This document shows positions 1 through 64,000 of a stretch of DNA of 64,000 nucleotides, piece by piece (the first letter of the stretch is position 1; every line of letters starts with the position of its first letter). A program made the translations under genes and the position numbers. This DNA comes from Tigriopus japonicus (Eukaryota > Arthropoda > Copepoda > Harpacticoida > Harpacticidae), in assembly GCA_010645155.1 (NCBI GenBank), contig CM021323.1, positions 8,802,892 through 8,866,891 on the forward strand, in the 5' to 3' direction. The notes below the pieces were generated by a model. It was not told the origin of the DNA and did no database searches. It saw only the letters and a list, made by a program, of their open reading frames with translations.

Positions 1-1066
1 TCAATTTCTTTTCACAAGCTCGCCTGTTCAGCAGTGTGTTTCACATCTGTTTTTCACACCATCTCTTTTGGTTTTGAAAAGCTCCAATCGAAGCAAAAGA
101 TCTCTGGATGACTAGAAGCATGGAGTCTGTGAACATACTTTAAGGCATCAACGGATTACGTTCAGCATTATTTGAAGCGCACAATTGGATGGTTTTGGGA
201 TCTCTTCCGTTACCTCTTTTGCAACATACGTAGTAGTGTGTGACTTTGCCATGTAAATTATTCGTCCAAAAATGTCCGGGCAGCTATAAATGTGCCTTAA
301 GGAAATGGTAGAGCAGTATTTGAAGCAGACGCTCATAAGACCTAGTGGATCCAAGTCTCAAATACAGGTCCCTGTGTATGTCTTAAAGCATCAAATTTGT
401 GTGGAGAAGTATAGACATTGCATCTATTATGCATTGGCTGTTAAACCAAATTAAGAGGGGAACTGCATCTAGTATTTAGATATTTTCCCCTACCGTTTCG
501 TACTAAGTTGGAAAATTTGACACGTTTCAAATTTTCCTGGCTTTTGATACCCATAAGGTTCAAGATTTTGGAGTCAAAATGTCGATTCTAGAATCAGAAT
601 AAATTGGAAAAGAATAATATTAACTTAGCTTTCAAGACGGCAGAGCCATAATCGCACATTATGAAGCTTTTTTTGAAAGTGATCATGGTACAAATAACCT
701 AAAAAGAGAACTCTCAACTCTGATTGCTACAAAAAGTGGCCCCTTAAAAGGAAGGGGTAGTAAAATTCTACAAAGCCATTGTTCAAAGACGAAACTCCAA
801 AGAGCACCAACTTTTTGCAATGATATGTTTGAGTTGGTAGTGCTGCCATTTTTGACTCTGAGTTTATGGGCGAAAGTCTAGGTCGGATGTTAACGCATTG
901 ATTTTAATTTAGAGTAAAACTAAATCTTATAGGCGAAAACATGCGGCTGACGAAAATTAGAAAAAAAAACCGCAAAGCAAAAGAGACTCTTTTATCCTTT
1001 TTTTAGATCGTTTTGGAGCAAACGATTGCGTCTTCTTGGTGAGCGCACCATTACTGACCTTTCTCC
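1..1066. other. Intergenic, no gene recognised
   Basis: Only short random open frames are present and no domain is recognisable. Around 881-900 there is a stretch (GGATGTTAACGCA) that resembles the left end of the repeat starting at 1067, so part of this region is probably old repeat DNA. Confidence 0.5.
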
Positions 1067-1226
1067 AGGCCGCATGTTAACGCACTTAATTCAAAAGCGA
1101 GAGTATACCAAAATCAAGTCGAGTATATACTCTCCCTAGCCGTTGCGTTTCAAACACAGGAGTTATCACGAATAAATACTCGAGCCCGGTTAATCTGACT
1201 TGATATTGGTGTGCTCTCACTTACGA
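1067..1226. mobile_element. Short copy of an inverted-repeat element (AGGCCGCATGTTAA family)
   Basis: The left half (AGGCCGCATGTTAACGCACT...) is close to the reverse complement of 9230-9342. The right half (GGTTAATCTGACTTGATATT...) is close to the reverse complement of about 8555-8620. This copy therefore joins the two ends of the longer element at 8538-9342 without its middle, as an internally deleted non-autonomous derivative would. No target duplication was found. Confidence 0.55.
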
Positions 1227-1446
1227 ATCAGGTGCCTTCCTTCCATTTAAAAATGTTCCTGGGATCTGATGGTTATGATGTCCTAGAAACACAAAAGAAA
1301 AAAGAAGCAAGGCAAGAGAAGGCTGTACGCTATGAGCTAAAATTTCTTGCTGTTCAAAAAGTCTGTTTGGGTGAAGCTTTTTGACCCAAAAACTAAACAA
1401 AATCCAATATATGGCAACAAAGCTAAAAATCAAATTCAAAATACAT

Positions 1447-1550
1447 CAGAGGCTAGTTTTTTAGACGCAAAGATCGATCTCAAGATCGGACTTAGAGTAC
1501 TTAAGTACGATCTTGAGATCGATTTTTTGCGTCTAAAAAACAAGCCTCTG
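1447..1550. mobile_element. Palindromic mini-element, copy 1
   Basis: About 104 bases form an almost complete palindrome. CAGAGGCTAGTTTTTTAGAC on the left is mirrored by GTCTAAAAAACAAGCCTCTG on the right, with GATCGATCTCAAGATCG against CGATCTTGAGATCGAT inside and a short centre near GTACTTAAGTAC. A second copy lies at about 4545-4647, so this is a dispersed foldback repeat. Neither copy encodes a protein. Confidence 0.7.
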
Positions 1551-1689
1551 TCCTTTTATTATCACTCTAATAAGTTTCTCAGAGTCAATGCACATCCAAC
1601 GTGTGCAAAGAAATTCCAAGAGCACGGATTCTTAACCAGGGGTATGCATAACCATAGACATCTAAATAATACCATAGACAGCTAAATTT

Positions 1690-3340
1690 AGAGGTTTATG
1701 ACATAACCCATAAGGGTATGGGACCCAAATGTTGGGGGACTCTATCTATCGTTGTTTTCTTCTATTTTGTACCTACTATTGCTCACAAGTTATTTTTTAA
1801 CCTCTGCTTCTGTTCTTGTTCACTGTCGTTATGCTTGTAAATAGTTAAAATCTAACATTCTCAAAAAAAAGTGAAAATCAGCAGACTTAAAGACTTATAT
1901 GTAGAGTTGGCAGCACTGATGACACAGGCAGTGGTAAAGGGGGAAGAGGATATGGTACCATATTGGACAATCCATGGGGGGTCTGAAATCATTCGAAGGT
2001 TAAGAACCCCTGTCCATGATGAATTGTGTTCAGAGAAATTTTCAATCGACTTAACAGGGTTGTCATTTCTTCTTGAACTCTACACCTAATTGAGCTATAC
2101 TTTACATCCCGATGTCACCAATAATTTGCTTGACAATGCAACTTCTATCTAATTCAAAGTTTATGCCTAAGGGCTCCATCCCAAAAAGGGTATAATTTTT
2201 TTGGACCCAACCTTGTCAAAAACAAAAAGTCGCCTTAACGTTTTCAGTTGCTTGAATTCTGTAGTATTTCTCATCTGGTTCTTGTAACTTGTGGTAGGAC
2301 ATGATGACGGTGGTACAAATGGTGTTAAAAATCTAATCCAAATGCTTATTTACACCCTTACTTGAAATTTTTGTAGTAATTTTTTGACCAAAATGTCTTG
2401 CTTTTGAAGGAAAAGATCTAAACGATCTAACATCCAATCTACCCCTACTTGTCTTTCTATCCTTGGAAGTAATATATGGGATGTTAACGACCAAATTGTA
2501 AAGTGTGGACGGATCGACTTTTATCCAGTTTTGAAGGTGTCTTTCCCTTGCCTCAAATGTTGATGAAAGGTCGAGATTCTATGAGCTCTTGAAACATGAT
2601 GGATTCGCTCCCAAGCAACTCCTCTTTCTTTTGACCGAGTCGATTTTTATTTTTTCTATTTTGAACGAGTAAGATTTGATTCTCGTCATTCACTATTTTT
2701 TACACCATTGTAAAGCCAGGTAAAACCGTGCAAAAACATCGAACTGAAACATGTTGTTCCAGTAGTAATATCTCATTTATTTTTCTTCAAACTACATTCT
2801 GATTGATCCAAAAATATTAATAAAAACTTGTTTGGGGCACACGGGTAGTTTGATGGTGCCAAATTATCCTATCCTGTCATTGTCGTATTTTTTAAGGTTT
2901 TTTTTAATTTTTTTAAATGTGATTACGACACATCTTTTGTGTCAGTGTGTGAAACATAAATTTCAAGTGTTTTTTTAACATCACATAACAAGTGCGTTCA
3001 AAAATTATCCTTATCAACAGATGTAGTTTACTCCCGATTAATACCTTATAACTCAGCAAAATAAGGGCAGGGAAATAATGCTTTTCTATATAGTTTTGAA
3101 ATGATCACACGACCAGTTCCCATTTTGGAGAGCCTGTTTAATGTACCATCATCAAACACTCAGCCAACCACTCGTAAGACTTAACATTTTGTAGTGGAAA
3201 GCTAAAGACACTTGAGTGAATTATGATATTTGTTATTTTAACAATTATCATGATGATAAAACCATCTCATGTCAGAAAACATTACATTATTAATGAAGAA
3301 ATATTCTACAAACTTAAACACGAAGTAAGTCTTCCAGAAA
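1690..3340. other. Intergenic, no gene recognised
   Basis: A-T rich DNA without a supported gene. At about 2835-2915 it contains GGCACACGGGTAGTTT followed by TTTTTTAAGGTTTTTTTT, an interrupted match to the left end of the element at 36487. This is probably a decayed relic of that family. Confidence 0.4.
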
Positions 3341-3341
3341 A

Positions 3342-3583
3342 GGGGTCAGCAACAACTTTTGGGTTAAAGCCCACCAAATTTAAATTTGTGTAGTCAGGGG
3401 TCCTCCAAACAGATCCTGGTAGCTTTAAGGGCCCATTTGTTGACCTTCAAAGATTTGGGTCCAAGAGTATGGTACTACGGATGCTCTTGGGCTCACTATT
3501 GTGGACCTTTCTCATAACTCCTGGGCCCACCAACAACCATCATTGAGCCCACATGTAGGCCCAGCTCACCGGTTGCTGACCCC
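3342..3583. mobile_element. hAT-type mini-element, copy 1
   Basis: GGGGTCAGCAAC at the left end is the exact reverse complement of GTTGCTGACCCC at the right end. The interior has the GGCCCA/GGGCCC-rich make-up of the two sister copies at about 20456-20683 and 56843-57091, and the length (242) fits. Termini of the CAGGGGTCGGCAACC type are known from hAT (Charlie/Buster-like) elements. The flanks TTCCAGAA and TTCTAGAG are similar but not identical, so the target duplication has decayed or drifted. Confidence 0.65.
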
Positions 3584-3599
3584 AATTCTAGAGCGTGAA

Positions 3600-4540
3600 A
3601 GGTCCTCTTGAGCTGCAATTGAAACCAAATCTACGTTCACTCTAATTTCGTCTGGAGGCGTTGGTTGCCATTGAAAAATAAATAAATTTGAAAGTGCCCT
3701 GATTTGTATTTCCGAAAATATTTGATTTTGGACCTGAAACATTGGTTGAATGGTGCTAGGTTCACTGAAGACGTGGATGCTTTGGTTTTAGTCGAAAGCC
3801 GTTTTTCGGAGTCAGGGCCAGTCACAGAAAAATATAATCAAATCAGTTGTTCGACTAGCTGTTCAAAGCTCACATGCTTGATTTCAACTGGATCGACAGA
3901 AATTTGTATCAGTAAAAGTAATTTGAAGCATATAGCAATTCGGGCTCGTCCGACCAACCAAGTGCTTCTACGATCTAAAAGAACCTCCTGAGAAAAAAGC
4001 GTCTCCGTCTCGTTGTAGGACTCTTTTGAAGCTTCGCGAAATAAGATGTGTTCATGCCCTGGCATGTATATTTTATCGGTTAAAGGCTCTTTTTGGCCGC
4101 ATTTTTTCTCTTGCACTTCTTGGTTCGTTTGGCTTTTTTAATGCTTCACTCATGTTAAAACCAATATTACTAGTGTTCTGATGACGCTTCTTTCCAATGA
4201 GCTTCTGTTCTACGATCATCCAGAAGCACGAAGTTAACCAAGTATTATCAACTCAAGTAAAATCTAAAATGTGTTTAGCCCCTTCAGTAGTTCAGAGTAT
4301 ATTCAGTTGTATATAAAGTAACAGTTCTGCCAACTTGTATTTTATAATAAAAGAAAACTTGAAACCTTTCAAAAGAAATAACCAAAGCTTTAAGAAAAAA
4401 ATTGAAAAGATCTTTTGATTCGGTTGTGATTTTTTACCCCTAGAAGAGATTCAAAAATATCTGGTCCATTAGCGAGTTTGGGAAAGGAATTTCAAAGGTC
4501 GTCCAACACTTCCTTCAATAACAAGACCAATTGAAAAGAG
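3600..4540. other. Intergenic, no gene recognised
   Basis: Overlapping short open frames of up to 95 codons on both strands (3704-3991 plus, 3838-4116 minus) show no motif that I recognise and no splice context. I see nothing else supportable. Confidence 0.4.
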
Positions 4541-4544
4541 AACA

Positions 4545-4647
4545 AAGGCTAGTTTTTTTAGACGCAAAAGATCGATCTCAAGATCGTACTTTAGTACTAT
4601 AAGTCCGATCTTGAGATTGATCTTTGCGTCTAAAAAACTAGCCTCAG
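4545..4647. mobile_element. Palindromic mini-element, copy 2
   Basis: Second copy of the roughly 104-base palindrome seen at 1447-1550. It has the same arms (GGCTAGTTTTTTTAGACGC... and ...GCGTCTAAAAAACTAGCC) and the same GATCGATCTCAAGATCG core, with a few substitutions in the centre. Confidence 0.7.
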
Positions 4648-4649
4648 AT

Positions 4650-7300
4650 TTTCAAGCGTATGTATTTACAAATTCTGGAAGCTCAGGATTTTTGATTCAA
4701 ACGCCTAAGCAAAACCAACCTGTCGAGGCTAGGCTAAAAATCGAACTCGAAACCGCTTGGTTGGTAAATTAGTACATTGAACGGTAGTATTGATAAAGGT
4801 CGCGACCTTTATTATCTTTAAAATGTGCCCTCTATCCTTCCATCCATCCATCTAATGCCGTCAACTTATCGTACGTAATTTCATTTCGTTTAAATCCATG
4901 TTATTATTGATAGCCCAAAAGCAGATTTTTTAGGTCACCAGTAAGACTTTTCGAGCTCTGGCAATTCTTCTTAAAACTCATTTCGTAACAAAACCTCTGA
5001 CGAGAGATTGGTTGGAATTTCGATTTTGCTCCTCGAATAGAATATGATTTGTTTAGAGCAATTTTTCTATTTTTAAGAGTAATAAATATAGTCTCAAATA
5101 CCTTAGTTATGATTTTTGTTCCGCTCGTATTTCGATCGAAAATCTAGGCGATCCCAAGATTAAACAAAAATACGAGTAGTGTTTACATTTTATGGAATTT
5201 TAAGTAGTGCAAGAGGGAAAATAAGCCAAGTACAGGAACAAAAACAAGGCCTAAGTCATCCTGTGCTTTATCAGTCCATTTATAAAACCACGCGTTCGTC
5301 AATCAAGCAAAACCACAAGGAGAAGTAATTTCAGAGGCATAACCGTGTTGTGTTGTGGGCTTTTTTAGCGCCAACAGGCGGACAACAAAGGAAAGAGCAT
5401 TTTTTGAGGAGGTTGCGTGTTTTCACATATCATCTTCCGTTTCTGACCGAAACCGCCTTTTTTGGTCAAATGGACTCAAAACAAAACACTTGGGTATACA
5501 GGATGCAGGGTCTGAAAAAAGAAGAACAAAACATTGTTGCAAGATATTCCCAAATCTAGAGTACTAAGAATGCTTAACGTTCATCGTCACCACAAAAGCA
5601 CTCAACGTAAAAGAACCGCTTCAGTATGCGGAAAACTGGGTTTGTGATCAATAGGGACTACGGAAAAACGGATGGAATTAGTCATTCAGCTTCAAATTAT
5701 GACTTGTTTACCCCGCGAGGTGTCATTTTGATCACTTGAGAGTGTGACGGCTTTGCCTTCATGGAATAGATTTTACGTATTTGATTAGAGTTGAATGAAA
5801 TGAAGCAATTGTATTCAAATCAGTGTAACAAACTTTTTGAAGAAACTGAAACAAAATAGAAATTGCTCGTGCATTCTACTTTCTCAAAGCATAATCGTTC
5901 CTCCATTTGGCTTTTTTCGAAAATCTCCATCAAAGAACGCTCGCTCGAACGCACGCGCACGGACTGGAAACATGGTCGCTTTCAAAGTGACTCGCTTTTT
6001 TGACTCGAATTTCAGGTGGCTCCCTCTGAGAAGTACATTTTGCGCAACTCTCGACTGAAAAGAGCAGCTCCCCCTATAATCACAGCAGAACCTTGAACTA
6101 TTTTAGAAGGATTGAAGTATTGCATACTGAGTATGCCAGTCAAAGCATCAGGGGTCAGTATCTCCTACATGGCTGGGAAACTTGCAGCATTATACTTAGA
6201 TGAGGAGGAGAAATAGGAAAGAATGGTAATAAAAGCACAATCAAACATCAGTAGTATATATGATGTACTATATATAACAAAATATATGAGAACAACTATT
6301 CATATAAGGTTTGACCACTGAAAGAATTTTAAAAGCAGAACCTTCGTCTTTTGAAATACCAATGGCTCTTGATTTAAGGAATAATGTAGCTGTCACCTGA
6401 CACAAAGGAGGGTAATGAGTAAAATACGCTTTCAAGACCAATGCTTGGTTTCTAACACACCAAGTTTTCTGCAGAGGCCACTTTACCACCTTACCTGTAG
6501 TATTCCATTGTACCAAGTCTCCCGCTTACCCAGTTTTCTGAATTTTTCAATGTTTTTATATTGTTTATTGTTGGGACCACTCAAACCTCAAAAACATGGG
6601 TAAAAAGAGTATTGGTTGATTTGAAATGAAATAATTGAGAGATTAAGACATGAAAACGCAAAAAGTCGAGAATATTGCATGAACATGAAACTTTTGCACC
6701 ATTTCCTTAAAACGTGTCCATCATCTTCGTTGGAAGAAGGCACTTGAACTCTAGCAAGGATTGGAATCTTCGTAGTCGTAAGGAAAGCGAGTTCCATTTA
6801 GGATTGATCCTAACAAAGAAGGAGCTCTCTCGCACTCTTGTCCTGATGATGTACCTAGGTATGTAGATGTACAGAGTTATCTTGCAATCTTCCAGGATAG
6901 CTAATGTCATAAATTTCCAGAATAGTGGCGACTAAGAAGTTTCCAGCAAACCTACGGATACTCAAAGATGGATCGATTTTGCCACACTGGATCTTTATTA
7001 GGGGGAACTTTGTTTAACAGAGGACTTTTGAATGAAGGTTATTTCAGAGAGACGTCATCTGGAACACAAGGCATACCAAGATCTTCAAAAGTGAAGTTAT
7101 TTGAACCGTAAAATCCAGCAGTCAAATGAAGCGTTCATTTTTTTAAAAATATTTCTTACGGATTTTCAATCAATATACAGAATTTCATCTTAATGAAATG
7201 TCGGATAAAAACATTGACACTTAAAACTTAACAAAGGAGAAGAAGACGAAAGTAAGTTTTATAGAGAGGGAGCACGATTCATACAAAATTAGATTTTATT
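4650..7300. other. Intergenic, no gene recognised
   Basis: No open frame here has a recognisable domain. At 6245-6290 there is an A-T rich run of TATATA-type repeats. I find no splice-consistent gene. Confidence 0.4.
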
Positions 7301-7307
7301 GTCTTGA

Positions 7308-7511
7308 TCAACATCCCATCTCGTGGTGTTGACTTGGCCCTAACTTCACATGTAATCCCTTTCGGGCATTGTGGTTGAATACAATACCTGCATTGGGACA
7401 AAGGCCATGAATGCATTTGCAAACCTGGATTATTAGATACCTTTCATTCCTACGTTGTAAGCTGAATAATAGTAGGGCTTTTAGCCTATCCCAGTAAAAT
7501 AGGGTTTCCAT
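7308..7511 (-). pseudogene. CR1-like LINE, C-terminal reverse-transcriptase tail fragment
   Basis: The minus-strand translation reads YWDRLKALLLFSLQRRNERY, then a segment with IHGLCPNAGI, then N-A-RKG. The pattern (Y/W)-RLK-L-LFSLQRRRERY-II-(I)-GL-PN-GI is the typical far C-terminal segment of invertebrate CR1/Jockey-type LINE polymerases. Only this tail survives and no catalytic FADD-type motif is nearby. It is adjacent to, but in the opposite orientation from, the fragment at 7539, so the copy was rearranged or two copies meet here. Confidence 0.65.
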
Positions 7512-7538
7512 GCCACTGATTTTACGGGTAAATCTACG

Positions 7539-7745
7539 TTGGACTTTTTCAACCTTTTGAAGACCACTCGAGCTCTAGAACTTTCGAGAGATCAAATCAT
7601 GATGTTGCTATTACATAAATCCATTGTGCAGCCGCATTTAGAGTATTTAGTCCTCCAAGAAGCACTGGAATCATGGAGTGGGAGACTAACAATGAGAATT
7701 ATGATTTCCAGCAGAAACCAACCATTTGCGTTCTTCTGCAAATGA
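7539..7745 (+). pseudogene. LINE reverse-transcriptase fragment (VRPHLEY-type motif)
   Basis: The frame reads ...LLLHKSIVQPHLEYLVL, which matches the conserved L-Y-K-(S/A)-L-V-R-P-H-L-E-Y segment near the end of LINE reverse transcriptase domains. It is a fragment only. It also lies in the left arm of the large inverted repeat centred near 7878, so the same sequence reappears inverted at 7977-8165. Confidence 0.55.
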
Positions 7746-8196
7746 GACCTGGCTTGCATTGAGAAGAACATGTATTTCAAATTTCAGCTCAATCGAATGC
7801 CGGAATAAAAAGTTATGCCTTCTCAAACTTATGTACTGATGAGAGCATAGAATGAATGAACTCGCCCTTTTGTGGTCAAACTATTACCACAAACGGGCTA
7901 GTTCATTCATTCTCGTTAGAATTTGCATTGAACTTTGAGTGAGCATAACTTTTGTCTCGGACGATTGAGCTGAAAATTGAAATACGTATTTTTGTCAACA
8001 TATACAAGGTCTCATTTGCAGAAGAACGTAATTGAATTGTTCTTACTGGAAATCATTATTCTCATTGTTAGCCTCCCACTCCATGATTTCAGTGCTTCTT
8101 GGAGGACTAAATACTCTAAATGCGGCTGCACAATGGATTTATGTAATAGCAACATCATGATTTGATCTCTCGAAAGTCCTAGATCCAGCCACTTGT
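7561..8196. repeat. Large inverted repeat, arms about 310 bases
   Basis: The left arm (about 7561-7873) and right arm (about 7882-8196) are imperfect reverse complements. TTTCGAGAGATCAAATCATG at 7582 is mirrored by CATGATTTGATCTCTCGAAA near 8156, and the centre has GAATGAATGAACTCGCCC against GGGCTAGTTCATTCATTC. Related sequence recurs at about 11831-12030, so this is a dispersed repeat and not a one-off local duplication. Transcribed, it would fold into a long hairpin. Confidence 0.75.
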
Positions 8197-8537
8197 TTGA
8201 AATGATTTTTTGACCTTGGCTTTAATATGATCATCGAATTTTGCCGTATCTTGGATTTGCATCCCAAGATCTGTAATCGGAAAAGCCCTTTCAAATTCAT
8301 TACTTTTATCAGCTGTGCTTTTGACCCAGCTATACACTTGTTCTAAATCGTCTTCCACCCTAATTGAGGAATGATAATTTCTTCTAAACCCAATCTTTTT
8401 TGTCGTCAGCGTCGGAGGATATAAAACAGCGTTTAGGGGCGTTTTAGACAGTGGTGAAGACTATAACAAAGAATTTGGGGCCTAACATTGAACCTTGTGG
8501 ACGATAAGCTTCATTGGATCTTCTAAATCACAATAAT

Positions 8538-9342
8538 AGGCCGCATGTTAATGCACCTAATTCTAAAGAGAGAGCACACAAAAATTAAGTCAGATTAACC
8601 GGCTTTGAGTATCGACGTTCACGATTCAATCGAAAAAAGCGACCTCAAGCGGCATTTATGGCATGACCTGTGGTGTAAAAAAGAGAAATTTCGAAAATAC
8701 GCTCTTCACTCTGCTAAGTTTGAATGCCTCTGGTACATCCTCTGTGATTTGTAATTGGCAGCAGTTAACAGCAAATTGTTACTTATTGTTGCAAAAAACA
8801 GTCTTAAATTTTAAGGACATCAGGATTTTTACCTCGTTTTGAAGTTATTACACGTTTAAAACGTCAACTTCAGTTTCAAAATTAGTCACCCTCTACATAT
8901 GAGGAAGGAGAAAAAAGGGAAAAGGAGAAGGCAAGTGGGGCCGTCAACCAAATCAGAGCGACCAATTTCAGACCTTAAAAAAGGAGTTGGGGAAGGTTTC
9001 AGACTAGTGGAATTTTAAACACCGTTGTGACAAACCAATGCAATTTTGGTGCATTACAAGTACACAGCATTTGAAGTTAGAATAAATGGCTCTAGAATGA
9101 AACGAAAAGGAAACACCAAATACTGATAAAACTTGCATAAAAAGCGAAAGAAATTACTACATAGACCGGGTCTCTTTCTTGTGTGTACACACCACGTTTT
9201 GAATCGTGAACGTCAATATACTTGTGACAACTACTGTGTTTGAAACGCAACAGCTAGGGAGAGTATATGCTCGACGAATGCTAATTCGACTTGATTTTGG
9301 TATACTCTCGCTTTTGAATTAAGTGCGTTAACAAGCGGCCTT
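8538..9342. mobile_element. Inverted-repeat element of about 805 bases
   Basis: The left end AGGCCGCATGTTAATGCACC is mirrored by the right end (reverse complement AAGGCCGCTTGTTAACGCAC). Further homology lies inside: AAGAGAGAGCACAC on the left, CGAGAGTATACCA inverted on the right, and GAATCGTGAACGTC near the inner arm. No transposase is visible between the ends, so it is non-autonomous. An internally deleted relative lies at 1067-1226. No clear target duplication was found. Confidence 0.6.
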
Positions 9343-11090
9343 ATAACGCACACGTACTTGGCGACAACAACAAGCCATGCAGAAAATTTACTCGTTTGAG
9401 AAATCCGTCTTCTTTTGAAGTTCATGTTTAGCAAACATCAACACTCGTTTAACGCCAATGATTAAATGGTGCAAATTTGTGAACCTTAAAAAACAAACGC
9501 TCTCCTTCCAACATCTCTGGCAAAAAAAGAAATGACGATTTTGTAAATCTCTGACGAAAAATGTACTCCCAATCAAAAGTGCGAATTCTTTGGCCATCAT
9601 CCTTTGAATTGGAATTCCATTGGGATTAGGGGATTCCATCAAAAAGGCCCCTCAAACTAGGTTCAACCGATTTTTGCCATTGCTTTTTTTAAATTTCCGT
9701 CCGCAAAATCAAGCTAAACTAAAGCTAAGTAGCCAACTAAACACATACGCTTCATCAATAGGCTCCAAACTATTCACAATATTTGGTTCGTAAAAGGATG
9801 GAATTCTACAATACTAATCCCATAAAAAAATCCCCCTCCAAATTGTGTTCATTGATGTTGCTGCCCTTTTTCCATTTCCTGACTGAGCATGAAGAGTAAT
9901 ATCATGTAGAGCCAGAATTTCTCTTTCCTTGCATTGCTTCACATGCCCTCCAGTGCATTCATTGATGATCGAGGAAGGCATAACGAGTAACTGCTACTAC
10001 TTCTCCATCCATATATGAGTACTTCATCGAAGGAGGGTACATTGTAGTAACTATGGCCACCCATCACAGAAAGAAGAGAGGACGCAATCTCATCCAATGC
10101 CCAGAGTAGCCGTTCGTCGCTCTTGTACTCTGGCATCCTCCTCAAGATGTGGTGCTCATAAGCCGTTTGAAGAACCTAGTCGTGTTTGGCCTCAGCTAGT
10201 AGCTAGTAGCTAGCTAGCTAGATGCTTAGTGTTGGTCGACGGCGAGGAGGAACACGGCTAAGGGCACTTTCTACTCCTCAATCTTCCCTTTTAGGAGGTT
10301 GTGGGTATGACTCCGTACAAGCACTTGCAAATGCCATCATCCATCCATTCAGTTGTTGAACTTGCCTGTCTCACCCACTTTGGAAGAGAATAGACGCGGG
10401 AATGGGGGAACGAGGAATGGGGGAAAGAGCGAGAGGGAGGCAAGATAAGGAAGAAAGAGAAGGAGAAGATGCTTCCTTGCGAGTGACAAGGGCGAGGATT
10501 GAACCACTGGCTGCTGCCACTACTCGAGAATGTTTTTGGGTGGGTGCGAGCTCTGGGCGAGTTCTGAGAGCCGGTTCTTAATGCTCAATTTGGGATTCTC
10601 AGTTCCACACTTTTGGGCATGTGGAAAGGATGGAGGCGGCCAATAATAGGGGAGCACAAAGAGTACGTACTTACTGCCAGAGGATAGGCGACTGACTCAT
10701 TCGCACCCAAAAAGTCCACCAACAGAGTTTTCTCGTTTGTGAACGGGCAAAGAAAAAGACTGTTGAAGAGGAAGCTTAAACATGCAAAAATACGCGCTTT
10801 TGGGTCGCAAGCTAACGCAAATACTGTATATAAAAGAACAATTATAAAGTACTCATAACAAAATCGGACGAGTTGGGGCATTTGAAGCACAGCTGATGAC
10901 TGGGCTGCAGATTTCAGGCAAATAAAATTTTGTGCCCAAAAACTTGTTTGATTGATTTTATTTCTACCTTTTAAATTTTACTTGCCATTTTCCAATAATT
11001 GTCTTCTTTGGGGCAATTAAATGCAAAAAAAAAAATCTGTTTTTCGGCGAATCTTGGGCCCAAATTTTAGGCCGAGAGCTCTCGTATTGG
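9343..11090. other. Intergenic, no gene recognised; relic repeat at 10895-11055
   Basis: No supported gene. A short TAGTAGCTAGTAGCTAGCTA run lies at about 10196-10223. From about 10895 (CTGCAGATTTCAGGCAAATA) to 11055 the sequence matches the beginning of the element in the GORAB intron at 25089-25558, so this is a truncated copy of that family. Confidence 0.45.
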
Positions 11091-11384
11091 GAGAGGCTCC
11101 AGAAGTTAGGGCTGTACAATACTCAGAGAAGGTATGAAAGATATCTGATACTGCATTTTTTCATGAGCATTCATGGGCTCTGTCCTAACCCAGGATTTGA
11201 GATCAGTTGTAGCAATCGTAGAGGTTGTACGTGCGCTCTGAGAGCACCTCCAAATCCCAAGGAAATCGAGGTTAGTTCGATCAATGAAGTCCTCCTCTCT
11301 GGTGGTTCTCTAACAGCTTTTAGAGCAGGGTTAGATAAAACATTAAATGCTACGTATTCCTGATCAACCCCCCATTCAAGGGTT
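11091..11384 (+). pseudogene. CR1-like LINE, C-terminal tail fragment
   Basis: Starting at 11091 the plus strand reads ERLQKLGLYNTQRRYERYLI, then IHGLCPNPGF, a cysteine-containing NRRG segment, and later F-RAGLDKTLN, followed in another frame by PDQP. This order (RLK-L-LYS-QRR-ERY, GL-PNPGI, N-RRG, FK--LD--L--IPDQP) is that of the last 100 or so residues of CR1-type LINE proteins. The frame is open through the RLQK-to-LDKTLN stretch and breaks just before PDQP. The 5' part of the element is absent. Confidence 0.65.
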
Positions 11385-11830
11385 GTGCAGATCTGCCAAC
11401 AGTAACTCGTTGGTAGATCAAATTTCGTAAAATTGCTAATTGTATAATTTTTCTTACTGATTTTTATGATTGTTTTTTTACGAGGAATTGCGTTCCTTGA
11501 AGCGGTAGTAAAAATCCAAGCAAACAATTACCAATATAAACTATCGGCAACCAAAAATTAGTACGGAGCGGGAATATGTCTTCATGGAACACTAATTTTC
11601 AATGATGTACTGACTTCTTAACATACAAACCAGGGAAAAATAACAAAATTTTAGGTAAAAAGTTAGTTCGTATTTTTATTGATAATTTAAAAATTCTGGG
11701 TTTAGGAATATTTTTTGCTCTACCAAATACCTTCCAGTTTACACACGCTTTGTCATTAGTTTTACTAACGAAGTGGCTAGAACCAAGAACCACTTAATTT
11801 CATTGTACTGGAAGGCTAGCGAGAAGAATC

Positions 11831-12030
11831 AGGATTTCCAGCAGGAACAAATTAATTACGTTCTTCTTCAAATGAGACCTTGCTTATGTTCCCTAGAACA
11901 CGTGCTTCAATTTTCAACTCAAACCAACGTCTGAGCCAAAAGTTATGCTTTCTCAAGGTTCAGTGCAAATCCTACGTTCGACGTTCGATGATTGAGTTGA
12001 AAATTGAAATACGCATTCTTAGTTCTCCCG
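11831..12030. repeat. Third copy of the 7.7-8.0 kb repeat, with internal hairpin
   Basis: GATTTCCAGCAGGAACAAAT, CGTTCTTCTTCAAATGAGAC and AAAAGTTATGC are shared with about 7705-7830 and with the inverted arm at about 7925-8060. Within this copy TTCAATTTTCAACTCAA (near 11908) and TTGAGTTGAAAATTGAA (near 11992) are inverted repeats, so the single copy can itself form a hairpin. Confidence 0.6.
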
Positions 12031-12422
12031 CTTTGTTTCGTGGGTTTGAAACTTACATCATTGTGTTTGGAAATTTCCAGACAAACTTGGTGGGATTTTT
12101 TAAGTAACATGGGCAGAGGAAAGAAAACCCAATGCGTGGGGTATCACAGCCCAACTTGACGCTGTCAGGAAAGTTTGAAAAATATGATTTGGGTGCAGAT
12201 TTTTATTACCGTCACAAGGAATGAGATTCCGCGTATAGAAAGTTAATCAGAGACGTTCTTGCCTGCAATTAATATTTTTATGAAATTTGGTCTACCAACG
12301 AATTAATGTTGGCATATCTGGATAACCTTCAAATAGTGTTCGAAAATTTGTCCAATCCTGCCTTAAATGTTGTTGGAGGATCAGCTTCTTCATTTTCCCG
12401 ACTAAGACTAATGAGTAATGAG

Positions 12423-13737
12423 TAGAGCCCGGGAAAAATTTTTTTTACATTAAAAATAATTTTTTACATTTTTTGCCAATATTACGTGAATATAACATTT
12501 TAATTTTATTTGACATTTTTTGGAAATTTTCAACATTTTTCTAACATTTTTTGTAATTTTTGCTCAAAAATGTCATCCCAAACCGGTTCTGAAGGACCAA
12601 TTAATCAAATGAATGAAGGCTTGAAATTTCCCGCCAAAATTTCCTGCTAAAATTGTCATTCTTCAACTTCACATTTTACAATGCCAATTTATTTCAAATC
12701 TTTGGAAAGGGGGAAAAGTGCCCTTTAAGTTTCTTTTTGTCAAAAAGTTGTGAAAAAGTTCAAATCAGAAACTTTGTGACCCCTGTTTCCGTGATTATTT
12801 TACGTGGGTAAATAGCTATGAGTAGAGTAAAGTATGTTTTTTGTTGGCACTGTTGCCATTATTTACTCAGAGTTTAATATCTATTTCAAGGGAGTTCAGC
12901 TCACCCTTTTCAACGACCTTCCCAAACCGCCCTCAATCACTCTTTTTTCTGATATTCCTTCATACTTCTGGCGAAGCCGCGTTCTTCCTCTGATTTCAGT
13001 GTACCCGAGGCACCGAAGGCTAATATTTCGGGAAATACTTGACGCTGAACACCATGTTAATTGCAGTAGGAAAGAATTCCATCCCATTCCTACTGATGAT
13101 TGCATATGTTTGATCTGTGGTGATTTGGCACATCCATACCATACGCTTTACTTTTGTAATGTTTCGAAACCATGTTGATGATAAAAGACATCGCAATAAA
13201 TGAGTAATAATAATAATATCTATTGCCTTTCAAAGAGTCTGAATGTGCTATCTCACCTAAAACATAAACTGTTTTGATGGCATTATTTCCTTCAGATGTC
13301 TGGTCACACTGTATTAAGTAGTCTTCTCAAGGAAGAACCTCTCACCACAGGACGGCCGAACTTCAACTGACGCCTAGCCCAAGAAGGCCCTTAAAACGGT
13401 GCAGTTCTGCAGTGAATTTGAACAGAATTGCCAAATACGATAGAAAAAGGTGTTTGATAGCAAACATCACTTCACAGCAAAGTTGCAGCGTAAGATAGCA
13501 GTCCTTTTCCAGCCATTAAATTTTTACAATGATGCTTGCTGATCTCAGAAATTGGTCAAAACTGAGGTGCGTCAAAGCAATAAAACAGTTATTTTTTGCG
13601 TATTGTCCTACATTTTTTGCCCTAAATTTCAAAATTTTTTGCCCTTTTTGCCCTATATTTCAACATTTTTTGCCCTTTTTCCTGACATTTTAATGACATT
13701 TTTTGGACGTTTTTCCAACATTTTTTCCCGGCCTCTA
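12423..13737. mobile_element. Non-autonomous hAT-type element with perfect 8-bp target duplication
   Basis: GTAATGAG directly precedes the left end (12415-12422) and directly follows the right end (13738-13745). The ends are TAGAGCCCGGGAAAAA and, inverted, TAGAGGCCGGGAAAAA. An 8-bp duplication with short inverted ends of this kind is the hAT signature. Subterminal DNA is packed with ACATTTTTTG / TTTTTTGCCC repeats on both sides. A 114-codon open frame at 12834-13178 ends in a C--C---H--H----C cluster but is not a recognisable transposase. Confidence 0.8.
12834..13178 (+). CDS. Hypothetical 114-aa open frame inside a hAT-type element
   Basis: The frame is open for 114 codons within the element at 12423-13737. 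It has a hydrophobic beginning and near its end a cysteine/histidine-rich segment (CICLICGDLAHPYHTLYFC). Such a segment resembles the terminal zinc-binding motif seen after the endonuclease or RNase H part of some retroelements, but the match is weak. I do not recognise a function, and it may be a chance frame or a captured fragment. Confidence 0.25.
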   Translation: MFFVGTVAIIYSEFNIYFKGVQLTLFNDLPKPPSITLFSDIPSYFWRSRVLPLISVYPRHRRLIFREILDAEHHVNCSRKEFHPIPTDDCICLICGDLAHPYHTLYFCNVSKPC

Positions 13738-14299
13738 GTAATGAGCAATAAATTGAACAATGAAGGATGTTGAAGAAAAGTGGTAACAGAAAACAAGAGA
13801 TCAATTCAACCTTCTATAAACCATTTGGATAGAAAGCAAAATGTTCAAAATTTGTTCAAAATCCCAAGCGGTCCTACGTTAAAGGGACTACCAAGTCTGT
13901 TAATACGAAGTAGATGTTAGACCAGAGGTGAGTTTTTTAAACCTACTATCTCGTAGGTAGCTATGGTATAGCGTAACATTATGGAACATTCCATATAAAA
14001 AGAATATTCCATCAAATTATGTCATACCGTAGTTAGAACATAATTAGCACGTTTTCTGACCGTCCTAAGAGTGGTAGACCAGGTATAATAATAATATAAA
14101 TATCCCTTTTGGGGGTCCTTGGGTTGACCAAGCACAAAAAGCACTTATAATGTCGTCAAGAATGTCTGTGAAAATATCAAGCATAATCTAAGAGGCCCAT
14201 GCGTAAGATAAGCACAGAGGCCATCATGTTTCATGGGGAAATATTGAACACAAAGATCATACATAGCATGTCTACCATTGAAATCTAAAAACGGTAACT

Positions 14300-14790
14300 T
14301 CATTCGATTGGCACAAAGCAAACAAGATTGGAGCGATCATGAGTTCCTCTAAAGAATCTGTTACCTTTGAAACACGAGCCTGAACAACGTGCAGGATGAC
14401 ACTCTTTGCACCGATGAAAAGTTTTTAATTGTTGAGCGAGCTTTTAATCCTGTAAATGATGATGTCCTTGGAACATCTTTGGATGCCATTATCATCAAAG
14501 TTTGTAGTCGTTATTGCGGTCAAAAACCGGCATTAGTGATGGCCCATCACCATTTCCATAACTTGGAACACTCCTTGAATTTAAGTCCATGAAGGTATTT
14601 AGATCAATGCTAAGAAGTTTTGTTGACAATATTTTGAACACAGTTGAAGACCAAGCCCAAGATCCAAGATATTTCCAAGATCTGTTTTGGACCTTGCATT
14701 AGGGATGGAGCAATGTCACACTCGACAAACATCAATCAGAAATGATGTTCAGAGAATTTGAAGAGTTTTCGGGATAGGACATTATGGCCC
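14300..14790 (+). pseudogene. Tc1/mariner-type transposase relic
   Basis: The clearest part (14389-14592) reads CTDEKFLIVERAFNPVNDD..., then PALVMAHHH. This aligns by eye with the mariner transposase segment (F-DEK-F-V---N---D------), including the DEK that carries a catalytic aspartate. Upstream, RLERSHEFL resembles the -RLERSK-LL- segment. Downstream, a different frame gives an RDGAMSH stretch like the QQDGAPAH motif. Stops and frame changes break the gene, and no terminal repeats were identified. Confidence 0.5.
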
Positions 14791-14799
14791 CTTGTATTC

Positions 14800-16070
14800 C
14801 AAAATTTATTACCACGTATTTTTCAGTGTACCGTAGGCTATTGTGTAGAGGAAGACTTGGGCCAAATTTCACAATATAATGGAACCTTTAATATGTGATG
14901 TGAAGCATTTCATAGCTTCTTATTCCACAGAAAATGATGCGTAATATTGCGTAGAGGTCCCTCGACGTTTTAGAGTTATTGGATATTAAGTTTATGCATT
15001 GTTTCAGTGTTTGTAAGCGATGATTTTCAATGCATTCAATCATTGTGGAATACCTTACAAATCTGGACTGGACTTTAATTTTTCCAATTGCAGAACTTAT
15101 TACGCACTCAGTACAAGTGACAAAATATCCAATATATACAGTATTTTCTTCAAAAGTCCTAATATTAAAAAAAAAAGCCGGATATTGTAGAAGTATTTTT
15201 TGACACCGCCATTATTTGGTATTTCTGTTTGTGTGCACCTATTTTCCGAATTTGTTTTTGTGGAATTTGATCCATTTGGCCGTGTTTGGAGGGATAATTG
15301 ACATGTACTTGATTTAAAAATACAATTTTCAATTTGCCTTAATAAATGGCGTAGTTTTGTGTTTTCGTGTATGACGAACAACAGTCTTGGTTGTGAATGT
15401 CTAATCTCAAGACAAATACCATTTTGTAGATGTTTTTGTATTTTGGGGAAGCCCTTTTGAGCATCGGCCATTCATCTATTTTCCTCAATTTTGCCTGAAA
15501 ATTTTTTTCTGACTCAAGGATTCGAGAAAATATTATTTTTTACTTGAAACAGCCAAAATATTTAAAAAAATGGCGGAAAAACGGATATTTTTAAAATGTT
15601 TCATATTTTACTTAAGAGTTATGATGGTCTTAAAGGGTCTACACTTGGTCCGCCCACCCTGTACTCTTACTCTCGTGTTTTCCAATTTTACAAGAAGGCC
15701 CATAACGATCGTGAAAAATAGCCGGAAACAGTCAATCATGATAAATGAAGTGTTGAAACACACCTCAGGTTCACATTTCAAACTTCAAAACCGTAATTTC
15801 GAGGCTCTCGTGAGGAAACATCACTCAGAATTGTGAAGTATGTGAAATTTTTTACCACTGTAAGCTTCGATAGCACTGTCCAAAAAAAGTTTGGAAACCC
15901 TATTATTCACGCAAAAAGTGGAAACCTTGGAAAGGATCTTCAAAGTCCACATTTGAAATGATAAGATCAAATACCTACGTACGCATTAGTTCGTTTCTTA
16001 GGACCTACTCGTGTTCCATAGATAAGGATTGGTGTGCGAATTCGCCAAACAAGTAGAGAAAAAATTGATA
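14800..16070. other. Intergenic, no gene recognised
   Basis: Two open frames (15100-15471 minus, 123 codons; 15570-15836 plus, 88 codons) have no motif I recognise and no exon context. Otherwise A-T rich spacer downstream of ARPC5. Confidence 0.4.
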
Positions 16071-16076
16071 TTTATT
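16071..16076 (-). terminator. Candidate poly(A) signal of ARPC5
   Basis: TTTATT on the plus strand is AATAAA on the minus strand, about 125 bases beyond the ARPC5 stop codon. Confidence 0.5.
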
Positions 16077-16199
16077 GATGGGCTTATTCATCACTAGACG
16101 ATGGCGATTGGTTAAAGATATTAGAAGTTCGATTAGTAATCAATAAGTAACAAATAGGGTGGGTTCAAATACAAGTCTGGTGATCCCGTTGGCCAATTC

Positions 16200-17627
16200 T
16201 TAGACCTTGGTTCGATCCGAAAGCACTCGAACTATGGAGCCCACTCCGGCCACTTCAAACACTTTTTCGTGCCATAAAAGTAAATGCGCACTAGATCCTT
16301 CGGAAGGCGTTTCGAATCCCCGGTAGATGTATTTCATCAAGGTATCTCGTTGATCATTGTCCAAGGACTTGACCAGGGTCTCCACTTGGCTTTGTTGCTT
16401 CACGGACAGCAACACTTTCAGCACCAATTGCAAAGCCGCATCCTATCAAAGTACGGGGAGTGATGACGTTATCAAGATAAGTAAGGCTTATACAGAAAGT
16501 TCTGTTTTTATTTTGAAGTTGAAAAGATTGATTTGAATGTATTTAAATTCAAGCACTGCCACAAAATAAATGTTCCTTTCATCCCAAGATTTGGCAGATT
16601 ATCCAACACAAAATCTTGGAAAGTTTTGAAAGTTTTGCTCTCAATCAGAGAGATTCAATTTGAAATGGTGTTATCTCTAAACATTGATTTGCGTTTACAA
16701 AGAAATTGGATGTAGCTCGCTCTTAACTCGCGTTGAAAAGAATATTTTAAGGTCTCTGATTGAGAGCAAAACTGTCTCAAAAAAACATTAAGATAACGGT
16801 TGATGGCTTCCTAACCGTTGGCATACATTTAGCCTTGTGGTATCTTTTTAGATAGTCTCCTTTAGTTCCAATGAGACTAAAAATTGAAAGATTTCAAATT
16901 CAGGGAAGATGAATGTACTTGTCTAATGTGAACCATGATGATTGTTTATACAATGTATCCAATGAGTAGTACAGCTCGCAATAAAGATTATCATTATTAT
17001 TAATTGTATTCTATCGACTTTAACGGGCCAATGAAAACTCTTCGCTAATAATGAAGCCGCGAGCGACAAGTACATAAATATTCACGTTTAAAGCTTTCCA
17101 AAAATTGGCCCACAGGCTCAAGAATGAATCGCCAGCGATTGCTGTGCGCCATCATTGGCATTTGAGCCACTAAACGAAACCAAAAACTGGCTCAGAAACT
17201 CGGCCAAAGCGTAAGCTCGCCCCCATGAGGTGCACACAATTTCCCGCAAAAGCCAAATTGTAACAAAACTGCAAACTTCCGGCCTCCAAAACTTATCATC
17301 CTTTTTCTTCAACTTTTGCTATTTATTGCCCGTCCTATTTTCGCTTTCGTTTCGTTCTCTATTGTCCGTCTTCGATGGTGATGATTGTACCTTTTCCTCT
17401 TGGGCTTTGGAGGCGCCCATGGGCGCTTGGGCCAGAATGGTCTTGAGGGCCTCGGCCTGTTGCCCACTCTGAATCAGGCTCGTGATGGGTCCGATGTCGA
17501 GTTGGGCGGGTGCGGCCGTGCCCTCGCCCGGAGCCCCGCCCACTTCGGGCTCATCCTTGAAGTTGTCCTCGTTGAACTGGTCGACGTCAATCCGACGGAA
17601 CGCGTTCGACGACGTGTTCTTGGACAT
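16200..17627 (-). CDS. ARPC5: Actin-related protein 2/3 complex subunit 5
   Basis: Two exons, 17391-17627 and 16200-16442, join in phase 0 (AAG|GTACAA donor, TTTGATAG|GAT acceptor) to give 159 aa, close to the family's usual 150 or so. The start is [20 protein letters not shown]; the family typically opens MSKNT---FRK-DVDEYDE. The second exon carries the helical core: [15 protein letters not shown], then [25 protein letters not shown] and GVGSIVRVL. The product is the p16 subunit of the Arp2/3 complex, which nucleates branched actin filaments in the cytoplasm. The 948-base intron contains a 20-bp perfect inverted repeat. ARPC5 is divergent from NTMT1, 1.5 kb away. Confidence 0.93.
16631..16772. 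repeat. 20-bp perfect inverted repeat in the ARPC5 intron
   Basis: AGTTTTGCTCTCAATCAGAG (16631-16650) is the exact reverse complement of CTCTGATTGAGAGCAAAACT (16753-16772), with a loop of 102 bases. It may be the ends of a very short inserted element or a structured intron segment. No duplication is obvious at the borders. Confidence 0.6.
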
Positions 17628-17953
17628 GATGTCGATGATGATGATGTAGTTATAATTACTAGGATCGGTAGCCCCACTATTTTTGAATCGGTAGTTGGCT
17701 CCGGCCGGAATAGAGAGAAGAGGGTGGGAGGAGGTGGACCTCCGAGGATGTGTTCCAACAAAGAACAACTATGAATTAAGGGAGGGTGGGAACTGGGAAC
17801 TGGGAGGTGATGTTGTTAGTTATTATCAGAGAGTGACTCAGTCATGGGAACTGAAGATGATAGCGAGCAGCGTTGCCATCGTCAACCGAGTATTTATGGT
17901 CAGAATGGGTTGTCCAAGGCGATGTAAACCGTGAGATTTGGTTGAATCACACG

Positions 17954-18311
17954 ATCCTTAGACAAGAGGGCAATTGAAGTGTGGCTTTGTTGTGTTTTTT
18001 CATGGAGCAAGAGCGTCGACAAGTGTCACGACCAACCAGCACTGTGCATGCACTTGCAAAGAGACAAAACTTGGCACAATTCAAGAAATTGTGGAAAATA
18101 TGTTGCATTGACTTGTTCTAGCAATATAAAAATAGTCTAGCTACGTCAAATAAGACGTTATGTAACAATTTTGGCACATTTGCTTGAGTTATGCTGAATT
18201 TTGTCTCTTTGCAAGTGCATGCACAGTGCTGGTTGGTCGTGACACTTGTCGACGCTCTCGCTCCATGAAAAAACACAACAAAGCCACACTTCAATTGCCC
18301 TAGTCAAGGAT
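17954..18311. mobile_element. Long-inverted-repeat mini-element between ARPC5 and NTMT1
   Basis: Arms of about 115 bases (17954-18069 and 18199-18311) are nearly perfect reverse complements. For example TGTCACGACCAACCAGCACT on the left is mirrored by AGTGCTGGTTGGTCGTGACA on the right, enclosing about 130 unrelated bases. There is no coding capacity. It sits in the shared upstream region of two divergent genes, only about 330 bases from the ARPC5 start. Confidence 0.75.
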
Positions 18312-19130
18312 GTTCAAAATGTCCATGAGGTGAAGTTTGCGGTTTTCACGCTTTGAATGGCGAAAAAATGAAGAGGGTACTCGCTAGCTACCCGCTAAGG
18401 AGCCCGTTTAGGAACAAGGTTTAAAGCTCGTGACGTTCCAAAAAACGTTATGTTTAAACTCTCGGTTTTAAGTCACGAACACTATGACAAAAAGCGCTTC
18501 GATTTGGTCTTTAGGCCGCTAAATTGGCTAGTCTATGACTAGGCATGGGTCAAAAGCTGACAGGACAACAGAACGGTTGGATGAGAACCAAAAGGAAATA
18601 CCAGAATGTTCGCTTTAAACTTATTACATTGATGATAATTCTATCTTGGCTGGGCTATGCATTTATGCCCACCCTTACCGGAATGGCTGGATACGTCTTT
18701 CCTTTGGAAAAATAGTTGATTGGAAATGAGCCATCTCTACTTGAGACGGGAACCTCTCAAGTTTATCTATCCTTGAGGTGGAGAATGGAGATGGAATTTG
18801 GAATTCTATGTCTATGATCAGGGAGATAAGTTTTATTTTTTCCTTTTTCCGCCGGTTCCCACCCGACCACCGATCATTCCTTTGTCCTGAATGAAAAAAT
18901 GGCGAATCAACGGTTCTAAAATACGTGGCAAAATCGGATTTCAACTATCATCAATCACCTAAAAAGTTGGGCGGATGTCACTGTCCCGGCCTTTTATGGT
19001 CACCCTGTCAAAGCAATCTGTGGCCATGTGTTGTTGTTGTTGATATGTTTGTTATTCTGTTGACAAACGGAGCCGACTGAATTCTTGCCTGACGTGCATG
19101 AGCGCTCGTACCTGAGATTGAATCCAAAGG
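18312..19130. other. Upstream region of NTMT1
   Basis: No gene recognised. It contains the 5' flank and presumably the untranslated leader of NTMT1, together with the remaining intergenic spacer. Short open frames on the minus strand have no recognisable content. Confidence 0.4.
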
Positions 19131-20982
19131 ATGCCTTTGAAAGTGGCCTCTTTGGGGGGTGGAGATCCGGAGCCCCAGACCGCGACGGCGGCGGCGGCCT
19201 CGGCCATGGATGGGATCGATTATGAGTTGGGCGCCGAATATTGGTCCAAAGTGGATCCTACCATCGATGGCATGTTGGGCGGTTTCGCCCGGATCTCGCC
19301 CATTGACATCGAAGGCTCGAGTAAATTCCTCAAAGCCTGTCTCAAGGTACTTTCTAGTACCCATAAGTACCCATGAGTTACCCACGCACAGACCTACTCT
19401 AAGTCTATCTCTTCGTCTGTGCTCGATTCATTCGAGGATAACCGGTCATGAACTCGCTCTTATTTGAATTTTGTGTTTTTTTTTTCTCTACCCATCATCC
19501 CATTCACATTCATCAAAACGTATTTGGACTTGATTGAATTTACGCTTCTTTCAAAAGTAACAACTTTTTGAAATTCCCCGTTTGAAACTTTATTTCTACG
19601 TATAGTGGAAATACGTACATCCAACACTCGGGTCCAAAAGCATCTAAAACTTCTTTGGGCCGAAACTTCAAACTTTGGGGTTCGGTTATGAGGCCTTTCG
19701 GTCCATCATTAATAGAAAGCATGGCCACTAACTAACCTCGGGTCTCTTCACATTTTTCGCCCATCACTTGTGAGTGACCCTATTTTTGTAGCAAATCATA
19801 CTCTAAACCGAGATCACTTGCTTCAAACTACAGTTTAGCTCCAATCACTGTCATGGAAAAATACATTATAGAACTATGAAAATGGAACCATATTTCCGTT
19901 GCAAAACCTCTCATGTTAATTTAGCGATGAGTCTTAAGACAAAGTTTAAAAATCCGCCTTAGAAATAATAATGATTCTTGATAAAAATTGTAGCGCAACG
20001 CATGGTTATGAAACCTTTCTGAAGACAGTCTATGGCTCAAAGAATAATCGATGCTTCTATTTGGGGATGCCGTTTTCAATTTATGAAATTAAATCTGTCA
20101 ACTCTGTTTGCAGGGTTCATGGACGGCGAGTTCACAGCCACCGGGTACGGGGCGGGCCTTGGATTGCGGGGCCGGGATTGGGCGGGTCACCAAGTATTTG
20201 CTCCAACGACATTTCCAAACGGTCGATTTGGTGGAGCAGGACGACAAATTCCTGGCCCAATCGGTTCAATACCTGGGTCCCACGTCCAAAGTGGATCAAC
20301 GCTTTTGCTCGGGACTCCAAACATTCACACCCCAACCCGCCCATTATGACTTGATTTGGTCTCAATGGGTCTTAGGTCATCTAACGGATTCTGATCTGGT
20401 GGCCTTTTTTCGACGATGCGCGTAAGTTCGTTCAGGGATGTTCTTGTCTAACCCCGGGGTCGGCAACGGATTTTGCACCACGGCCCAGCAAACTTGATGT
20501 TGTTTAATCCGGGGCCCACCAAACATAAACTGATGGGTACGAGCAAGGGCCCACAAATAAAGGATCACAGAACTGTACGTCCACCAGCGCACTACTATGA
20601 ATTTTGGGCCCACAATTTTGGTCTTTCCATATTGCTCCTGGGCCCACCAAAAATCACCACTGGACCCACTGGTTACCGATCCCTGGTCCACCTCAGCCTA
20701 AACATCGTGAAGTTCAGAGCAAAAAAAATAGTACCTCTTTTCCTTTGTAGATTGGGCTTGAAACCTAATGGCGTTCTCGTGGTTAAAGAGAACACCACCA
20801 GTTCGGAAACGGTGGAGAAGGACCCGCAAGATGGATCTGTGACTCGTCCTGATGCTTTGATGAAGTCTCTCTTTGCTCAAGCCGATCTCGTGTTGATCAA
20901 GGATCTGCAGCAGCTCAAGTTCCCCGCCGATTTATATCCCGTAAAAATGTACGCTTTGCAACCGAAACCCCCAGTCTCATAA
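19131..20982 (+). CDS. NTMT1: N-terminal Xaa-Pro-Lys protein methyltransferase 1
   Basis: Three exons, 19131-19346, 20114-20421 and 20751-20982, join in frame to 251 aa. Donors are AAG|GTACTT and CGC|GTAAGT; acceptors are TTGCAG|GGT and TTGTAG|ATT. Exon 1 holds the family signature YWSKVDPTIDGMLGG...ISPIDI..S..FL (residues 37-68). Exon 2 holds the S-adenosylmethionine loop LDCGAGIGRVT (88-98) and IWSQWVLGHLTD. Exon 3 ends the seven-stranded fold with NGVLVVKEN. The enzyme methylates the alpha-amino group of proteins that start X-Pro-Lys once the initiator methionine is removed. It is longer than the human protein (223 aa) through an Ala/Pro-rich N terminus. Intron 2 carries a hAT mini-element. 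Confidence 0.93.
20456..20683. mobile_element. hAT-type mini-element, copy 2, in NTMT1 intron 2
   Basis: Left end GGGGTCGGCAAC; right end GTTACCGATCCC, whose reverse complement GGGATCGGTAAC differs at two positions. Length about 228, with the GGCCCA-rich interior of the copies at 3342 and 56843. The flanks do not show a clean 8-bp duplication, so this is an older copy. Confidence 0.6.
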
Positions 20983-21101
20983 CATCCGGATCAAGGCCAA
21001 CTGAAGGCTACCGACGCCATTCCAGAGTAAATTTAATGCCAAACCAACCGACTGAAACGACTCACGTACTTTAAAAACAGGGACTCAGATATCTGAGAGA
21101 A

Positions 21102-21107
21102 TTTATT
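21102..21107 (-). terminator. Candidate poly(A) signal of the HP1BP3-like gene
   Basis: TTTATT on the plus strand reads AATAAA on the minus strand about 310 bases past the stop codon. It lies in the 433-base space between the convergent NTMT1 and HP1BP3-like genes. Confidence 0.4.
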
Positions 21108-21415
21108 CTTCATAGATTGAGTGAACGGATACTTTCGATTTAGGGAAAAAAAATCGTATTTGAGATTTAAGTCCAACCGGGCTCCAAATCGACACGGTTG
21201 ATGGAGACAATAGTTGGCCAAGAAATGCCATTTACAAGTATTCAAATCGACATTTTTGTACATCATAGACCGAGGCAGCTTGACCCCGTTTCACATACGT
21301 ACTCCCGTTACGTACCATGAGTCGTGGCTTCCTTTCATCCACAATCCCAATGAACAATGTGTGTGAAAGAAACCAAACGACGAATATAATAACTTGAACA
21401 GGAGTGGGAAACATC

Positions 21416-23216
21416 TCAGTGTCTGCGTTTCTTTTTGTTGGACCGAGACGCGTTTGTGCTCGACGTGGAAGGATCCCAAATGGTTCGCTTCCGTTTTCGG
21501 GGAATGTATTCGGGCTCATCTTCGTCGGTGAAATCGTCCTCATCGGCGAAAGTGAATTTGGGTTTGACTTTCTTGGCATCCGTGTCTTTGGGCAGATAGC
21601 CTTTGTGGCCTTCAAACCATTTGCCCCATACTTCCAGGGGTCCCGGGTAGTACGAATGAGCCAATCGGAAGGTGCCGCTGAAGCCTTTTCCTATAAATAA
21701 CCATCGTTATCGGTCGGTTACTCTCTTTCTCTTTCTTTATATTCCGCTCATCCATCCTCAATCTTACCCGTGATTCGATCGATCCATCCCCGGGCCTCAG
21801 CCCGATCTAGAGCCTTTTTGAGAACCATAGGTCGAACATTGGTGCGATATTCGGGGTGATACTCGTCCAAGTAGTCCCGAAGCGTCGTCACGGACACCTC
21901 TTTGGGCTCGTTCATGGCGATAAAAGCGTCTTCAATGGCGTCATCCATGAGTTGTCCGCTCTTGTCGGCCCCATCCATCAATTGAAGGGTGCCACTCATG
22001 CCTTTGCCCGTGATTCGCTTGTATTTGCCATCGGCCTCGCCGTGCTCCAAGGCCTTGCGCAAACCGGATTCCGCGTCCAACATGGGAAAGTGCTTGCTCA
22101 CGTACTTCTTGATGATGGAAACCGAGGCCTCTTTGGGGTTGGTGGCCCACATGAAGATGTAGCCAAAGTGGTTCTCCAGGGGCTCCACGGGCCCGTCCAT
22201 TTTGGCGGCACCTCGGCGGCCTTTACCTTTGCCTTTGGAAGGCGTCGTCGTCGCGACCTTGTCCCGTTGAAGACTCTTCTTTTCGGTGAGCAACTTGTAG
22301 TGACCGGTGAGGCCTTTGCCTTTAACCAAAAGCAACTGATTGGCCGCAATGGCTTTCTCGAGCTTTTTCTTGAGGGCCTGATTGGTCCAATCGGTTTCGT
22401 GATGGAAAAACGCCCGCATGGAAGGAAGGGAGGCCACGCCTAAAATGAAGTCATTGATGATGTTGATGAAGAAGATACGTTCTACTCCACAATTCGCAAT
22501 TTCTTCTTACCTTGTTTATCGGCGTAGATCTCAAAGGCCTCTTTGAACAAGGCCAAAGGCGTGCGGGTCATTTTCTTTTTGAGCCCTTGATGGGCTTGTT
22601 CAGAGCCCGCCCACGGAGGCAAGCATTTCTTCAACTTGGCATACGGGTCCTTCTTCTTGGCCGCTTCTTCGGTTTTAGGAGGCTGGCCTTCTTCCCCCTT
22701 GGCCTCCTTATCTCCCTCTGCATCGGCCTTGGCCTTGTCTTGTCCATTTTCGGCCACTTTGGCGGTTTTTTTCACTTTGGGCTCGCGTTTCTGAAATATA
22801 AGGTCAAAATTAGAAGAGCCCTCCACGCTTCTTGTGGAAATGAAATCACAAGAACGGCATCGAATACGAGAAGCTAGATCAATTTGCATCTTTTTCTTGC
22901 GAAAAATCTGTTCTCTTTTTGGCTCAAAAGACCGGAAACTATGAAACAGGAAGTCAGTCTCCTCTGCGCTTTTCTTTTCACCTACAATATAATTTCTTCT
23001 CAAAAGAAACTATATTTTTTTTAACCGTACTTTGCGTTCCTTTTTGGGCGCGGCTGATGTTGTTGTGGGCGTGCCAGAGGTCTCATCCTGGGTGGGTGGA
23101 TCCGTTTCGTTGGCTTTCGGTTCGGCTTTGAGCTTGGCTTTGGTCTTCTTGGGCGTGGTCGGTGAAGTGGGCGTGGCCGGCTTTTGGCTGGCCGCCCGAG
23201 ATTCGCGGATGCGCAT
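21416..23216 (-). CDS. HP1BP3: Heterochromatin protein 1-binding protein 3-like, three H15 (linker-histone) domains
   Basis: Four exons (23031-23216, 22511-22790, 21768-22439, 21416-21690) join in frame to 470 aa. After a Lys/Ala/Pro-rich tail (1-125) come three winged-helix H15 repeats at about 131-207, 244-310 and 320-389. Each closes with a GKG-(L/M/F)-(T/S)-G loop followed by a hydrophobic strand. An acidic stretch (427-440) and a basic KRKR/KKKRRH end follow. Three H15 domains are the hallmark of HP1BP3, a nuclear protein that binds linker DNA and helps compact chromatin. ATG 23216 is the first ATG of the frame; a further upstream exon cannot be excluded. Convergent with NTMT1, divergent from GORAB. 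Confidence 0.82.
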
Positions 23217-24416
23217 GATGCTCAAACGAAAGAGTTCAGACACTCAAATTGTCAAATATCGGTGGGGCTCGATCGGAAATTTCGGACAACGAAATTGACA
23301 TTAGACTTGACTTGAGTGTTGCCAAAAATCAAGAGAAAAAAACGTCACAATGACAAAAGCTTGGGATTTTAAGTCCATGATGACACAAATGAGGCAAAAG
23401 AGAAGGTTTTTCAACAACTCATGGTACTTCTTAGTAAACTCGGAAGTCATTGAGTTACAAATGATTTGCAAAATAAGGGATATTGGTCCTGGTTTTCGTG
23501 TTTGACGAGTCAATTTGTCAGGCCTGCCAAAATGATGCTAAGTTCATATCCAACAGTCAATCAGCGAGCCCGAACTTTGGCACGGAAGCCGGCCATGTAG
23601 AAAGAGATGCACATCCGACCCGAGGGAAGAAACCTGACACCATTACTTGCCGTTTTTGATCCGATAAAAATGTTCTAGTGGCATAGAGTATTCTAGACCT
23701 TGATTGAATTCATCTTCGAGATCTTTGGAACTCACGGGGTTGAAGGAGTTAGCGGGCGCCCTGATTTGAGCGTTCTGGCCAACCTTCGAAGTAGGAAAAA
23801 TCTGGATGGGAAACTAGTCTTATAAAACTCAAAACTTTCGTGTTATTTTTATTTAGAGGTTCATGGGTCATGGCATACCCTAAATTGCATAAAAGCATAA
23901 AAAGTTGAATAAACCAAGAAAAAGGAATAGATGTCAAGCGTTCACGAAAGTAAGATATTTCCCGAAATATCCGCAAAATAGTTGGGAAAATTAATCATAA
24001 ACAGGACACGTTTTAAAATGCTCACATTTTTGGAAAAAGTTGAAAATGAAATGGTTGAGTAAAAATTTATTTTTTCGCTCCCAAATTTACAAACAATCCA
24101 TGCATATCTCTCTTTTGTCATGATTATATTACTGCATTTTTTTTGGCCGATCCGGGGAAATAATTAAATCTTCAGACCGGAATCGAACCTTTGGATGCCA
24201 TTGACCGGTTTTGATGCCTTTTCAACTTTCAAGTTACTCTCTCCGTTCCATTCACAAATGCCTCTCCCAGCTAAGAATCAAAAGAGAGGTTTGGTATAAG
24301 ATGAAAGCCGAATCTTCCGTCGATTTTCCCGTGTTTTGAAGACGTACGCAAGAACGATCCCTTCAGCAGGTCAAGAGTCATTTGTCTTTTGAGCGTGTTT
24401 GGTGTTTTCCTCAGGG
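23217..24416. other. Shared upstream region of the HP1BP3-like gene and GORAB
   Basis: About 1.2 kb between two divergent starts, with no supported coding sequence. It should contain both promoters; no clear core element stands out by eye. Confidence 0.4.
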
Positions 24417-26152
24417 ATGTCGTTTGCGGGCTTTTCCGAGGCCGATTGGACCTCACCGCCGCCATCACGACCCGCCAAAAAAGGTAATGAGTCCTCGAAC
24501 AATCTAACTAACTTACCTAAAATCCCGTTTCTGTCATATTATCATAAACATAATCCATCCATCCCCTTCCGTTTATTTGTTTCAAGTAGTTTCGAGCTCA
24601 ACGTCTCGCCGGTTGGCCAAGTTACCCGTGATGATGATCAATTCAAACCAACGACAGCAGGAGCAGGAGGAGCAGCCTCCGCCCATTCCCGAGGCCGCTC
24701 GATTGGCCTCACCCGCTCTGGCTAACAGTCCGGGGAATAATGGCCCGCCGTCCAATCCGGATCTGCTGAATCACGTTCAAGATCCACTGCGGCCACGGCA
24801 AGAGACGGGAGATCAAGATTCGAGCTCGGGCCACGAACCTGCGAAGGCCGAGGAGGATCCGCCCAAAGGAGGTGGTCCAAAGACCGGCGAAGCGGCGGAG
24901 GCGGAGGCGGATACGCGATCCAAGATTGAGATCATGCAGGCTCGGCAAAAACAAATGGAAGAAGAGAACCTCAAGAAGAAGCGCATCTTGGCTCAAGCCA
25001 TTGCCGAAAGGTACTTCTGCTAACTCTGAATGAGCTGAGAAAAACGGGTTAAGGCTGATCTGTATCATGAACACAAATGTTAGGACAGGGGTGCAGATTT
25101 CAAGCAAATAAGATGTTATGCCTAAAACATGTTTATTTGCTTGCTTTTAAAGTTTATTTGCCATTTTTCATTTTTTGCCATTTTTGGGCGATTGAATGCA
25201 GAATTTGTCGGTTTTTGGGCAATTTAATGCAATATTGTCGTTTTTGTGCAAAGCAATGCAAAAGTTGTCTTCAGTGCAAAAAATAAGAAAAACAAATTTT
25301 TGCCCAAAATGTTTTGTTTAAGGGATAACAAAACAATTTGATTATTCAATGGAATAAAAACATTTTCGCTTAAATGTTCATACACTTGCATTCCACTTTA
25401 TTGTTGATGAAATACAATGCCCTTTTTCCGAATTTAGTGGCCAGTTTTGTTAAATTTTGGTAATTTTTCGTGTCTATTTGCCATTTTGGACGAGCTGATT
25501 TGCCATTTTTTTTGACCAAAAAGGCATTTTCTGTTTGCCAGAAATCTGCACCCCTAACTAGGACAGTCTGTTATAGACGCTTGGCAGAGATTGATTCAGG
25601 ATAAATCTAGGTATTTTAAGGCCTAAAGTGAAATTAAACTCTAATAGCATTGTCCCTTTGAGGCTAGAACATTTTGCAACGAAAGGGCTGGCATTGCCAA
25701 AAACACTGATGTAGCGAAGACGAAAATCTTTTTCTTTCGTTACTAGGAAAGAGAGAACTTGCCAAGAAACGGAGAAACTGCAACGAGCTCAATTGGAATT
25801 GGGTCAAATTGACAAATGTCTCTCGGCGGATGTTCGACTCATCCGCGATGAAATCGAAACGGCCTCCATAGATTTCCTCGAATCCCAGTAAGTTCTAGAG
25901 GTTGAAGACACTCACTCGGAAGAGTCTGCCGAGACGGGTTTTGCCCACCAATATTGAATCATTTTCCCACTTAGGAAGCGTTATGATCGGGCTGAAAAGG
26001 AGTTTGTCAACGCCAAGTTGAGACTTCACCAAACTTCGGAGAGGAAAGAGCAACTCACCGAGCATTTGATCACGGTCATCCAGCAATCCGAGTTGAGGAA
26101 AGGCCAGAAATTGGAGGAGATCATGCGGGTTTTAGATATCGAAAGCGCTTAA
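24417..26152 (+). CDS. GORAB: RAB6-interacting golgin (GORAB family)
   Basis: Four exons (24417-24483, 24587-25010, 25747-25887, 25975-26152) join in frame to 269 aa. The N terminus [11 protein letters not shown] resembles the MAGFSEEEL-type start of the family. A Pro/Gly-rich linker follows. From about residue 130 a long coiled coil carries the family core: [19 protein letters not shown] across to [13 protein letters not shown], then [18 protein letters not shown] and [24 protein letters not shown] is a trans-Golgi scaffold that binds Rab6 and Scyl1 and supports COPI recycling. Exon 2 has a tandem acceptor (AAGTAG at 24584-24589): either AG keeps the frame and adds or drops one valine. Intron 2 contains a repeat element. 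Confidence 0.88.
24584..24589 (+). promoter_or_regulatory. NAGNAG tandem splice acceptor of GORAB exon 2
   Basis: AAGTAG offers two AG acceptors three bases apart. Exon 1 ends with one base of a codon, and both choices restore GTA-GTT or GTT in frame. The two isoforms would differ by a single valine. Confidence 0.55.
25089..25558. mobile_element. Repeat element in GORAB intron 2, probable hAT type
   Basis: The left end GGGTGCAGATTTC is mirrored by GAAATCTGCACCC at the right end. TAGGACAG is present on both sides (25081-25088 and 25559-25566), an 8-bp duplication as for hAT elements, although the right border carries a few extra bases (CTAAC). The interior is filled with TTTGCCATTTTT- and GCAATTTAATGCA-like repeats. 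A truncated relative lies at 10895-11055. Confidence 0.65.
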
Positions 26153-26459
26153 GGCCGCCCTCGAGTTTCTGTGGTTTTTGCACTTTTTTTAAGTTCATTG
26201 TTTAGTTTTACACGGTTGTTTGTAACTGTTTTGAACCGGAGTGCCTTGCGTTCTGATCGGTCTGTGATATACCGCACAACTTTAACTTGTTATGTAGTAG
26301 ATACGTATATTTTATATAACCATATGGGCCTGCTCTCATTTAGGATGGCAATTGGCACCGATTTGCAAAATGAAGTGATGGTCAATCATCATTGTTTGCA
26401 ACATGAATAATAGTACTAATGATAATGATCGAAGTTGAAGTGATGATAATAATATTAGC

Positions 26460-26465
26460 AATAAA
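26460..26465 (+). terminator. Candidate poly(A) signal of GORAB
   Basis: AATAAA about 308 bases after the GORAB stop codon, in the 468-base gap to the convergent LigB-like gene. Confidence 0.45.
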
Positions 26466-26620
26466 ACAGTCCAAGTTGAGCCAATGTGTGGGATTCATAC
26501 AATAGAACTAAAACACATTTCAAAGTTGAGTAAGAGTTGTTGAGGAAAAATAGATTGGAGAGTAGGAAACAGATCATTTTGATAGATAAACGCGACAAAT
26601 TAAGTGTCAGATCCACCAAT

Positions 26621-27654
26621 CTATAAAGGTAATCCAGACAAACCCTTATTGAATGGTCGGGGAAGGACTTTCCAGCCTTTCTCATTGGCATGGAACAGGG
26701 CCACAATGACGCCGAAATAAGTCGGCACGCGACGAGCCAAGATGTCCCCGCCGAAACTGGATCGGTCCAAGAGTCCCTGGAGGATGCCGAAGATGGTCAT
26801 GGAGCACGGGAAGGTCTCCATGGCCAATCCCAAGGCTCGCTCCAAGAGGATTGTGCGTGATCCAGATCGGATCCATTGCTCAATGGTCTCGTCAAAGATG
26901 AGAGCTTTCCGAGAAACGGGCACCTCGGCCGCTCCGGGTTCGGGCAGAAACAATGGGTTCTCCTCCAACGTTTTGTGACACGGAGACAGATTGGCACTGG
27001 CCAAGAAAAAGATCCGATAATCCGTCCTGAAACCAGATCTCCTCAGTTAACAAGTGCGACGACCTACTCTTGAAATCAGTTATCTTGTTACCTTTCAAAG
27101 AGCTCAAAGAGTTCGTGACCGACTTTGACGCATTGACCCGTGAGATCAGCTAAATCGCCGTCCCAATGTTTCTTCTCCTGAATGGGTGAGGTCATGATGA
27201 CCACATCATAGGGACACACCCTCTTTCGGGTCCCCGTGGTGCCACGTTGCTCGGAAATGAAAAACAGTGGGACCACTTCGCTCCACCCCAAAGGGGCGGG
27301 TCGCTCGCCAAAGGGCAGGATCAAGTTCGAATTGACCCGTTTCTTCTGGAGATGGGTGAACATCTCGAGGGCAAAATCATCGTGGATGTTGACCGACACT
27401 TTGTACTCGCCCCAATGTCCGTTCCATTCGGCAGTGCCGGCAGCAATGTGATTGGCGTAGATCCCAATCGAGTCCGAAAGGTTCAACCCATGGGGCGTGG
27501 CCAGCACGATGATGTCGGGTTCGTGATCGCGCACATAATCGCCAATATACTTGGCGGCGGAATGAAGTTCATCCACACCCGTGGGCACATCCTCGAGGGT
27601 GGGGTCCAAGATCATGGAGGCGTGGGGCAAGATGGCCGACCCAATCAGCACCAT
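26621..27654 (-). CDS. LigB-type (class III) extradiol dioxygenase-like protein
   Basis: Two exons, 27092-27654 and 26621-27026, with a 65-base intron (GAAAG|GTAACA donor, TTTCAG|GACGG acceptor), give 322 aa. Family marks: ILPHASMILDP near the start (His11), LATPHGL (His55) and LASANLSPCH (His205 with the small-residue strand before it). These match the two iron-binding histidines and the catalytic histidine of LigB-type ring-cleaving dioxygenases, and a downstream glutamate (AMETF) could be the third ligand. I infer a non-haem-iron or related metal enzyme; the substrate is unknown. It is not the animal MEMO1 protein, a distant relative. Upstream in-frame codons exist without an ATG, so ATG 27654 is chosen. 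The family is mostly prokaryotic. Confidence 0.72.
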
Positions 27655-28504
27655 TATGATGATTGTGATAATTGTATCGGTAGTGGTGAGTGGTTTGAAA
27701 ATGGATGTGACTCTGAAGTGGTGGGTCACATAGGGGAACAAGTTTGGAACACTTAAACCGGGACTCGAAGGTATGAGTCAGTCGGCATCTTGAAATCAAG
27801 TGGAAACGCACAAGGTTATGGCTTTTTTGCCTTTGTTCCAGGAATTTGGACCACCTTGGTTACATACCCACAGTTACAAGTGCAATTGAAATTGTTAACA
27901 TAATGCCAGGGTTAATTATGTCTCTTTAATTGGTTTTAATATCCTTTTCATAACATCATCAATTTCTTTTTAATCGACAACATTGGGGTACGATTTGTGG
28001 TTCATGTATGAATACGTCTGTAAATTTAGGATCCAATGCTTTCATATTTGGGTTTGTGGTTGGTATCAGAGCAAAAGATCTTAATGGTTCGACGGAGAAG
28101 GGACGCAAAAAGATGATAAAAATCGCAATTTCCTCAACTGTTCAACATAGTGGTAAGTGAACCCTAGAACTCGTTCGAAGCGTGGGGCCATGATTACGTA
28201 CACATGAAACCCGTCGCCTTCCCATCTCATTCCCCACACATAATCAACTGAAATCCGATGTTTAGAAGAACGTAAGCCAAGGTCGTAAGTAAATTGGGGG
28301 TAGAGTGAACTAGGTCAGAATGCCATGATTTTGTCCTGAATGAGATCTCTCGTTGAAATCAGGGAGGGAATTTGCAATCTGTTGGTTTATGAATCTCCCA
28401 AGTACACCTAAAAAAAAATAGAAGAATGGCGGCAGCAGCAGGCGATCAGGCACCACTCACAATCATGATTTAGAATAGAACAAGAAAGTGCATTTCGGGT
28501 AAGT
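27655..28504. other. Upstream region of the LigB-like gene and 3' flank of CD2BP2
   Basis: No gene recognised. Both neighbours are on the minus strand, so this 850-base gap should hold the CD2BP2 3' end and the LigB-like promoter. Confidence 0.4.
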
Positions 28505-30342
28505 TCAAGTGTAGAGCTCAAAGTCGATCCTTTTGACATCGTTAAAATCGCCTTGAGTGCCGTTTTTTCTTACGAACACGCCCTTATCAAAGAATCCACT
28601 GGCTTGCCAATCGATCATTTCTTGCGTTGTGTGAGGACCATGCACTTTGGCTGAGGCTTCATTTTCCCATTTGAATTCCCATTTCACCTGGAATCGAGAA
28701 CATTTGGATGAACTATTATACTTCCTTGATTGAGTAGCCATCAATAAATAAAGACGAACCTCTGATTCGAGTGGGTTTTCGGACGAGGCTTGCGTGGTCG
28801 ATTTTTCGGTGGATTCCTCGCGATCTTTGGCCGAATCCATGAACATGTCCAACGCTTCGTCGTCATCCACGTCGGCCGGGATTTCAGTTTTAGAGGCAAT
28901 GGAGCTCCCTTCAGTTGGTTTCAATTTGTACGTGATCGATTCAAAGGTCTGCTCATAGATTTCCATGTAACCTGAAAGGAGATTAAATCGATTAAGTCAC
29001 GTCCGTTTGTTTCTCTTATCCATTAATCGTTTAAAAAACACCGTTTTTGCACAAATGACAACTCATGAAAATGGTTCTAAACTTGATTTGATATTCAAGT
29101 GATTTCATGGAAAAACGTAAGATCAACATCAATTTTAAGTGACCTAACGGTGTTCACTCTTCAAGCGTGACACGAGGTGAAAAGTCTATCTTTTAGGGGT
29201 TGGTTAAGCTCACTTGGCCTTTTCAAGGTTTCATAAAGTTGATTCTCACGTCTCATGCTATTTTTTACACTAACACTATACCCGTGTCTATAATTTGTCC
29301 TTTTCGGCTTACCCGAACGGGTGAGAATAGAATCGGCCAATCCGGTGAGTTTTTCCATGGCCAAGCGATCTCGCTTTTCCTCCGGACTTTCTTGTCCGGC
29401 CTTGATCCGCCGTTTGGCCTGCAATCTTTGGGCCGAGGTCTTTTTTCCCCCGGCAAATCGACGAATGGCTTGGGCCACGCTTTCTCGAGGTTGAAGCAGA
29501 CTCAGGATGGCTCGATAGGCGGTGAGCTCGTCATAATTGGCTTCGGCCTCGTCCTCCCGGTCATCCTCGGCCTCTTTTTTGGCTTTCTCGGCTTGAGATC
29601 GTTCTTGAACCTATCGGAAATCAAAAGGAAACGAAGGTTGGTCGTTTTTCAATGTCAGACGCGTGTAGGCTTTTGGTATGTTTCACACCTTGCCCCAATC
29701 GATGCCTTCCAACCACCGATCCGAGGCCTCGTCGTCCTTCTTTTTGTTCCAGACAAAACTGCCGTCTTTGGCGAAACTGCCCTCCTCTTGTTCGTCCTTG
29801 AGATTAAAAGGCGTGATCTGAATGTGTCCATCGCGTTCGATGGTGCCGGCCTCTTCGCCTTCAATATCGTCGTCGGCCATGAGCTCAATGCGCTTACTCC
29901 GGGCGTATTCTTCCTCGTCATCGCTGTCGATCGAGTGGAGCCCGCCCGTTTTGGATTGACCTAGAACAAGACGGTTCTCGTAAGCCGGGCATGGACGACC
30001 GTGAATGAATTATTCGAATCAAAGTAGTAGCTAGCTTCTTTTTTTGGTCATGGGCCCAAATGAAATCTTGATGAGATGCGACGACTTTTTGCTACCTTGA
30101 AATTCGCGTCGACTGCCACTGGCCGTGGTGGCCGTGGTGGCCACCGTTGGACCTGAGCTCATGGAGCCCATGGACGTGGGTGCGGCGGCGGGGGCAGGCT
30201 CAGCCGACCCAACGGTCTGTGTGGGCTCGTCTCCCTGGAGACGGACGCGTTTAGTGGCCGTTGGATGATCATGATGGAGGCCGGAGGACGATGAAGTGGC
30301 CGAGGACTGGTCGGGCTTTTCACCCGGGCGTTTCAACACCAT
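28505..30342 (-). CDS. CD2BP2: CD2 antigen cytoplasmic tail-binding protein 2 homologue (U5-52K, GYF domain)
   Basis: Five exons (30096-30342, 29689-29960, 29313-29610, 28760-28971, 28505-28687) join in frame to 403 aa. Markers in order: a low-complexity N terminus; HSIDSDDEEEY; the segment ITPFNLKDEQEEGSF...WLEGIDWGKV; a charged middle with NYDELTAYRAILSLLQP; YE-TFESITYKLKP; and a C-terminal GYF domain (344-403) that ends KRIDFELYT. The human protein binds Pro-rich ligands and is a U5 snRNP assembly factor that leaves before tri-snRNP formation. The ligand loop is changed: the usual GPF is GPH (360-362) and the GYF motif is GFF (374-376). The last intron is 72 bases and open in frame, so its retention would insert 24 residues. 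Confidence 0.9.
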
Positions 30343-30569
30343 CGATCGATCACTCCTTCTTCCGGCTTGGATTAAATCGAAGCGGGGCTTGCTCGCTTGC
30401 TCGGTTGCTTGGAATAATATTGAATGATGGTCGAGATGCCCGAAAACAAAAACAAAAACAAATAAACAAACAACGAACGTTCGTTATGAGAAACGCGCAA
30501 CGCATCGCAAACTCCTCACCAAACCAACCGAGGGTAGCCGGGACAGGAACTTAAGACGAACAAACTACT

Positions 30570-30668
30570 CGTCTTTTTTCGTTTAATCGGTCAATTTTAT
30601 TCGTCTTTTTTCGTCTAATCAGGCAATTCTATTCGTCTTTTTTCGTTTAATTTGACAGTTTTATTCGT
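30570..30668. repeat. 32-bp tandem repeat upstream of CD2BP2
   Basis: About three copies of a unit near CGTCTTTTTTCGTTTAATCG plus GTCAATTTTATT. It lies about 230 bases upstream of the CD2BP2 start codon and could sit in the promoter. Confidence 0.7.
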
Positions 30669-31210
30669 CTTAGCGTTCTGCGTTCGATCAAATATTTCGA
30701 ACGGTCAGTTGCTCCGCAACAAACGGGCTAGAATGAGATACGATCGTAAAATTTCAGCGAAGCTACGCGGCACCAGAGGCCATGACCGAGCTACGGGGGA
30801 AACAATCAGGCCCAGCTGATGTTTACTGAGCTTCCCTCATTGCGTATCATTAAAGACTGAATTAATTATTAAAGTTTTTAGGTATAATCATCCTAGAGTG
30901 CGAGGATTCAAAGGGTGGTACTTGAAACTTTTTAGGAATTATTTGCGCCTGTTTTGACCCTTAAAACCTCTTTTTGTGGTTTTATAATTCATTGTTACTT
31001 TCCCAGTGTTTTCGCGTTTTTACAATTTTGTCAAAATTTGAAGTCGGCCTTCAAAGTTCCTAATTTTTTCCCAAGTGAAAGGCGGAGTCGAAAAATGTTT
31101 GGCCAAATAATCAAGAACAAAAACTTTTTTTTGGTCATATCTTGAAATGAACACTTCTTTTTTTGCTTTTTTACTTTTTCCCACTCTCTAGTTGGCAATC
31201 ATTCTATTTA
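30669..31210. other. Spacer between CD2BP2 and the SWIM-finger gene
   Basis: No gene recognised. It contains the 3' flank of the minus-strand SWIM-finger gene and the far upstream region of CD2BP2. Confidence 0.4.
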
Positions 31211-34200
31211 TCAATATTGGAGAATCGCCGGTGTGGATTTGACCTTTTTTCTTCGGGGAGACAGAGTTAGACTACTGTGGGAGGCCACTGACACTTTCTC
31301 GATTGGAAGTTCGCCCACCGCCTTCATCAGCGCATTCTTTTCTTTCAGCGAAACATCATCGGACCGCATCATCTCTTTGAGCGTTTGTACCTTGGCCTCA
31401 ATTTCGGTTAATCGCCTCAAAAATATAGCCACTGGATCACCCTTAAAATGCAAACAAGATTTGAACATTTGAAGACCCAGATTGATCTCTATGTGAAAAT
31501 ATAGAAGTCTATTTTTTTGCAATAAATGATGTACCTTGATCTGAAGGGCTCTTGGTTCTTCTTCGACAGAGTGGTTGGAACTCTCTGTCCATTGGTGATC
31601 ATGAATCACATCAACATCACGGGCGCTTGGTTCCGCTTGGTTGGCATGTCTCAAAAGCGCCAATACGTGGCTATGCTTGCACAATTTTCTGGAAGAGGTA
31701 TCGAAATGTGAAATGTGTACCGTTTCCAGGGATCTTGACTCTTTGAATGGACAATGAAATGGAAATGACATTAATTTGTTAAAATGGACAGAGCACCTCA
31801 GCCAAGCCAACTTGCCCGTTTAGCCGCTGGCGGTAAGATTTGAAATGCTTATTCAACTACAATTTCTACCGGGTGATTCATAAGAAACGGAACCGGAAGC
31901 GATGACTGTAACTCGGAAATGGTTGATTTCACAAAAGAAAGAATGAAGCTAAAAAAGATGCGACATATAACAATTCTTAAGTTACATATGGTTTTATTCC
32001 CATTATGTTGACTTATTTTCGACTTTTAACCAAAGTTTTGAAAGGAGAAAAGCGTCGGAGTCGCGAACGCTCTGTTTCCGGAAATGACCTTTCACGGGAA
32101 AAATCGTAGTCGCTAAAATATGGACCTTGGGGGAAAATTGCTTTTTCTGACTCTTCAAGCCAAGTGTTTGGTCGATCATATCCACTGAAAGTGAGGTTCA
32201 TCTATGGTTTCGATCACGAGTTATAGGCGATATAATTAGGTGTTCCGTTTCTTTTGAAACGTCCGGTACATTTCGATTGCAACAATATGTAGGAGAATTG
32301 GTTCACTTTCAAAATGTATTTAATATGCAAAAAAGTTGAAGACGAGATCTACGAAGCCTTCATTCTAAGTTGAATTACCGACAATAGTGATGACAAGAGC
32401 AAAGATAAAAAAGTAAAAAATAAGTTTTGACTTTTTATTCCTTGATTGATTTAATTTTTTCCACCAAAAAACCTGTTTTTTTTTAACCACATTTGTATCT
32501 CAATGCAATTTTTTTGAATAACAATTGAGCAAGGGCTTCCATATTTTGCCCTTTCACGCAAATCTGCCGCTTCTGGGGGCCCAGTGAAAAAAGTAATCTA
32601 TTCATTCATTCATGGTTGACTTCTTATCAAGTTTAGATAGATACTAGTACTTCAGCCTTGCAAGGGAGTTCCAAAACTAAAATTAAAATTCATCCCTATA
32701 CTTTCATTCAATGAAGAGTTGACTATTACATATACAATTATCTTAACTATTCCATTAATAAAATGCATGATATTCATTGAAATGCTACCTGGCTGCAGAT
32801 TTCCATGGATTTCGGTGCTTTTTCCTACATTTTTTTCCCTTGCTCTAGTGATGACCTACAATGGTGTTCATCAGTGATCACAAAAAGCTATTGAAAACTG
32901 ATCTGCAAAATAGATTTCTCCAACATTTTAAAATTTAGACCGTAGTGGCAAGACCCGTAGATATGGAGAGTGTCCCCGTGTGGACTTTTCATTAAAAGAG
33001 TCATCACATTAACTTGACTTACCTCGAGGTGAATGCCTTGCAATCACAAGTGAATTGGTGAACACACCCACTCATCTTCGGGCAATCCGGACAAAGCACC
33101 GAACATGTAGCAGAATTGCAGGAGATAGGATTCTTCTCCAGAGTAAAAGAATGGGCGTCACCTGTTTCATCCTCCGAGAGTTCTTCTCTTATCTTAAAAC
33201 GTCCGTCCTCTGAACATTCCAATGAATATTTTGACATGTTTTCTGAGTTTGGATGTAAACCGTGATGGTCTATCTGATCAGCCGTATTATTTGGAACCTC
33301 TGAGGCCGTCAAGTCATCACCTACAACACGGATCAATACAAACTTAAAGGAAAGACCTTGGATAACTTGCAATTCAAACAAATAACACAAAGGATTCGAT
33401 TTCATCTCTTTCAGCGGACTTCCTGGGCTAAATCAACGTTTAAGTGAAGTTTCTTCAAGGCAGAATTTCATACCACGGTATTTGTGGGCTCTCATGACCT
33501 CATGGATGTTAGTCTTCGTCAAGGGTCTGCTATTGGTGTCTTCATTGGCAGGGTTGAAAAACCATTCCAAGACCTCATTCGAACTAAGACCGAATCTTAA
33601 AAGCTCTGCCACACGGTCTTTTGTCCTTTTGGAGAGACGCAGTTTGCTCCTTTCCATAGAGTGAGAATGTTTGATACAACCCTGGACCAGAACTACTCGG
33701 GTAGGATTCAAGCATCTCTCCCCATTGTGGTTGTTACAATTGCACATTTCTAAATCTCTCATGACAATCCTAGAAACATACATAACCCACGATCAACGTT
33801 TCTTTTTGCCTCAAACTGACAAGATTAGAAATATTAATAACCAAAGACTGACCGTGCTGAGCACCTCATCACTTTCTTCGTTTTCTTAACCTTTCTCGAT
33901 GTGGATTCATGGTTCTGGAAACAATGGAAGACTCTCCTTGTAGCTGAAGACCGTCGTGTGATAAAGAACTTATCCATCTCCTCGTCCATCATCCACTTGA
34001 GAGCGTCGTTCATCGTTTTAAACTTCATCTCCAATAACTCGTGCTCATGCGTCGTTGGACATGGAGCAATATCCTGGGGAGATCAGATAAGAGACAAAGT
34101 TTATCATTAGGGACGAGCAAAAAGCGCCAACAGATGGCAAACGGTATAAACGGTAATTTTATAAACTACGTTAATCATTAACTCTCTTTACAAGGAATCC

Positions 34201-35350
34201 CATTCCTTGTAGCGGTGTTAAAAAATCCGCTTTAGGATGCCATTTAATACGTTTGAAAACTCTATGTGACACTCATTCCAAAATTTTGAGCACGTTCTTT
34301 CTATCTTAAAAATGGTGGAAATCTTGATGAGAAAAAACACCATCAAAAATTTTTCAACTACAAAATTGAGGAGCATTGCTAACTGGCTTTGGCTTTATTC
34401 CGAATTTGAGGGCCTCGGGAAATCAGATTTTGATTTCCACCACGCAATCGTTTTTATTGGAGCTCACTGTCTTCCGATCTAAGTGACTTATTTGTAGCAC
34501 TACATAAATCTGCAATACCATCTGAGTCATCGCCATATCCTGAGAGCTCCGAGCTAACACACAAGCTTTGCACTCTGAGCGCTAGGGTTTGCGCCGCCAT
34601 GAGGGTTTTTGGTAGAAACGTTTTTGGGTAAGAATAGGTTGTTTGTCCATATTTTTATGTAAAATTAGGTTTGGCTAAGTTTGGTTCAGATAATCTATGC
34701 TCTCCCCTTATATTTTGTCAATATCTATGAAGGTAGGATGTCACCTCCTAAATTGGAAGATAGTTAGGGGCCACATCGTTTTCCGATTCCCCCAATGGGC
34801 GGGCACTTGTTCCCAGTTGGCTTATCAAATCAACAATTGCCTAATGAATGTTAAAATTTGCTCTTCAAGACTAAAAAGTAGTAACTGAACACAAAAAGTA
34901 GCCAACCCTTGGTACGTATGAAATACTTATTTGATTGTTTTCTATTCCTTTTTTGGCGATTTCAAACTTTTTCTACGCTTCATTTTGCAGTGGATTGGAT
35001 TATTTTAGTGCGGCTTTTGGTGACTATTTGGGCCTCTTATCCGTCCTCAATCATCTCTGACGCTCTCTTTGGTTGTCTGTCTTTTGATGACTCTCACTCA
35101 CCAAGCATTTTTTCTCTTTCACGTGTAGACGGCAGCCACTCAAGTTTACAAACGTCTTAAGGCACTTGGAACAATGGAACGTTTGAATCGGTTCAAGATT
35201 CGCCTGAATCGGTTCAAGGTTCGCCTCCTCTTCAGACGTCGTTGCAGCAACTTCTTGGGCTTTATAATCTTGAGAGTTTGTGAAGTCGGACCGTTCGTCG
35301 CCGGACGCAGGATCCTCCGACCACGTGCAACTATCGCCGTGTTTGTCCAT
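31211..35350 (-). CDS. C2HC / FAR1-like / SWIM zinc-finger protein, unnamed
   Basis: Six exons (35102-35350, 33853-34073, 33474-33769, 33023-33320, 31535-31688, 31211-31441) join in frame to 482 aa. Residues 60-82 form a C2H2-like finger with Cys as last ligand. Residues 84-157 have KWMMDEEMDKFFITRRSS and RRVFHC...KKTKK, like FAR1/FLYWCH-type DNA-binding regions. A LRLSKRTKDRVAELL helix segment follows. Exons 4 and 5 together complete a SWIM finger, CDC-x8-CKH (C347, C349, C358, H360), after a Cys-rich CPDCPKMSGCVH. A helical, basic tail closes it. Such proteins are widespread in arthropods and probably descend from MULE-type transposases, but no transposase core is present. Function unknown; nuclear DNA binding inferred. 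Intron 4, the space between exons 4 and 5, holds a mariner-type mini-element. Confidence 0.75.
31869..32266. mobile_element. Mariner-type mini-element in an intron of the SWIM-finger gene
   Basis: CCGGGTGATTCATAAGAAAC at the left matches the reverse complement of the right end, CCGGACGTTTCAAAAGAAAC, at most positions, and both continue GGAAC. The element of 398 bases is flanked by TA on both sides (31867-31868 and 32267-32268), the target of Tc1/mariner transposition. No transposase lies inside. Confidence 0.7.
32795..32855. repeat. Relic end of a hAT-type element
   Basis: CTACATTTTTTTCCCTTGCTCTAGTGATGA resembles in two parts the right end of the element at 12423-13737 (ACATTTTTTCCCGGCCTCTA then GTAATGAG). 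No partner end is nearby, so this is a solo terminal fragment in intron 4 of the SWIM-finger gene. Confidence 0.4.
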
Positions 35351-35714
35351 GACAAGGTGAGTTCGCGAATTCGGTCGTTGTGTCGTCACAAGGGGTCATA
35401 AGCTTAGCCAATTCCAACCTGTGACAAAGGCATGAGTCGATATTGGAAACATTAAGAAGAATAAACTTGGATTAAGGCAAATGATGGCTCTAGCTGAGGC
35501 ATCCGGCTTGTTCAAGAGCTTAATCAGCAGAGCGACGCGATATTGGCACCGACGACTAGTTTCACTCTGGGATGTCACTCAAAGAAAACCCTTGACGCGC
35601 CGCGGATGTCAAATGTCAAAGACGCGCGGGGTTTCGAATAAAGCGCTATGGAGAAAAGTGAATGATTTTTTGAGCTAAAACAGTTGCAAATGAAGAGACT
35701 CTTCATTACTGATG

Positions 35715-36400
35715 GGAAACAAACAAATAACCAAGAACAAACAAAGTCAAACAAACGACAGTATACCAAAATAATAGAGATCACAAAGAACAAACAAATG
35801 AATTGGAAAGATCAGTCAACAGCTGTTGTTTGTTTTGGTCTCCCCGAAAAACAGGGCTGCCAAAAATGACATCCCTTACGAGTTGAAAAAGGTCAAAAGA
35901 AAATCAAAGTCTTGAAAATTTATGAATTGATCCAAAAAATAGTAATGCATACTTACTACTACTGATGCGAACAAATTGGCCATTTCTTTGTTTGTTTGTA
36001 TATTTGTTTGGGTTTTCAGAAAATTTGTTTGTTTGGAGTAAATTTGTACCATCCCCAAATAAAAAGTGTTGCTGTCAATATTTGTCATGATTTGTAAAAG
36101 CGAGTGTCTAATGATTATTTTCGCCACAATAATTATTGCTATGGAAATGATTTCTTGGTCCAAGAGATATATTCCATGCAAATGGAACCTTTACTTTTGA
36201 CTTTCGAATTTTTTTCAAGACTTTGATTTTCTTTTGACCTTTTTCAACTCGTAAGGTAACTCATTTTTGGCAGCCCTGTTTTTGGGGAGACCAAAACAAA
36301 CAACAGCTGTAGACTTATCTTTCCAATTTGTTTGTTCTTTGTTTGTAATTTCTAGTTGCTTTTTATGCTGTCGTTTGTTCGTCTCTGTATGTTCTATGGA
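35715..36400. mobile_element. Long inverted-repeat (foldback) element
   Basis: Arms of roughly 200 bases are imperfect reverse complements. ACAGCTGTTGTTTGTTTTGG (about 35819) is mirrored by CCAAAACAAACAACAGCTGT (about 36290), and AAAAAGGTCAAAAGAAAATC is mirrored by GATTTTCTTTTGACCTTTTT. The outer arms are AAACAAA-rich. About 285 bases of unrelated DNA lie between, with no coding capacity. It begins about 370 bases upstream of the SWIM-finger gene's start codon. Confidence 0.7.
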
Positions 36401-36486
36401 CTGCAGTCAGAGTCACTAGCGCTGACTCAGGCCAGCCAAGCCATCCCTCCACTTGCACTCACTGTCTTGACTATCAGGGTTGTTGA

Positions 36487-38097
36487 AGGGGCACGGGTAG
36501 TTTTTTAAGGTTTTTTTTTATTTCAATGGCATTCCATTTTCAGTGGTACCACACCATTGGCATAAACCTTGGAAAGAAGGAAATGCATAAATTAAAATCT
36601 TCCCCCATGGAAAATGAGAGAAATGGCCTTTTTAGTAATGGCATGGTTTGAATCCATTTTCCTCCTTATTCAATCATGAGAAGGATGTCTCCTTTGTAAC
36701 ACATTTTTGGGCCCCAATGTGTCCTTGATATGGAGCAAAGCTTAATTTCGATTTTGCACATCATAGACAATATATTGATTTAGAAGGCTTTGTTTATTAC
36801 AATCAAGAAAAGTTGAGAAATACAAGCTTCAATCTGCTATGATAACAATGATGAAGAGGAGCAAAATGTCCCTTGAGGATAGTGCTTCAAGTGCATTAAT
36901 TTGCTTAGTTGCTGTTTTGATAATTCTAATGAAAGCCTTTCTGAGTTAAAATTACAAAGACTAAACAACTATAAAGTAAGGCAGTTTATTTATCATCAGA
37001 AATGGATTCACAATGGCAAACAATACAAGGCAAAAAAAGGAGATAGGACAGTCATGGTGGTCAAGAAACAAGACTTGGAATGGAAAATGTTGAGCAATGA
37101 ACTCAAAATCACAACTGAACAACATGACTCATATTCACATAGTTTTGTTCCAGAACTTTTAGGATAACTTTCAGATGATTTTCATTGATGTGTTGGATAC
37201 TGAGTGCACTGTGAAGATTTTTTATGCATGGAAATTGTTTGTACACATGGCACACTAGATGAGTTTGATGCTCGTGCTCTCTTTGATGTATAAGTGACAT
37301 TTTGTTCACAGGCCTGTGATTTTGTCACTTTTAAAGCACACGATCAGCAAAAGAACTGATCAATCAATGATCACATTGTTTAGGCTTCAATAACTTGGAT
37401 TCTTCAAAATCCTTTGTTCTATGTTCTTCACTCGGTCTCTAATGCACTTTACCTAATGTAAATTTTTGTTGGCATAAAATACTTTGCCTAAAGTTGAAGG
37501 CCAACACAATATTGTTCATTTGGTGATTGCAATCTTGACATGGAGGATTTCTCGCAAGAAAAAAGCGATTTGCAGAATGATATTCAGGATTGCACACAAT
37601 GACACATGATAAGCACATGATCAACGAGGAAATGACCAATCTACCACAATAACATCATCTCAGATGTACCAAACTGATCCAAATTAATCACCAATAGATA
37701 CAGGATGTAAATGTCACTTTCACAAACTAAACAAACATGCTGTGCCTTGAATATCCTTGTCCCTTCTTGTGTTGAGGTAGTGATACTCATACATCAAATT
37801 AAACTCAAGTCAAGAAATTGGCCAAGGATCAGTTAATTACAAACATCAGTACAGTTACACTGAAAGGTAATAATGTATGGCCCTACATTCAGGAGATGCC
37901 CTTCTCATGATTTTAATCAAGGGGAAAAAGATTCAAAACACGTCATAACTAAAATGACAATTTCTGTCATATTCCATGGGGGAAGATTTTAATTTTTGCA
38001 TTTTTTTCTTCCGAAGACTTTAGCCAATGGTGTGGTACCACTGAAAGTGGAATGCCATTGAAATTAAATTTTTTTTGAAATAACTACCCGTGGGGGT
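36487..38097. mobile_element. Inverted-repeat DNA element of about 1.6 kb, family unknown
   Basis: The left end GGGGCACGGGTAGTTTTTTA and right end (inverted: GACCCCCACGGGTAGTTATT) belong together. The arms run inward about 150 bases (AATGGCATTCCATTTTCAGT against ACTGAAAGTGGAATGCCATT, and CCATGGGGGAAGATTTTAAT inverted). The interior has short frames at 36901-37167 (plus) and 37109-37309 and 37439-37639 (minus) that contain scattered Cys/His but no recognised transposase. An interrupted relic of the left end is at about 2835-2915. Confidence 0.65.
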
Positions 38098-38099
38098 CA

Positions 38100-38840
38100 T
38101 CGTGATACAAACGTATGTACACTGTACAACCGAGTTGAACTGATGGATAGTTGGATACAAGTTCGAGGAACTGCAGGAAGGAGCTGTCACTCCAGAGTGA
38201 TTTGAAGGCATGAACTTAATTTCACGTAGTTGTGGCTGTTTTTTAACATAAATTAGGAAGGCAATGAAATTTGTGTTCAATTTAGGGTCCATACCACCTT
38301 TGGCAGTCCTCTTTAGATTTAAGTTTCTGACCTGTCTGAAGCCTTTACTCAGACTTGACATTCCTATAACCTCCAACAACGGTGATTAAACATGCTCAAA
38401 ATGGCATGGCCTATATCTAATGTAATAGCAGATCACTTGTATTTGATTACTTCACGTCGACAACACACATATTTTGACCCAATGGCTTGGCTTTACGTCC
38501 ACTATTTCTGGCAAACCTGAAGTTAGCTGTCGTGTCAGCGTTTATGTTGCATGCTAGTGACTCCGACTAACGTCCATATTGTTTGTTCTTGGTTATATTT
38601 ATGTTTCCCATCAGTACTTACTACACCACAGAGTACTACACAGTCACCGCATCTGCTGCTCCAATGATTTGAATCTCAATTTGCCATCCAAACTCTTTGC
38701 CCTTGAGAGGGTGATTTGTTCCACGCCATTCGTGCCCATCTCCTCCTTCTCCTCGTCGCTCTTCGTGAATGAACTCTTTCTCTCACTCTTAAGAGGGCTC
38801 TGCTTATCCACTCTTCCACCCTCCATTATCAAATCTCGTC
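38100..38840. other. Upstream region of the three-finger BED gene
   Basis: No gene recognised. The last 200 bases become richer in C and T and should contain the leader of the gene that starts at 38841. Confidence 0.4.
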
Positions 38841-41492
38841 ATGTTGCGCACGAATCGCTCGTTGGTGTGGAACTATTTTCAAGCCCAGAGCAACGAGGCC
38901 GCTCAATGTAGCGTGTGTCTCAAGGTCATTCGTCGCACTCATTGCTCCACCTCCTCTATGAAATACCATCTCAATTCGGTTCACGGCCTCACGCTCGAAC
39001 CCTCGCCTTCCACGCCGCCCTCGATAGACGGCCAGTCACCCGCCCATGGCGATCTCGCGGATCTCCCCCTTCATACGCCCGATCATTGGCTACAAAACGA
39101 CCCGCTCGATGCGTCTCAAAGCACCGCGCCCAGTTCAACCGACCCAAACCCGTCGCAATTTAGGGGTGGGGAGTTGGTGGCCCGAAAATTGGAAAAGACT
39201 TGGAGCGGATCGCCCCCGGATAGTGGACCCGGAAGGGTCAATCGGTCCAAGGTTTGGGATCATTACGTGCCCCTGAATACGGAAGAAGCCATGTGCAAGT
39301 ATTGCCAAAAGATTATGATGCGTCGGAACGCCTCCACCTCGTCCATGAAGTACCACTTGCGTTCCAAGCATAAGATCAAATTCGATGGAACCACCGAGAG
39401 TGAAAATGGCGGTCAACCCCCGGTGATTGAGGGGATTAAATCGCCGGCCAGTGCCATGGCGACTCCGGCTGGACCCTCCCGTCGCTCGGCGATCCGATTA
39501 CCCGGGAAGGAGGAGGTTTTTGAGGATGAATCGAGTGTCAGTCAGGATGCGTCTTGGAATCCGGGTCAAACTCAAGCCCGTTTGCCGCGTCGGAATCGAT
39601 CCGAAGTGTGGGATCATTTCCACGTGCTCACCGAACACGCCGCCATTTGCGTCGTGTGTCAGAAAGTGGTGCGACGGATCAACTCCTCGGCCACGGGCAA
39701 TTTGCGTTATCATCTCCGGACTCAACACGACATTATCATTCAAGGTCGAAGTGGGCGGGATCGGGAGAGTGGTTTGCAGCGGAAGCGACAGCGTAATCAC
39801 TCATCCGACGACTTTGAAGTCGATGACGATGCGGATGAATCGCCGGAGGAAGACGATGAGGATCACGATGAGAAACCCGGTCCCGCTCGACAAGTTTTTT
39901 CGGGTCGTCGGGGTCCGGGTCGACCCCATAAGAACCAAGCTTACTTGGTTGAAGATCTGGTCGAGTCCATGATATCGGAGGAGAGTGTCGATGAAGTGTT
40001 GGCCAAACTCGTGGCCGTGGATGGGTTCACCATGCGCTCCTTGCTGAAAAGTGAATTCATGGCCGAGGCTTTGGCCGCCAAAAACATTCCCGTACCGGCC
40101 AATTTGACCCAATTTTCCGACCTTCTCATTGCGCACGCCCGTCAATTGTGCGAGAAAGCCGCGGACGAATTAGCCAATTTGGCCGATGGAGGTTTGCGAT
40201 TTAGCCTAACCTTGGATCACTGGCGGTCGTCCCATCACAAAAGTCGATCATCCCAGCTCTATACCAATGTCCGTTGTCATAGTACGGGTATGTCTTGGAG
40301 TTTGGGGATTGTTCCTCGGGAGAAAGCTTCCGAACCTTTGGCCTTGTCGGCTTTGAAGGCTCGCCTAACAGACTTTGGTCTGAATCCCCAGCGCGACATT
40401 GTGGGATCTACCTCACACGAACCTCTGCAATTGGGCGTGACGAATCAACGTTGTGTGGCTCATGGCATTCTTCAAGCCATAACGAGTGTGCTTTATACTC
40501 CGGATAATGACCTGTCGGATTCAGAAAAAAGTGATCTTGAGGAAGATTCATCTGACGAAGAGGAAGAAGAGAACGAAGAGCGTCCTCGACTAGTATTAGT
40601 GCCAAGCATTCGCTCCACTGTGAAACAACTCATCGAATCAAACGTGCTCCAAATCATCGAATCTGACGTCCAAACTTTCCCCACAGATGAACTCCAGCGA
40701 CCTTTAATCCTTGGTCCCCGCCTCAGATGGACCAAAGTTTTGACCACTTTCAATGCAATCTTATCCTCCCTCAAAAAGTCCGCCCAGCATGGGGATATTC
40801 TGTCCGAAACGGAAAGGCAAAACGTAGAGCACATCGTGAATACTCTCCAACCGCTTCACATGGGATTGGAATCATTCTGCGGCAAAGATGCCACATTACT
40901 CTCGGCTGAGGGAATCTATGTATTTATGCTTCGAGCCTTGAAGAAAGTGAACACTAGCCTTGCTGAACAATTACGATTAGCCGTCTTGGATTGTATCGCT
41001 GAACGTCGGCAAAATGATGTCGTGAGTTTGCTCAAGTATCTCAATAATCCGGAATCGCTCAAAGAAACGGTCCAGTTCTCGTTTCAAAAGATGCCATCTC
41101 GAGCCAACTTGGAACGCGTGGCTTTTCGGATGGGTAAGCAACTCTTTCCTGATACCTTCAAAGAAAGTGATGTGGAAGCAATTGGGGAAGAGGACATGGA
41201 TTTGAGTGCGGAATTGAATCGGTCCATAGCGGATGCCACGGCCTCGTCCAGACCGAGCAACCCATTTGTTCGAGATTTGATGGATTTGTTCGAGCTTACG
41301 GGAGAGTTGCCTCCGGCTTTGCAAGTTCTACGAGATGCTCTTTTGACGATACCGCCCACGTGTGTCCAATCTAATCGATGTCAACGAACGTTCTCGACCA
41401 AGTGTGGAACCAACCATTTTGGTTCGAAACTTCCCTTTAAGGTTTTGGATGCGCTCATTTTTCTCAAAGGGTATTATGATCAAAGAGAATAG
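38841..41492 (+). CDS. hAT transposase-derived protein with three BED fingers (cluster gene A)
   Basis: Intronless, 883 aa. BED fingers: C23/C26/H43/H48, C152/C155/H172/H177 and C270/C273/H291/H296, each led by a (V)W-(N/D)-(Y/H)-(F/Y) motif. An acidic stretch (323-345) and an AT-hook-like RRGPGRPHK (357-365) follow. The rest resembles a hAT transposase: LAKLVAVDGF entry segment, LTLDHW (D459 at the first catalytic position), QRCVAHGI for the CxxH helix, LRWTKV for the RW motif, LLKYLNNP for the LDPR segment, and IPPTCVQSNRCQRTFSTKCG before LDALIFLKGYYDQR for the dimerisation domain. At the second acidic position H526 replaces Asp, so a transposase function is unlikely. Probable nuclear DNA-binding protein. 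Tail to tail with gene B. Confidence 0.88.
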   Translation: MLRTNRSLVWNYFQAQSNEAAQCSVCLKVIRRTHCSTSSMKYHLNSVHGLTLEPSPSTPPSIDGQSPAHGDLADLPLHTPDHWLQNDPLDASQSTAPSSTDPNPSQFRGGELVARKLEKTWSGSPPDSGPGRVNRSKVWDHYVPLNTEEAMCKYCQKIMMRRNASTSSMKYHLRSKHKIKFDGTTESENGGQPPVIEGIKSPASAMATPAGPSRRSAIRLPGKEEVFEDESSVSQDASWNPGQTQARLPRRNRSEVWDHFHVLTEHAAICVVCQKVVRRINSSATGNLRYHLRTQHDIIIQGRSGRDRESGLQRKRQRNHSSDDFEVDDDADESPEEDDEDHDEKPGPARQVFSGRRGPGRPHKNQAYLVEDLVESMISEESVDEVLAKLVAVDGFTMRSLLKSEFMAEALAAKNIPVPANLTQFSDLLIAHARQLCEKAADELANLADGGLRFSLTLDHWRSSHHKSRSSQLYTNVRCHSTGMSWSLGIVPREKASEPLALSALKARLTDFGLNPQRDIVGSTSHEPLQLGVTNQRCVAHGILQAITSVLYTPDNDLSDSEKSDLEEDSSDEEEEENEERPRLVLVPSIRSTVKQLIESNVLQIIESDVQTFPTDELQRPLILGPRLRWTKVLTTFNAILSSLKKSAQHGDILSETERQNVEHIVNTLQPLHMGLESFCGKDATLLSAEGIYVFMLRALKKVNTSLAEQLRLAVLDCIAERRQNDVVSLLKYLNNPESLKETVQFSFQKMPSRANLERVAFRMGKQLFPDTFKESDVEAIGEEDMDLSAELNRSIADATASSRPSNPFVRDLMDLFELTGELPPALQVLRDALLTIPPTCVQSNRCQRTFSTKCGTNHFGSKLPFKVLDALIFLKGYYDQRE

Positions 41493-41613
41493 AAGAAATC
41501 CATGAGCATGTGTTGGCTTGAGGCTATGTGGTTTCTACATATGGTTAAAAGAGAATGAAATGTGCCCTCACAGTTAGCAAGCTCTAGTCGTTGCAAGCAG
41601 ATCATGTTTGATG

Positions 41614-41619
41614 AATAAA
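41614..41619 (+). terminator. Candidate poly(A) signal of BED gene A
   Basis: AATAAA about 122 bases after the stop codon. Confidence 0.5.
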
Positions 41620-42852
41620 TTCAACATGTCCTACAATTACCATTCCTGTGTCATTGCTTTTTGATCATTTGACCACTTGTGGACAATATCTTGAACAAAG
41701 GTGAAGAATCTGTAGGTCTTCAGCTAATAAGTCTTTTATAAAAAATACGAACCAAATTTTTCTTTATTCGCAAAAGTACTTATCTATATGCAAACCAAAT
41801 TTGATGACTTCGCGTGCTTAAGATAAATATGAATTTAATGATGTAATATATTTGATATTTTCCAGATATGAATATGTCTATAAGACATATTCTACATTTG
41901 TCTACATTGTCTACATGACATCCTATATGAATTGAGGATGAAATTGAAACATTTTCGCACTTATGAATGTGAGCAAAAGAGCATAGAATGAATTTGGGAA
42001 CGCCAACTTTCAATGGAATTGTTGGATCGCAACAACTTGTTTAGGACCCTTTTATATTAATTCCACACCACAATTGCCATCCTTGGTGATTGTCCTCCTC
42101 TTTTTCGATGTAATTCGTTTCAAAGCTTTTATAAACCAGTTCATCTTGACCTTCAACCTAATGAGGCATTGCCGTTGTAAGAATTTGAAGTACCCTTTTA
42201 AAAACTTGGGTCCCTTCCAAAAATGCTCACGCAGGAAGCATTTAAATTCTTTTTTCAATTCACCTGAGGCTTGAGAAATGCCAGGTTTCGTGAACACGAA
42301 CACAGAAGATTCCCGATGAAGCTACCGCATACTCTTTCCGGAAGAAAACCATGTCTTCATTGTCTTCCGTGTAGGTCACGTTGAAGCCCGCCCAACCCAC
42401 ACGCGAATGTTATACAGTTATAAAGTACACACCGGACATCTCGCATCTCGCAGTGGTACGAATAGTACCACTTCCATAGCTAGTTCTTTGTAGTTATTTT
42501 TATGCACTAATGCCGTTCTTAGATTTTCAGACGCACTCATTAATTCCCTTCGCATAGACGATGGTGAATAAAAAAGTATTTTTCTTCTACGCAGTGAAGA
42601 AACTGACAAATTCTGTCACCCGTTCATCAGCCATGTATTTATTCTTGTTGAAATCAAAGCGTCTGGACCTGACGCACGGTGCGATGCTTGAGAGAGATGG
42701 AAAAGATATATATTCACATGTGCTTTATGTGGATGATGCGTTTTGATTGCGTTGATATGAGCTTGCTCCATCCCTCCATCTTGGAGGGTCAAAGCTATTT
42801 TTAATGATACTTGAGTCGCATTCACAGAAGAAAGTTTTTTTGGCGCATCGAT

Positions 42853-42858
42853 TTTATT
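42853..42858 (-). terminator. Candidate poly(A) signal of BED gene B
   Basis: TTTATT on the plus strand, AATAAA on the minus strand, about 54 bases after the stop codon of gene B. Confidence 0.5.
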
Positions 42859-42911
42859 CGTTTTGAAGTCTTAACTCTTGCCAGTAAGATGACCTAAGAG
42901 ATTTAGCCTGT

Positions 42912-45900
42912 TTAGCTCCGTTGATCATAAAAGCCCTTCAGGAAAATGAGAGCGTCTTCCAGCAATGAGAAGTGCCCTTTATCAAACGGATGGAAAACGG
43001 AGGCAATCTTGCAATTGGGAGAGCACTGGCTAGATTGTCGACAAGTCGGAGAGATTGTATTCAGAGCTCGTTGAAGATTCTTCAGATCAGACGACAGGCA
43101 TTCTGTGGTCTCGAAGTGGCTCATCCCTTCGGCAATGACCTCGATTCGGGTCATTTGAGCCTTTGACGATTCCTTGGACTTTACCTCGCTTGAACTTGGA
43201 AACAAGCGACGGGAGAAGAGACCAATGTCTCTTTGTAACGTGTCTCTGCTCACTTGATTGCTCGCTAATACTTGTTTGGGATGGTTGAAATACTGCAGAA
43301 GCGCCACAATGTCGTGTCTCTGCCTTTGGGTTGTTTTGTCTTGAATCAATTGTCTCAGAAGCTCCGAGTAATCGGAGGGCGTTTTTTCTAGCTCTCCCAA
43401 CAACTGGTTGATCACTTTATCCGCTGACAAGAGATCGATGTCTTTGGAGTTGAGCGACGTCAATCCGGCAAATATCAAGCCAAGATGATGTCCCAAGATG
43501 ATCAGTTGCTTCCAATCACTCTCTGGCAAAAACAAATGGTCTTGAAGCGAGATTTGGACGTCAAGGAGGGCCTTGACTTGTTCCAGAAGTTCCTCCCAAT
43601 CGTTGGTTGGGTCAAAGGTCGCCACTTTATCCAGTTGATACCGTTGTTGCATGGTGACGATCGCGGGTTCGGCCTTGAAAATCTCAATGACTTGCGTTTG
43701 GGCTCGGACGATAATCTCAGTTATCTCCGGGATGAGCTCTAAGGTACTCCAGTTTGATGCGCCGCCAAAAAACGACGAATTAGTCTTTTTCTTCTTGTCT
43801 TCTAGTGCCTGTTTCTGTGGCGAAAGGGGTTGATAGAACACTTCTCGAATAGCCTCATGAATCCCTCGTGCCAAACAGATTTGCTCTTCCACACTCTCAA
43901 GGAATGGTGAGTCCGTGGTACAGGCCACGATATCACGCTCAAATTCAAGCCCGAATCGGGACACTTTCTTCTTGACAGCTTCACGGATTGAGTCCGATGT
44001 GTGGGATTGGATATCACGGATGAGACCCAGACTCCAGGACAATCCCTGGCTGTAACAATTCACTGCCAGATGGACCCCGCCTGATTCGGTTGACCAAACA
44101 TCAAGGGTCAAACTGAATCTCAAGTCGATCTTGGCCATGTGCATGAGTTCTTGGGCGGCTTTGGCTTTTAATTCGTCGGCATGATCGATGAGCATGACCA
44201 CGAGATCGTCAGTAGAGGTGGGCATGATCAGGGAATTGGCCGAACAGGCCTCATTGATATAAGCGCTTTTGAGCACGCCATTGACGGGGAAACCATCGAC
44301 ACTGATGAGCTTGGCCAAGAGCTCGGTGGCACTTTCGTTCTGATCCATTTCGGAGAACTTCAGAGGTCGGCCTTTCACCGGATTGGTGGGCACCAAATTT
44401 CCGGGATTGTTCTCACTGGATGAATTGGCTCGACTCAAGTTAATGTCATGTATACGGGTGAGATGGCGAATGAGCGCCGAGGTCGAGGACCCTTTGATGG
44501 CTAGGGTTCTCAGACAGAGAGTGCATTTGGCCAGTCCACTGCCCAAGGATTCGCAATAATCCCACACCAGAGACCTACCACTTGAATCTAAAGGCTGATT
44601 TGTCTTCGGAGACGCAGTTCTTCTCATTTTGGAGGCCGATGTTTGCGTGCCATTCCACGATCTCTTGTTGTTGGTCATTCGAAACTCATCCTCGAAGGAT
44701 TCCGGGATTGAGTCTTCTTCAAGTTCTTCAAACACGCCTGACCAGATGTCTTCCGGTTCAGCCTCGGGTTCGATGCGTTCGCTCACTAAGAAAACCACTT
44801 TCGACTTATCATCACCTTTCTCGATATTGTGCCGGGCTTTCAAATGGCGTTTCAAGCTGGTGGTGGAAGAATTAACGATTCGCATGCCTTTGTTGCACAC
44901 TCGACAAGTGGCATAGCCCTCGTGAGAAGGCAGAAAGTAGTCCCAAACGAACGACTTGAGCGGTTTCATGTCTTCTTCTTCTTCTTCCTCCACATGTTCG
45001 GCTGGCACTGAATAGGATAGTGGATGGTCATCGGAGGCTTGAACCACGGGGAGTAACAGTTCCTCCGTTTTGACTTCCTGAAGGGGTTTGTAGTACTCAT
45101 AATCGGGATGTTGGGATCGCAAATGTTTCAACAAGGCAGACGTACATCCACCCACTCGGCTCAAGATCTTGTGACAAAGTTGGCAAACGGCTTTGTCATC
45201 GGGCAAATCTTCAAAAAAATCCCACGCGCGTGATCGTTGGGCAGTCCGACACGCCTTGGGCAAAGTGGACTCCTTCTTGACCGGCTTGTCCGTCAAGTCT
45301 TCGTCATTCTCCTCCGGATCCCGTTTTCCGCCTCCCATGGATTCATCGTCATCATCGCTGGGAACGACCTCAAATTCATCGAATTTGTGCTTCCGTCGTA
45401 AATGCCGGAGCAACGTGGACGTGGAACCGCCCGTGCGTTTAAAGATCTTGTCGCATTGCTTACACTGAGCTTGGGAGGGTGAGAGCTCATCAAAGTGATG
45501 CCACACCACGGACTTTTGCGTCGATCGACCGTTGGTGGGTAAAGGCTCGCCGTGCTTATCGATGTCGTGCTTCATTCGCAAATGCTTGATCAGGCCCGCG
45601 GTCGAGCCTCCGGTGTGTCCCAAGACCTTGGGACATAATCGGCATTGGGTCTGTCCATCGGACAACGCTTGAAAGTGCTCCCAAAGCGCGGCATCGGACT
45701 CTTCCGTCTCGGAACCGGCCCCGGTTTGGTTCGGATCCGCGGGACTGGCGGCCGCTTTCGGCGTGGCCAATTCGATCTCGTGCTGTCGACGCAGATGTCG
45801 GATCATATTGGACGTGGATCCGGTGGCTCGTTTGAGAACCTTGTCGCACAACCGACAGCGGGTCTTATCCTCGGAAATTTTGTCAAAGTGCTTCCAAACC

Positions 45901-46670
45901 GAGGACGCGCCCGTGAAATCGACACCGGAGCCCGCCGCCTCCTTTACGGCCCGGGTTTGACGCCCACCCGCTCCGTTTTCTAGCGCGTGTTTGGTGCGTA
46001 AATGCGTAATGAGTGACGAGGTGGATCCGCCTCGACGGGCCAAAACCTTGGAGCACAATTTACAACGGGCTCGCGCTTCGGGTAAAACGTCAAAGTAAGA
46101 CCAGGTCCAGGATTGTTGATTGTGGCCCGCGGGTTGGTCGTCGTGGGTCCCGGGGGAGGGACGGTCCCGGTCGTGCGGATCAGAAGAGGGGTGGACGGTG
46201 AAGGGGAGGGGCACGGGTTCGGAGGCTTGGTCCGGCGGCAGATTGTTGACGTCGATTTGGTGTTTGTTCTTGAGGTGTTTGGTGAGCGAGGACGTGGACG
46301 AGCCTCGACAATTGAGGATGGTCTGGCAGAGGTTGCAGATCGAGGCCTCTCGGGTGAGTTTGAGACAGTAGTTCCACACCCGAGAGCGACCGGGTCGCGG
46401 GAACGCCGCCTCCTCAGGCTCGGGCTCCGCCCCCGCTTCTTCACTTTCTTCCTCTTCATGCAGTAAATTTAGTTGTTGCAGTTGTTGTTGTTGTTGTTGG
46501 TCGTCGCCGTGCTGGACGATGTGCTCCAGCGTGGCCTCATCCACGATGACCGTGGTCTTCATGGTGTCGTCTTCGTCGTCGTCGTCCTCGTGGCCATCTG
46601 GGTGGAGGTCGTTGTGCGTGGGCAGGACCAGGGTGTGGCTGACGTCCTCGGGCACCACTTCCACGCTCAT
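42912..46670 (-). CDS. hAT transposase-derived protein with eight BED fingers (cluster gene B)
   Basis: Intronless, 1252 aa from ATG 46670; the frame is open further upstream but only from TTG. An acidic, poly-Gln N terminus (58-67) leads into eight BED fingers with first cysteines at 112, 203, 272, 343, 403, 496, 589 and 716. All have C-x2-C-x16-H-x4-H spacing. Fingers 2-6 are closely alike (a GGSTS/TGSTS-type loop then a HLR helix), so they arose by internal duplication. The C-terminal part (about 783-1252) matches gene A: LAKLISVDGF, LTLDVW (D857), VACTTDSP (D920), QICLARGIHEA, LLSADKV, NHPKQV and LEDALIFLKGFYDQRS. It is the only one of the four that keeps both of these aspartates. Probable nuclear DNA-binding role; partners unknown. 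Confidence 0.88.
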   Translation of the reverse strand: MSVEVVPEDVSHTLVLPTHNDLHPDGHEDDDDEDDTMKTTVIVDEATLEHIVQHGDDQQQQQQLQQLNLLHEEEESEEAGAEPEPEEAAFPRPGRSRVWNYCLKLTREASICNLCQTILNCRGSSTSSLTKHLKNKHQIDVNNLPPDQASEPVPLPFTVHPSSDPHDRDRPSPGTHDDQPAGHNQQSWTWSYFDVLPEARARCKLCSKVLARRGGSTSSLITHLRTKHALENGAGGRQTRAVKEAAGSGVDFTGASSVWKHFDKISEDKTRCRLCDKVLKRATGSTSNMIRHLRRQHEIELATPKAAASPADPNQTGAGSETEESDAALWEHFQALSDGQTQCRLCPKVLGHTGGSTAGLIKHLRMKHDIDKHGEPLPTNGRSTQKSVVWHHFDELSPSQAQCKQCDKIFKRTGGSTSTLLRHLRRKHKFDEFEVVPSDDDDESMGGGKRDPEENDEDLTDKPVKKESTLPKACRTAQRSRAWDFFEDLPDDKAVCQLCHKILSRVGGCTSALLKHLRSQHPDYEYYKPLQEVKTEELLLPVVQASDDHPLSYSVPAEHVEEEEEEDMKPLKSFVWDYFLPSHEGYATCRVCNKGMRIVNSSTTSLKRHLKARHNIEKGDDKSKVVFLVSERIEPEAEPEDIWSGVFEELEEDSIPESFEDEFRMTNNKRSWNGTQTSASKMRRTASPKTNQPLDSSGRSLVWDYCESLGSGLAKCTLCLRTLAIKGSSTSALIRHLTRIHDINLSRANSSSENNPGNLVPTNPVKGRPLKFSEMDQNESATELLAKLISVDGFPVNGVLKSAYINEACSANSLIMPTSTDDLVVMLIDHADELKAKAAQELMHMAKIDLRFSLTLDVWSTESGGVHLAVNCYSQGLSWSLGLIRDIQSHTSDSIREAVKKKVSRFGLEFERDIVACTTDSPFLESVEEQICLARGIHEAIREVFYQPLSPQKQALEDKKKKTNSSFFGGASNWSTLELIPEITEIIVRAQTQVIEIFKAEPAIVTMQQRYQLDKVATFDPTNDWEELLEQVKALLDVQISLQDHLFLPESDWKQLIILGHHLGLIFAGLTSLNSKDIDLLSADKVINQLLGELEKTPSDYSELLRQLIQDKTTQRQRHDIVALLQYFNHPKQVLASNQVSRDTLQRDIGLFSRRLFPSSSEVKSKESSKAQMTRIEVIAEGMSHFETTECLSSDLKNLQRALNTISPTCRQSSQCSPNCKIASVFHPFDKGHFSLLEDALIFLKGFYDQRS

Positions 46671-48083
46671 GATGATTGATAATAACAATAACAACGACTG
46701 ACTGAGTTAACGCTCAACAGCGTTGCCAAAAGGTTTCAAGTTCACGCTGCCAAAGGGTTGAATCCTGCTATTTTGGAAATCCCATGCTATCATATTCCGC
46801 CACGTTTGAACCCACATCTTCTCGTTATTAGCTTATGTCTCGTTTCACTTTTTAGGGCGGACATTTTCATTCTCGTTTTGCTTTGATTATATTTTGGGTT
46901 TTCATCCCAAAGCCAAAAAGTGGCGGTGAAAACTTTCTTCTGACATGGCTAGATAGAGCCGAGCACCGCTCAGCGCGGACTCGATGTTCAGCTGACGGGT
47001 CCCCCAAAAACGCCACGCCCTCTCCCGCCCCTTGAAACATTAACCGGAACTAAAGACTGTCATTTTTATCAATACAACTTTTACGCGGTCCGGCTTAGAG
47101 CCTGGCACCGCCCTTGTTTTTATTTGGAGCGCTAGAACTCGAGGACGGGAAATCACTCCTGTCAAACGCAAGATTTTGATGTTAAAATCGCACAACCTTT
47201 GGTCATTCTGCGATAAAACCGATAAGAAGTCAAAGCCATTCAAAGTTGGGGAATACTTTAAAATTTTGTAATATGCGGTTAATGTTTCAAGTTTCGATTT
47301 TGAATACGGTCCTTCAAGGAAGCGTAAATTGGAAAATGAATCTGTTAGACATATTTATTTGCAATTTCGGCTGAACATACAGCGTAGTGTGCTCCAAACG
47401 GTACTTATGAATATGTTTTCCCAAAATCTTGTGCATTTTAAGTGAGATTTTGTATTGTTTTGAGCTATTTTGATATGAACTTCAAAACTCAAAAACATCA
47501 TTTTCTCTCGCGACATTGAAAAGCTATATAAAATCTTTGGAAATTTCTTTTCTAATTAACATTACCTTTTCGGCTTTCTTTTCGGGGTCAAAATTGACCA
47601 TTCAAACCCAGATAAGTTAGCTGCTGATTAATGTCTTTTTATGCAATCTGAATTTAACGGATAACTGAATGGTCTCTATATTGATCAGAAATGTTATAAT
47701 TAAAAGGCTTTTAGGTAAATAATTTTTTCCTTGGACCTTAACTTATATATAATACAATAAGAGTGAAATTGTTTCCCATTGAATTGTAGGTCCAAAATGT
47801 GCCATGATGTCTTTGGGTACTTTGATCCCAACCTAAAAAGCCATTCGAAACACTGTCTTTCCTAAAATCATTTAAATAATTTCACCCATTTCGTTCGTCT
47901 CCTTCTTCGATATGATTCGATTTTTTTCTTTATTCGTCGAAACTTAGCCTAAGTTCAAAATGCACGGGCAAAACTGAAATAAAAATTAAAACGAGGTCAA
48001 ATAACTTAACTGGCTATGTAATTGTATTGATCAACATTTCTCAAGTTATTGATGCTGCGGGAAAACGTTGCGCGAGGTCATCC
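46671..48083. other. Upstream region of BED gene B and 3' flank of BED gene C
   Basis: No gene recognised. Both neighbours are on the minus strand, so this stretch holds the gene B promoter and the gene C 3' end. Confidence 0.4.
47929..47934 (-). terminator. Candidate poly(A) signal of BED gene C
   Basis: TTTATT on the plus strand gives AATAAA on the minus strand, about 150 bases past the stop codon. Confidence 0.45.
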
Positions 48084-49943
48084 TCAGCCTCGTTGATCAT
48101 AGTAACCCTTCAGGAAGATGAGAGCGTCTAAGAGTCGGGCGGGATGGCCAGAACCGAAATGCTCGAACCCGCTCTGATTACTGCCCGGCACACACCGCCG
48201 CATTTGCATGCACGTCGGTGTCAAAGTGGACAGGGCCTGTTGAATTAGTTGAAGGCCTTCACAGATCTGTCCACTGTTATCCAGTGTGTTCATTTGCTCT
48301 CGCATGGTCTTACTCAGCGACTCTGAGTACGTGGCCATATCGATGGAGCGTTGAAGTTCCGTGGACAAGTCTGAACTTGGCTCGGCGGAGTCTAGCGATG
48401 TGGCGTCCGAGTCTTGGAGCTCTTTGTCGTCGTAATGCTCGGGGAAAAGTCGACAACCTAGTCGGAAAGCCGTCCGTTCCAAGACCGAACGATTGGGCAT
48501 CCGTTGGAACGGGAACTTTTCGACCTGTCGGAGGGATCGCGGGTTGTTTAAATACTTGAGGAGACTCACTAGTTCGTGTTGCCTTCGTTGCGTTACATTG
48601 TCCTTGATCGCTTGTCGGAGAGGTTCTACCAAAGGACCTTTGAGTTTCTCCAAGGCCAGCAACATGAAGACGCACACCCCTTCAGCCGAGAGAAGCGTCG
48701 AGTCCTTGGAGTACAACGCATCCAAGCCCATTTGCAAAGGACGTAAAAGCTCGACCAAGCTGGCCAAAGCATCCCAATCGTCTTCCGAGAGCGCGAAACT
48801 TTCACCTAAAAGCTCTTTGAGGCGTAATAAGCTCTCGATTTTGCTCAGCAAACCTAACCAAGGGGTGTGGGCGCTCAAGAGCCCAGCTTGGTCCAAACCT
48901 TGTTCGACCACCAGGTCGATCTGACAATCGGGTTGCATAAATGCTTTGATAGCGGTCTGGACCCGGCCAATCAGTTGGCGGATGACCGGAACCAAGATCG
49001 GGCCTTCTTCCGCCATATCGGCCTCGTCAATTAACGGCGAAGCTCCGGGTGAATCATCGGGCGCCGCCTCTTCTTCATCTTCTTTTTCACGCGACACACG
49101 GTAGAGCACTTTGAGCACGGCTTGGTGAATGCCGTGGGCCAGACACAACTGCGGGTGGGATGCCCCGAGGGATATTTGATCGGTGGTGGCACCCACGATA
49201 TCCCGCTCGGCATTCAGACCGAACTGTCCAATTTTCCGCTGAACGGCGCTCCAGATGGCGGACGCCTTCATCTCGGGATGAATGCGAATCATGCCTAAAC
49301 TGTAGGACATGCCACCGTGACCGTGACAATTGACGCCAAAATATCGCGCGCCCGCCGCCGATTGCCATTCACTTAAAGACAAACTAAACTTCATATGAAT
49401 TCGGGCCAAATCGGCCAACTCTTCCATGGCCTTGCTCCGGAGATGATCGGCGTGTTTGAGCAGAATCAAGGCCAACTCATCGGGATGATTGGGCAGAGTC
49501 AAGGCCTTGGCGGCCAAGACCTCGCGGACAAAATCGCTGCGGATCACGGAACTCAAAGGGAAATCATCGACCGTGACCAGTTTAGCCAGGATGACCTCGA
49601 CGCCTTCATGGTCCTCTGCCACCTCGATGAACTCTTGAGTAGACGAGATCAACACGCCCTGACTGAGTTGCGACGCCACGGCGTGTGGGCGTGCCCGTCG
49701 TTTTGGGGCTGGACTGGACCGAGGACTGATTCCGACGCCGCCCTCGATCGGCGAACGGCTCCGATGAAATCCCGCCCGTTTCTTTTCCTCAACGATTTCG
49801 TGTTTGGTACGGAGATGGTTGCTGAGGGCCGACGTGGACGAGTGCGTCCGTCGAAGCACCTTCATGCAGAGCTTGCAGGCCGCCGATTCCGGGTCCAAGT
49901 TCTCGAAGTAGTCCCACACGAACGAGCGGTTCGAGCGACTCAT
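48084..49943 (-). CDS. hAT transposase-derived protein with one BED finger (cluster gene C)
   Basis: Intronless, 619 aa, the shortest member. It starts MSRSNRSFVWDYFENL, close to the N terminus of gene A, with one BED finger (C23/C26/H43/H48) whose RRTHSSTSAL loop also resembles gene A's first finger. A Ser/Pro/Arg-rich linker (52-105) follows. The shared C-terminal region has LAKLVTVDDF, LSLSEW (Ser191 in place of the first aspartate), GATTDQ (D255 kept), QLCLAHGIHQA, YSKDSTLLSAEGV, LKYLNNPRSL, LTPTCMQ and LLDALIFLKGYYDQRG. Its single-finger layout may be closest to the founder of the family, since ordinary hAT transposases carry one BED finger. Divergent from gene D. Confidence 0.88.
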   Translation of the reverse strand: MSRSNRSFVWDYFENLDPESAACKLCMKVLRRTHSSTSALSNHLRTKHEIVEEKKRAGFHRSRSPIEGGVGISPRSSPAPKRRARPHAVASQLSQGVLISSTQEFIEVAEDHEGVEVILAKLVTVDDFPLSSVIRSDFVREVLAAKALTLPNHPDELALILLKHADHLRSKAMEELADLARIHMKFSLSLSEWQSAAGARYFGVNCHGHGGMSYSLGMIRIHPEMKASAIWSAVQRKIGQFGLNAERDIVGATTDQISLGASHPQLCLAHGIHQAVLKVLYRVSREKEDEEEAAPDDSPGASPLIDEADMAEEGPILVPVIRQLIGRVQTAIKAFMQPDCQIDLVVEQGLDQAGLLSAHTPWLGLLSKIESLLRLKELLGESFALSEDDWDALASLVELLRPLQMGLDALYSKDSTLLSAEGVCVFMLLALEKLKGPLVEPLRQAIKDNVTQRRQHELVSLLKYLNNPRSLRQVEKFPFQRMPNRSVLERTAFRLGCRLFPEHYDDKELQDSDATSLDSAEPSSDLSTELQRSIDMATYSESLSKTMREQMNTLDNSGQICEGLQLIQQALSTLTPTCMQMRRCVPGSNQSGFEHFGSGHPARLLDALIFLKGYYDQRG

Positions 49944-50870
49944 CTCGATCGATCAATGGATGGATGGATGGACGGACACCAGCACAGACTGTTGCGGCTC
50001 CAGAGCTTCTTTAGACTAGACTCTGCTTTAGACTAACGTAGTAAGTAAGTAAATAAACAACGGTTCAGAGCAGATCAGTGTGCCTGGAAGCCGCGTTTGT
50101 AGTACTGATCATAGAGGTCTATAGAGAGGCCATTGTCGTCATTTTGTCTGCCTTGTTTATTGCTAAAACTGGCCAGAAGTTGCGTGAAAAGGCAAATGTT
50201 TCTGAAGAATATTGTGAATTACTTGCCCAAACAAGTGGAAGATCATAGTAGTGATGTGACTTGGGCGCTTGGGCAAGCTTTTTTTCGTGACATCGTACAC
50301 TGGGGTCGCCAATTTTCCTTTAGTGAAATGGTATTCCCCTCTGCCTACCTCTCTTCATAAACCGGTTTTTCATTAAGAATCACTGAAACGTGCCCCTGAC
50401 TTTTGTAACTTTGGATCAGGGTTGCAAATTAACCTCATATTTGTGTTTGCTTCAGTTAGTTAGCAAAGCACAAAATCTCCATTAGGTGACCCTCCCTTGC
50501 CACCTCCCGTGAAAAAACTTGCCCAAGCCCAAATTTCCCATCACTAGTAGACAGGAGGCCACATGGCCAAAAAACTAATACTTTTCAAAAATGTGCCTTC
50601 TACAAATATGTTTGTTTGGGCAAGTTTTAACTAGTCGCTGATGATAAATGGCCTTTGCTGCCCACAATGAATTTTCACGACTGGCCTGCTCCAGTATCTC
50701 CACTCTGGGACCTCTGTGTTTCCAACAAATCAGGGGGGAAATATTTTTCAAAAGGCATTCTCAATTTTCTAATGGTTCTTTATGATTTTGTATTTTAGTC
50801 TTTTTGCTGTGATGTTAATGAATTGTGACTTTAAACATTTTTCAAATTGCCAAAAGCAAATTGTGCTTTC
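49944..50870. other. Upstream region of BED gene C
   Basis: No gene recognised. ACTTGCCCAAACAA (about 50220) and its inverse TTGTTTGGGCAAGT (about 50612-50626) could be the ends of a 400-base mini-element, but the match is short and no duplication is visible. Confidence 0.35.
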
Positions 50871-51526
50871 CACTAATGAGAGGTGCAGGGGGAGGTTTGA
50901 GTGATCTCTTCAAAAATCTTATCGCGGGCGGATGAAAGAAGAGAAAAGGCTTGTTTTTCAACATAAGATTTTGGTCAGTGCAAGGGTTTTCGCGTTTACA
51001 GACCGCCCTTATGACTTAGATGCTACAAAAAATGTCGAATTGCAAGTTTAAACATTTTGACTCTCGGTTTTGTAAGAATATGCAAAATTATTCTTTTGAC
51101 TAAAAAATGGCAAGCACATAAAAAAGACCTTTGATATTGAAGAGAAATACCTACAAAATACGGCATTTTGTTTGGTACCTTGATGGTTTTGGAGTTTTAC
51201 AATACAAATCAGTGCTTTTAACATCACTTACACTTGTACTTACCCAAAAAAGTGGCCTTTTGTTGAGAATTTTCTCGTGCAAGAATGAGCAAATAAAGTG
51301 TGCATATTTTTCCAAAATCCTAACCAAAGGTGTTCAAACTTGCAATTCGACATTTTTCATGGCATCTAAGTCATAAGGGCGGTCCATAAATTGCGAAAAC
51401 CCTTAAACTGACCAAATTCTCACGAGCCACCCACTGTTGCCAAACAAGCCTTTTCTCTTCTTTCATCCGCCCGCGATAAGATTTTTGAAGAGATCACTCA
51501 AACCTCCCACTGCATTTCTCATTGGA
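50871..51526. mobile_element. Long inverted-repeat element between BED genes C and D
   Basis: Arms of about 180-190 bases (50871-51049 and 51336-51526) are strong reverse complements. GTTTGAGTGATCTCTTCAAA on the left is mirrored by TTTGAAGAGATCACTCAAAC on the right, and AAATCTTATCGCGGGCGGAT by ATCCGCCCGCGATAAGATTT. The outer borders are CACTAATGAG and, inverted, CCAATGAGAA. About 285 bases lie between. No protein is encoded. It sits in the shared upstream region of two divergent BED genes. Confidence 0.75.
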
Positions 51527-51604
51527 TTCAATGAATTGAAGTGAATCTTTTGAAGTTCAATTTACCATTTGTTGTGCTTTTTTCAGATGTACACGAGGTC
51601 GACT

Positions 51605-51835
51605 TTTCCTGTGGGCTGAGCTGTTTACAGGGTTGAGTTGTCCATTGGGTTGAGTTGTCTACACGGTTGAGTTGTCCATTGGGTTGAGTTGTCCATTGGG
51701 TTGAGTTGTCCATTGGGTTGAGTTGTCCATTGGGTCGGGTTGTCTGTTAGGTCGAGCTGTTTGTTGGGTCGAGTTGTCCGCTGGGTTGAGATGTCCTGGG
51801 TTGAGTTGTCTGTTGGGTCGTGTCGTAATCGGAAT
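51605..51835. repeat. 17-bp minisatellite
   Basis: Tandem copies of TTGAGTTGTCCATTGGG, exact in the middle (about 51660-51735) and drifting outward (GTCGAGTTGTC, GTCTGTTGGGTCG). About a dozen units in all. One frame gives a repeating Asn-Ser-Thr-Gln-Trp-Thr-type peptide, which is a by-product of the repeat and not evidence for a gene. Confidence 0.8.
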
Positions 51836-52472
51836 GCACGGAAAAGGAGTCAGCAATAGATCTACTTATCTACAAGGCGAGTAATTTTATTTATATATGT
51901 ACTGAAATCCCTAGCTGAAACCGGTTTATTAGATGCCAAACCCGACTTTGGCTCCAAAGGCTGACCAGGCCCTCCGCGGGCGGCTGCTTCAGGAATAAGA
52001 AAAACCTCGCTGTGTAGGTAAGTAGACCTCCCGGGTCGAGTTGTCCTGGAACCCCCATCAGATCAGGTGAGAACCATGAGATATGCTATCATCTTTAGAT
52101 CCTTTTTCTTTGCTCAAAAATGGACAGGTTCTTCACTTATTGCAATAAGATCATTGTTGGTGGTTTGTCGTTCTCAATCCCAGTGCAATGGAAATGCTCA
52201 CCCATTTCATTTTCGTAAATTCCATGGTTTAGCTAGTTGAACTTATGGGCTGGTATTTTTATTTCCCCGAGCCATCCGGTCACACTGATGCAAATACCCA
52301 AACAACAACAAAGCCGCAGTTGATCGATCTCCCTCTTTGGGAAGGATCAATCATAGCTACTCGATTATCTTCGCCAACGCGGGTTCTCTCTCGATTCCAT
52401 CCCGTTGAACTCGGTGTGCTGTGTTTTGTGGCTATGCGGTGAGCTTGATCCCCCGAGCTTCACATCTGAACC
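51836..52472. other. Upstream region of BED gene D
   Basis: No gene recognised. It carries the 5' flank of gene D. Confidence 0.4.
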
Positions 52473-55400
52473 ATGTTAAGTTGGGTGTGGGAATTTTGTC
52501 GGCGTTTGCCGGGAAGGCCGCAGGCCGAGTGCAAATTATGCTCGCGAATCTTCGCGGTGGGCGATTCCGGATCCACCACCACCCTCATCCGACATCTCTC
52601 CTCGCAACACAACATTGAACGAGGCTCCGTCAGGCCAGGGGCGATCATCGGCGAACAGCCCCCCGACCAACCACCCCCCTCTCCATCCCCGCCCCCGTTC
52701 GCATCCCAAGAATGGGTTTGGAAACATTTTCAATCTTTGACGCCGGAAGCGGCCATTTGCCAAATTTGTCAGGACATTCTTCAAGAATCCCCGCGATTAA
52801 ACGAGGCCACCTTGAGCGAGCACTTATCAGCGGAACATCATATGAAGCCCGAGCCAAATTCGCCCATTTCACCCAAAGCGATGTCTTCGCCCGAGCCAAG
52901 TCCGATTCCGCCTTCTCCGAATGTCAAAACTATCATCCTTCAACGCCAACCCACAATCATTGCTTTGTCCGAAGGATTAACCGCCAAAACCTCGCCGGTT
53001 TGGCAATATTTTGATGCATTGCCCAACATGAGAGTGCGATGTAAGAAATGCGATTCCATCTTGCATCAACCGAATCGAGGAACGACGTCCATGATACGGC
53101 ATTTGGCCGGCGTCCACGCCATTAATTTGGGCACCAAGTCCGCACAATCCGTGTTGGCGCGCCCGTGTAAACCAATAGCAGCGGGTCGAGGCAACGTATG
53201 GGAATACTTTGACGCCATGCAAGAGGGACGAGCGCAATGTCAATTGTGCTATATCAAGGTCGCCGCACCTCGAGGCTCCGATCAAAGTGCTCTAGCGGCC
53301 CATTTAAGGGACAGGCACAAGATTGAACCTCAAGCTTTACATGGTATTTCCCCTGAGCCCGTGTCTCCCAAACCCGAAATTACCCCGGCCGCGATCGGGA
53401 TCTGGGATTCCGAAGAAGAGTCCCATCCACCCGAGGATGACCCGGAGTTTGAGCCCAATCTCCAAGAACTTAGCGATTCGGACCAGGATCCCTTTCCGGA
53501 CAACGATCTCTCCATGAGCTCCAATTTGCGCTCGGAGGTGTGGAAGTATTGCCTTCATCTGACGTCTCGCGTGGCCCAATGCCGATTGTGTCAGAAGATA
53601 TTTCGCACGCCCAATGGCAGCACCACCAGTCTAGCCCGACATTTGGAACATGCCCATGCCATTAGTGTTACGCTAGTGGTCCAGGCCAAACGAAAAACGA
53701 ACTACAAAAATAAGAAGCTGAACCCAAATAGGCCTGATAAAAAAGAAGAAGAAGCCATGGACAGCCATGAGCCCGACCAAGCTGAACCTCCAAAAAGCTC
53801 AACCACCACCGACGAACATCACTATGCCAAATCCAAGTCTTCGGCGGACTCGGCCATGACTCCAATTGAGAAAACCTCTTCACCTCGGAATCACCGATCT
53901 TCGGTCTGGAGTCATTTCAAGGCTGTTGGATCCCATTCTGCCATCTGTACCATATGCAACCGGCTCTACCGTACCCCCAATGGCTCAACCACATCCCTTC
54001 ATCGACATATAGAGAGACATGGCATCTTTGGGAGCGTCAATAATGGCCAATCCGTCGAAGATATCGAAGCCATTAATGAGCGTGTTGAGAAGCTCGAAGA
54101 AGGCAACATGCACGGCCGATCTTGGACTAGACGGTATTTCGAGAGCATTAGCAAAACTGTATCCCGATGCCTCAAGTGTGACCGACTGTATAAAACACCT
54201 AATGGCTCCACCACCACTTTGGCCAGACATTTACAAACTTTTCATGGGTTGTCTCCAAACGAAACAGACGAGAAACCAATGCCTTCCATGCCTCGCATGA
54301 AAAAACCGCGAATGGGTTTGCCCTGGGAAGACGTGGACGACGACGAAGAAGGTGATCAAGAAGAGCAGGGAGATGAGGACGATGACAACATGAATGATGA
54401 TGACAACCCCCTTCGGCTCGACAATGAGAACATTGCTGAGAAAGATTTCAATTTTGATGATGACGATGAGGATCAAGATGAATTAGAGCTAAAGGAAAGA
54501 CGGTCGTGGGTATGGAAACATGCTAAGCCAAGTAATTCAGGTAGTTCTCGTTGTCGCATCTGTCACAAGGCCTTCCGGACGAAAAATGGCACTACGACCT
54601 CCTTGGCTCGACATTTGGTCAACTATCACGGCCTTTGTCCGGCAAGCCCGTCGGTTTTGCTTTCCCAAAACAATTCAAAAGAGCTTAACGACCTTTGTGC
54701 CAAAGATGGAAGTTTGCCGGAATCACAGCGGAAAAGGAAACGCCACCCACGCTTACGGTCGTTTTTGAGGGACTTCTATGAATCGATCAGCGACGTGATA
54801 TCCGTTTGCAAATTGTGTCAGACCAGACTACGAACCTCAACCAGTACTCTGAGTCAGCATCTCATCAGAAAACATGACATCGATTGCCATAAAGAGTTGT
54901 CAATGGATGAAATGCCCAATACCTACGATGGAAATGACGTCAATCAAGACAAAGGCAATGAAAGTGTCGTTGCTCCTAGCTCCTCCATCCGTGAAAGCGT
55001 GGAAGAGATCTTGGCCAAGTTGGTGGCGGTCGATGAATTTCCCATGGCTACTTTGCTCAAAAGTGACTACATCAATGAGACCTTGGCCCAAAAGAAGCTC
55101 GCCATGCCCGCCACGTGCCAAGATTTGGAGAACATGTTTATCAAACACGTGGAGCACCTGAAAATCAAGGTCGGCGAAGAGCTCTCAAGTATGACAGACA
55201 TGGACTACAAGTTCAGTCTGACTTTGTATGAATGGAAGACTGAAGAAACTAATATTCATATCGAAATTACATGTCATGGCCACAACATGTCTTGGAATAT
55301 GGGGATTGTCCACGAAATGCCTCTCATGACCGATTCCATGATCATGGAAGCTGTGAAGAACTTGGTTCAAGACTTTGGATTGAATTTCCATCGCGATATT

Positions 55401-56324
55401 GTGGCCTGCACTACAAACGGATTGGAAACTCTGGGGATGGAGCATCAAAAGTGTCTCGATCAAGGTATTAGAGAGGTCGTTTCGAGCGTGCTTTTTGAGA
55501 GGAAAGCCAATCAAAATCTGATTTCGGAAGTTCGTGACGTCTTAAACAAATTAAAGACCAATTCGACCCAGAGCAACAACAATCAGTTCATCAATCAACG
55601 TGCATTGGAGCAAATTCTGTCCCAAGAACCTCAAAATGAAATTGTCCAAAGAAGTTGGCTCAAAGTCCTGGAGTTCATTGAAAGTGTCTTGAAACCCGAA
55701 GTAGAATCCAGAATGAAACGCCTTCTACCTGAAAAAGACTTGACCTATTTGAAGAACTTGTTCCTAATTCTCGACACCATTCGGATTGGGTTACAAGCAT
55801 TAGAGTCCAGTGATGTGAACCTATTGTTAGCCGACAATATCGTGGTTGAAATGTTGGAGAAATTGGAGCAGGTATCGATTGACCTCTCACAAACACTACA
55901 AGACACTCTCTCTACGGCGATGGAGCAATTGCGAAGTCATGACATTGTCAGTGTCATCAAGTACATCAGTAATCCGAAAACCCTCCTCGACTCGGCTGAG
56001 CAAAAGTATGCTTTCCTGAAAATGTCTTCCCGTGAGATCTTGGAGCGGGATATTCTACGCTTTGAGAATCGCCTTTTCCGTAATCTTCACAAGGACAAGT
56101 TTCCTTGCATCAATCGGATCTCCCAAGAGATGGAGGACTTCGAAAACTCGGGATTCCTGTCGTCAGATCTAAAGACGCTTCGTCAAGCATTGGTCACGAT
56201 ATCGCCCACGTGTCGTCATCGAGGTCATCCCCAGCAACAACGACCACAGTTAAACCACACACCCTCGACTCAATTGGAAGATGCCTTGGCCTTCTTGAAA
56301 GGCTATTATGATCAAAGAAATTAA
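52473..56324 (+). CDS. hAT transposase-derived protein with nine BED fingers (cluster gene D)
   Basis: Intronless, 1283 aa, the largest member. Nine BED-type fingers have first cysteines at 20, 96, 190, 256, 370, 492, 566, 694 and 779. Fingers 5-8 share a (T/K)-(P/K)-NG-(S/T)-TT-(S/T)-L loop and look like recent internal duplicates. Finger 6 has H-x3-H instead of H-x4-H, and finger 9 has a shortened loop. A very acidic stretch lies at 620-672. The shared C-terminal region starts near 842: LAKLVAVDEF, LTLYEW (Tyr919 at the first catalytic position), VACTTNGL (Asn982 at the second), QKCLDQGI, KYISNPKTLL, ISPTCRH and LEDALAFLKGYYDQRN. Both aspartates are lost, so it cannot be a working hAT transposase. 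Divergent from gene C. Confidence 0.88.
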   Translation: MLSWVWEFCRRLPGRPQAECKLCSRIFAVGDSGSTTTLIRHLSSQHNIERGSVRPGAIIGEQPPDQPPPSPSPPPFASQEWVWKHFQSLTPEAAICQICQDILQESPRLNEATLSEHLSAEHHMKPEPNSPISPKAMSSPEPSPIPPSPNVKTIILQRQPTIIALSEGLTAKTSPVWQYFDALPNMRVRCKKCDSILHQPNRGTTSMIRHLAGVHAINLGTKSAQSVLARPCKPIAAGRGNVWEYFDAMQEGRAQCQLCYIKVAAPRGSDQSALAAHLRDRHKIEPQALHGISPEPVSPKPEITPAAIGIWDSEEESHPPEDDPEFEPNLQELSDSDQDPFPDNDLSMSSNLRSEVWKYCLHLTSRVAQCRLCQKIFRTPNGSTTSLARHLEHAHAISVTLVVQAKRKTNYKNKKLNPNRPDKKEEEAMDSHEPDQAEPPKSSTTTDEHHYAKSKSSADSAMTPIEKTSSPRNHRSSVWSHFKAVGSHSAICTICNRLYRTPNGSTTSLHRHIERHGIFGSVNNGQSVEDIEAINERVEKLEEGNMHGRSWTRRYFESISKTVSRCLKCDRLYKTPNGSTTTLARHLQTFHGLSPNETDEKPMPSMPRMKKPRMGLPWEDVDDDEEGDQEEQGDEDDDNMNDDDNPLRLDNENIAEKDFNFDDDDEDQDELELKERRSWVWKHAKPSNSGSSRCRICHKAFRTKNGTTTSLARHLVNYHGLCPASPSVLLSQNNSKELNDLCAKDGSLPESQRKRKRHPRLRSFLRDFYESISDVISVCKLCQTRLRTSTSTLSQHLIRKHDIDCHKELSMDEMPNTYDGNDVNQDKGNESVVAPSSSIRESVEEILAKLVAVDEFPMATLLKSDYINETLAQKKLAMPATCQDLENMFIKHVEHLKIKVGEELSSMTDMDYKFSLTLYEWKTEETNIHIEITCHGHNMSWNMGIVHEMPLMTDSMIMEAVKNLVQDFGLNFHRDIVACTTNGLETLGMEHQKCLDQGIREVVSSVLFERKANQNLISEVRDVLNKLKTNSTQSNNNQFINQRALEQILSQEPQNEIVQRSWLKVLEFIESVLKPEVESRMKRLLPEKDLTYLKNLFLILDTIRIGLQALESSDVNLLLADNIVVEMLEKLEQVSIDLSQTLQDTLSTAMEQLRSHDIVSVIKYISNPKTLLDSAEQKYAFLKMSSREILERDILRFENRLFRNLHKDKFPCINRISQEMEDFENSGFLSSDLKTLRQALVTISPTCRHRGHPQQQRPQLNHTPSTQLEDALAFLKGYYDQRN

Positions 56325-56842
56325 TCTGAATACGCTACTCACAAAATATGATCTCAAGCCTTGTAAGTTCATGGTCTGCTTTTCTGGTTCTGCAAGATAT
56401 GTAATAGTTTTCACGTATGGCCAATGGTTTAGCCATCGGGAATCAAGCAATGGGAGCGAAACACATCAAGACATTTTTAGGACGTACCAATGTAGAAACC
56501 CAATTTGAGTAACTTGAACAAGTCTTTGAACAGCAAATGAGTTAAACGTTGGAAAGTTTTGATATAAATCATATTCAAATTTAAAAATCTCACTAAACTT
56601 ACTTTTCAATCTCTCAATTAAACGCAGGAGAGAATCGTAATCCTGTGTTGAAAGATATTTCATATTCAATTTGCTTTTGATTTGCTTTTGCAAATTCGCA
56701 ATTTGCTTTTGCGACCTCACTCAAAAAAACTCTGAGCGTGTTGTTTTCTTTCAAGAAACTTCGGTTTAAACGTCAATAATTGCATTTAAGAGGTATTTTA
56801 ACATGCCCTTGAAAATGAATAGCTTTGAAAGATGTTCTAGAG

Positions 56843-57091
56843 CAGGGGTCGGCAACCGGTGGGCCGCGGCCCAAATGTGGGCCCAAGGGGGGTCGTTGTT
56901 GGGCCCAGGAGGTATGGAGGAAGTCCAAAATAGTGGGCCCAAGAGCCATCCATAGTACTGTACTTGTAGGACCAAAGCTCTTTGACCGCTAATATGTGGG
57001 CCCCTGAACCTACCAATGTCTGTTTGGTGGGCCCCAGACAACACGAATCAAATTTCGTGGGCCTTGACCCAAAAATGATTGCCGACCCCTG
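56843..57091. mobile_element. hAT-type mini-element, copy 3, with perfect 8-bp target duplication
   Basis: The element runs from CAGGGGTCGGCAACC to GCCGACCCCTG and is flanked on both sides by TTCTAGAG (56835-56842 and 57092-57099). These ends and the 8-bp duplication are the hAT signature (Charlie/Buster-like ends). It is 249 bases long, with a GGCCCA/GGGCCC-rich interior shared with the copies at 3342 and 20456. No coding capacity. The intact duplication marks it as the youngest of the three copies. Confidence 0.88.
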
Positions 57092-57099
57092 TTCTAGAG

Positions 57100-57610
57100 A
57101 CTTCCGTTCGAGATAAAAAGCAAATTTTGTTTCACAATTAAGGAGTCTTCTAGGGATGTGGCTTGATTCTGATTTTCAGCATTCAGATGCTGAGTCATAA
57201 CACAATCTTGTATGGGATTTCGAGAAAATGAAAGTTGCGTCCTCTGGTTGTAGGCCCGCGCTTTCTTTGTTCGAAATCTTTTAAAGCATTGCTCTTCTAG
57301 TACAATCTACTGATCTTTAGTACAATCAAGGGGGCTTGTCATACCAGAAAGTTTTTTGAATGTAGGCTGGCTCTTTTGAAATCCAAATGTTACTTCCACA
57401 TTTGTAGAATTCATCTTCCTTTGAAATATATGTTCCAAGTTCCTTTAGGACTGTTTTAGGCATTTCCAAGTCCCTACTGACTGTCAGTGCATGCAGTCTG
57501 TGGGTCCAGTCACCAGAGTAGACATTCTCTTTTTACTTTCATTAAGAAGAGCAATGGTTGGAGCAAAAACATGATGATCCTTTAGAGGGGGGCATGCACA
57601 CAAGGGAGTC
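57100..57610. other. Intergenic, no gene recognised
   Basis: No open frame with recognisable content and no terminal repeats identified. Confidence 0.4.
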
Positions 57611-58650
57611 CAGTGCTCTCAAATTTTTTTCGTCAAAATTACCGAGAAAATTACCCAAGCTTTGACTTTTTACAAAAAATTACCAAACTCTATTTAATCA
57701 ATTATTGCTTTATAATTATTACTTTATAATGTTTTCAACACTTGGCTATTGATATTTAAAGGTATTAAAACTATCAAACCAGATGACAAGACAGCCATTG
57801 CTAGAAACTATCCTAACAAAGCAATTGTGAATTGTTCCTTTTACAACATGCTATTCACTTGGTGTTATTTACACTTGAAACAAAATTTTCAAATGCAATA
57901 AGTTGTCCTATCTTAAAAGTGGTCCATGCAAGATCTTGCAACACATGAACATGCTCATTTCCGCCTACGCTTGCCTGAATTTCAAAGATGCATACCTTTT
58001 AACTCCATTGTTCCATTGAGCAAAAAAAATTGTTTGTTGGATTACACTTACCAATATGCCCTAGCGTTTACAAGCTACTCGTGCATTATTTCTCCTTGAT
58101 GCGAGCTGATGCAAAGACAATCCTCCCATGGATGCACATTCTCCATATCTTGCACTTTCGTGCTTATCTTATCCTTTTTGGGGCTTGTTTGCGCCTACTT
58201 TTTGGCCTATTTTTTCTGAACTGCGCCTAGGCCTACCTAGTCTGTGTCTTTGTTGCAAATTGCGCTTTTCCCCTCATCTGGAGGCACTGTAAGGAGTTCC
58301 ACAGTACGGTTTTTGGTCAGGTGCTGCGTTGCGGCAATGGTCTTTGTTTAGGTTTTTGGGCCAGAAAGATTATATCACACTGACTTTTTCTAGGGAAAAG
58401 ACATAAACTCTAAGTCAAAAATGGCAGCACTGAAAATTCAAGACACAGGATACTTTTCAGACTTTTTTCGCAAAATCTTACCCCGCATGAACAAAATTTA
58501 GGTGTCCAAGAGTCTAAAGAGTGTCCAAAGAGACTTCAAAATTACCCAAATTTCGGTGTTTTGGTAATTTACCAATGGACAAATTTTTGCACCAAAAGGG
58601 GGTCAAAAATTACCTAGCTTTGGTAATACTACCCAAATCTGAGGGCTCTG
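57611..58650. mobile_element. DNA element with CAG(T/A)GC(T/C)CTCA ends, possible P-like type
   Basis: Left end CAGTGCTCTCAAATTT; right end AAATCTGAGGGCTCTG, inverted CAGAGCCCTCAGATTT. Both ends are followed inward by AATTACC/GGTAATT-rich DNA. About 1,040 bases with no recognisable transposase. The right border stands one base from the left end of a second element with the same kind of end. Confidence 0.55.
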
Positions 58651-58651
58651 A

Positions 58652-60660
58652 CAGAGCTCTCAGATTTTTTTTTGTCACAATTACCTAAAAAATTGTTGAA
58701 GTTACCCAGAAAATTACCCAAACTCAGACTTTTTACAAAAAATACCAAATTGTATTGTAAATTGTGAATTCTTTCACTTGTTTATTGAAATTTCAAGGCA
58801 TAAAAAATGTCAAATCAGGGGCTTATGTTACGAAACATCGGACAGTTGTAAATTTTGTGCGAGACCATAGAGTATTCTTTTATTGATAGGATGGTATTCA
58901 GCTACGGTATGCAACGAGCCAACACAAAGTCTTCGAAATTTTCGGCACGAGGTAGAATTGGCAAGCGCCCAGGTCATGTCTACAAAAATCCGCTCGTCAG
59001 CTGCCCTCGTTGGAGGCTTGTCAACAAATCTCAAATGCTGTTCCTTCCCGTACGCGAGTGTTGTTTCTTAGTACTGAAATTGCTTGTATTGATCTAAGCT
59101 GGCCGATTTCCAGCATTTATCCGTTTTTTGAAAGTGACAGAGGCTCGCTACTTCAGGAGCCTTACAAGCCCTTCAAATTCAAAAGGAGGCTTAGCATGAG
59201 GCGTTCCTTGAGGATGAGCGCTTAAAGTGCCTTGAGGATATCATGTTCAAGCTACACAACCTTGGCTTGTCAGAAGGCATCTCAGTCGTAAAAAGTAAAA
59301 CTGTGTCCTTTTTCCAAACATTGAGGGAAGAGGAACTAGCCAGATCAATGCCTTGTTTCATCTAACAAATATTTCAAGATGGCACCTTTAAAATGCAAGT
59401 CCAAAACCTTTAAAATGCAAGTCCAAAACGTGATCTTCTCCCAATCCTCTGTTGCAAGTGTGACAACCCGAGATTGCACTGAATACTTATGGGAAATACC
59501 AAATATTTTGGTAGCCTTGCCAAAAAGAGCTATGGAGAATACTTTAATGAAGAAAAAACAGCCTTAACCGAATTGTTCAAAACTTCCAATACAAGAACAC
59601 AAAAACGTGAAATTTTACATCAACAATATGGATAAACCGTGGAAAGACACATTGAAGTTCCTGAAATTGATAAATAAGTGATGGAAAGTGGTGAACACTA
59701 AAAGTGCAGTCATTCACACACAAAAACGTGACCCATCCCGTGCCCCAATTTATTCAGGTTAGGATGATAACTTGATATTTCTTTCGAAGTTTTCTTTCTG
59801 GATCTCTGATTGGAATTCAAAATTAGAAGGCCAGGGAAAAGAGGAAAAGAGCGACAAGATCTCACATCTCCCACCATGCTTCCCATGACTTTGTCTACCA
59901 ACACTCTCCAAGAATATGCCGAAGATATGTTACATAGGCATGAGATCCAAAATGTACTTTTTGGCAAATTTCAATCTGATCATTTCAATCAGCCTGATTT
60001 GGTTTGTAAGGACAACTTTCGGGAGGTAATTATTTTACCTCTTACCGACAGATTCTAGAGTCTGATAACCCGTGGAGTGGAGAAGCTAATCTAAGTTTGA
60101 TCATTGGTGAAATTCGACAACATGCACGTTTGTGACATTAAAATACATGTTGGCCCCAAATCAGTGTCCGAGAGTGAAACCATCCAGAATTCTGCTATAA
60201 AACTTCGGTTGATGCTCAAGCTTCTTCCCATTACTCATTTGGAGTCCATTGAAGACAGCAGTATTGGTTTCTACATTGCTGGTTATCTTGTGCAATCGTC
60301 GAGTGAAGTGTACCCAATGCCCAAACTTGGTGTCACAGGGCAAAACCTTAATAGTTTTTAACCTTGAAGATGAAGAAGCCTCAACTTCCAATGGCCCTCG
60401 AGAGAGCTTTTTGGAGCAAATCAATTGTGGAGGGTTATCCAAATCAACCGATTTAGTCTACCTGACTTGTATTCATACCTGGGGTATATTCTCGCAAATC
60501 ATGGCAAACCAGGAAAGCAAGAAGTTTCTTTTAGAATGCCAACACCCAAGAGAGGTGTTTGCCAAAAGCTTTTCTTTGATCATTGGAAGCTCATTTGATA
60601 CAAGTTCCATTTTGGGAGCCTACTGTGGCAAAGGTCACTCTTAAGTTCTTTGTGAAGAAA
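58652..60660 (+). pseudogene. Second CAG-end element with decayed P-element/THAP9-like transposase
   Basis: The left end CAGAGCTCTCAGATTT at 58652 is followed by the same ACCCAGAAAATTACCCAAAC tract as in the neighbouring element. Downstream, shifting plus-strand frames give a protein relic. Near 60249-60290 it reads FYIAGYLVQ, then in another frame KCTQCPNL, then FLEQINCGGLSKST. The order (Y-AGY-, C--C---L, then --GGL--PS/ST) is that of the C-terminal part of P-element/THAP9-like transposases. Stops and frameshifts make it a pseudogene. The right end of the element was not located, so the boundary is a guess. Confidence 0.45.
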
Positions 60661-61184
60661 TAGCCAAGAGAATGTTTAACTTTTTTTGGCAAAAAAAATG
60701 CCAAAGAACAGAACTCTGAAATTTACGACAGCCAGGAAAAGACGAAACAGTTTGACGCCTCCAAATCCGGCCCAGGGGCCAAGATAATAAATAAATTGCA
60801 GTCTCAGTACTTAGAAAAACATTCGTGGACATTGGCTTATGTACTTGTTATGTTTTGTTGCTAAAATATACTGTTGTTTTGTCATGTTCCTTTCTTTATC
60901 TTCAAGTTTTGTAACTGTCCAGTTTTACTTTCTTGGTATTTTGGGTCATTTACTTGCTAGATATAACCTACAAATATATAGCAATTAATTTTCAGTCAGA
61001 AATATCGCACCAATTGATTTTGAACCTCAATTTCTGTAAAGAAATGTCTTGCTGGCATCGCCCTTTCGTTGTCTTGAACTTGCGCCCAGTCTACCTCCAG
61101 GGTAGAGTACTCCTTGTTCCTACCCACCAAAAAATTATTGTCACCAATGTAGGAATAATACTTCCGTTTGTACTAAGCTTCTGA

Positions 61185-61998
61185 AGAGGAGCAATGAATA
61201 GGATGAACCAGAGTGGCCCCTTGTGGAACACTCGATTTGACAACATAAGCCATCAATTGATTCTTCAACCTTAACCATTTGCTTCCTTTCACTTATCAAA
61301 CTATCATTCCAATTCAAGACTTTTCTTCGGATTCAAACTCTTCGACATAATTGAGCAAAAGACCAAAATGATGCGCCTTGCCAAGGGCCTTAGCAAAGAT
61401 AAAATAGGCTATATCAAATGCCTCTTGACTATCAAGCCCGTTAATGATCTGCTCAGTATGGTCAACCATTTGCGTGATTGTACGAAAATGAGCACGAAAC
61501 ACAGCTGTAAAAGGGCAAGGATATCGTGGATTTCTAAACAATTGATAAGCTTGGCCTTCAAGAATTTCTCAAGAACCTTGGCGGTACTGCAGGTAAAAGA
61601 AATAGGCCTAGAGTTACTAAGGAGAATATCAATCCTTGGAATATGGGAATCAAGAAATCAAGAGGTTTGGGAATCTTGTCCTGCTGGAGAGCTCGGCTGC
61701 AGGGTGGCAGGTTCAAGGGCTTTAGGCTGAGAACTTGACTTTTCAACACGGAAATTCGCCACAATAAGAGCCTAGCCAAGCCAATTAATGGGTTTGAAGT
61801 ACGTTGAAGTTTATTTGAAAGCTGACAACTCCTTTTGAACAACTCTTTTGTAAACTTTGGAATTTCAGACAATGACCTATCTTTTGCAACCATTTCTGGG
61901 ATGAACAAGGACCAAAAACACTCGTAAATAATTGAAATCGGCTCAATTATGGCTTCATCAAAAGATGGTTCTAGTTCCAGAGTCGAAATTAAGACCAA
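61185..61998 (-). pseudogene. LINE reverse transcriptase relic
   Basis: On the minus strand, PISIIYECF appears first (from about 61930). It is followed in another frame by QMVDHTEQIINGLDSQEAFD, then IAYFIFAKALGKAHHFGLLL, then SLISERKQMVKVEESIDG. This is the order P-S-IF, --L---T--I---D-----D-(I/V)-Y-DF-KAFD-V-H-LLL, FL-NRKQ-V-V of CR1/Jockey-type reverse transcriptases. The catalytic aspartate segment is degraded (FIFAKALGK for LDFSKAFDK) and frames shift, so it is dead. Confidence 0.65.
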
Positions 61999-61999
61999 C

Positions 62000-62810
62000 T
62001 CTCCTCATATTTCAAGAAAAAGGGGCTTGTGCTCATCTTTGAACCTTAACTTGGCCACATCATGTACTCCTGAAAGGGAAGTACACTTCACCTCTTTTTC
62101 CCCAATACATAGGAGGGCCCAAAACTTAACTAGTCCAATTTTAACTCCCATGTCAAGACTCGAGGGCCTGCATCCTTATCACTATATATTTAATAACCAT
62201 GGCAGAAATATATTTTTCAGTTGGCACTGAAAGGGTACAAAGCAAAAGCAAAGGTCATAAGCATGATAAATTGAAAGTAAAAATGAAATTTAGGCCCGCA
62301 ATTTCATATCAAGAAAATAAAATGAGCACCCAATTGATCCGCATGATCCAAGCTACATAAATTAAATGAAGACTTCAGAGATTGAAAGCTACATAAAAAG
62401 TGAAACAGACAAAGTGATGATTTTTTTTGATGATGATAGAAGAAATGTGGATTAAATTGCAAAATTTTGCAATTAAATCCCACCACAGTATCAATTTGGT
62501 AGGAGGCATACCTACAGTACATGGATCATATTTGCCGAAGGACAACAAAGTTCATCACTGTAGTATTCCCGCCTTGCTCTTATTTATATGCTTGTGCTCG
62601 GTCTAGTCATATATATATCCATGTACTGTATATATAATCCTCCATGTAAATGAATAAAGCATCTAGTCATTCACAACACTCGGCCATACTACAATCACTA
62701 AGAATTTTGGTAGACAGGACTTTGTTATATTGGTATATTGGGTATATTTTGGTAGCTTGAAAGTATTCCAATTGCTTTTAGTCACACAGATTCTTCAATC
62801 AGCCCTTTAT
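62000..62810. other. Intergenic, no gene recognised
   Basis: No supported gene. It includes an A-T rich run with ATATATATCC and TATATATAATCC near 62609-62640. Confidence 0.4.
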
Positions 62811-62818
62811 ATGATGAC

Positions 62819-63872
62819 TAGGGACGGGCAGAAAGTGTAAATAATCTTACCCTTTTAGTTATCAAAAGTTGCAAAAAAATGTGCCCAAAAGTGCAAAACA
62901 AAGTGCAGAAAAATGTTGAAAGTGCAAATAAATGTCAAAAAAGAGCAAATAAATGTCAAAAAAAGAATAAATAACTTGCATTTGGACTTAAAACGTCATT
63001 CTTGGAGTACCCACGGCTCCTAATTGAGCAGGAGAAATCATTTACAAGTGTTAAAGACATTTGAGACGAGTTTGAGGTGAAGAGACAATGCCGCACAAGT
63101 AATAGAGTTCTATTATTTAGGTCACTAGCAAAAAGGATGTAAAATCATGAAAAATACTCTAGTCAACAATCTTCTGAATTTTTCATTCCTAAGGTGGTCT
63201 CATGGATGTATGTACCTAAAATATTGTCGAACTATATTTAGCAATTGTTTTATATGGCTTTACATCACTCCGTTTTTGTCCTTCAAGTTGTTCAAAAATA
63301 GGCATTGAAAATTGAACAGAAAAATACCCAAATGTGCCTAACAATTGCATCAAAGAAAATAGTCATAAATGTGTTTTAAGCATGTTTTTAGTGACATTAC
63401 TTCAATATTTGGCCCATGGCCTAATTACCAGAACTCAATTTCAAATGAGGCATTCATTGTCTCGTCACATCTATTTTGTTTGTAGATACTTCCATTACCA
63501 TATCATGAGTTTCTTTAGGTTTCCTATATGTTGGTTGCATGCAATGAGATTCTTTTGTCTAATCTTTAGTTTAGTAAACAGGATGTTATAGTTAAAGCCA
63601 AGATGGTGAAAAAATGTGAGGTTTGCATCTGAAATGCATATATTTCTTCAAGGTACTAAGGATTGTTAACTGCAAATGCATACTTTTTCGACTAGTTCAA
63701 AATTTGATCCTGAAACTAAAAATTCTTTCAATAGCCACTACATTTTCTTAACAATTTGTCAATTTTGGCCAAAAACGTAAATAAAAAGTGCAAATAAAGG
63801 TGAAAAATGCAAAAGTGCAGAAAAATGGGTTTATGTTACCAAAAATCTTTTTACACTATTTGCCCGTCCCTA
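62819..63872. mobile_element. Non-autonomous hAT-type element with perfect 8-bp target duplication
   Basis: ATGATGAC stands on both sides (62811-62818 and 63873-63880). The ends are TAGGGACGGGCAGAAAGTGT and, inverted, TAGGGACGGGCAAATAGTGT. Subterminal DNA is full of AGTGCAAATAAATGTCAAAA-type repeats at both ends, typical of transposase-binding arrays. It is 1,054 bases long. The open frame at 63334-63591 has no recognised domain, so the element is non-autonomous. Confidence 0.85.
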
Positions 63873-64000
63873 ATGATGACCCTGAATTCTATGTAGAACA
63901 TATCTCATCTTGATCTTTTGTGTACTTGGAGTTTTTACAACCCTAAGATGGAGAGCACATTTGTTGGTTGCTCATCAATAGATCATCAACCAAGGTAGGA

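What the first reader, a model, noticed from the sequence alone, without database searches (positions are those of the whole stretch)
38841..56324. Cluster of four intronless hAT-derived genes with 3, 8, 1 and 9 BED fingers
Seen: four long open frames (883, 1252, 619, 1283 codons) in 17.5 kb share a C-terminal region with the same motif order (LAKL-VD-F, LTL--W, RDIV, LLKYLNNP-type segment, I/L-S/P-PTC) and the same last residues (ALxFLKG-Y/F-YDQR). Known: one BED finger, an RNase H-like core and a C-terminal dimerisation motif are the layout of hAT transposases and ZBED proteins. Inferred: a domesticated transposase became a locally amplified family whose finger number varies nine-fold while the dimerisation end is held constant. 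That would give modular DNA readers of very different reach. I know of no described family with this exact design.
Basis: partly seen in the sequence, partly recalled or inferred. Interest (0 to 1): 0.88.

Follow-up and report, generated by a model that had tools for sequence, protein, structure and literature searches.

The report
Domesticated transposase genes with multiplied fingers
A small copepod carries a cluster of genes made long ago from a jumping gene's enzyme; they have lost the cutting residues but kept its body and multiplied its DNA-gripping fingers up to nine per protein, and a relative of the parent jumping gene still sits in the same genome.

Summary
Four uninterrupted frames (883, 1252, 619, 1283 codons from the first Met) carry 3, 8, 1 and 9 BED fingers and share a C-terminal core of 442-506 residues. 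The hAT reading is right, although Pfam shows only fingers. Foldseek with an AlphaFold model gives Hermes transposase alone at E <= 0.001. G1 aligns (BLASTP 8e-27) with a hAT element of the same genome that has terminal inverted repeats, exact 8-bp target duplications and D-D-E. All seven family proteins compared lack the third acidic residue. They form one clade: one domestication, then duplication. Two have Tigriopus californicus orthologues with the same finger number. A second nine-finger copy shows purifying selection (dN/dS fingers 0.27, core 0.30, linkers 0.54) and probable gene conversion. The design is known from vertebrate ZBED4 and ZBED6 (four and two fingers). New here are an independent copepod family, arrays as long as the Hermes octamer supplies in trans, and a relative of the parent transposon alongside. 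Targets, oligomerisation and expression are untested.

The parts
38841..41492 (+). G1: 883-aa protein, 3 BED fingers plus hAT-derived core (core from about 39984)
   Evidence: AATAAA 122 bases after the stop
42912..46670 (-). G2: 1252-aa protein, 8 BED fingers plus hAT-derived core; orthologue TCAL_03918 (P0009) in T. californicus also has 8
48084..49943 (-). G3: 619-aa protein, 1 BED finger plus hAT-derived core; orthologue LOC131888961 (P0006) in T. californicus, 1 finger
   Evidence: structure model
52473..56324 (+). G4: 1283-aa protein, 9 BED fingers plus hAT-derived core
52413..56480 (+). unit shared with the duplicate G4b on the same contig (L018:2614-6685, minus strand, about 3.6 Mb away); similarity stops shortly outside the coding frame on both sides

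Best explanation
A single domestication of a hAT transposase, before the split from the T. californicus lineage, gave a host gene that was duplicated locally into at least four genes lying on both strands, plus a later copy of G4 elsewhere on the contig. The catalytic D-D-E triad decayed (shown by alignment). The hAT body was kept (shown by fold and sequence). The BED finger, one in the transposase, was multiplied within each gene inside one open frame, and the array was then held fixed (8=8 and 1=1 between species, shown for two genes). Most likely mechanism (inferred): nuclear DNA-binding regulators. The C-terminal core pairs or multimerises the protein as in Hermes, and several fingers on one chain bind clustered or spaced sites cooperatively. 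Hermes forms an octamer to gather enough BED fingers; these proteins carry eight or nine on one chain.
Confidence: 0.7

Rival explanations
1. Host defence: the family are dominant-negative descendants of the transposase that bind the subterminal repeats of the parental hAT lineage (GATTAA/TTAATC arrays) and block its transposase.
For: A related element persists in only two copies found by DNA search (counts are lower bounds). Its ends hold 18 half-motifs in 240 bases against 1 in the inner 1983. Inactive transposases with fingers kept are a natural repressor design (inference).
Against: The fingers are far from the element's finger in the tree (long branch), and conservation between species (61-98%) suggests fixed targets, not an arms race. 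Exact sites of the 19-base end motif number only 8 genome-wide, two of them in the element copies. No binding data.
Confidence: 0.2
2. The frames are still transposons, or recently dead copies, rather than host genes.
For: Clear homology of three of the four to a hAT element of the same genome; clustering of four copies. Weak matches to its TIR (2 of 11 bases off) do lie on both sides of G3 and of G4.
Against: The third acidic residue of the triad is lost in 7 of 7 family proteins compared. Of the five such TIR-like pairings within 15 kb, none has an 8-bp duplication (6-8 of 8 bases differ). Orthologues with the same finger number exist in another species. The four frames are intact though their cores are only 30-41% identical.
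Confidence: 0.03
3. Structural or chromatin role: the long arrays serve as boundary or insulator proteins rather than gene-specific regulators.
For: The BED finger is named after Boundary Element-Associated Factor and DREF (abstract start of PMC7761493). Long arrays with variable linkers could bridge distant sites (inference).
Against: No direct evidence; not separable from the main explanation by sequence.
Confidence: 0.15

Closest known systems
Vertebrate ZBED4, ZBED6 and ZBEDX (Ac-family hAT domestications; PMC3606216, results part 1 of 2)
   Same: hAT-derived genes whose BED fingers were multiplied after domestication (4, 2 and 2)
   Different: Named relatives of the core found here are from Tigriopus only (capped searches). 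Up to nine fingers, four genes side by side, third triad residue lost in all seven proteins compared. A shared origin with vertebrate ZBEDs was not tested
Hermes hAT transposase (PMC10368747, passages; PDB 8sjd, 4d1q)
   Same: Fold of the C-terminal core; BED fingers for DNA binding
   Different: Hermes has one finger per chain and reaches eight through an octamer; its triad is active (recalled)
The hAT element of this genome (C12:8555190-8557412 and C30:1173530-1175676)
   Same: tblastn matches to G1, G2 and G3 in both directions, none to G4 at E <= 1e-3
   Different: Mobile-element ends with target duplications, one finger, D-D-E
SLEEPER genes of flowering plants (search listing and abstract start of PMC3499209 only)
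   Same: Transposase-derived hAT host gene family
   Different: Plant lineage; finger expansion not mentioned in what I saw

Membership tests
hAT-superfamily-derived protein | hAT fold (RNase H core with helical insertion) | tested here: met
hAT-superfamily-derived protein | sequence homology to a hAT transposase | tested here: met
   E 8e-27 for G1 and profile probability 99.8 for the four cores against the L022 frame, which matches Dimer_Tnp_hAT; G4 alone gives no tblastn match
hAT-superfamily-derived protein | direct match to curated hAT models | tested here: not met
   none in 4 of 4 proteins at E <= 1
Active hAT transposase/transposon | complete D-D-E triad | tested here: not met
   third residue replaced in 7 of 7; first or second also in G1, G3, G4, G4b, Tc3
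Active hAT transposase/transposon | TIRs with 8-bp target duplication | tested here: inconclusive
   only the TIR of the related element was scanned for, up to 2 mismatches in 11; five pairings around G3 or G4, none with a duplication
ZBED-type domesticated gene | BED finger(s) plus hAT core, host gene under constraint | tested here: met
ZBED-type domesticated gene | expression and regulatory function | not testable with these tools
   no RNA-seq or binding data held
Vertebrate ZBED clades | common domestication event with vertebrate ZBEDs | not tested
   no vertebrate ZBED sequences were put in the tree

The most novel reading that the evidence does not exclude
The family turned a trans-assembled reader into a cis-encoded one: after losing catalysis, it put into one chain the eight or so BED fingers that a hAT transposase must gather by forming an octamer, and uses them to read phased arrays of sites descended from the parental transposon's subterminal repeats, as a genome-wide regulatory or repressive network.
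Probability: 0.15. Interest if true: 0.75.

Novelty: new variant of a known kind. Interest (0 to 1): 0.5.

Why it matters
It is a ZBED-like case outside vertebrates, with longer arrays than the 4, 2 and 2 fingers reported for ZBED4, ZBED6 and ZBEDX in the section read. A hAT element of the same lineage with recognisable ends, target duplications and D-D-E lies in the same small genome, beside a series of finger numbers (1, 3, 8, 9) on one conserved core, in a genus used in the laboratory. That lets one test directly how finger number changes DNA affinity and target length in a transposase-derived protein, and whether such proteins restrain their parent transposon.

Tried and rejected
Pfam alone and the PDB profile search would have rejected the hAT reading; the fold search and the in-genome element overturned that. 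An Ac-like hAT of the genome (L011) gave no significant profile match (probability 0.4), so the relation runs to one hAT lineage. A search for the element's end motif in the window gave 5 one-mismatch sites where 1.75 are expected, with 4 of 100 shuffles reaching it: weak, and not used. The 8-BED frame on C8 (L017) was tested for a hAT core in the 9 kb held and has none at E <= 1e-3. Six of the eight genomic sites of the 19-base motif are not copies of the element; two of the six hold short stretches resembling its C-terminus. Three of the six were fetched with wider flanks, and tblastn gave one short hit in one of the three. Retrocopy versus DNA duplication of G4 was left open: no poly(A) tail or long shared flank was seen. 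Papers on either T. californicus gene id: none found. ZBED with copepod: two papers, listing and abstract starts only, each holding ZBED once. A survey of transposon-derived factors across animals (PMC10027918, passages only) holds neither 'copepod', 'Tigriopus' nor 'crustacea' in its main text. VIA-align shows BED fingers of ZBED1-3 but no ZBED hAT core in its rows, which is not evidence either way.

Full report
What is there. Four stop-free frames of 899, 1264, 622 and 1284 codons lie at 38793-41492 (+), 42912-46706 (-), 48084-49952 (-) and 52470-56324 (+). From the first Met they are 883, 1252, 619 and 1283 codons. Pfam gives BED fingers in 3, 8, 1 and 9 stretches and no hAT model. The last 442-506 residues of all four align, with 30-41% identity between genes. 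Each gene has an AATAAA or ATTAAA within 300 bases of the stop. The genome is a eukaryote of 194.9 Mb in 158 contigs. The nearest named proteins are from the copepod Tigriopus californicus, so the window comes from a Tigriopus or a close relative; no call names the species (a genome of about 195 Mb would suit T. japonicus, from recall).

The sequence link. Among the hAT-model and BED hits of the same genome (loci looked at), one frame (L022, minus strand 2326-4128, 601 aa, contig C12) aligns with G1 over 645 columns (BLASTP E 8e-27, 23% identity) and with the profile of the four cores over 481 columns (probability 99.8, E 3.6e-29). By tblastn G1, G2 and G3 match it in both directions (E about 1e-20 or better), G4 in neither at E <= 1e-3; G4 belongs through its likeness to the other cores (30-34% identity, E 1.5e-59 or better). 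The frame matches Dimer_Tnp_hAT above its curated cut-off (25.6 against 21.4 bits). It lies in an element of 2223 bp (C12:8555190-8557412) with ends TAGGGCATAAGC / TAGGACATAAG and an exact 8-bp duplication (CCTATGAA); a second copy of 2147 bp on C30 has its own exact duplication (GTGTTTGG). A DNA search with the coding part finds only these two loci, at 99%; over the whole element the two aligned pieces are 98.3 and 95.4% identical. Neither copy shows one frame from finger to end: that of C12 opens inside the finger (Pfam positions 17-44, 19.7 bits, just under the cut-off) and that of C30, which has the full finger, is split in two. The motif GATTAA/TTAATC occurs 18 times in the terminal 240 bases and once in the inner 1983: subterminal repeats, which in Hermes are what BED fingers bind (PMC10368747, passages). 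An Ac-like hAT of the same genome does not match significantly.

Domestication. In the alignment of seven family proteins (G1-G4, the duplicate G4b, and T. californicus Tc2 and Tc3) with the element and three other hATs of the genome, the element has D, D and E. The family reads G1 D/H/N, G2 D/D/S, G3 S/D/R, G4 and G4b Y/N/G, Tc2 D/D/N, Tc3 S/D/R. The third acidic residue is missing in 7 of 7; the place of the triad rests on the usual hAT motifs (recalled) and this alignment. The Cys and the Gly-Ile of the C-x-A-H-G region and a Trp of the helical part are invariant in the four cores. The seven form one clade (100/99; drawn open inside), with (G3,Tc3), (G2,Tc2) and (G4,G4b) at 100/100; the tree has four outside hAT rows and long branches. 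One domestication followed by duplications before the species split is the simplest reading. Matches to the element's TIR with 2 mismatches in 11 can be paired around G3 or G4 in five ways within 15 kb, but the 8-bp flanks differ at 6-8 of 8 bases.

Finger arrays. Tc2 has 8 fingers and Tc3 one, like G2 and G3; both T. californicus proteins are listed with a contig of 16,296,148 bases. Orthologues of G1 and G4 did not appear in the three protein searches, each of which scored only about 8000 candidates. In the finger tree (48 rows, 45 columns, 12 of 44 branches starred) 6 of 8 G2 fingers pair with their Tc2 counterpart (five starred, one at 96/73), while fingers 3 and 5 are unresolved; the three G1 fingers group together (93/79), and G4 fingers 5-8 form a block with their G4b copies (88/88). 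So arrays grew inside genes, and G2's was in place before the split. A BED frame on contig C8 (751 aa, 8 fingers, L017) has no hAT core in the 9 kb held.

Constraint. G2 against Tc2: fingers 61-93% identical, core 69%, linkers 41%; G3 against Tc3: 98%, 75% and 54%. Near-identical proteins of an unnamed organism (P0005, P0007, P0008; source tag lgn) differ from the window's G1-G3 at 1 of 493 finger positions, 9 of 1481 core positions and 17 of 780 others. G4 has a second copy, G4b, about 3.6 Mb away on the same contig (1319 aa, no stop). Over 1280 aligned codons dS is 0.152, dN 0.061 and dN/dS 0.40 (one-sided Fisher p 5e-13); fingers 0.27, linkers 0.54, core 0.30. dS falls from 0.37 at the N-terminus to 0.014 at the C-terminus (heterogeneity p 4e-7), which points to gene conversion of the core. 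Similarity between the two copies spans window 52413-56480 only, of the 10 kb and 9 kb compared. This is a paralogue pair; orthologue dN/dS could not be computed because no T. californicus DNA was at hand.

How it probably works. Shown: the hAT body is recognisable, the triad is lost, and the fingers are multiplied and conserved. Inferred: the core still pairs or multimerises the protein, and the fingers bind DNA. Hermes forms an octamer to bring together enough BED fingers, three of which bind each left end. A protein with eight or nine fingers in one chain would not need that, or would reach sixteen or more as a dimer. Whether the targets are promoters, boundaries or the ends of the parent transposon cannot be told from sequence; the first is most likely by analogy with ZBED proteins.

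What is known. ZBED4, ZBED6 and ZBEDX have four, two and two fingers, gained by duplication after domestication in vertebrates (PMC3606216, results section part 1 of 2). Recombinant Zbed4 is reported to bind DNA in a sequence-specific way (title, abstract start and passages of PMC3365051). A survey of transposon-derived factors across animals counts 71 ZBED genes (PMC10027918, passages). Nine literature searches listed no description of this family; they cover open-licence PMC papers only, and most hits were seen as listings. The find is therefore a new variant of a known kind.

Noticed in passing
L022 (element at C12:8555190-8557412); L025:1031-3177 (C30:1173530-1175676): Two closely similar copies of a hAT element with exact 8-bp target duplications; one holds a 601-codon open frame, so the lineage was probably mobile recently.
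   Followed up: yes
L018:2614-6685: Second copy of the nine-finger gene on the same contig in the other orientation, with a steep fall of synonymous divergence towards the C-terminus (probable gene conversion).
   Followed up: yes
L017:3774-6029 (C8:4246273-4248528): 751-codon frame of eight BED fingers with no hAT core nearby: possibly a family member that lost the core.
   Followed up: partly
L031, L032, L033, L034, L035, L037: Six more sites of the exact 19-base end motif CGATTAATCGCGATTAATC with mutually similar flanks: a second, degenerate repeat family sharing the subterminal motif.
   Followed up: partly
L023:501-2234 (C12:9197500-9199233): 578-codon frame with a hAT dimerisation match and no BED match: perhaps another domesticated hAT gene.
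   Followed up: no
window 21751-22506 (-): 252-codon frame matching linker histone H1/H5 (72.8 bits, three stretches).
   Followed up: no
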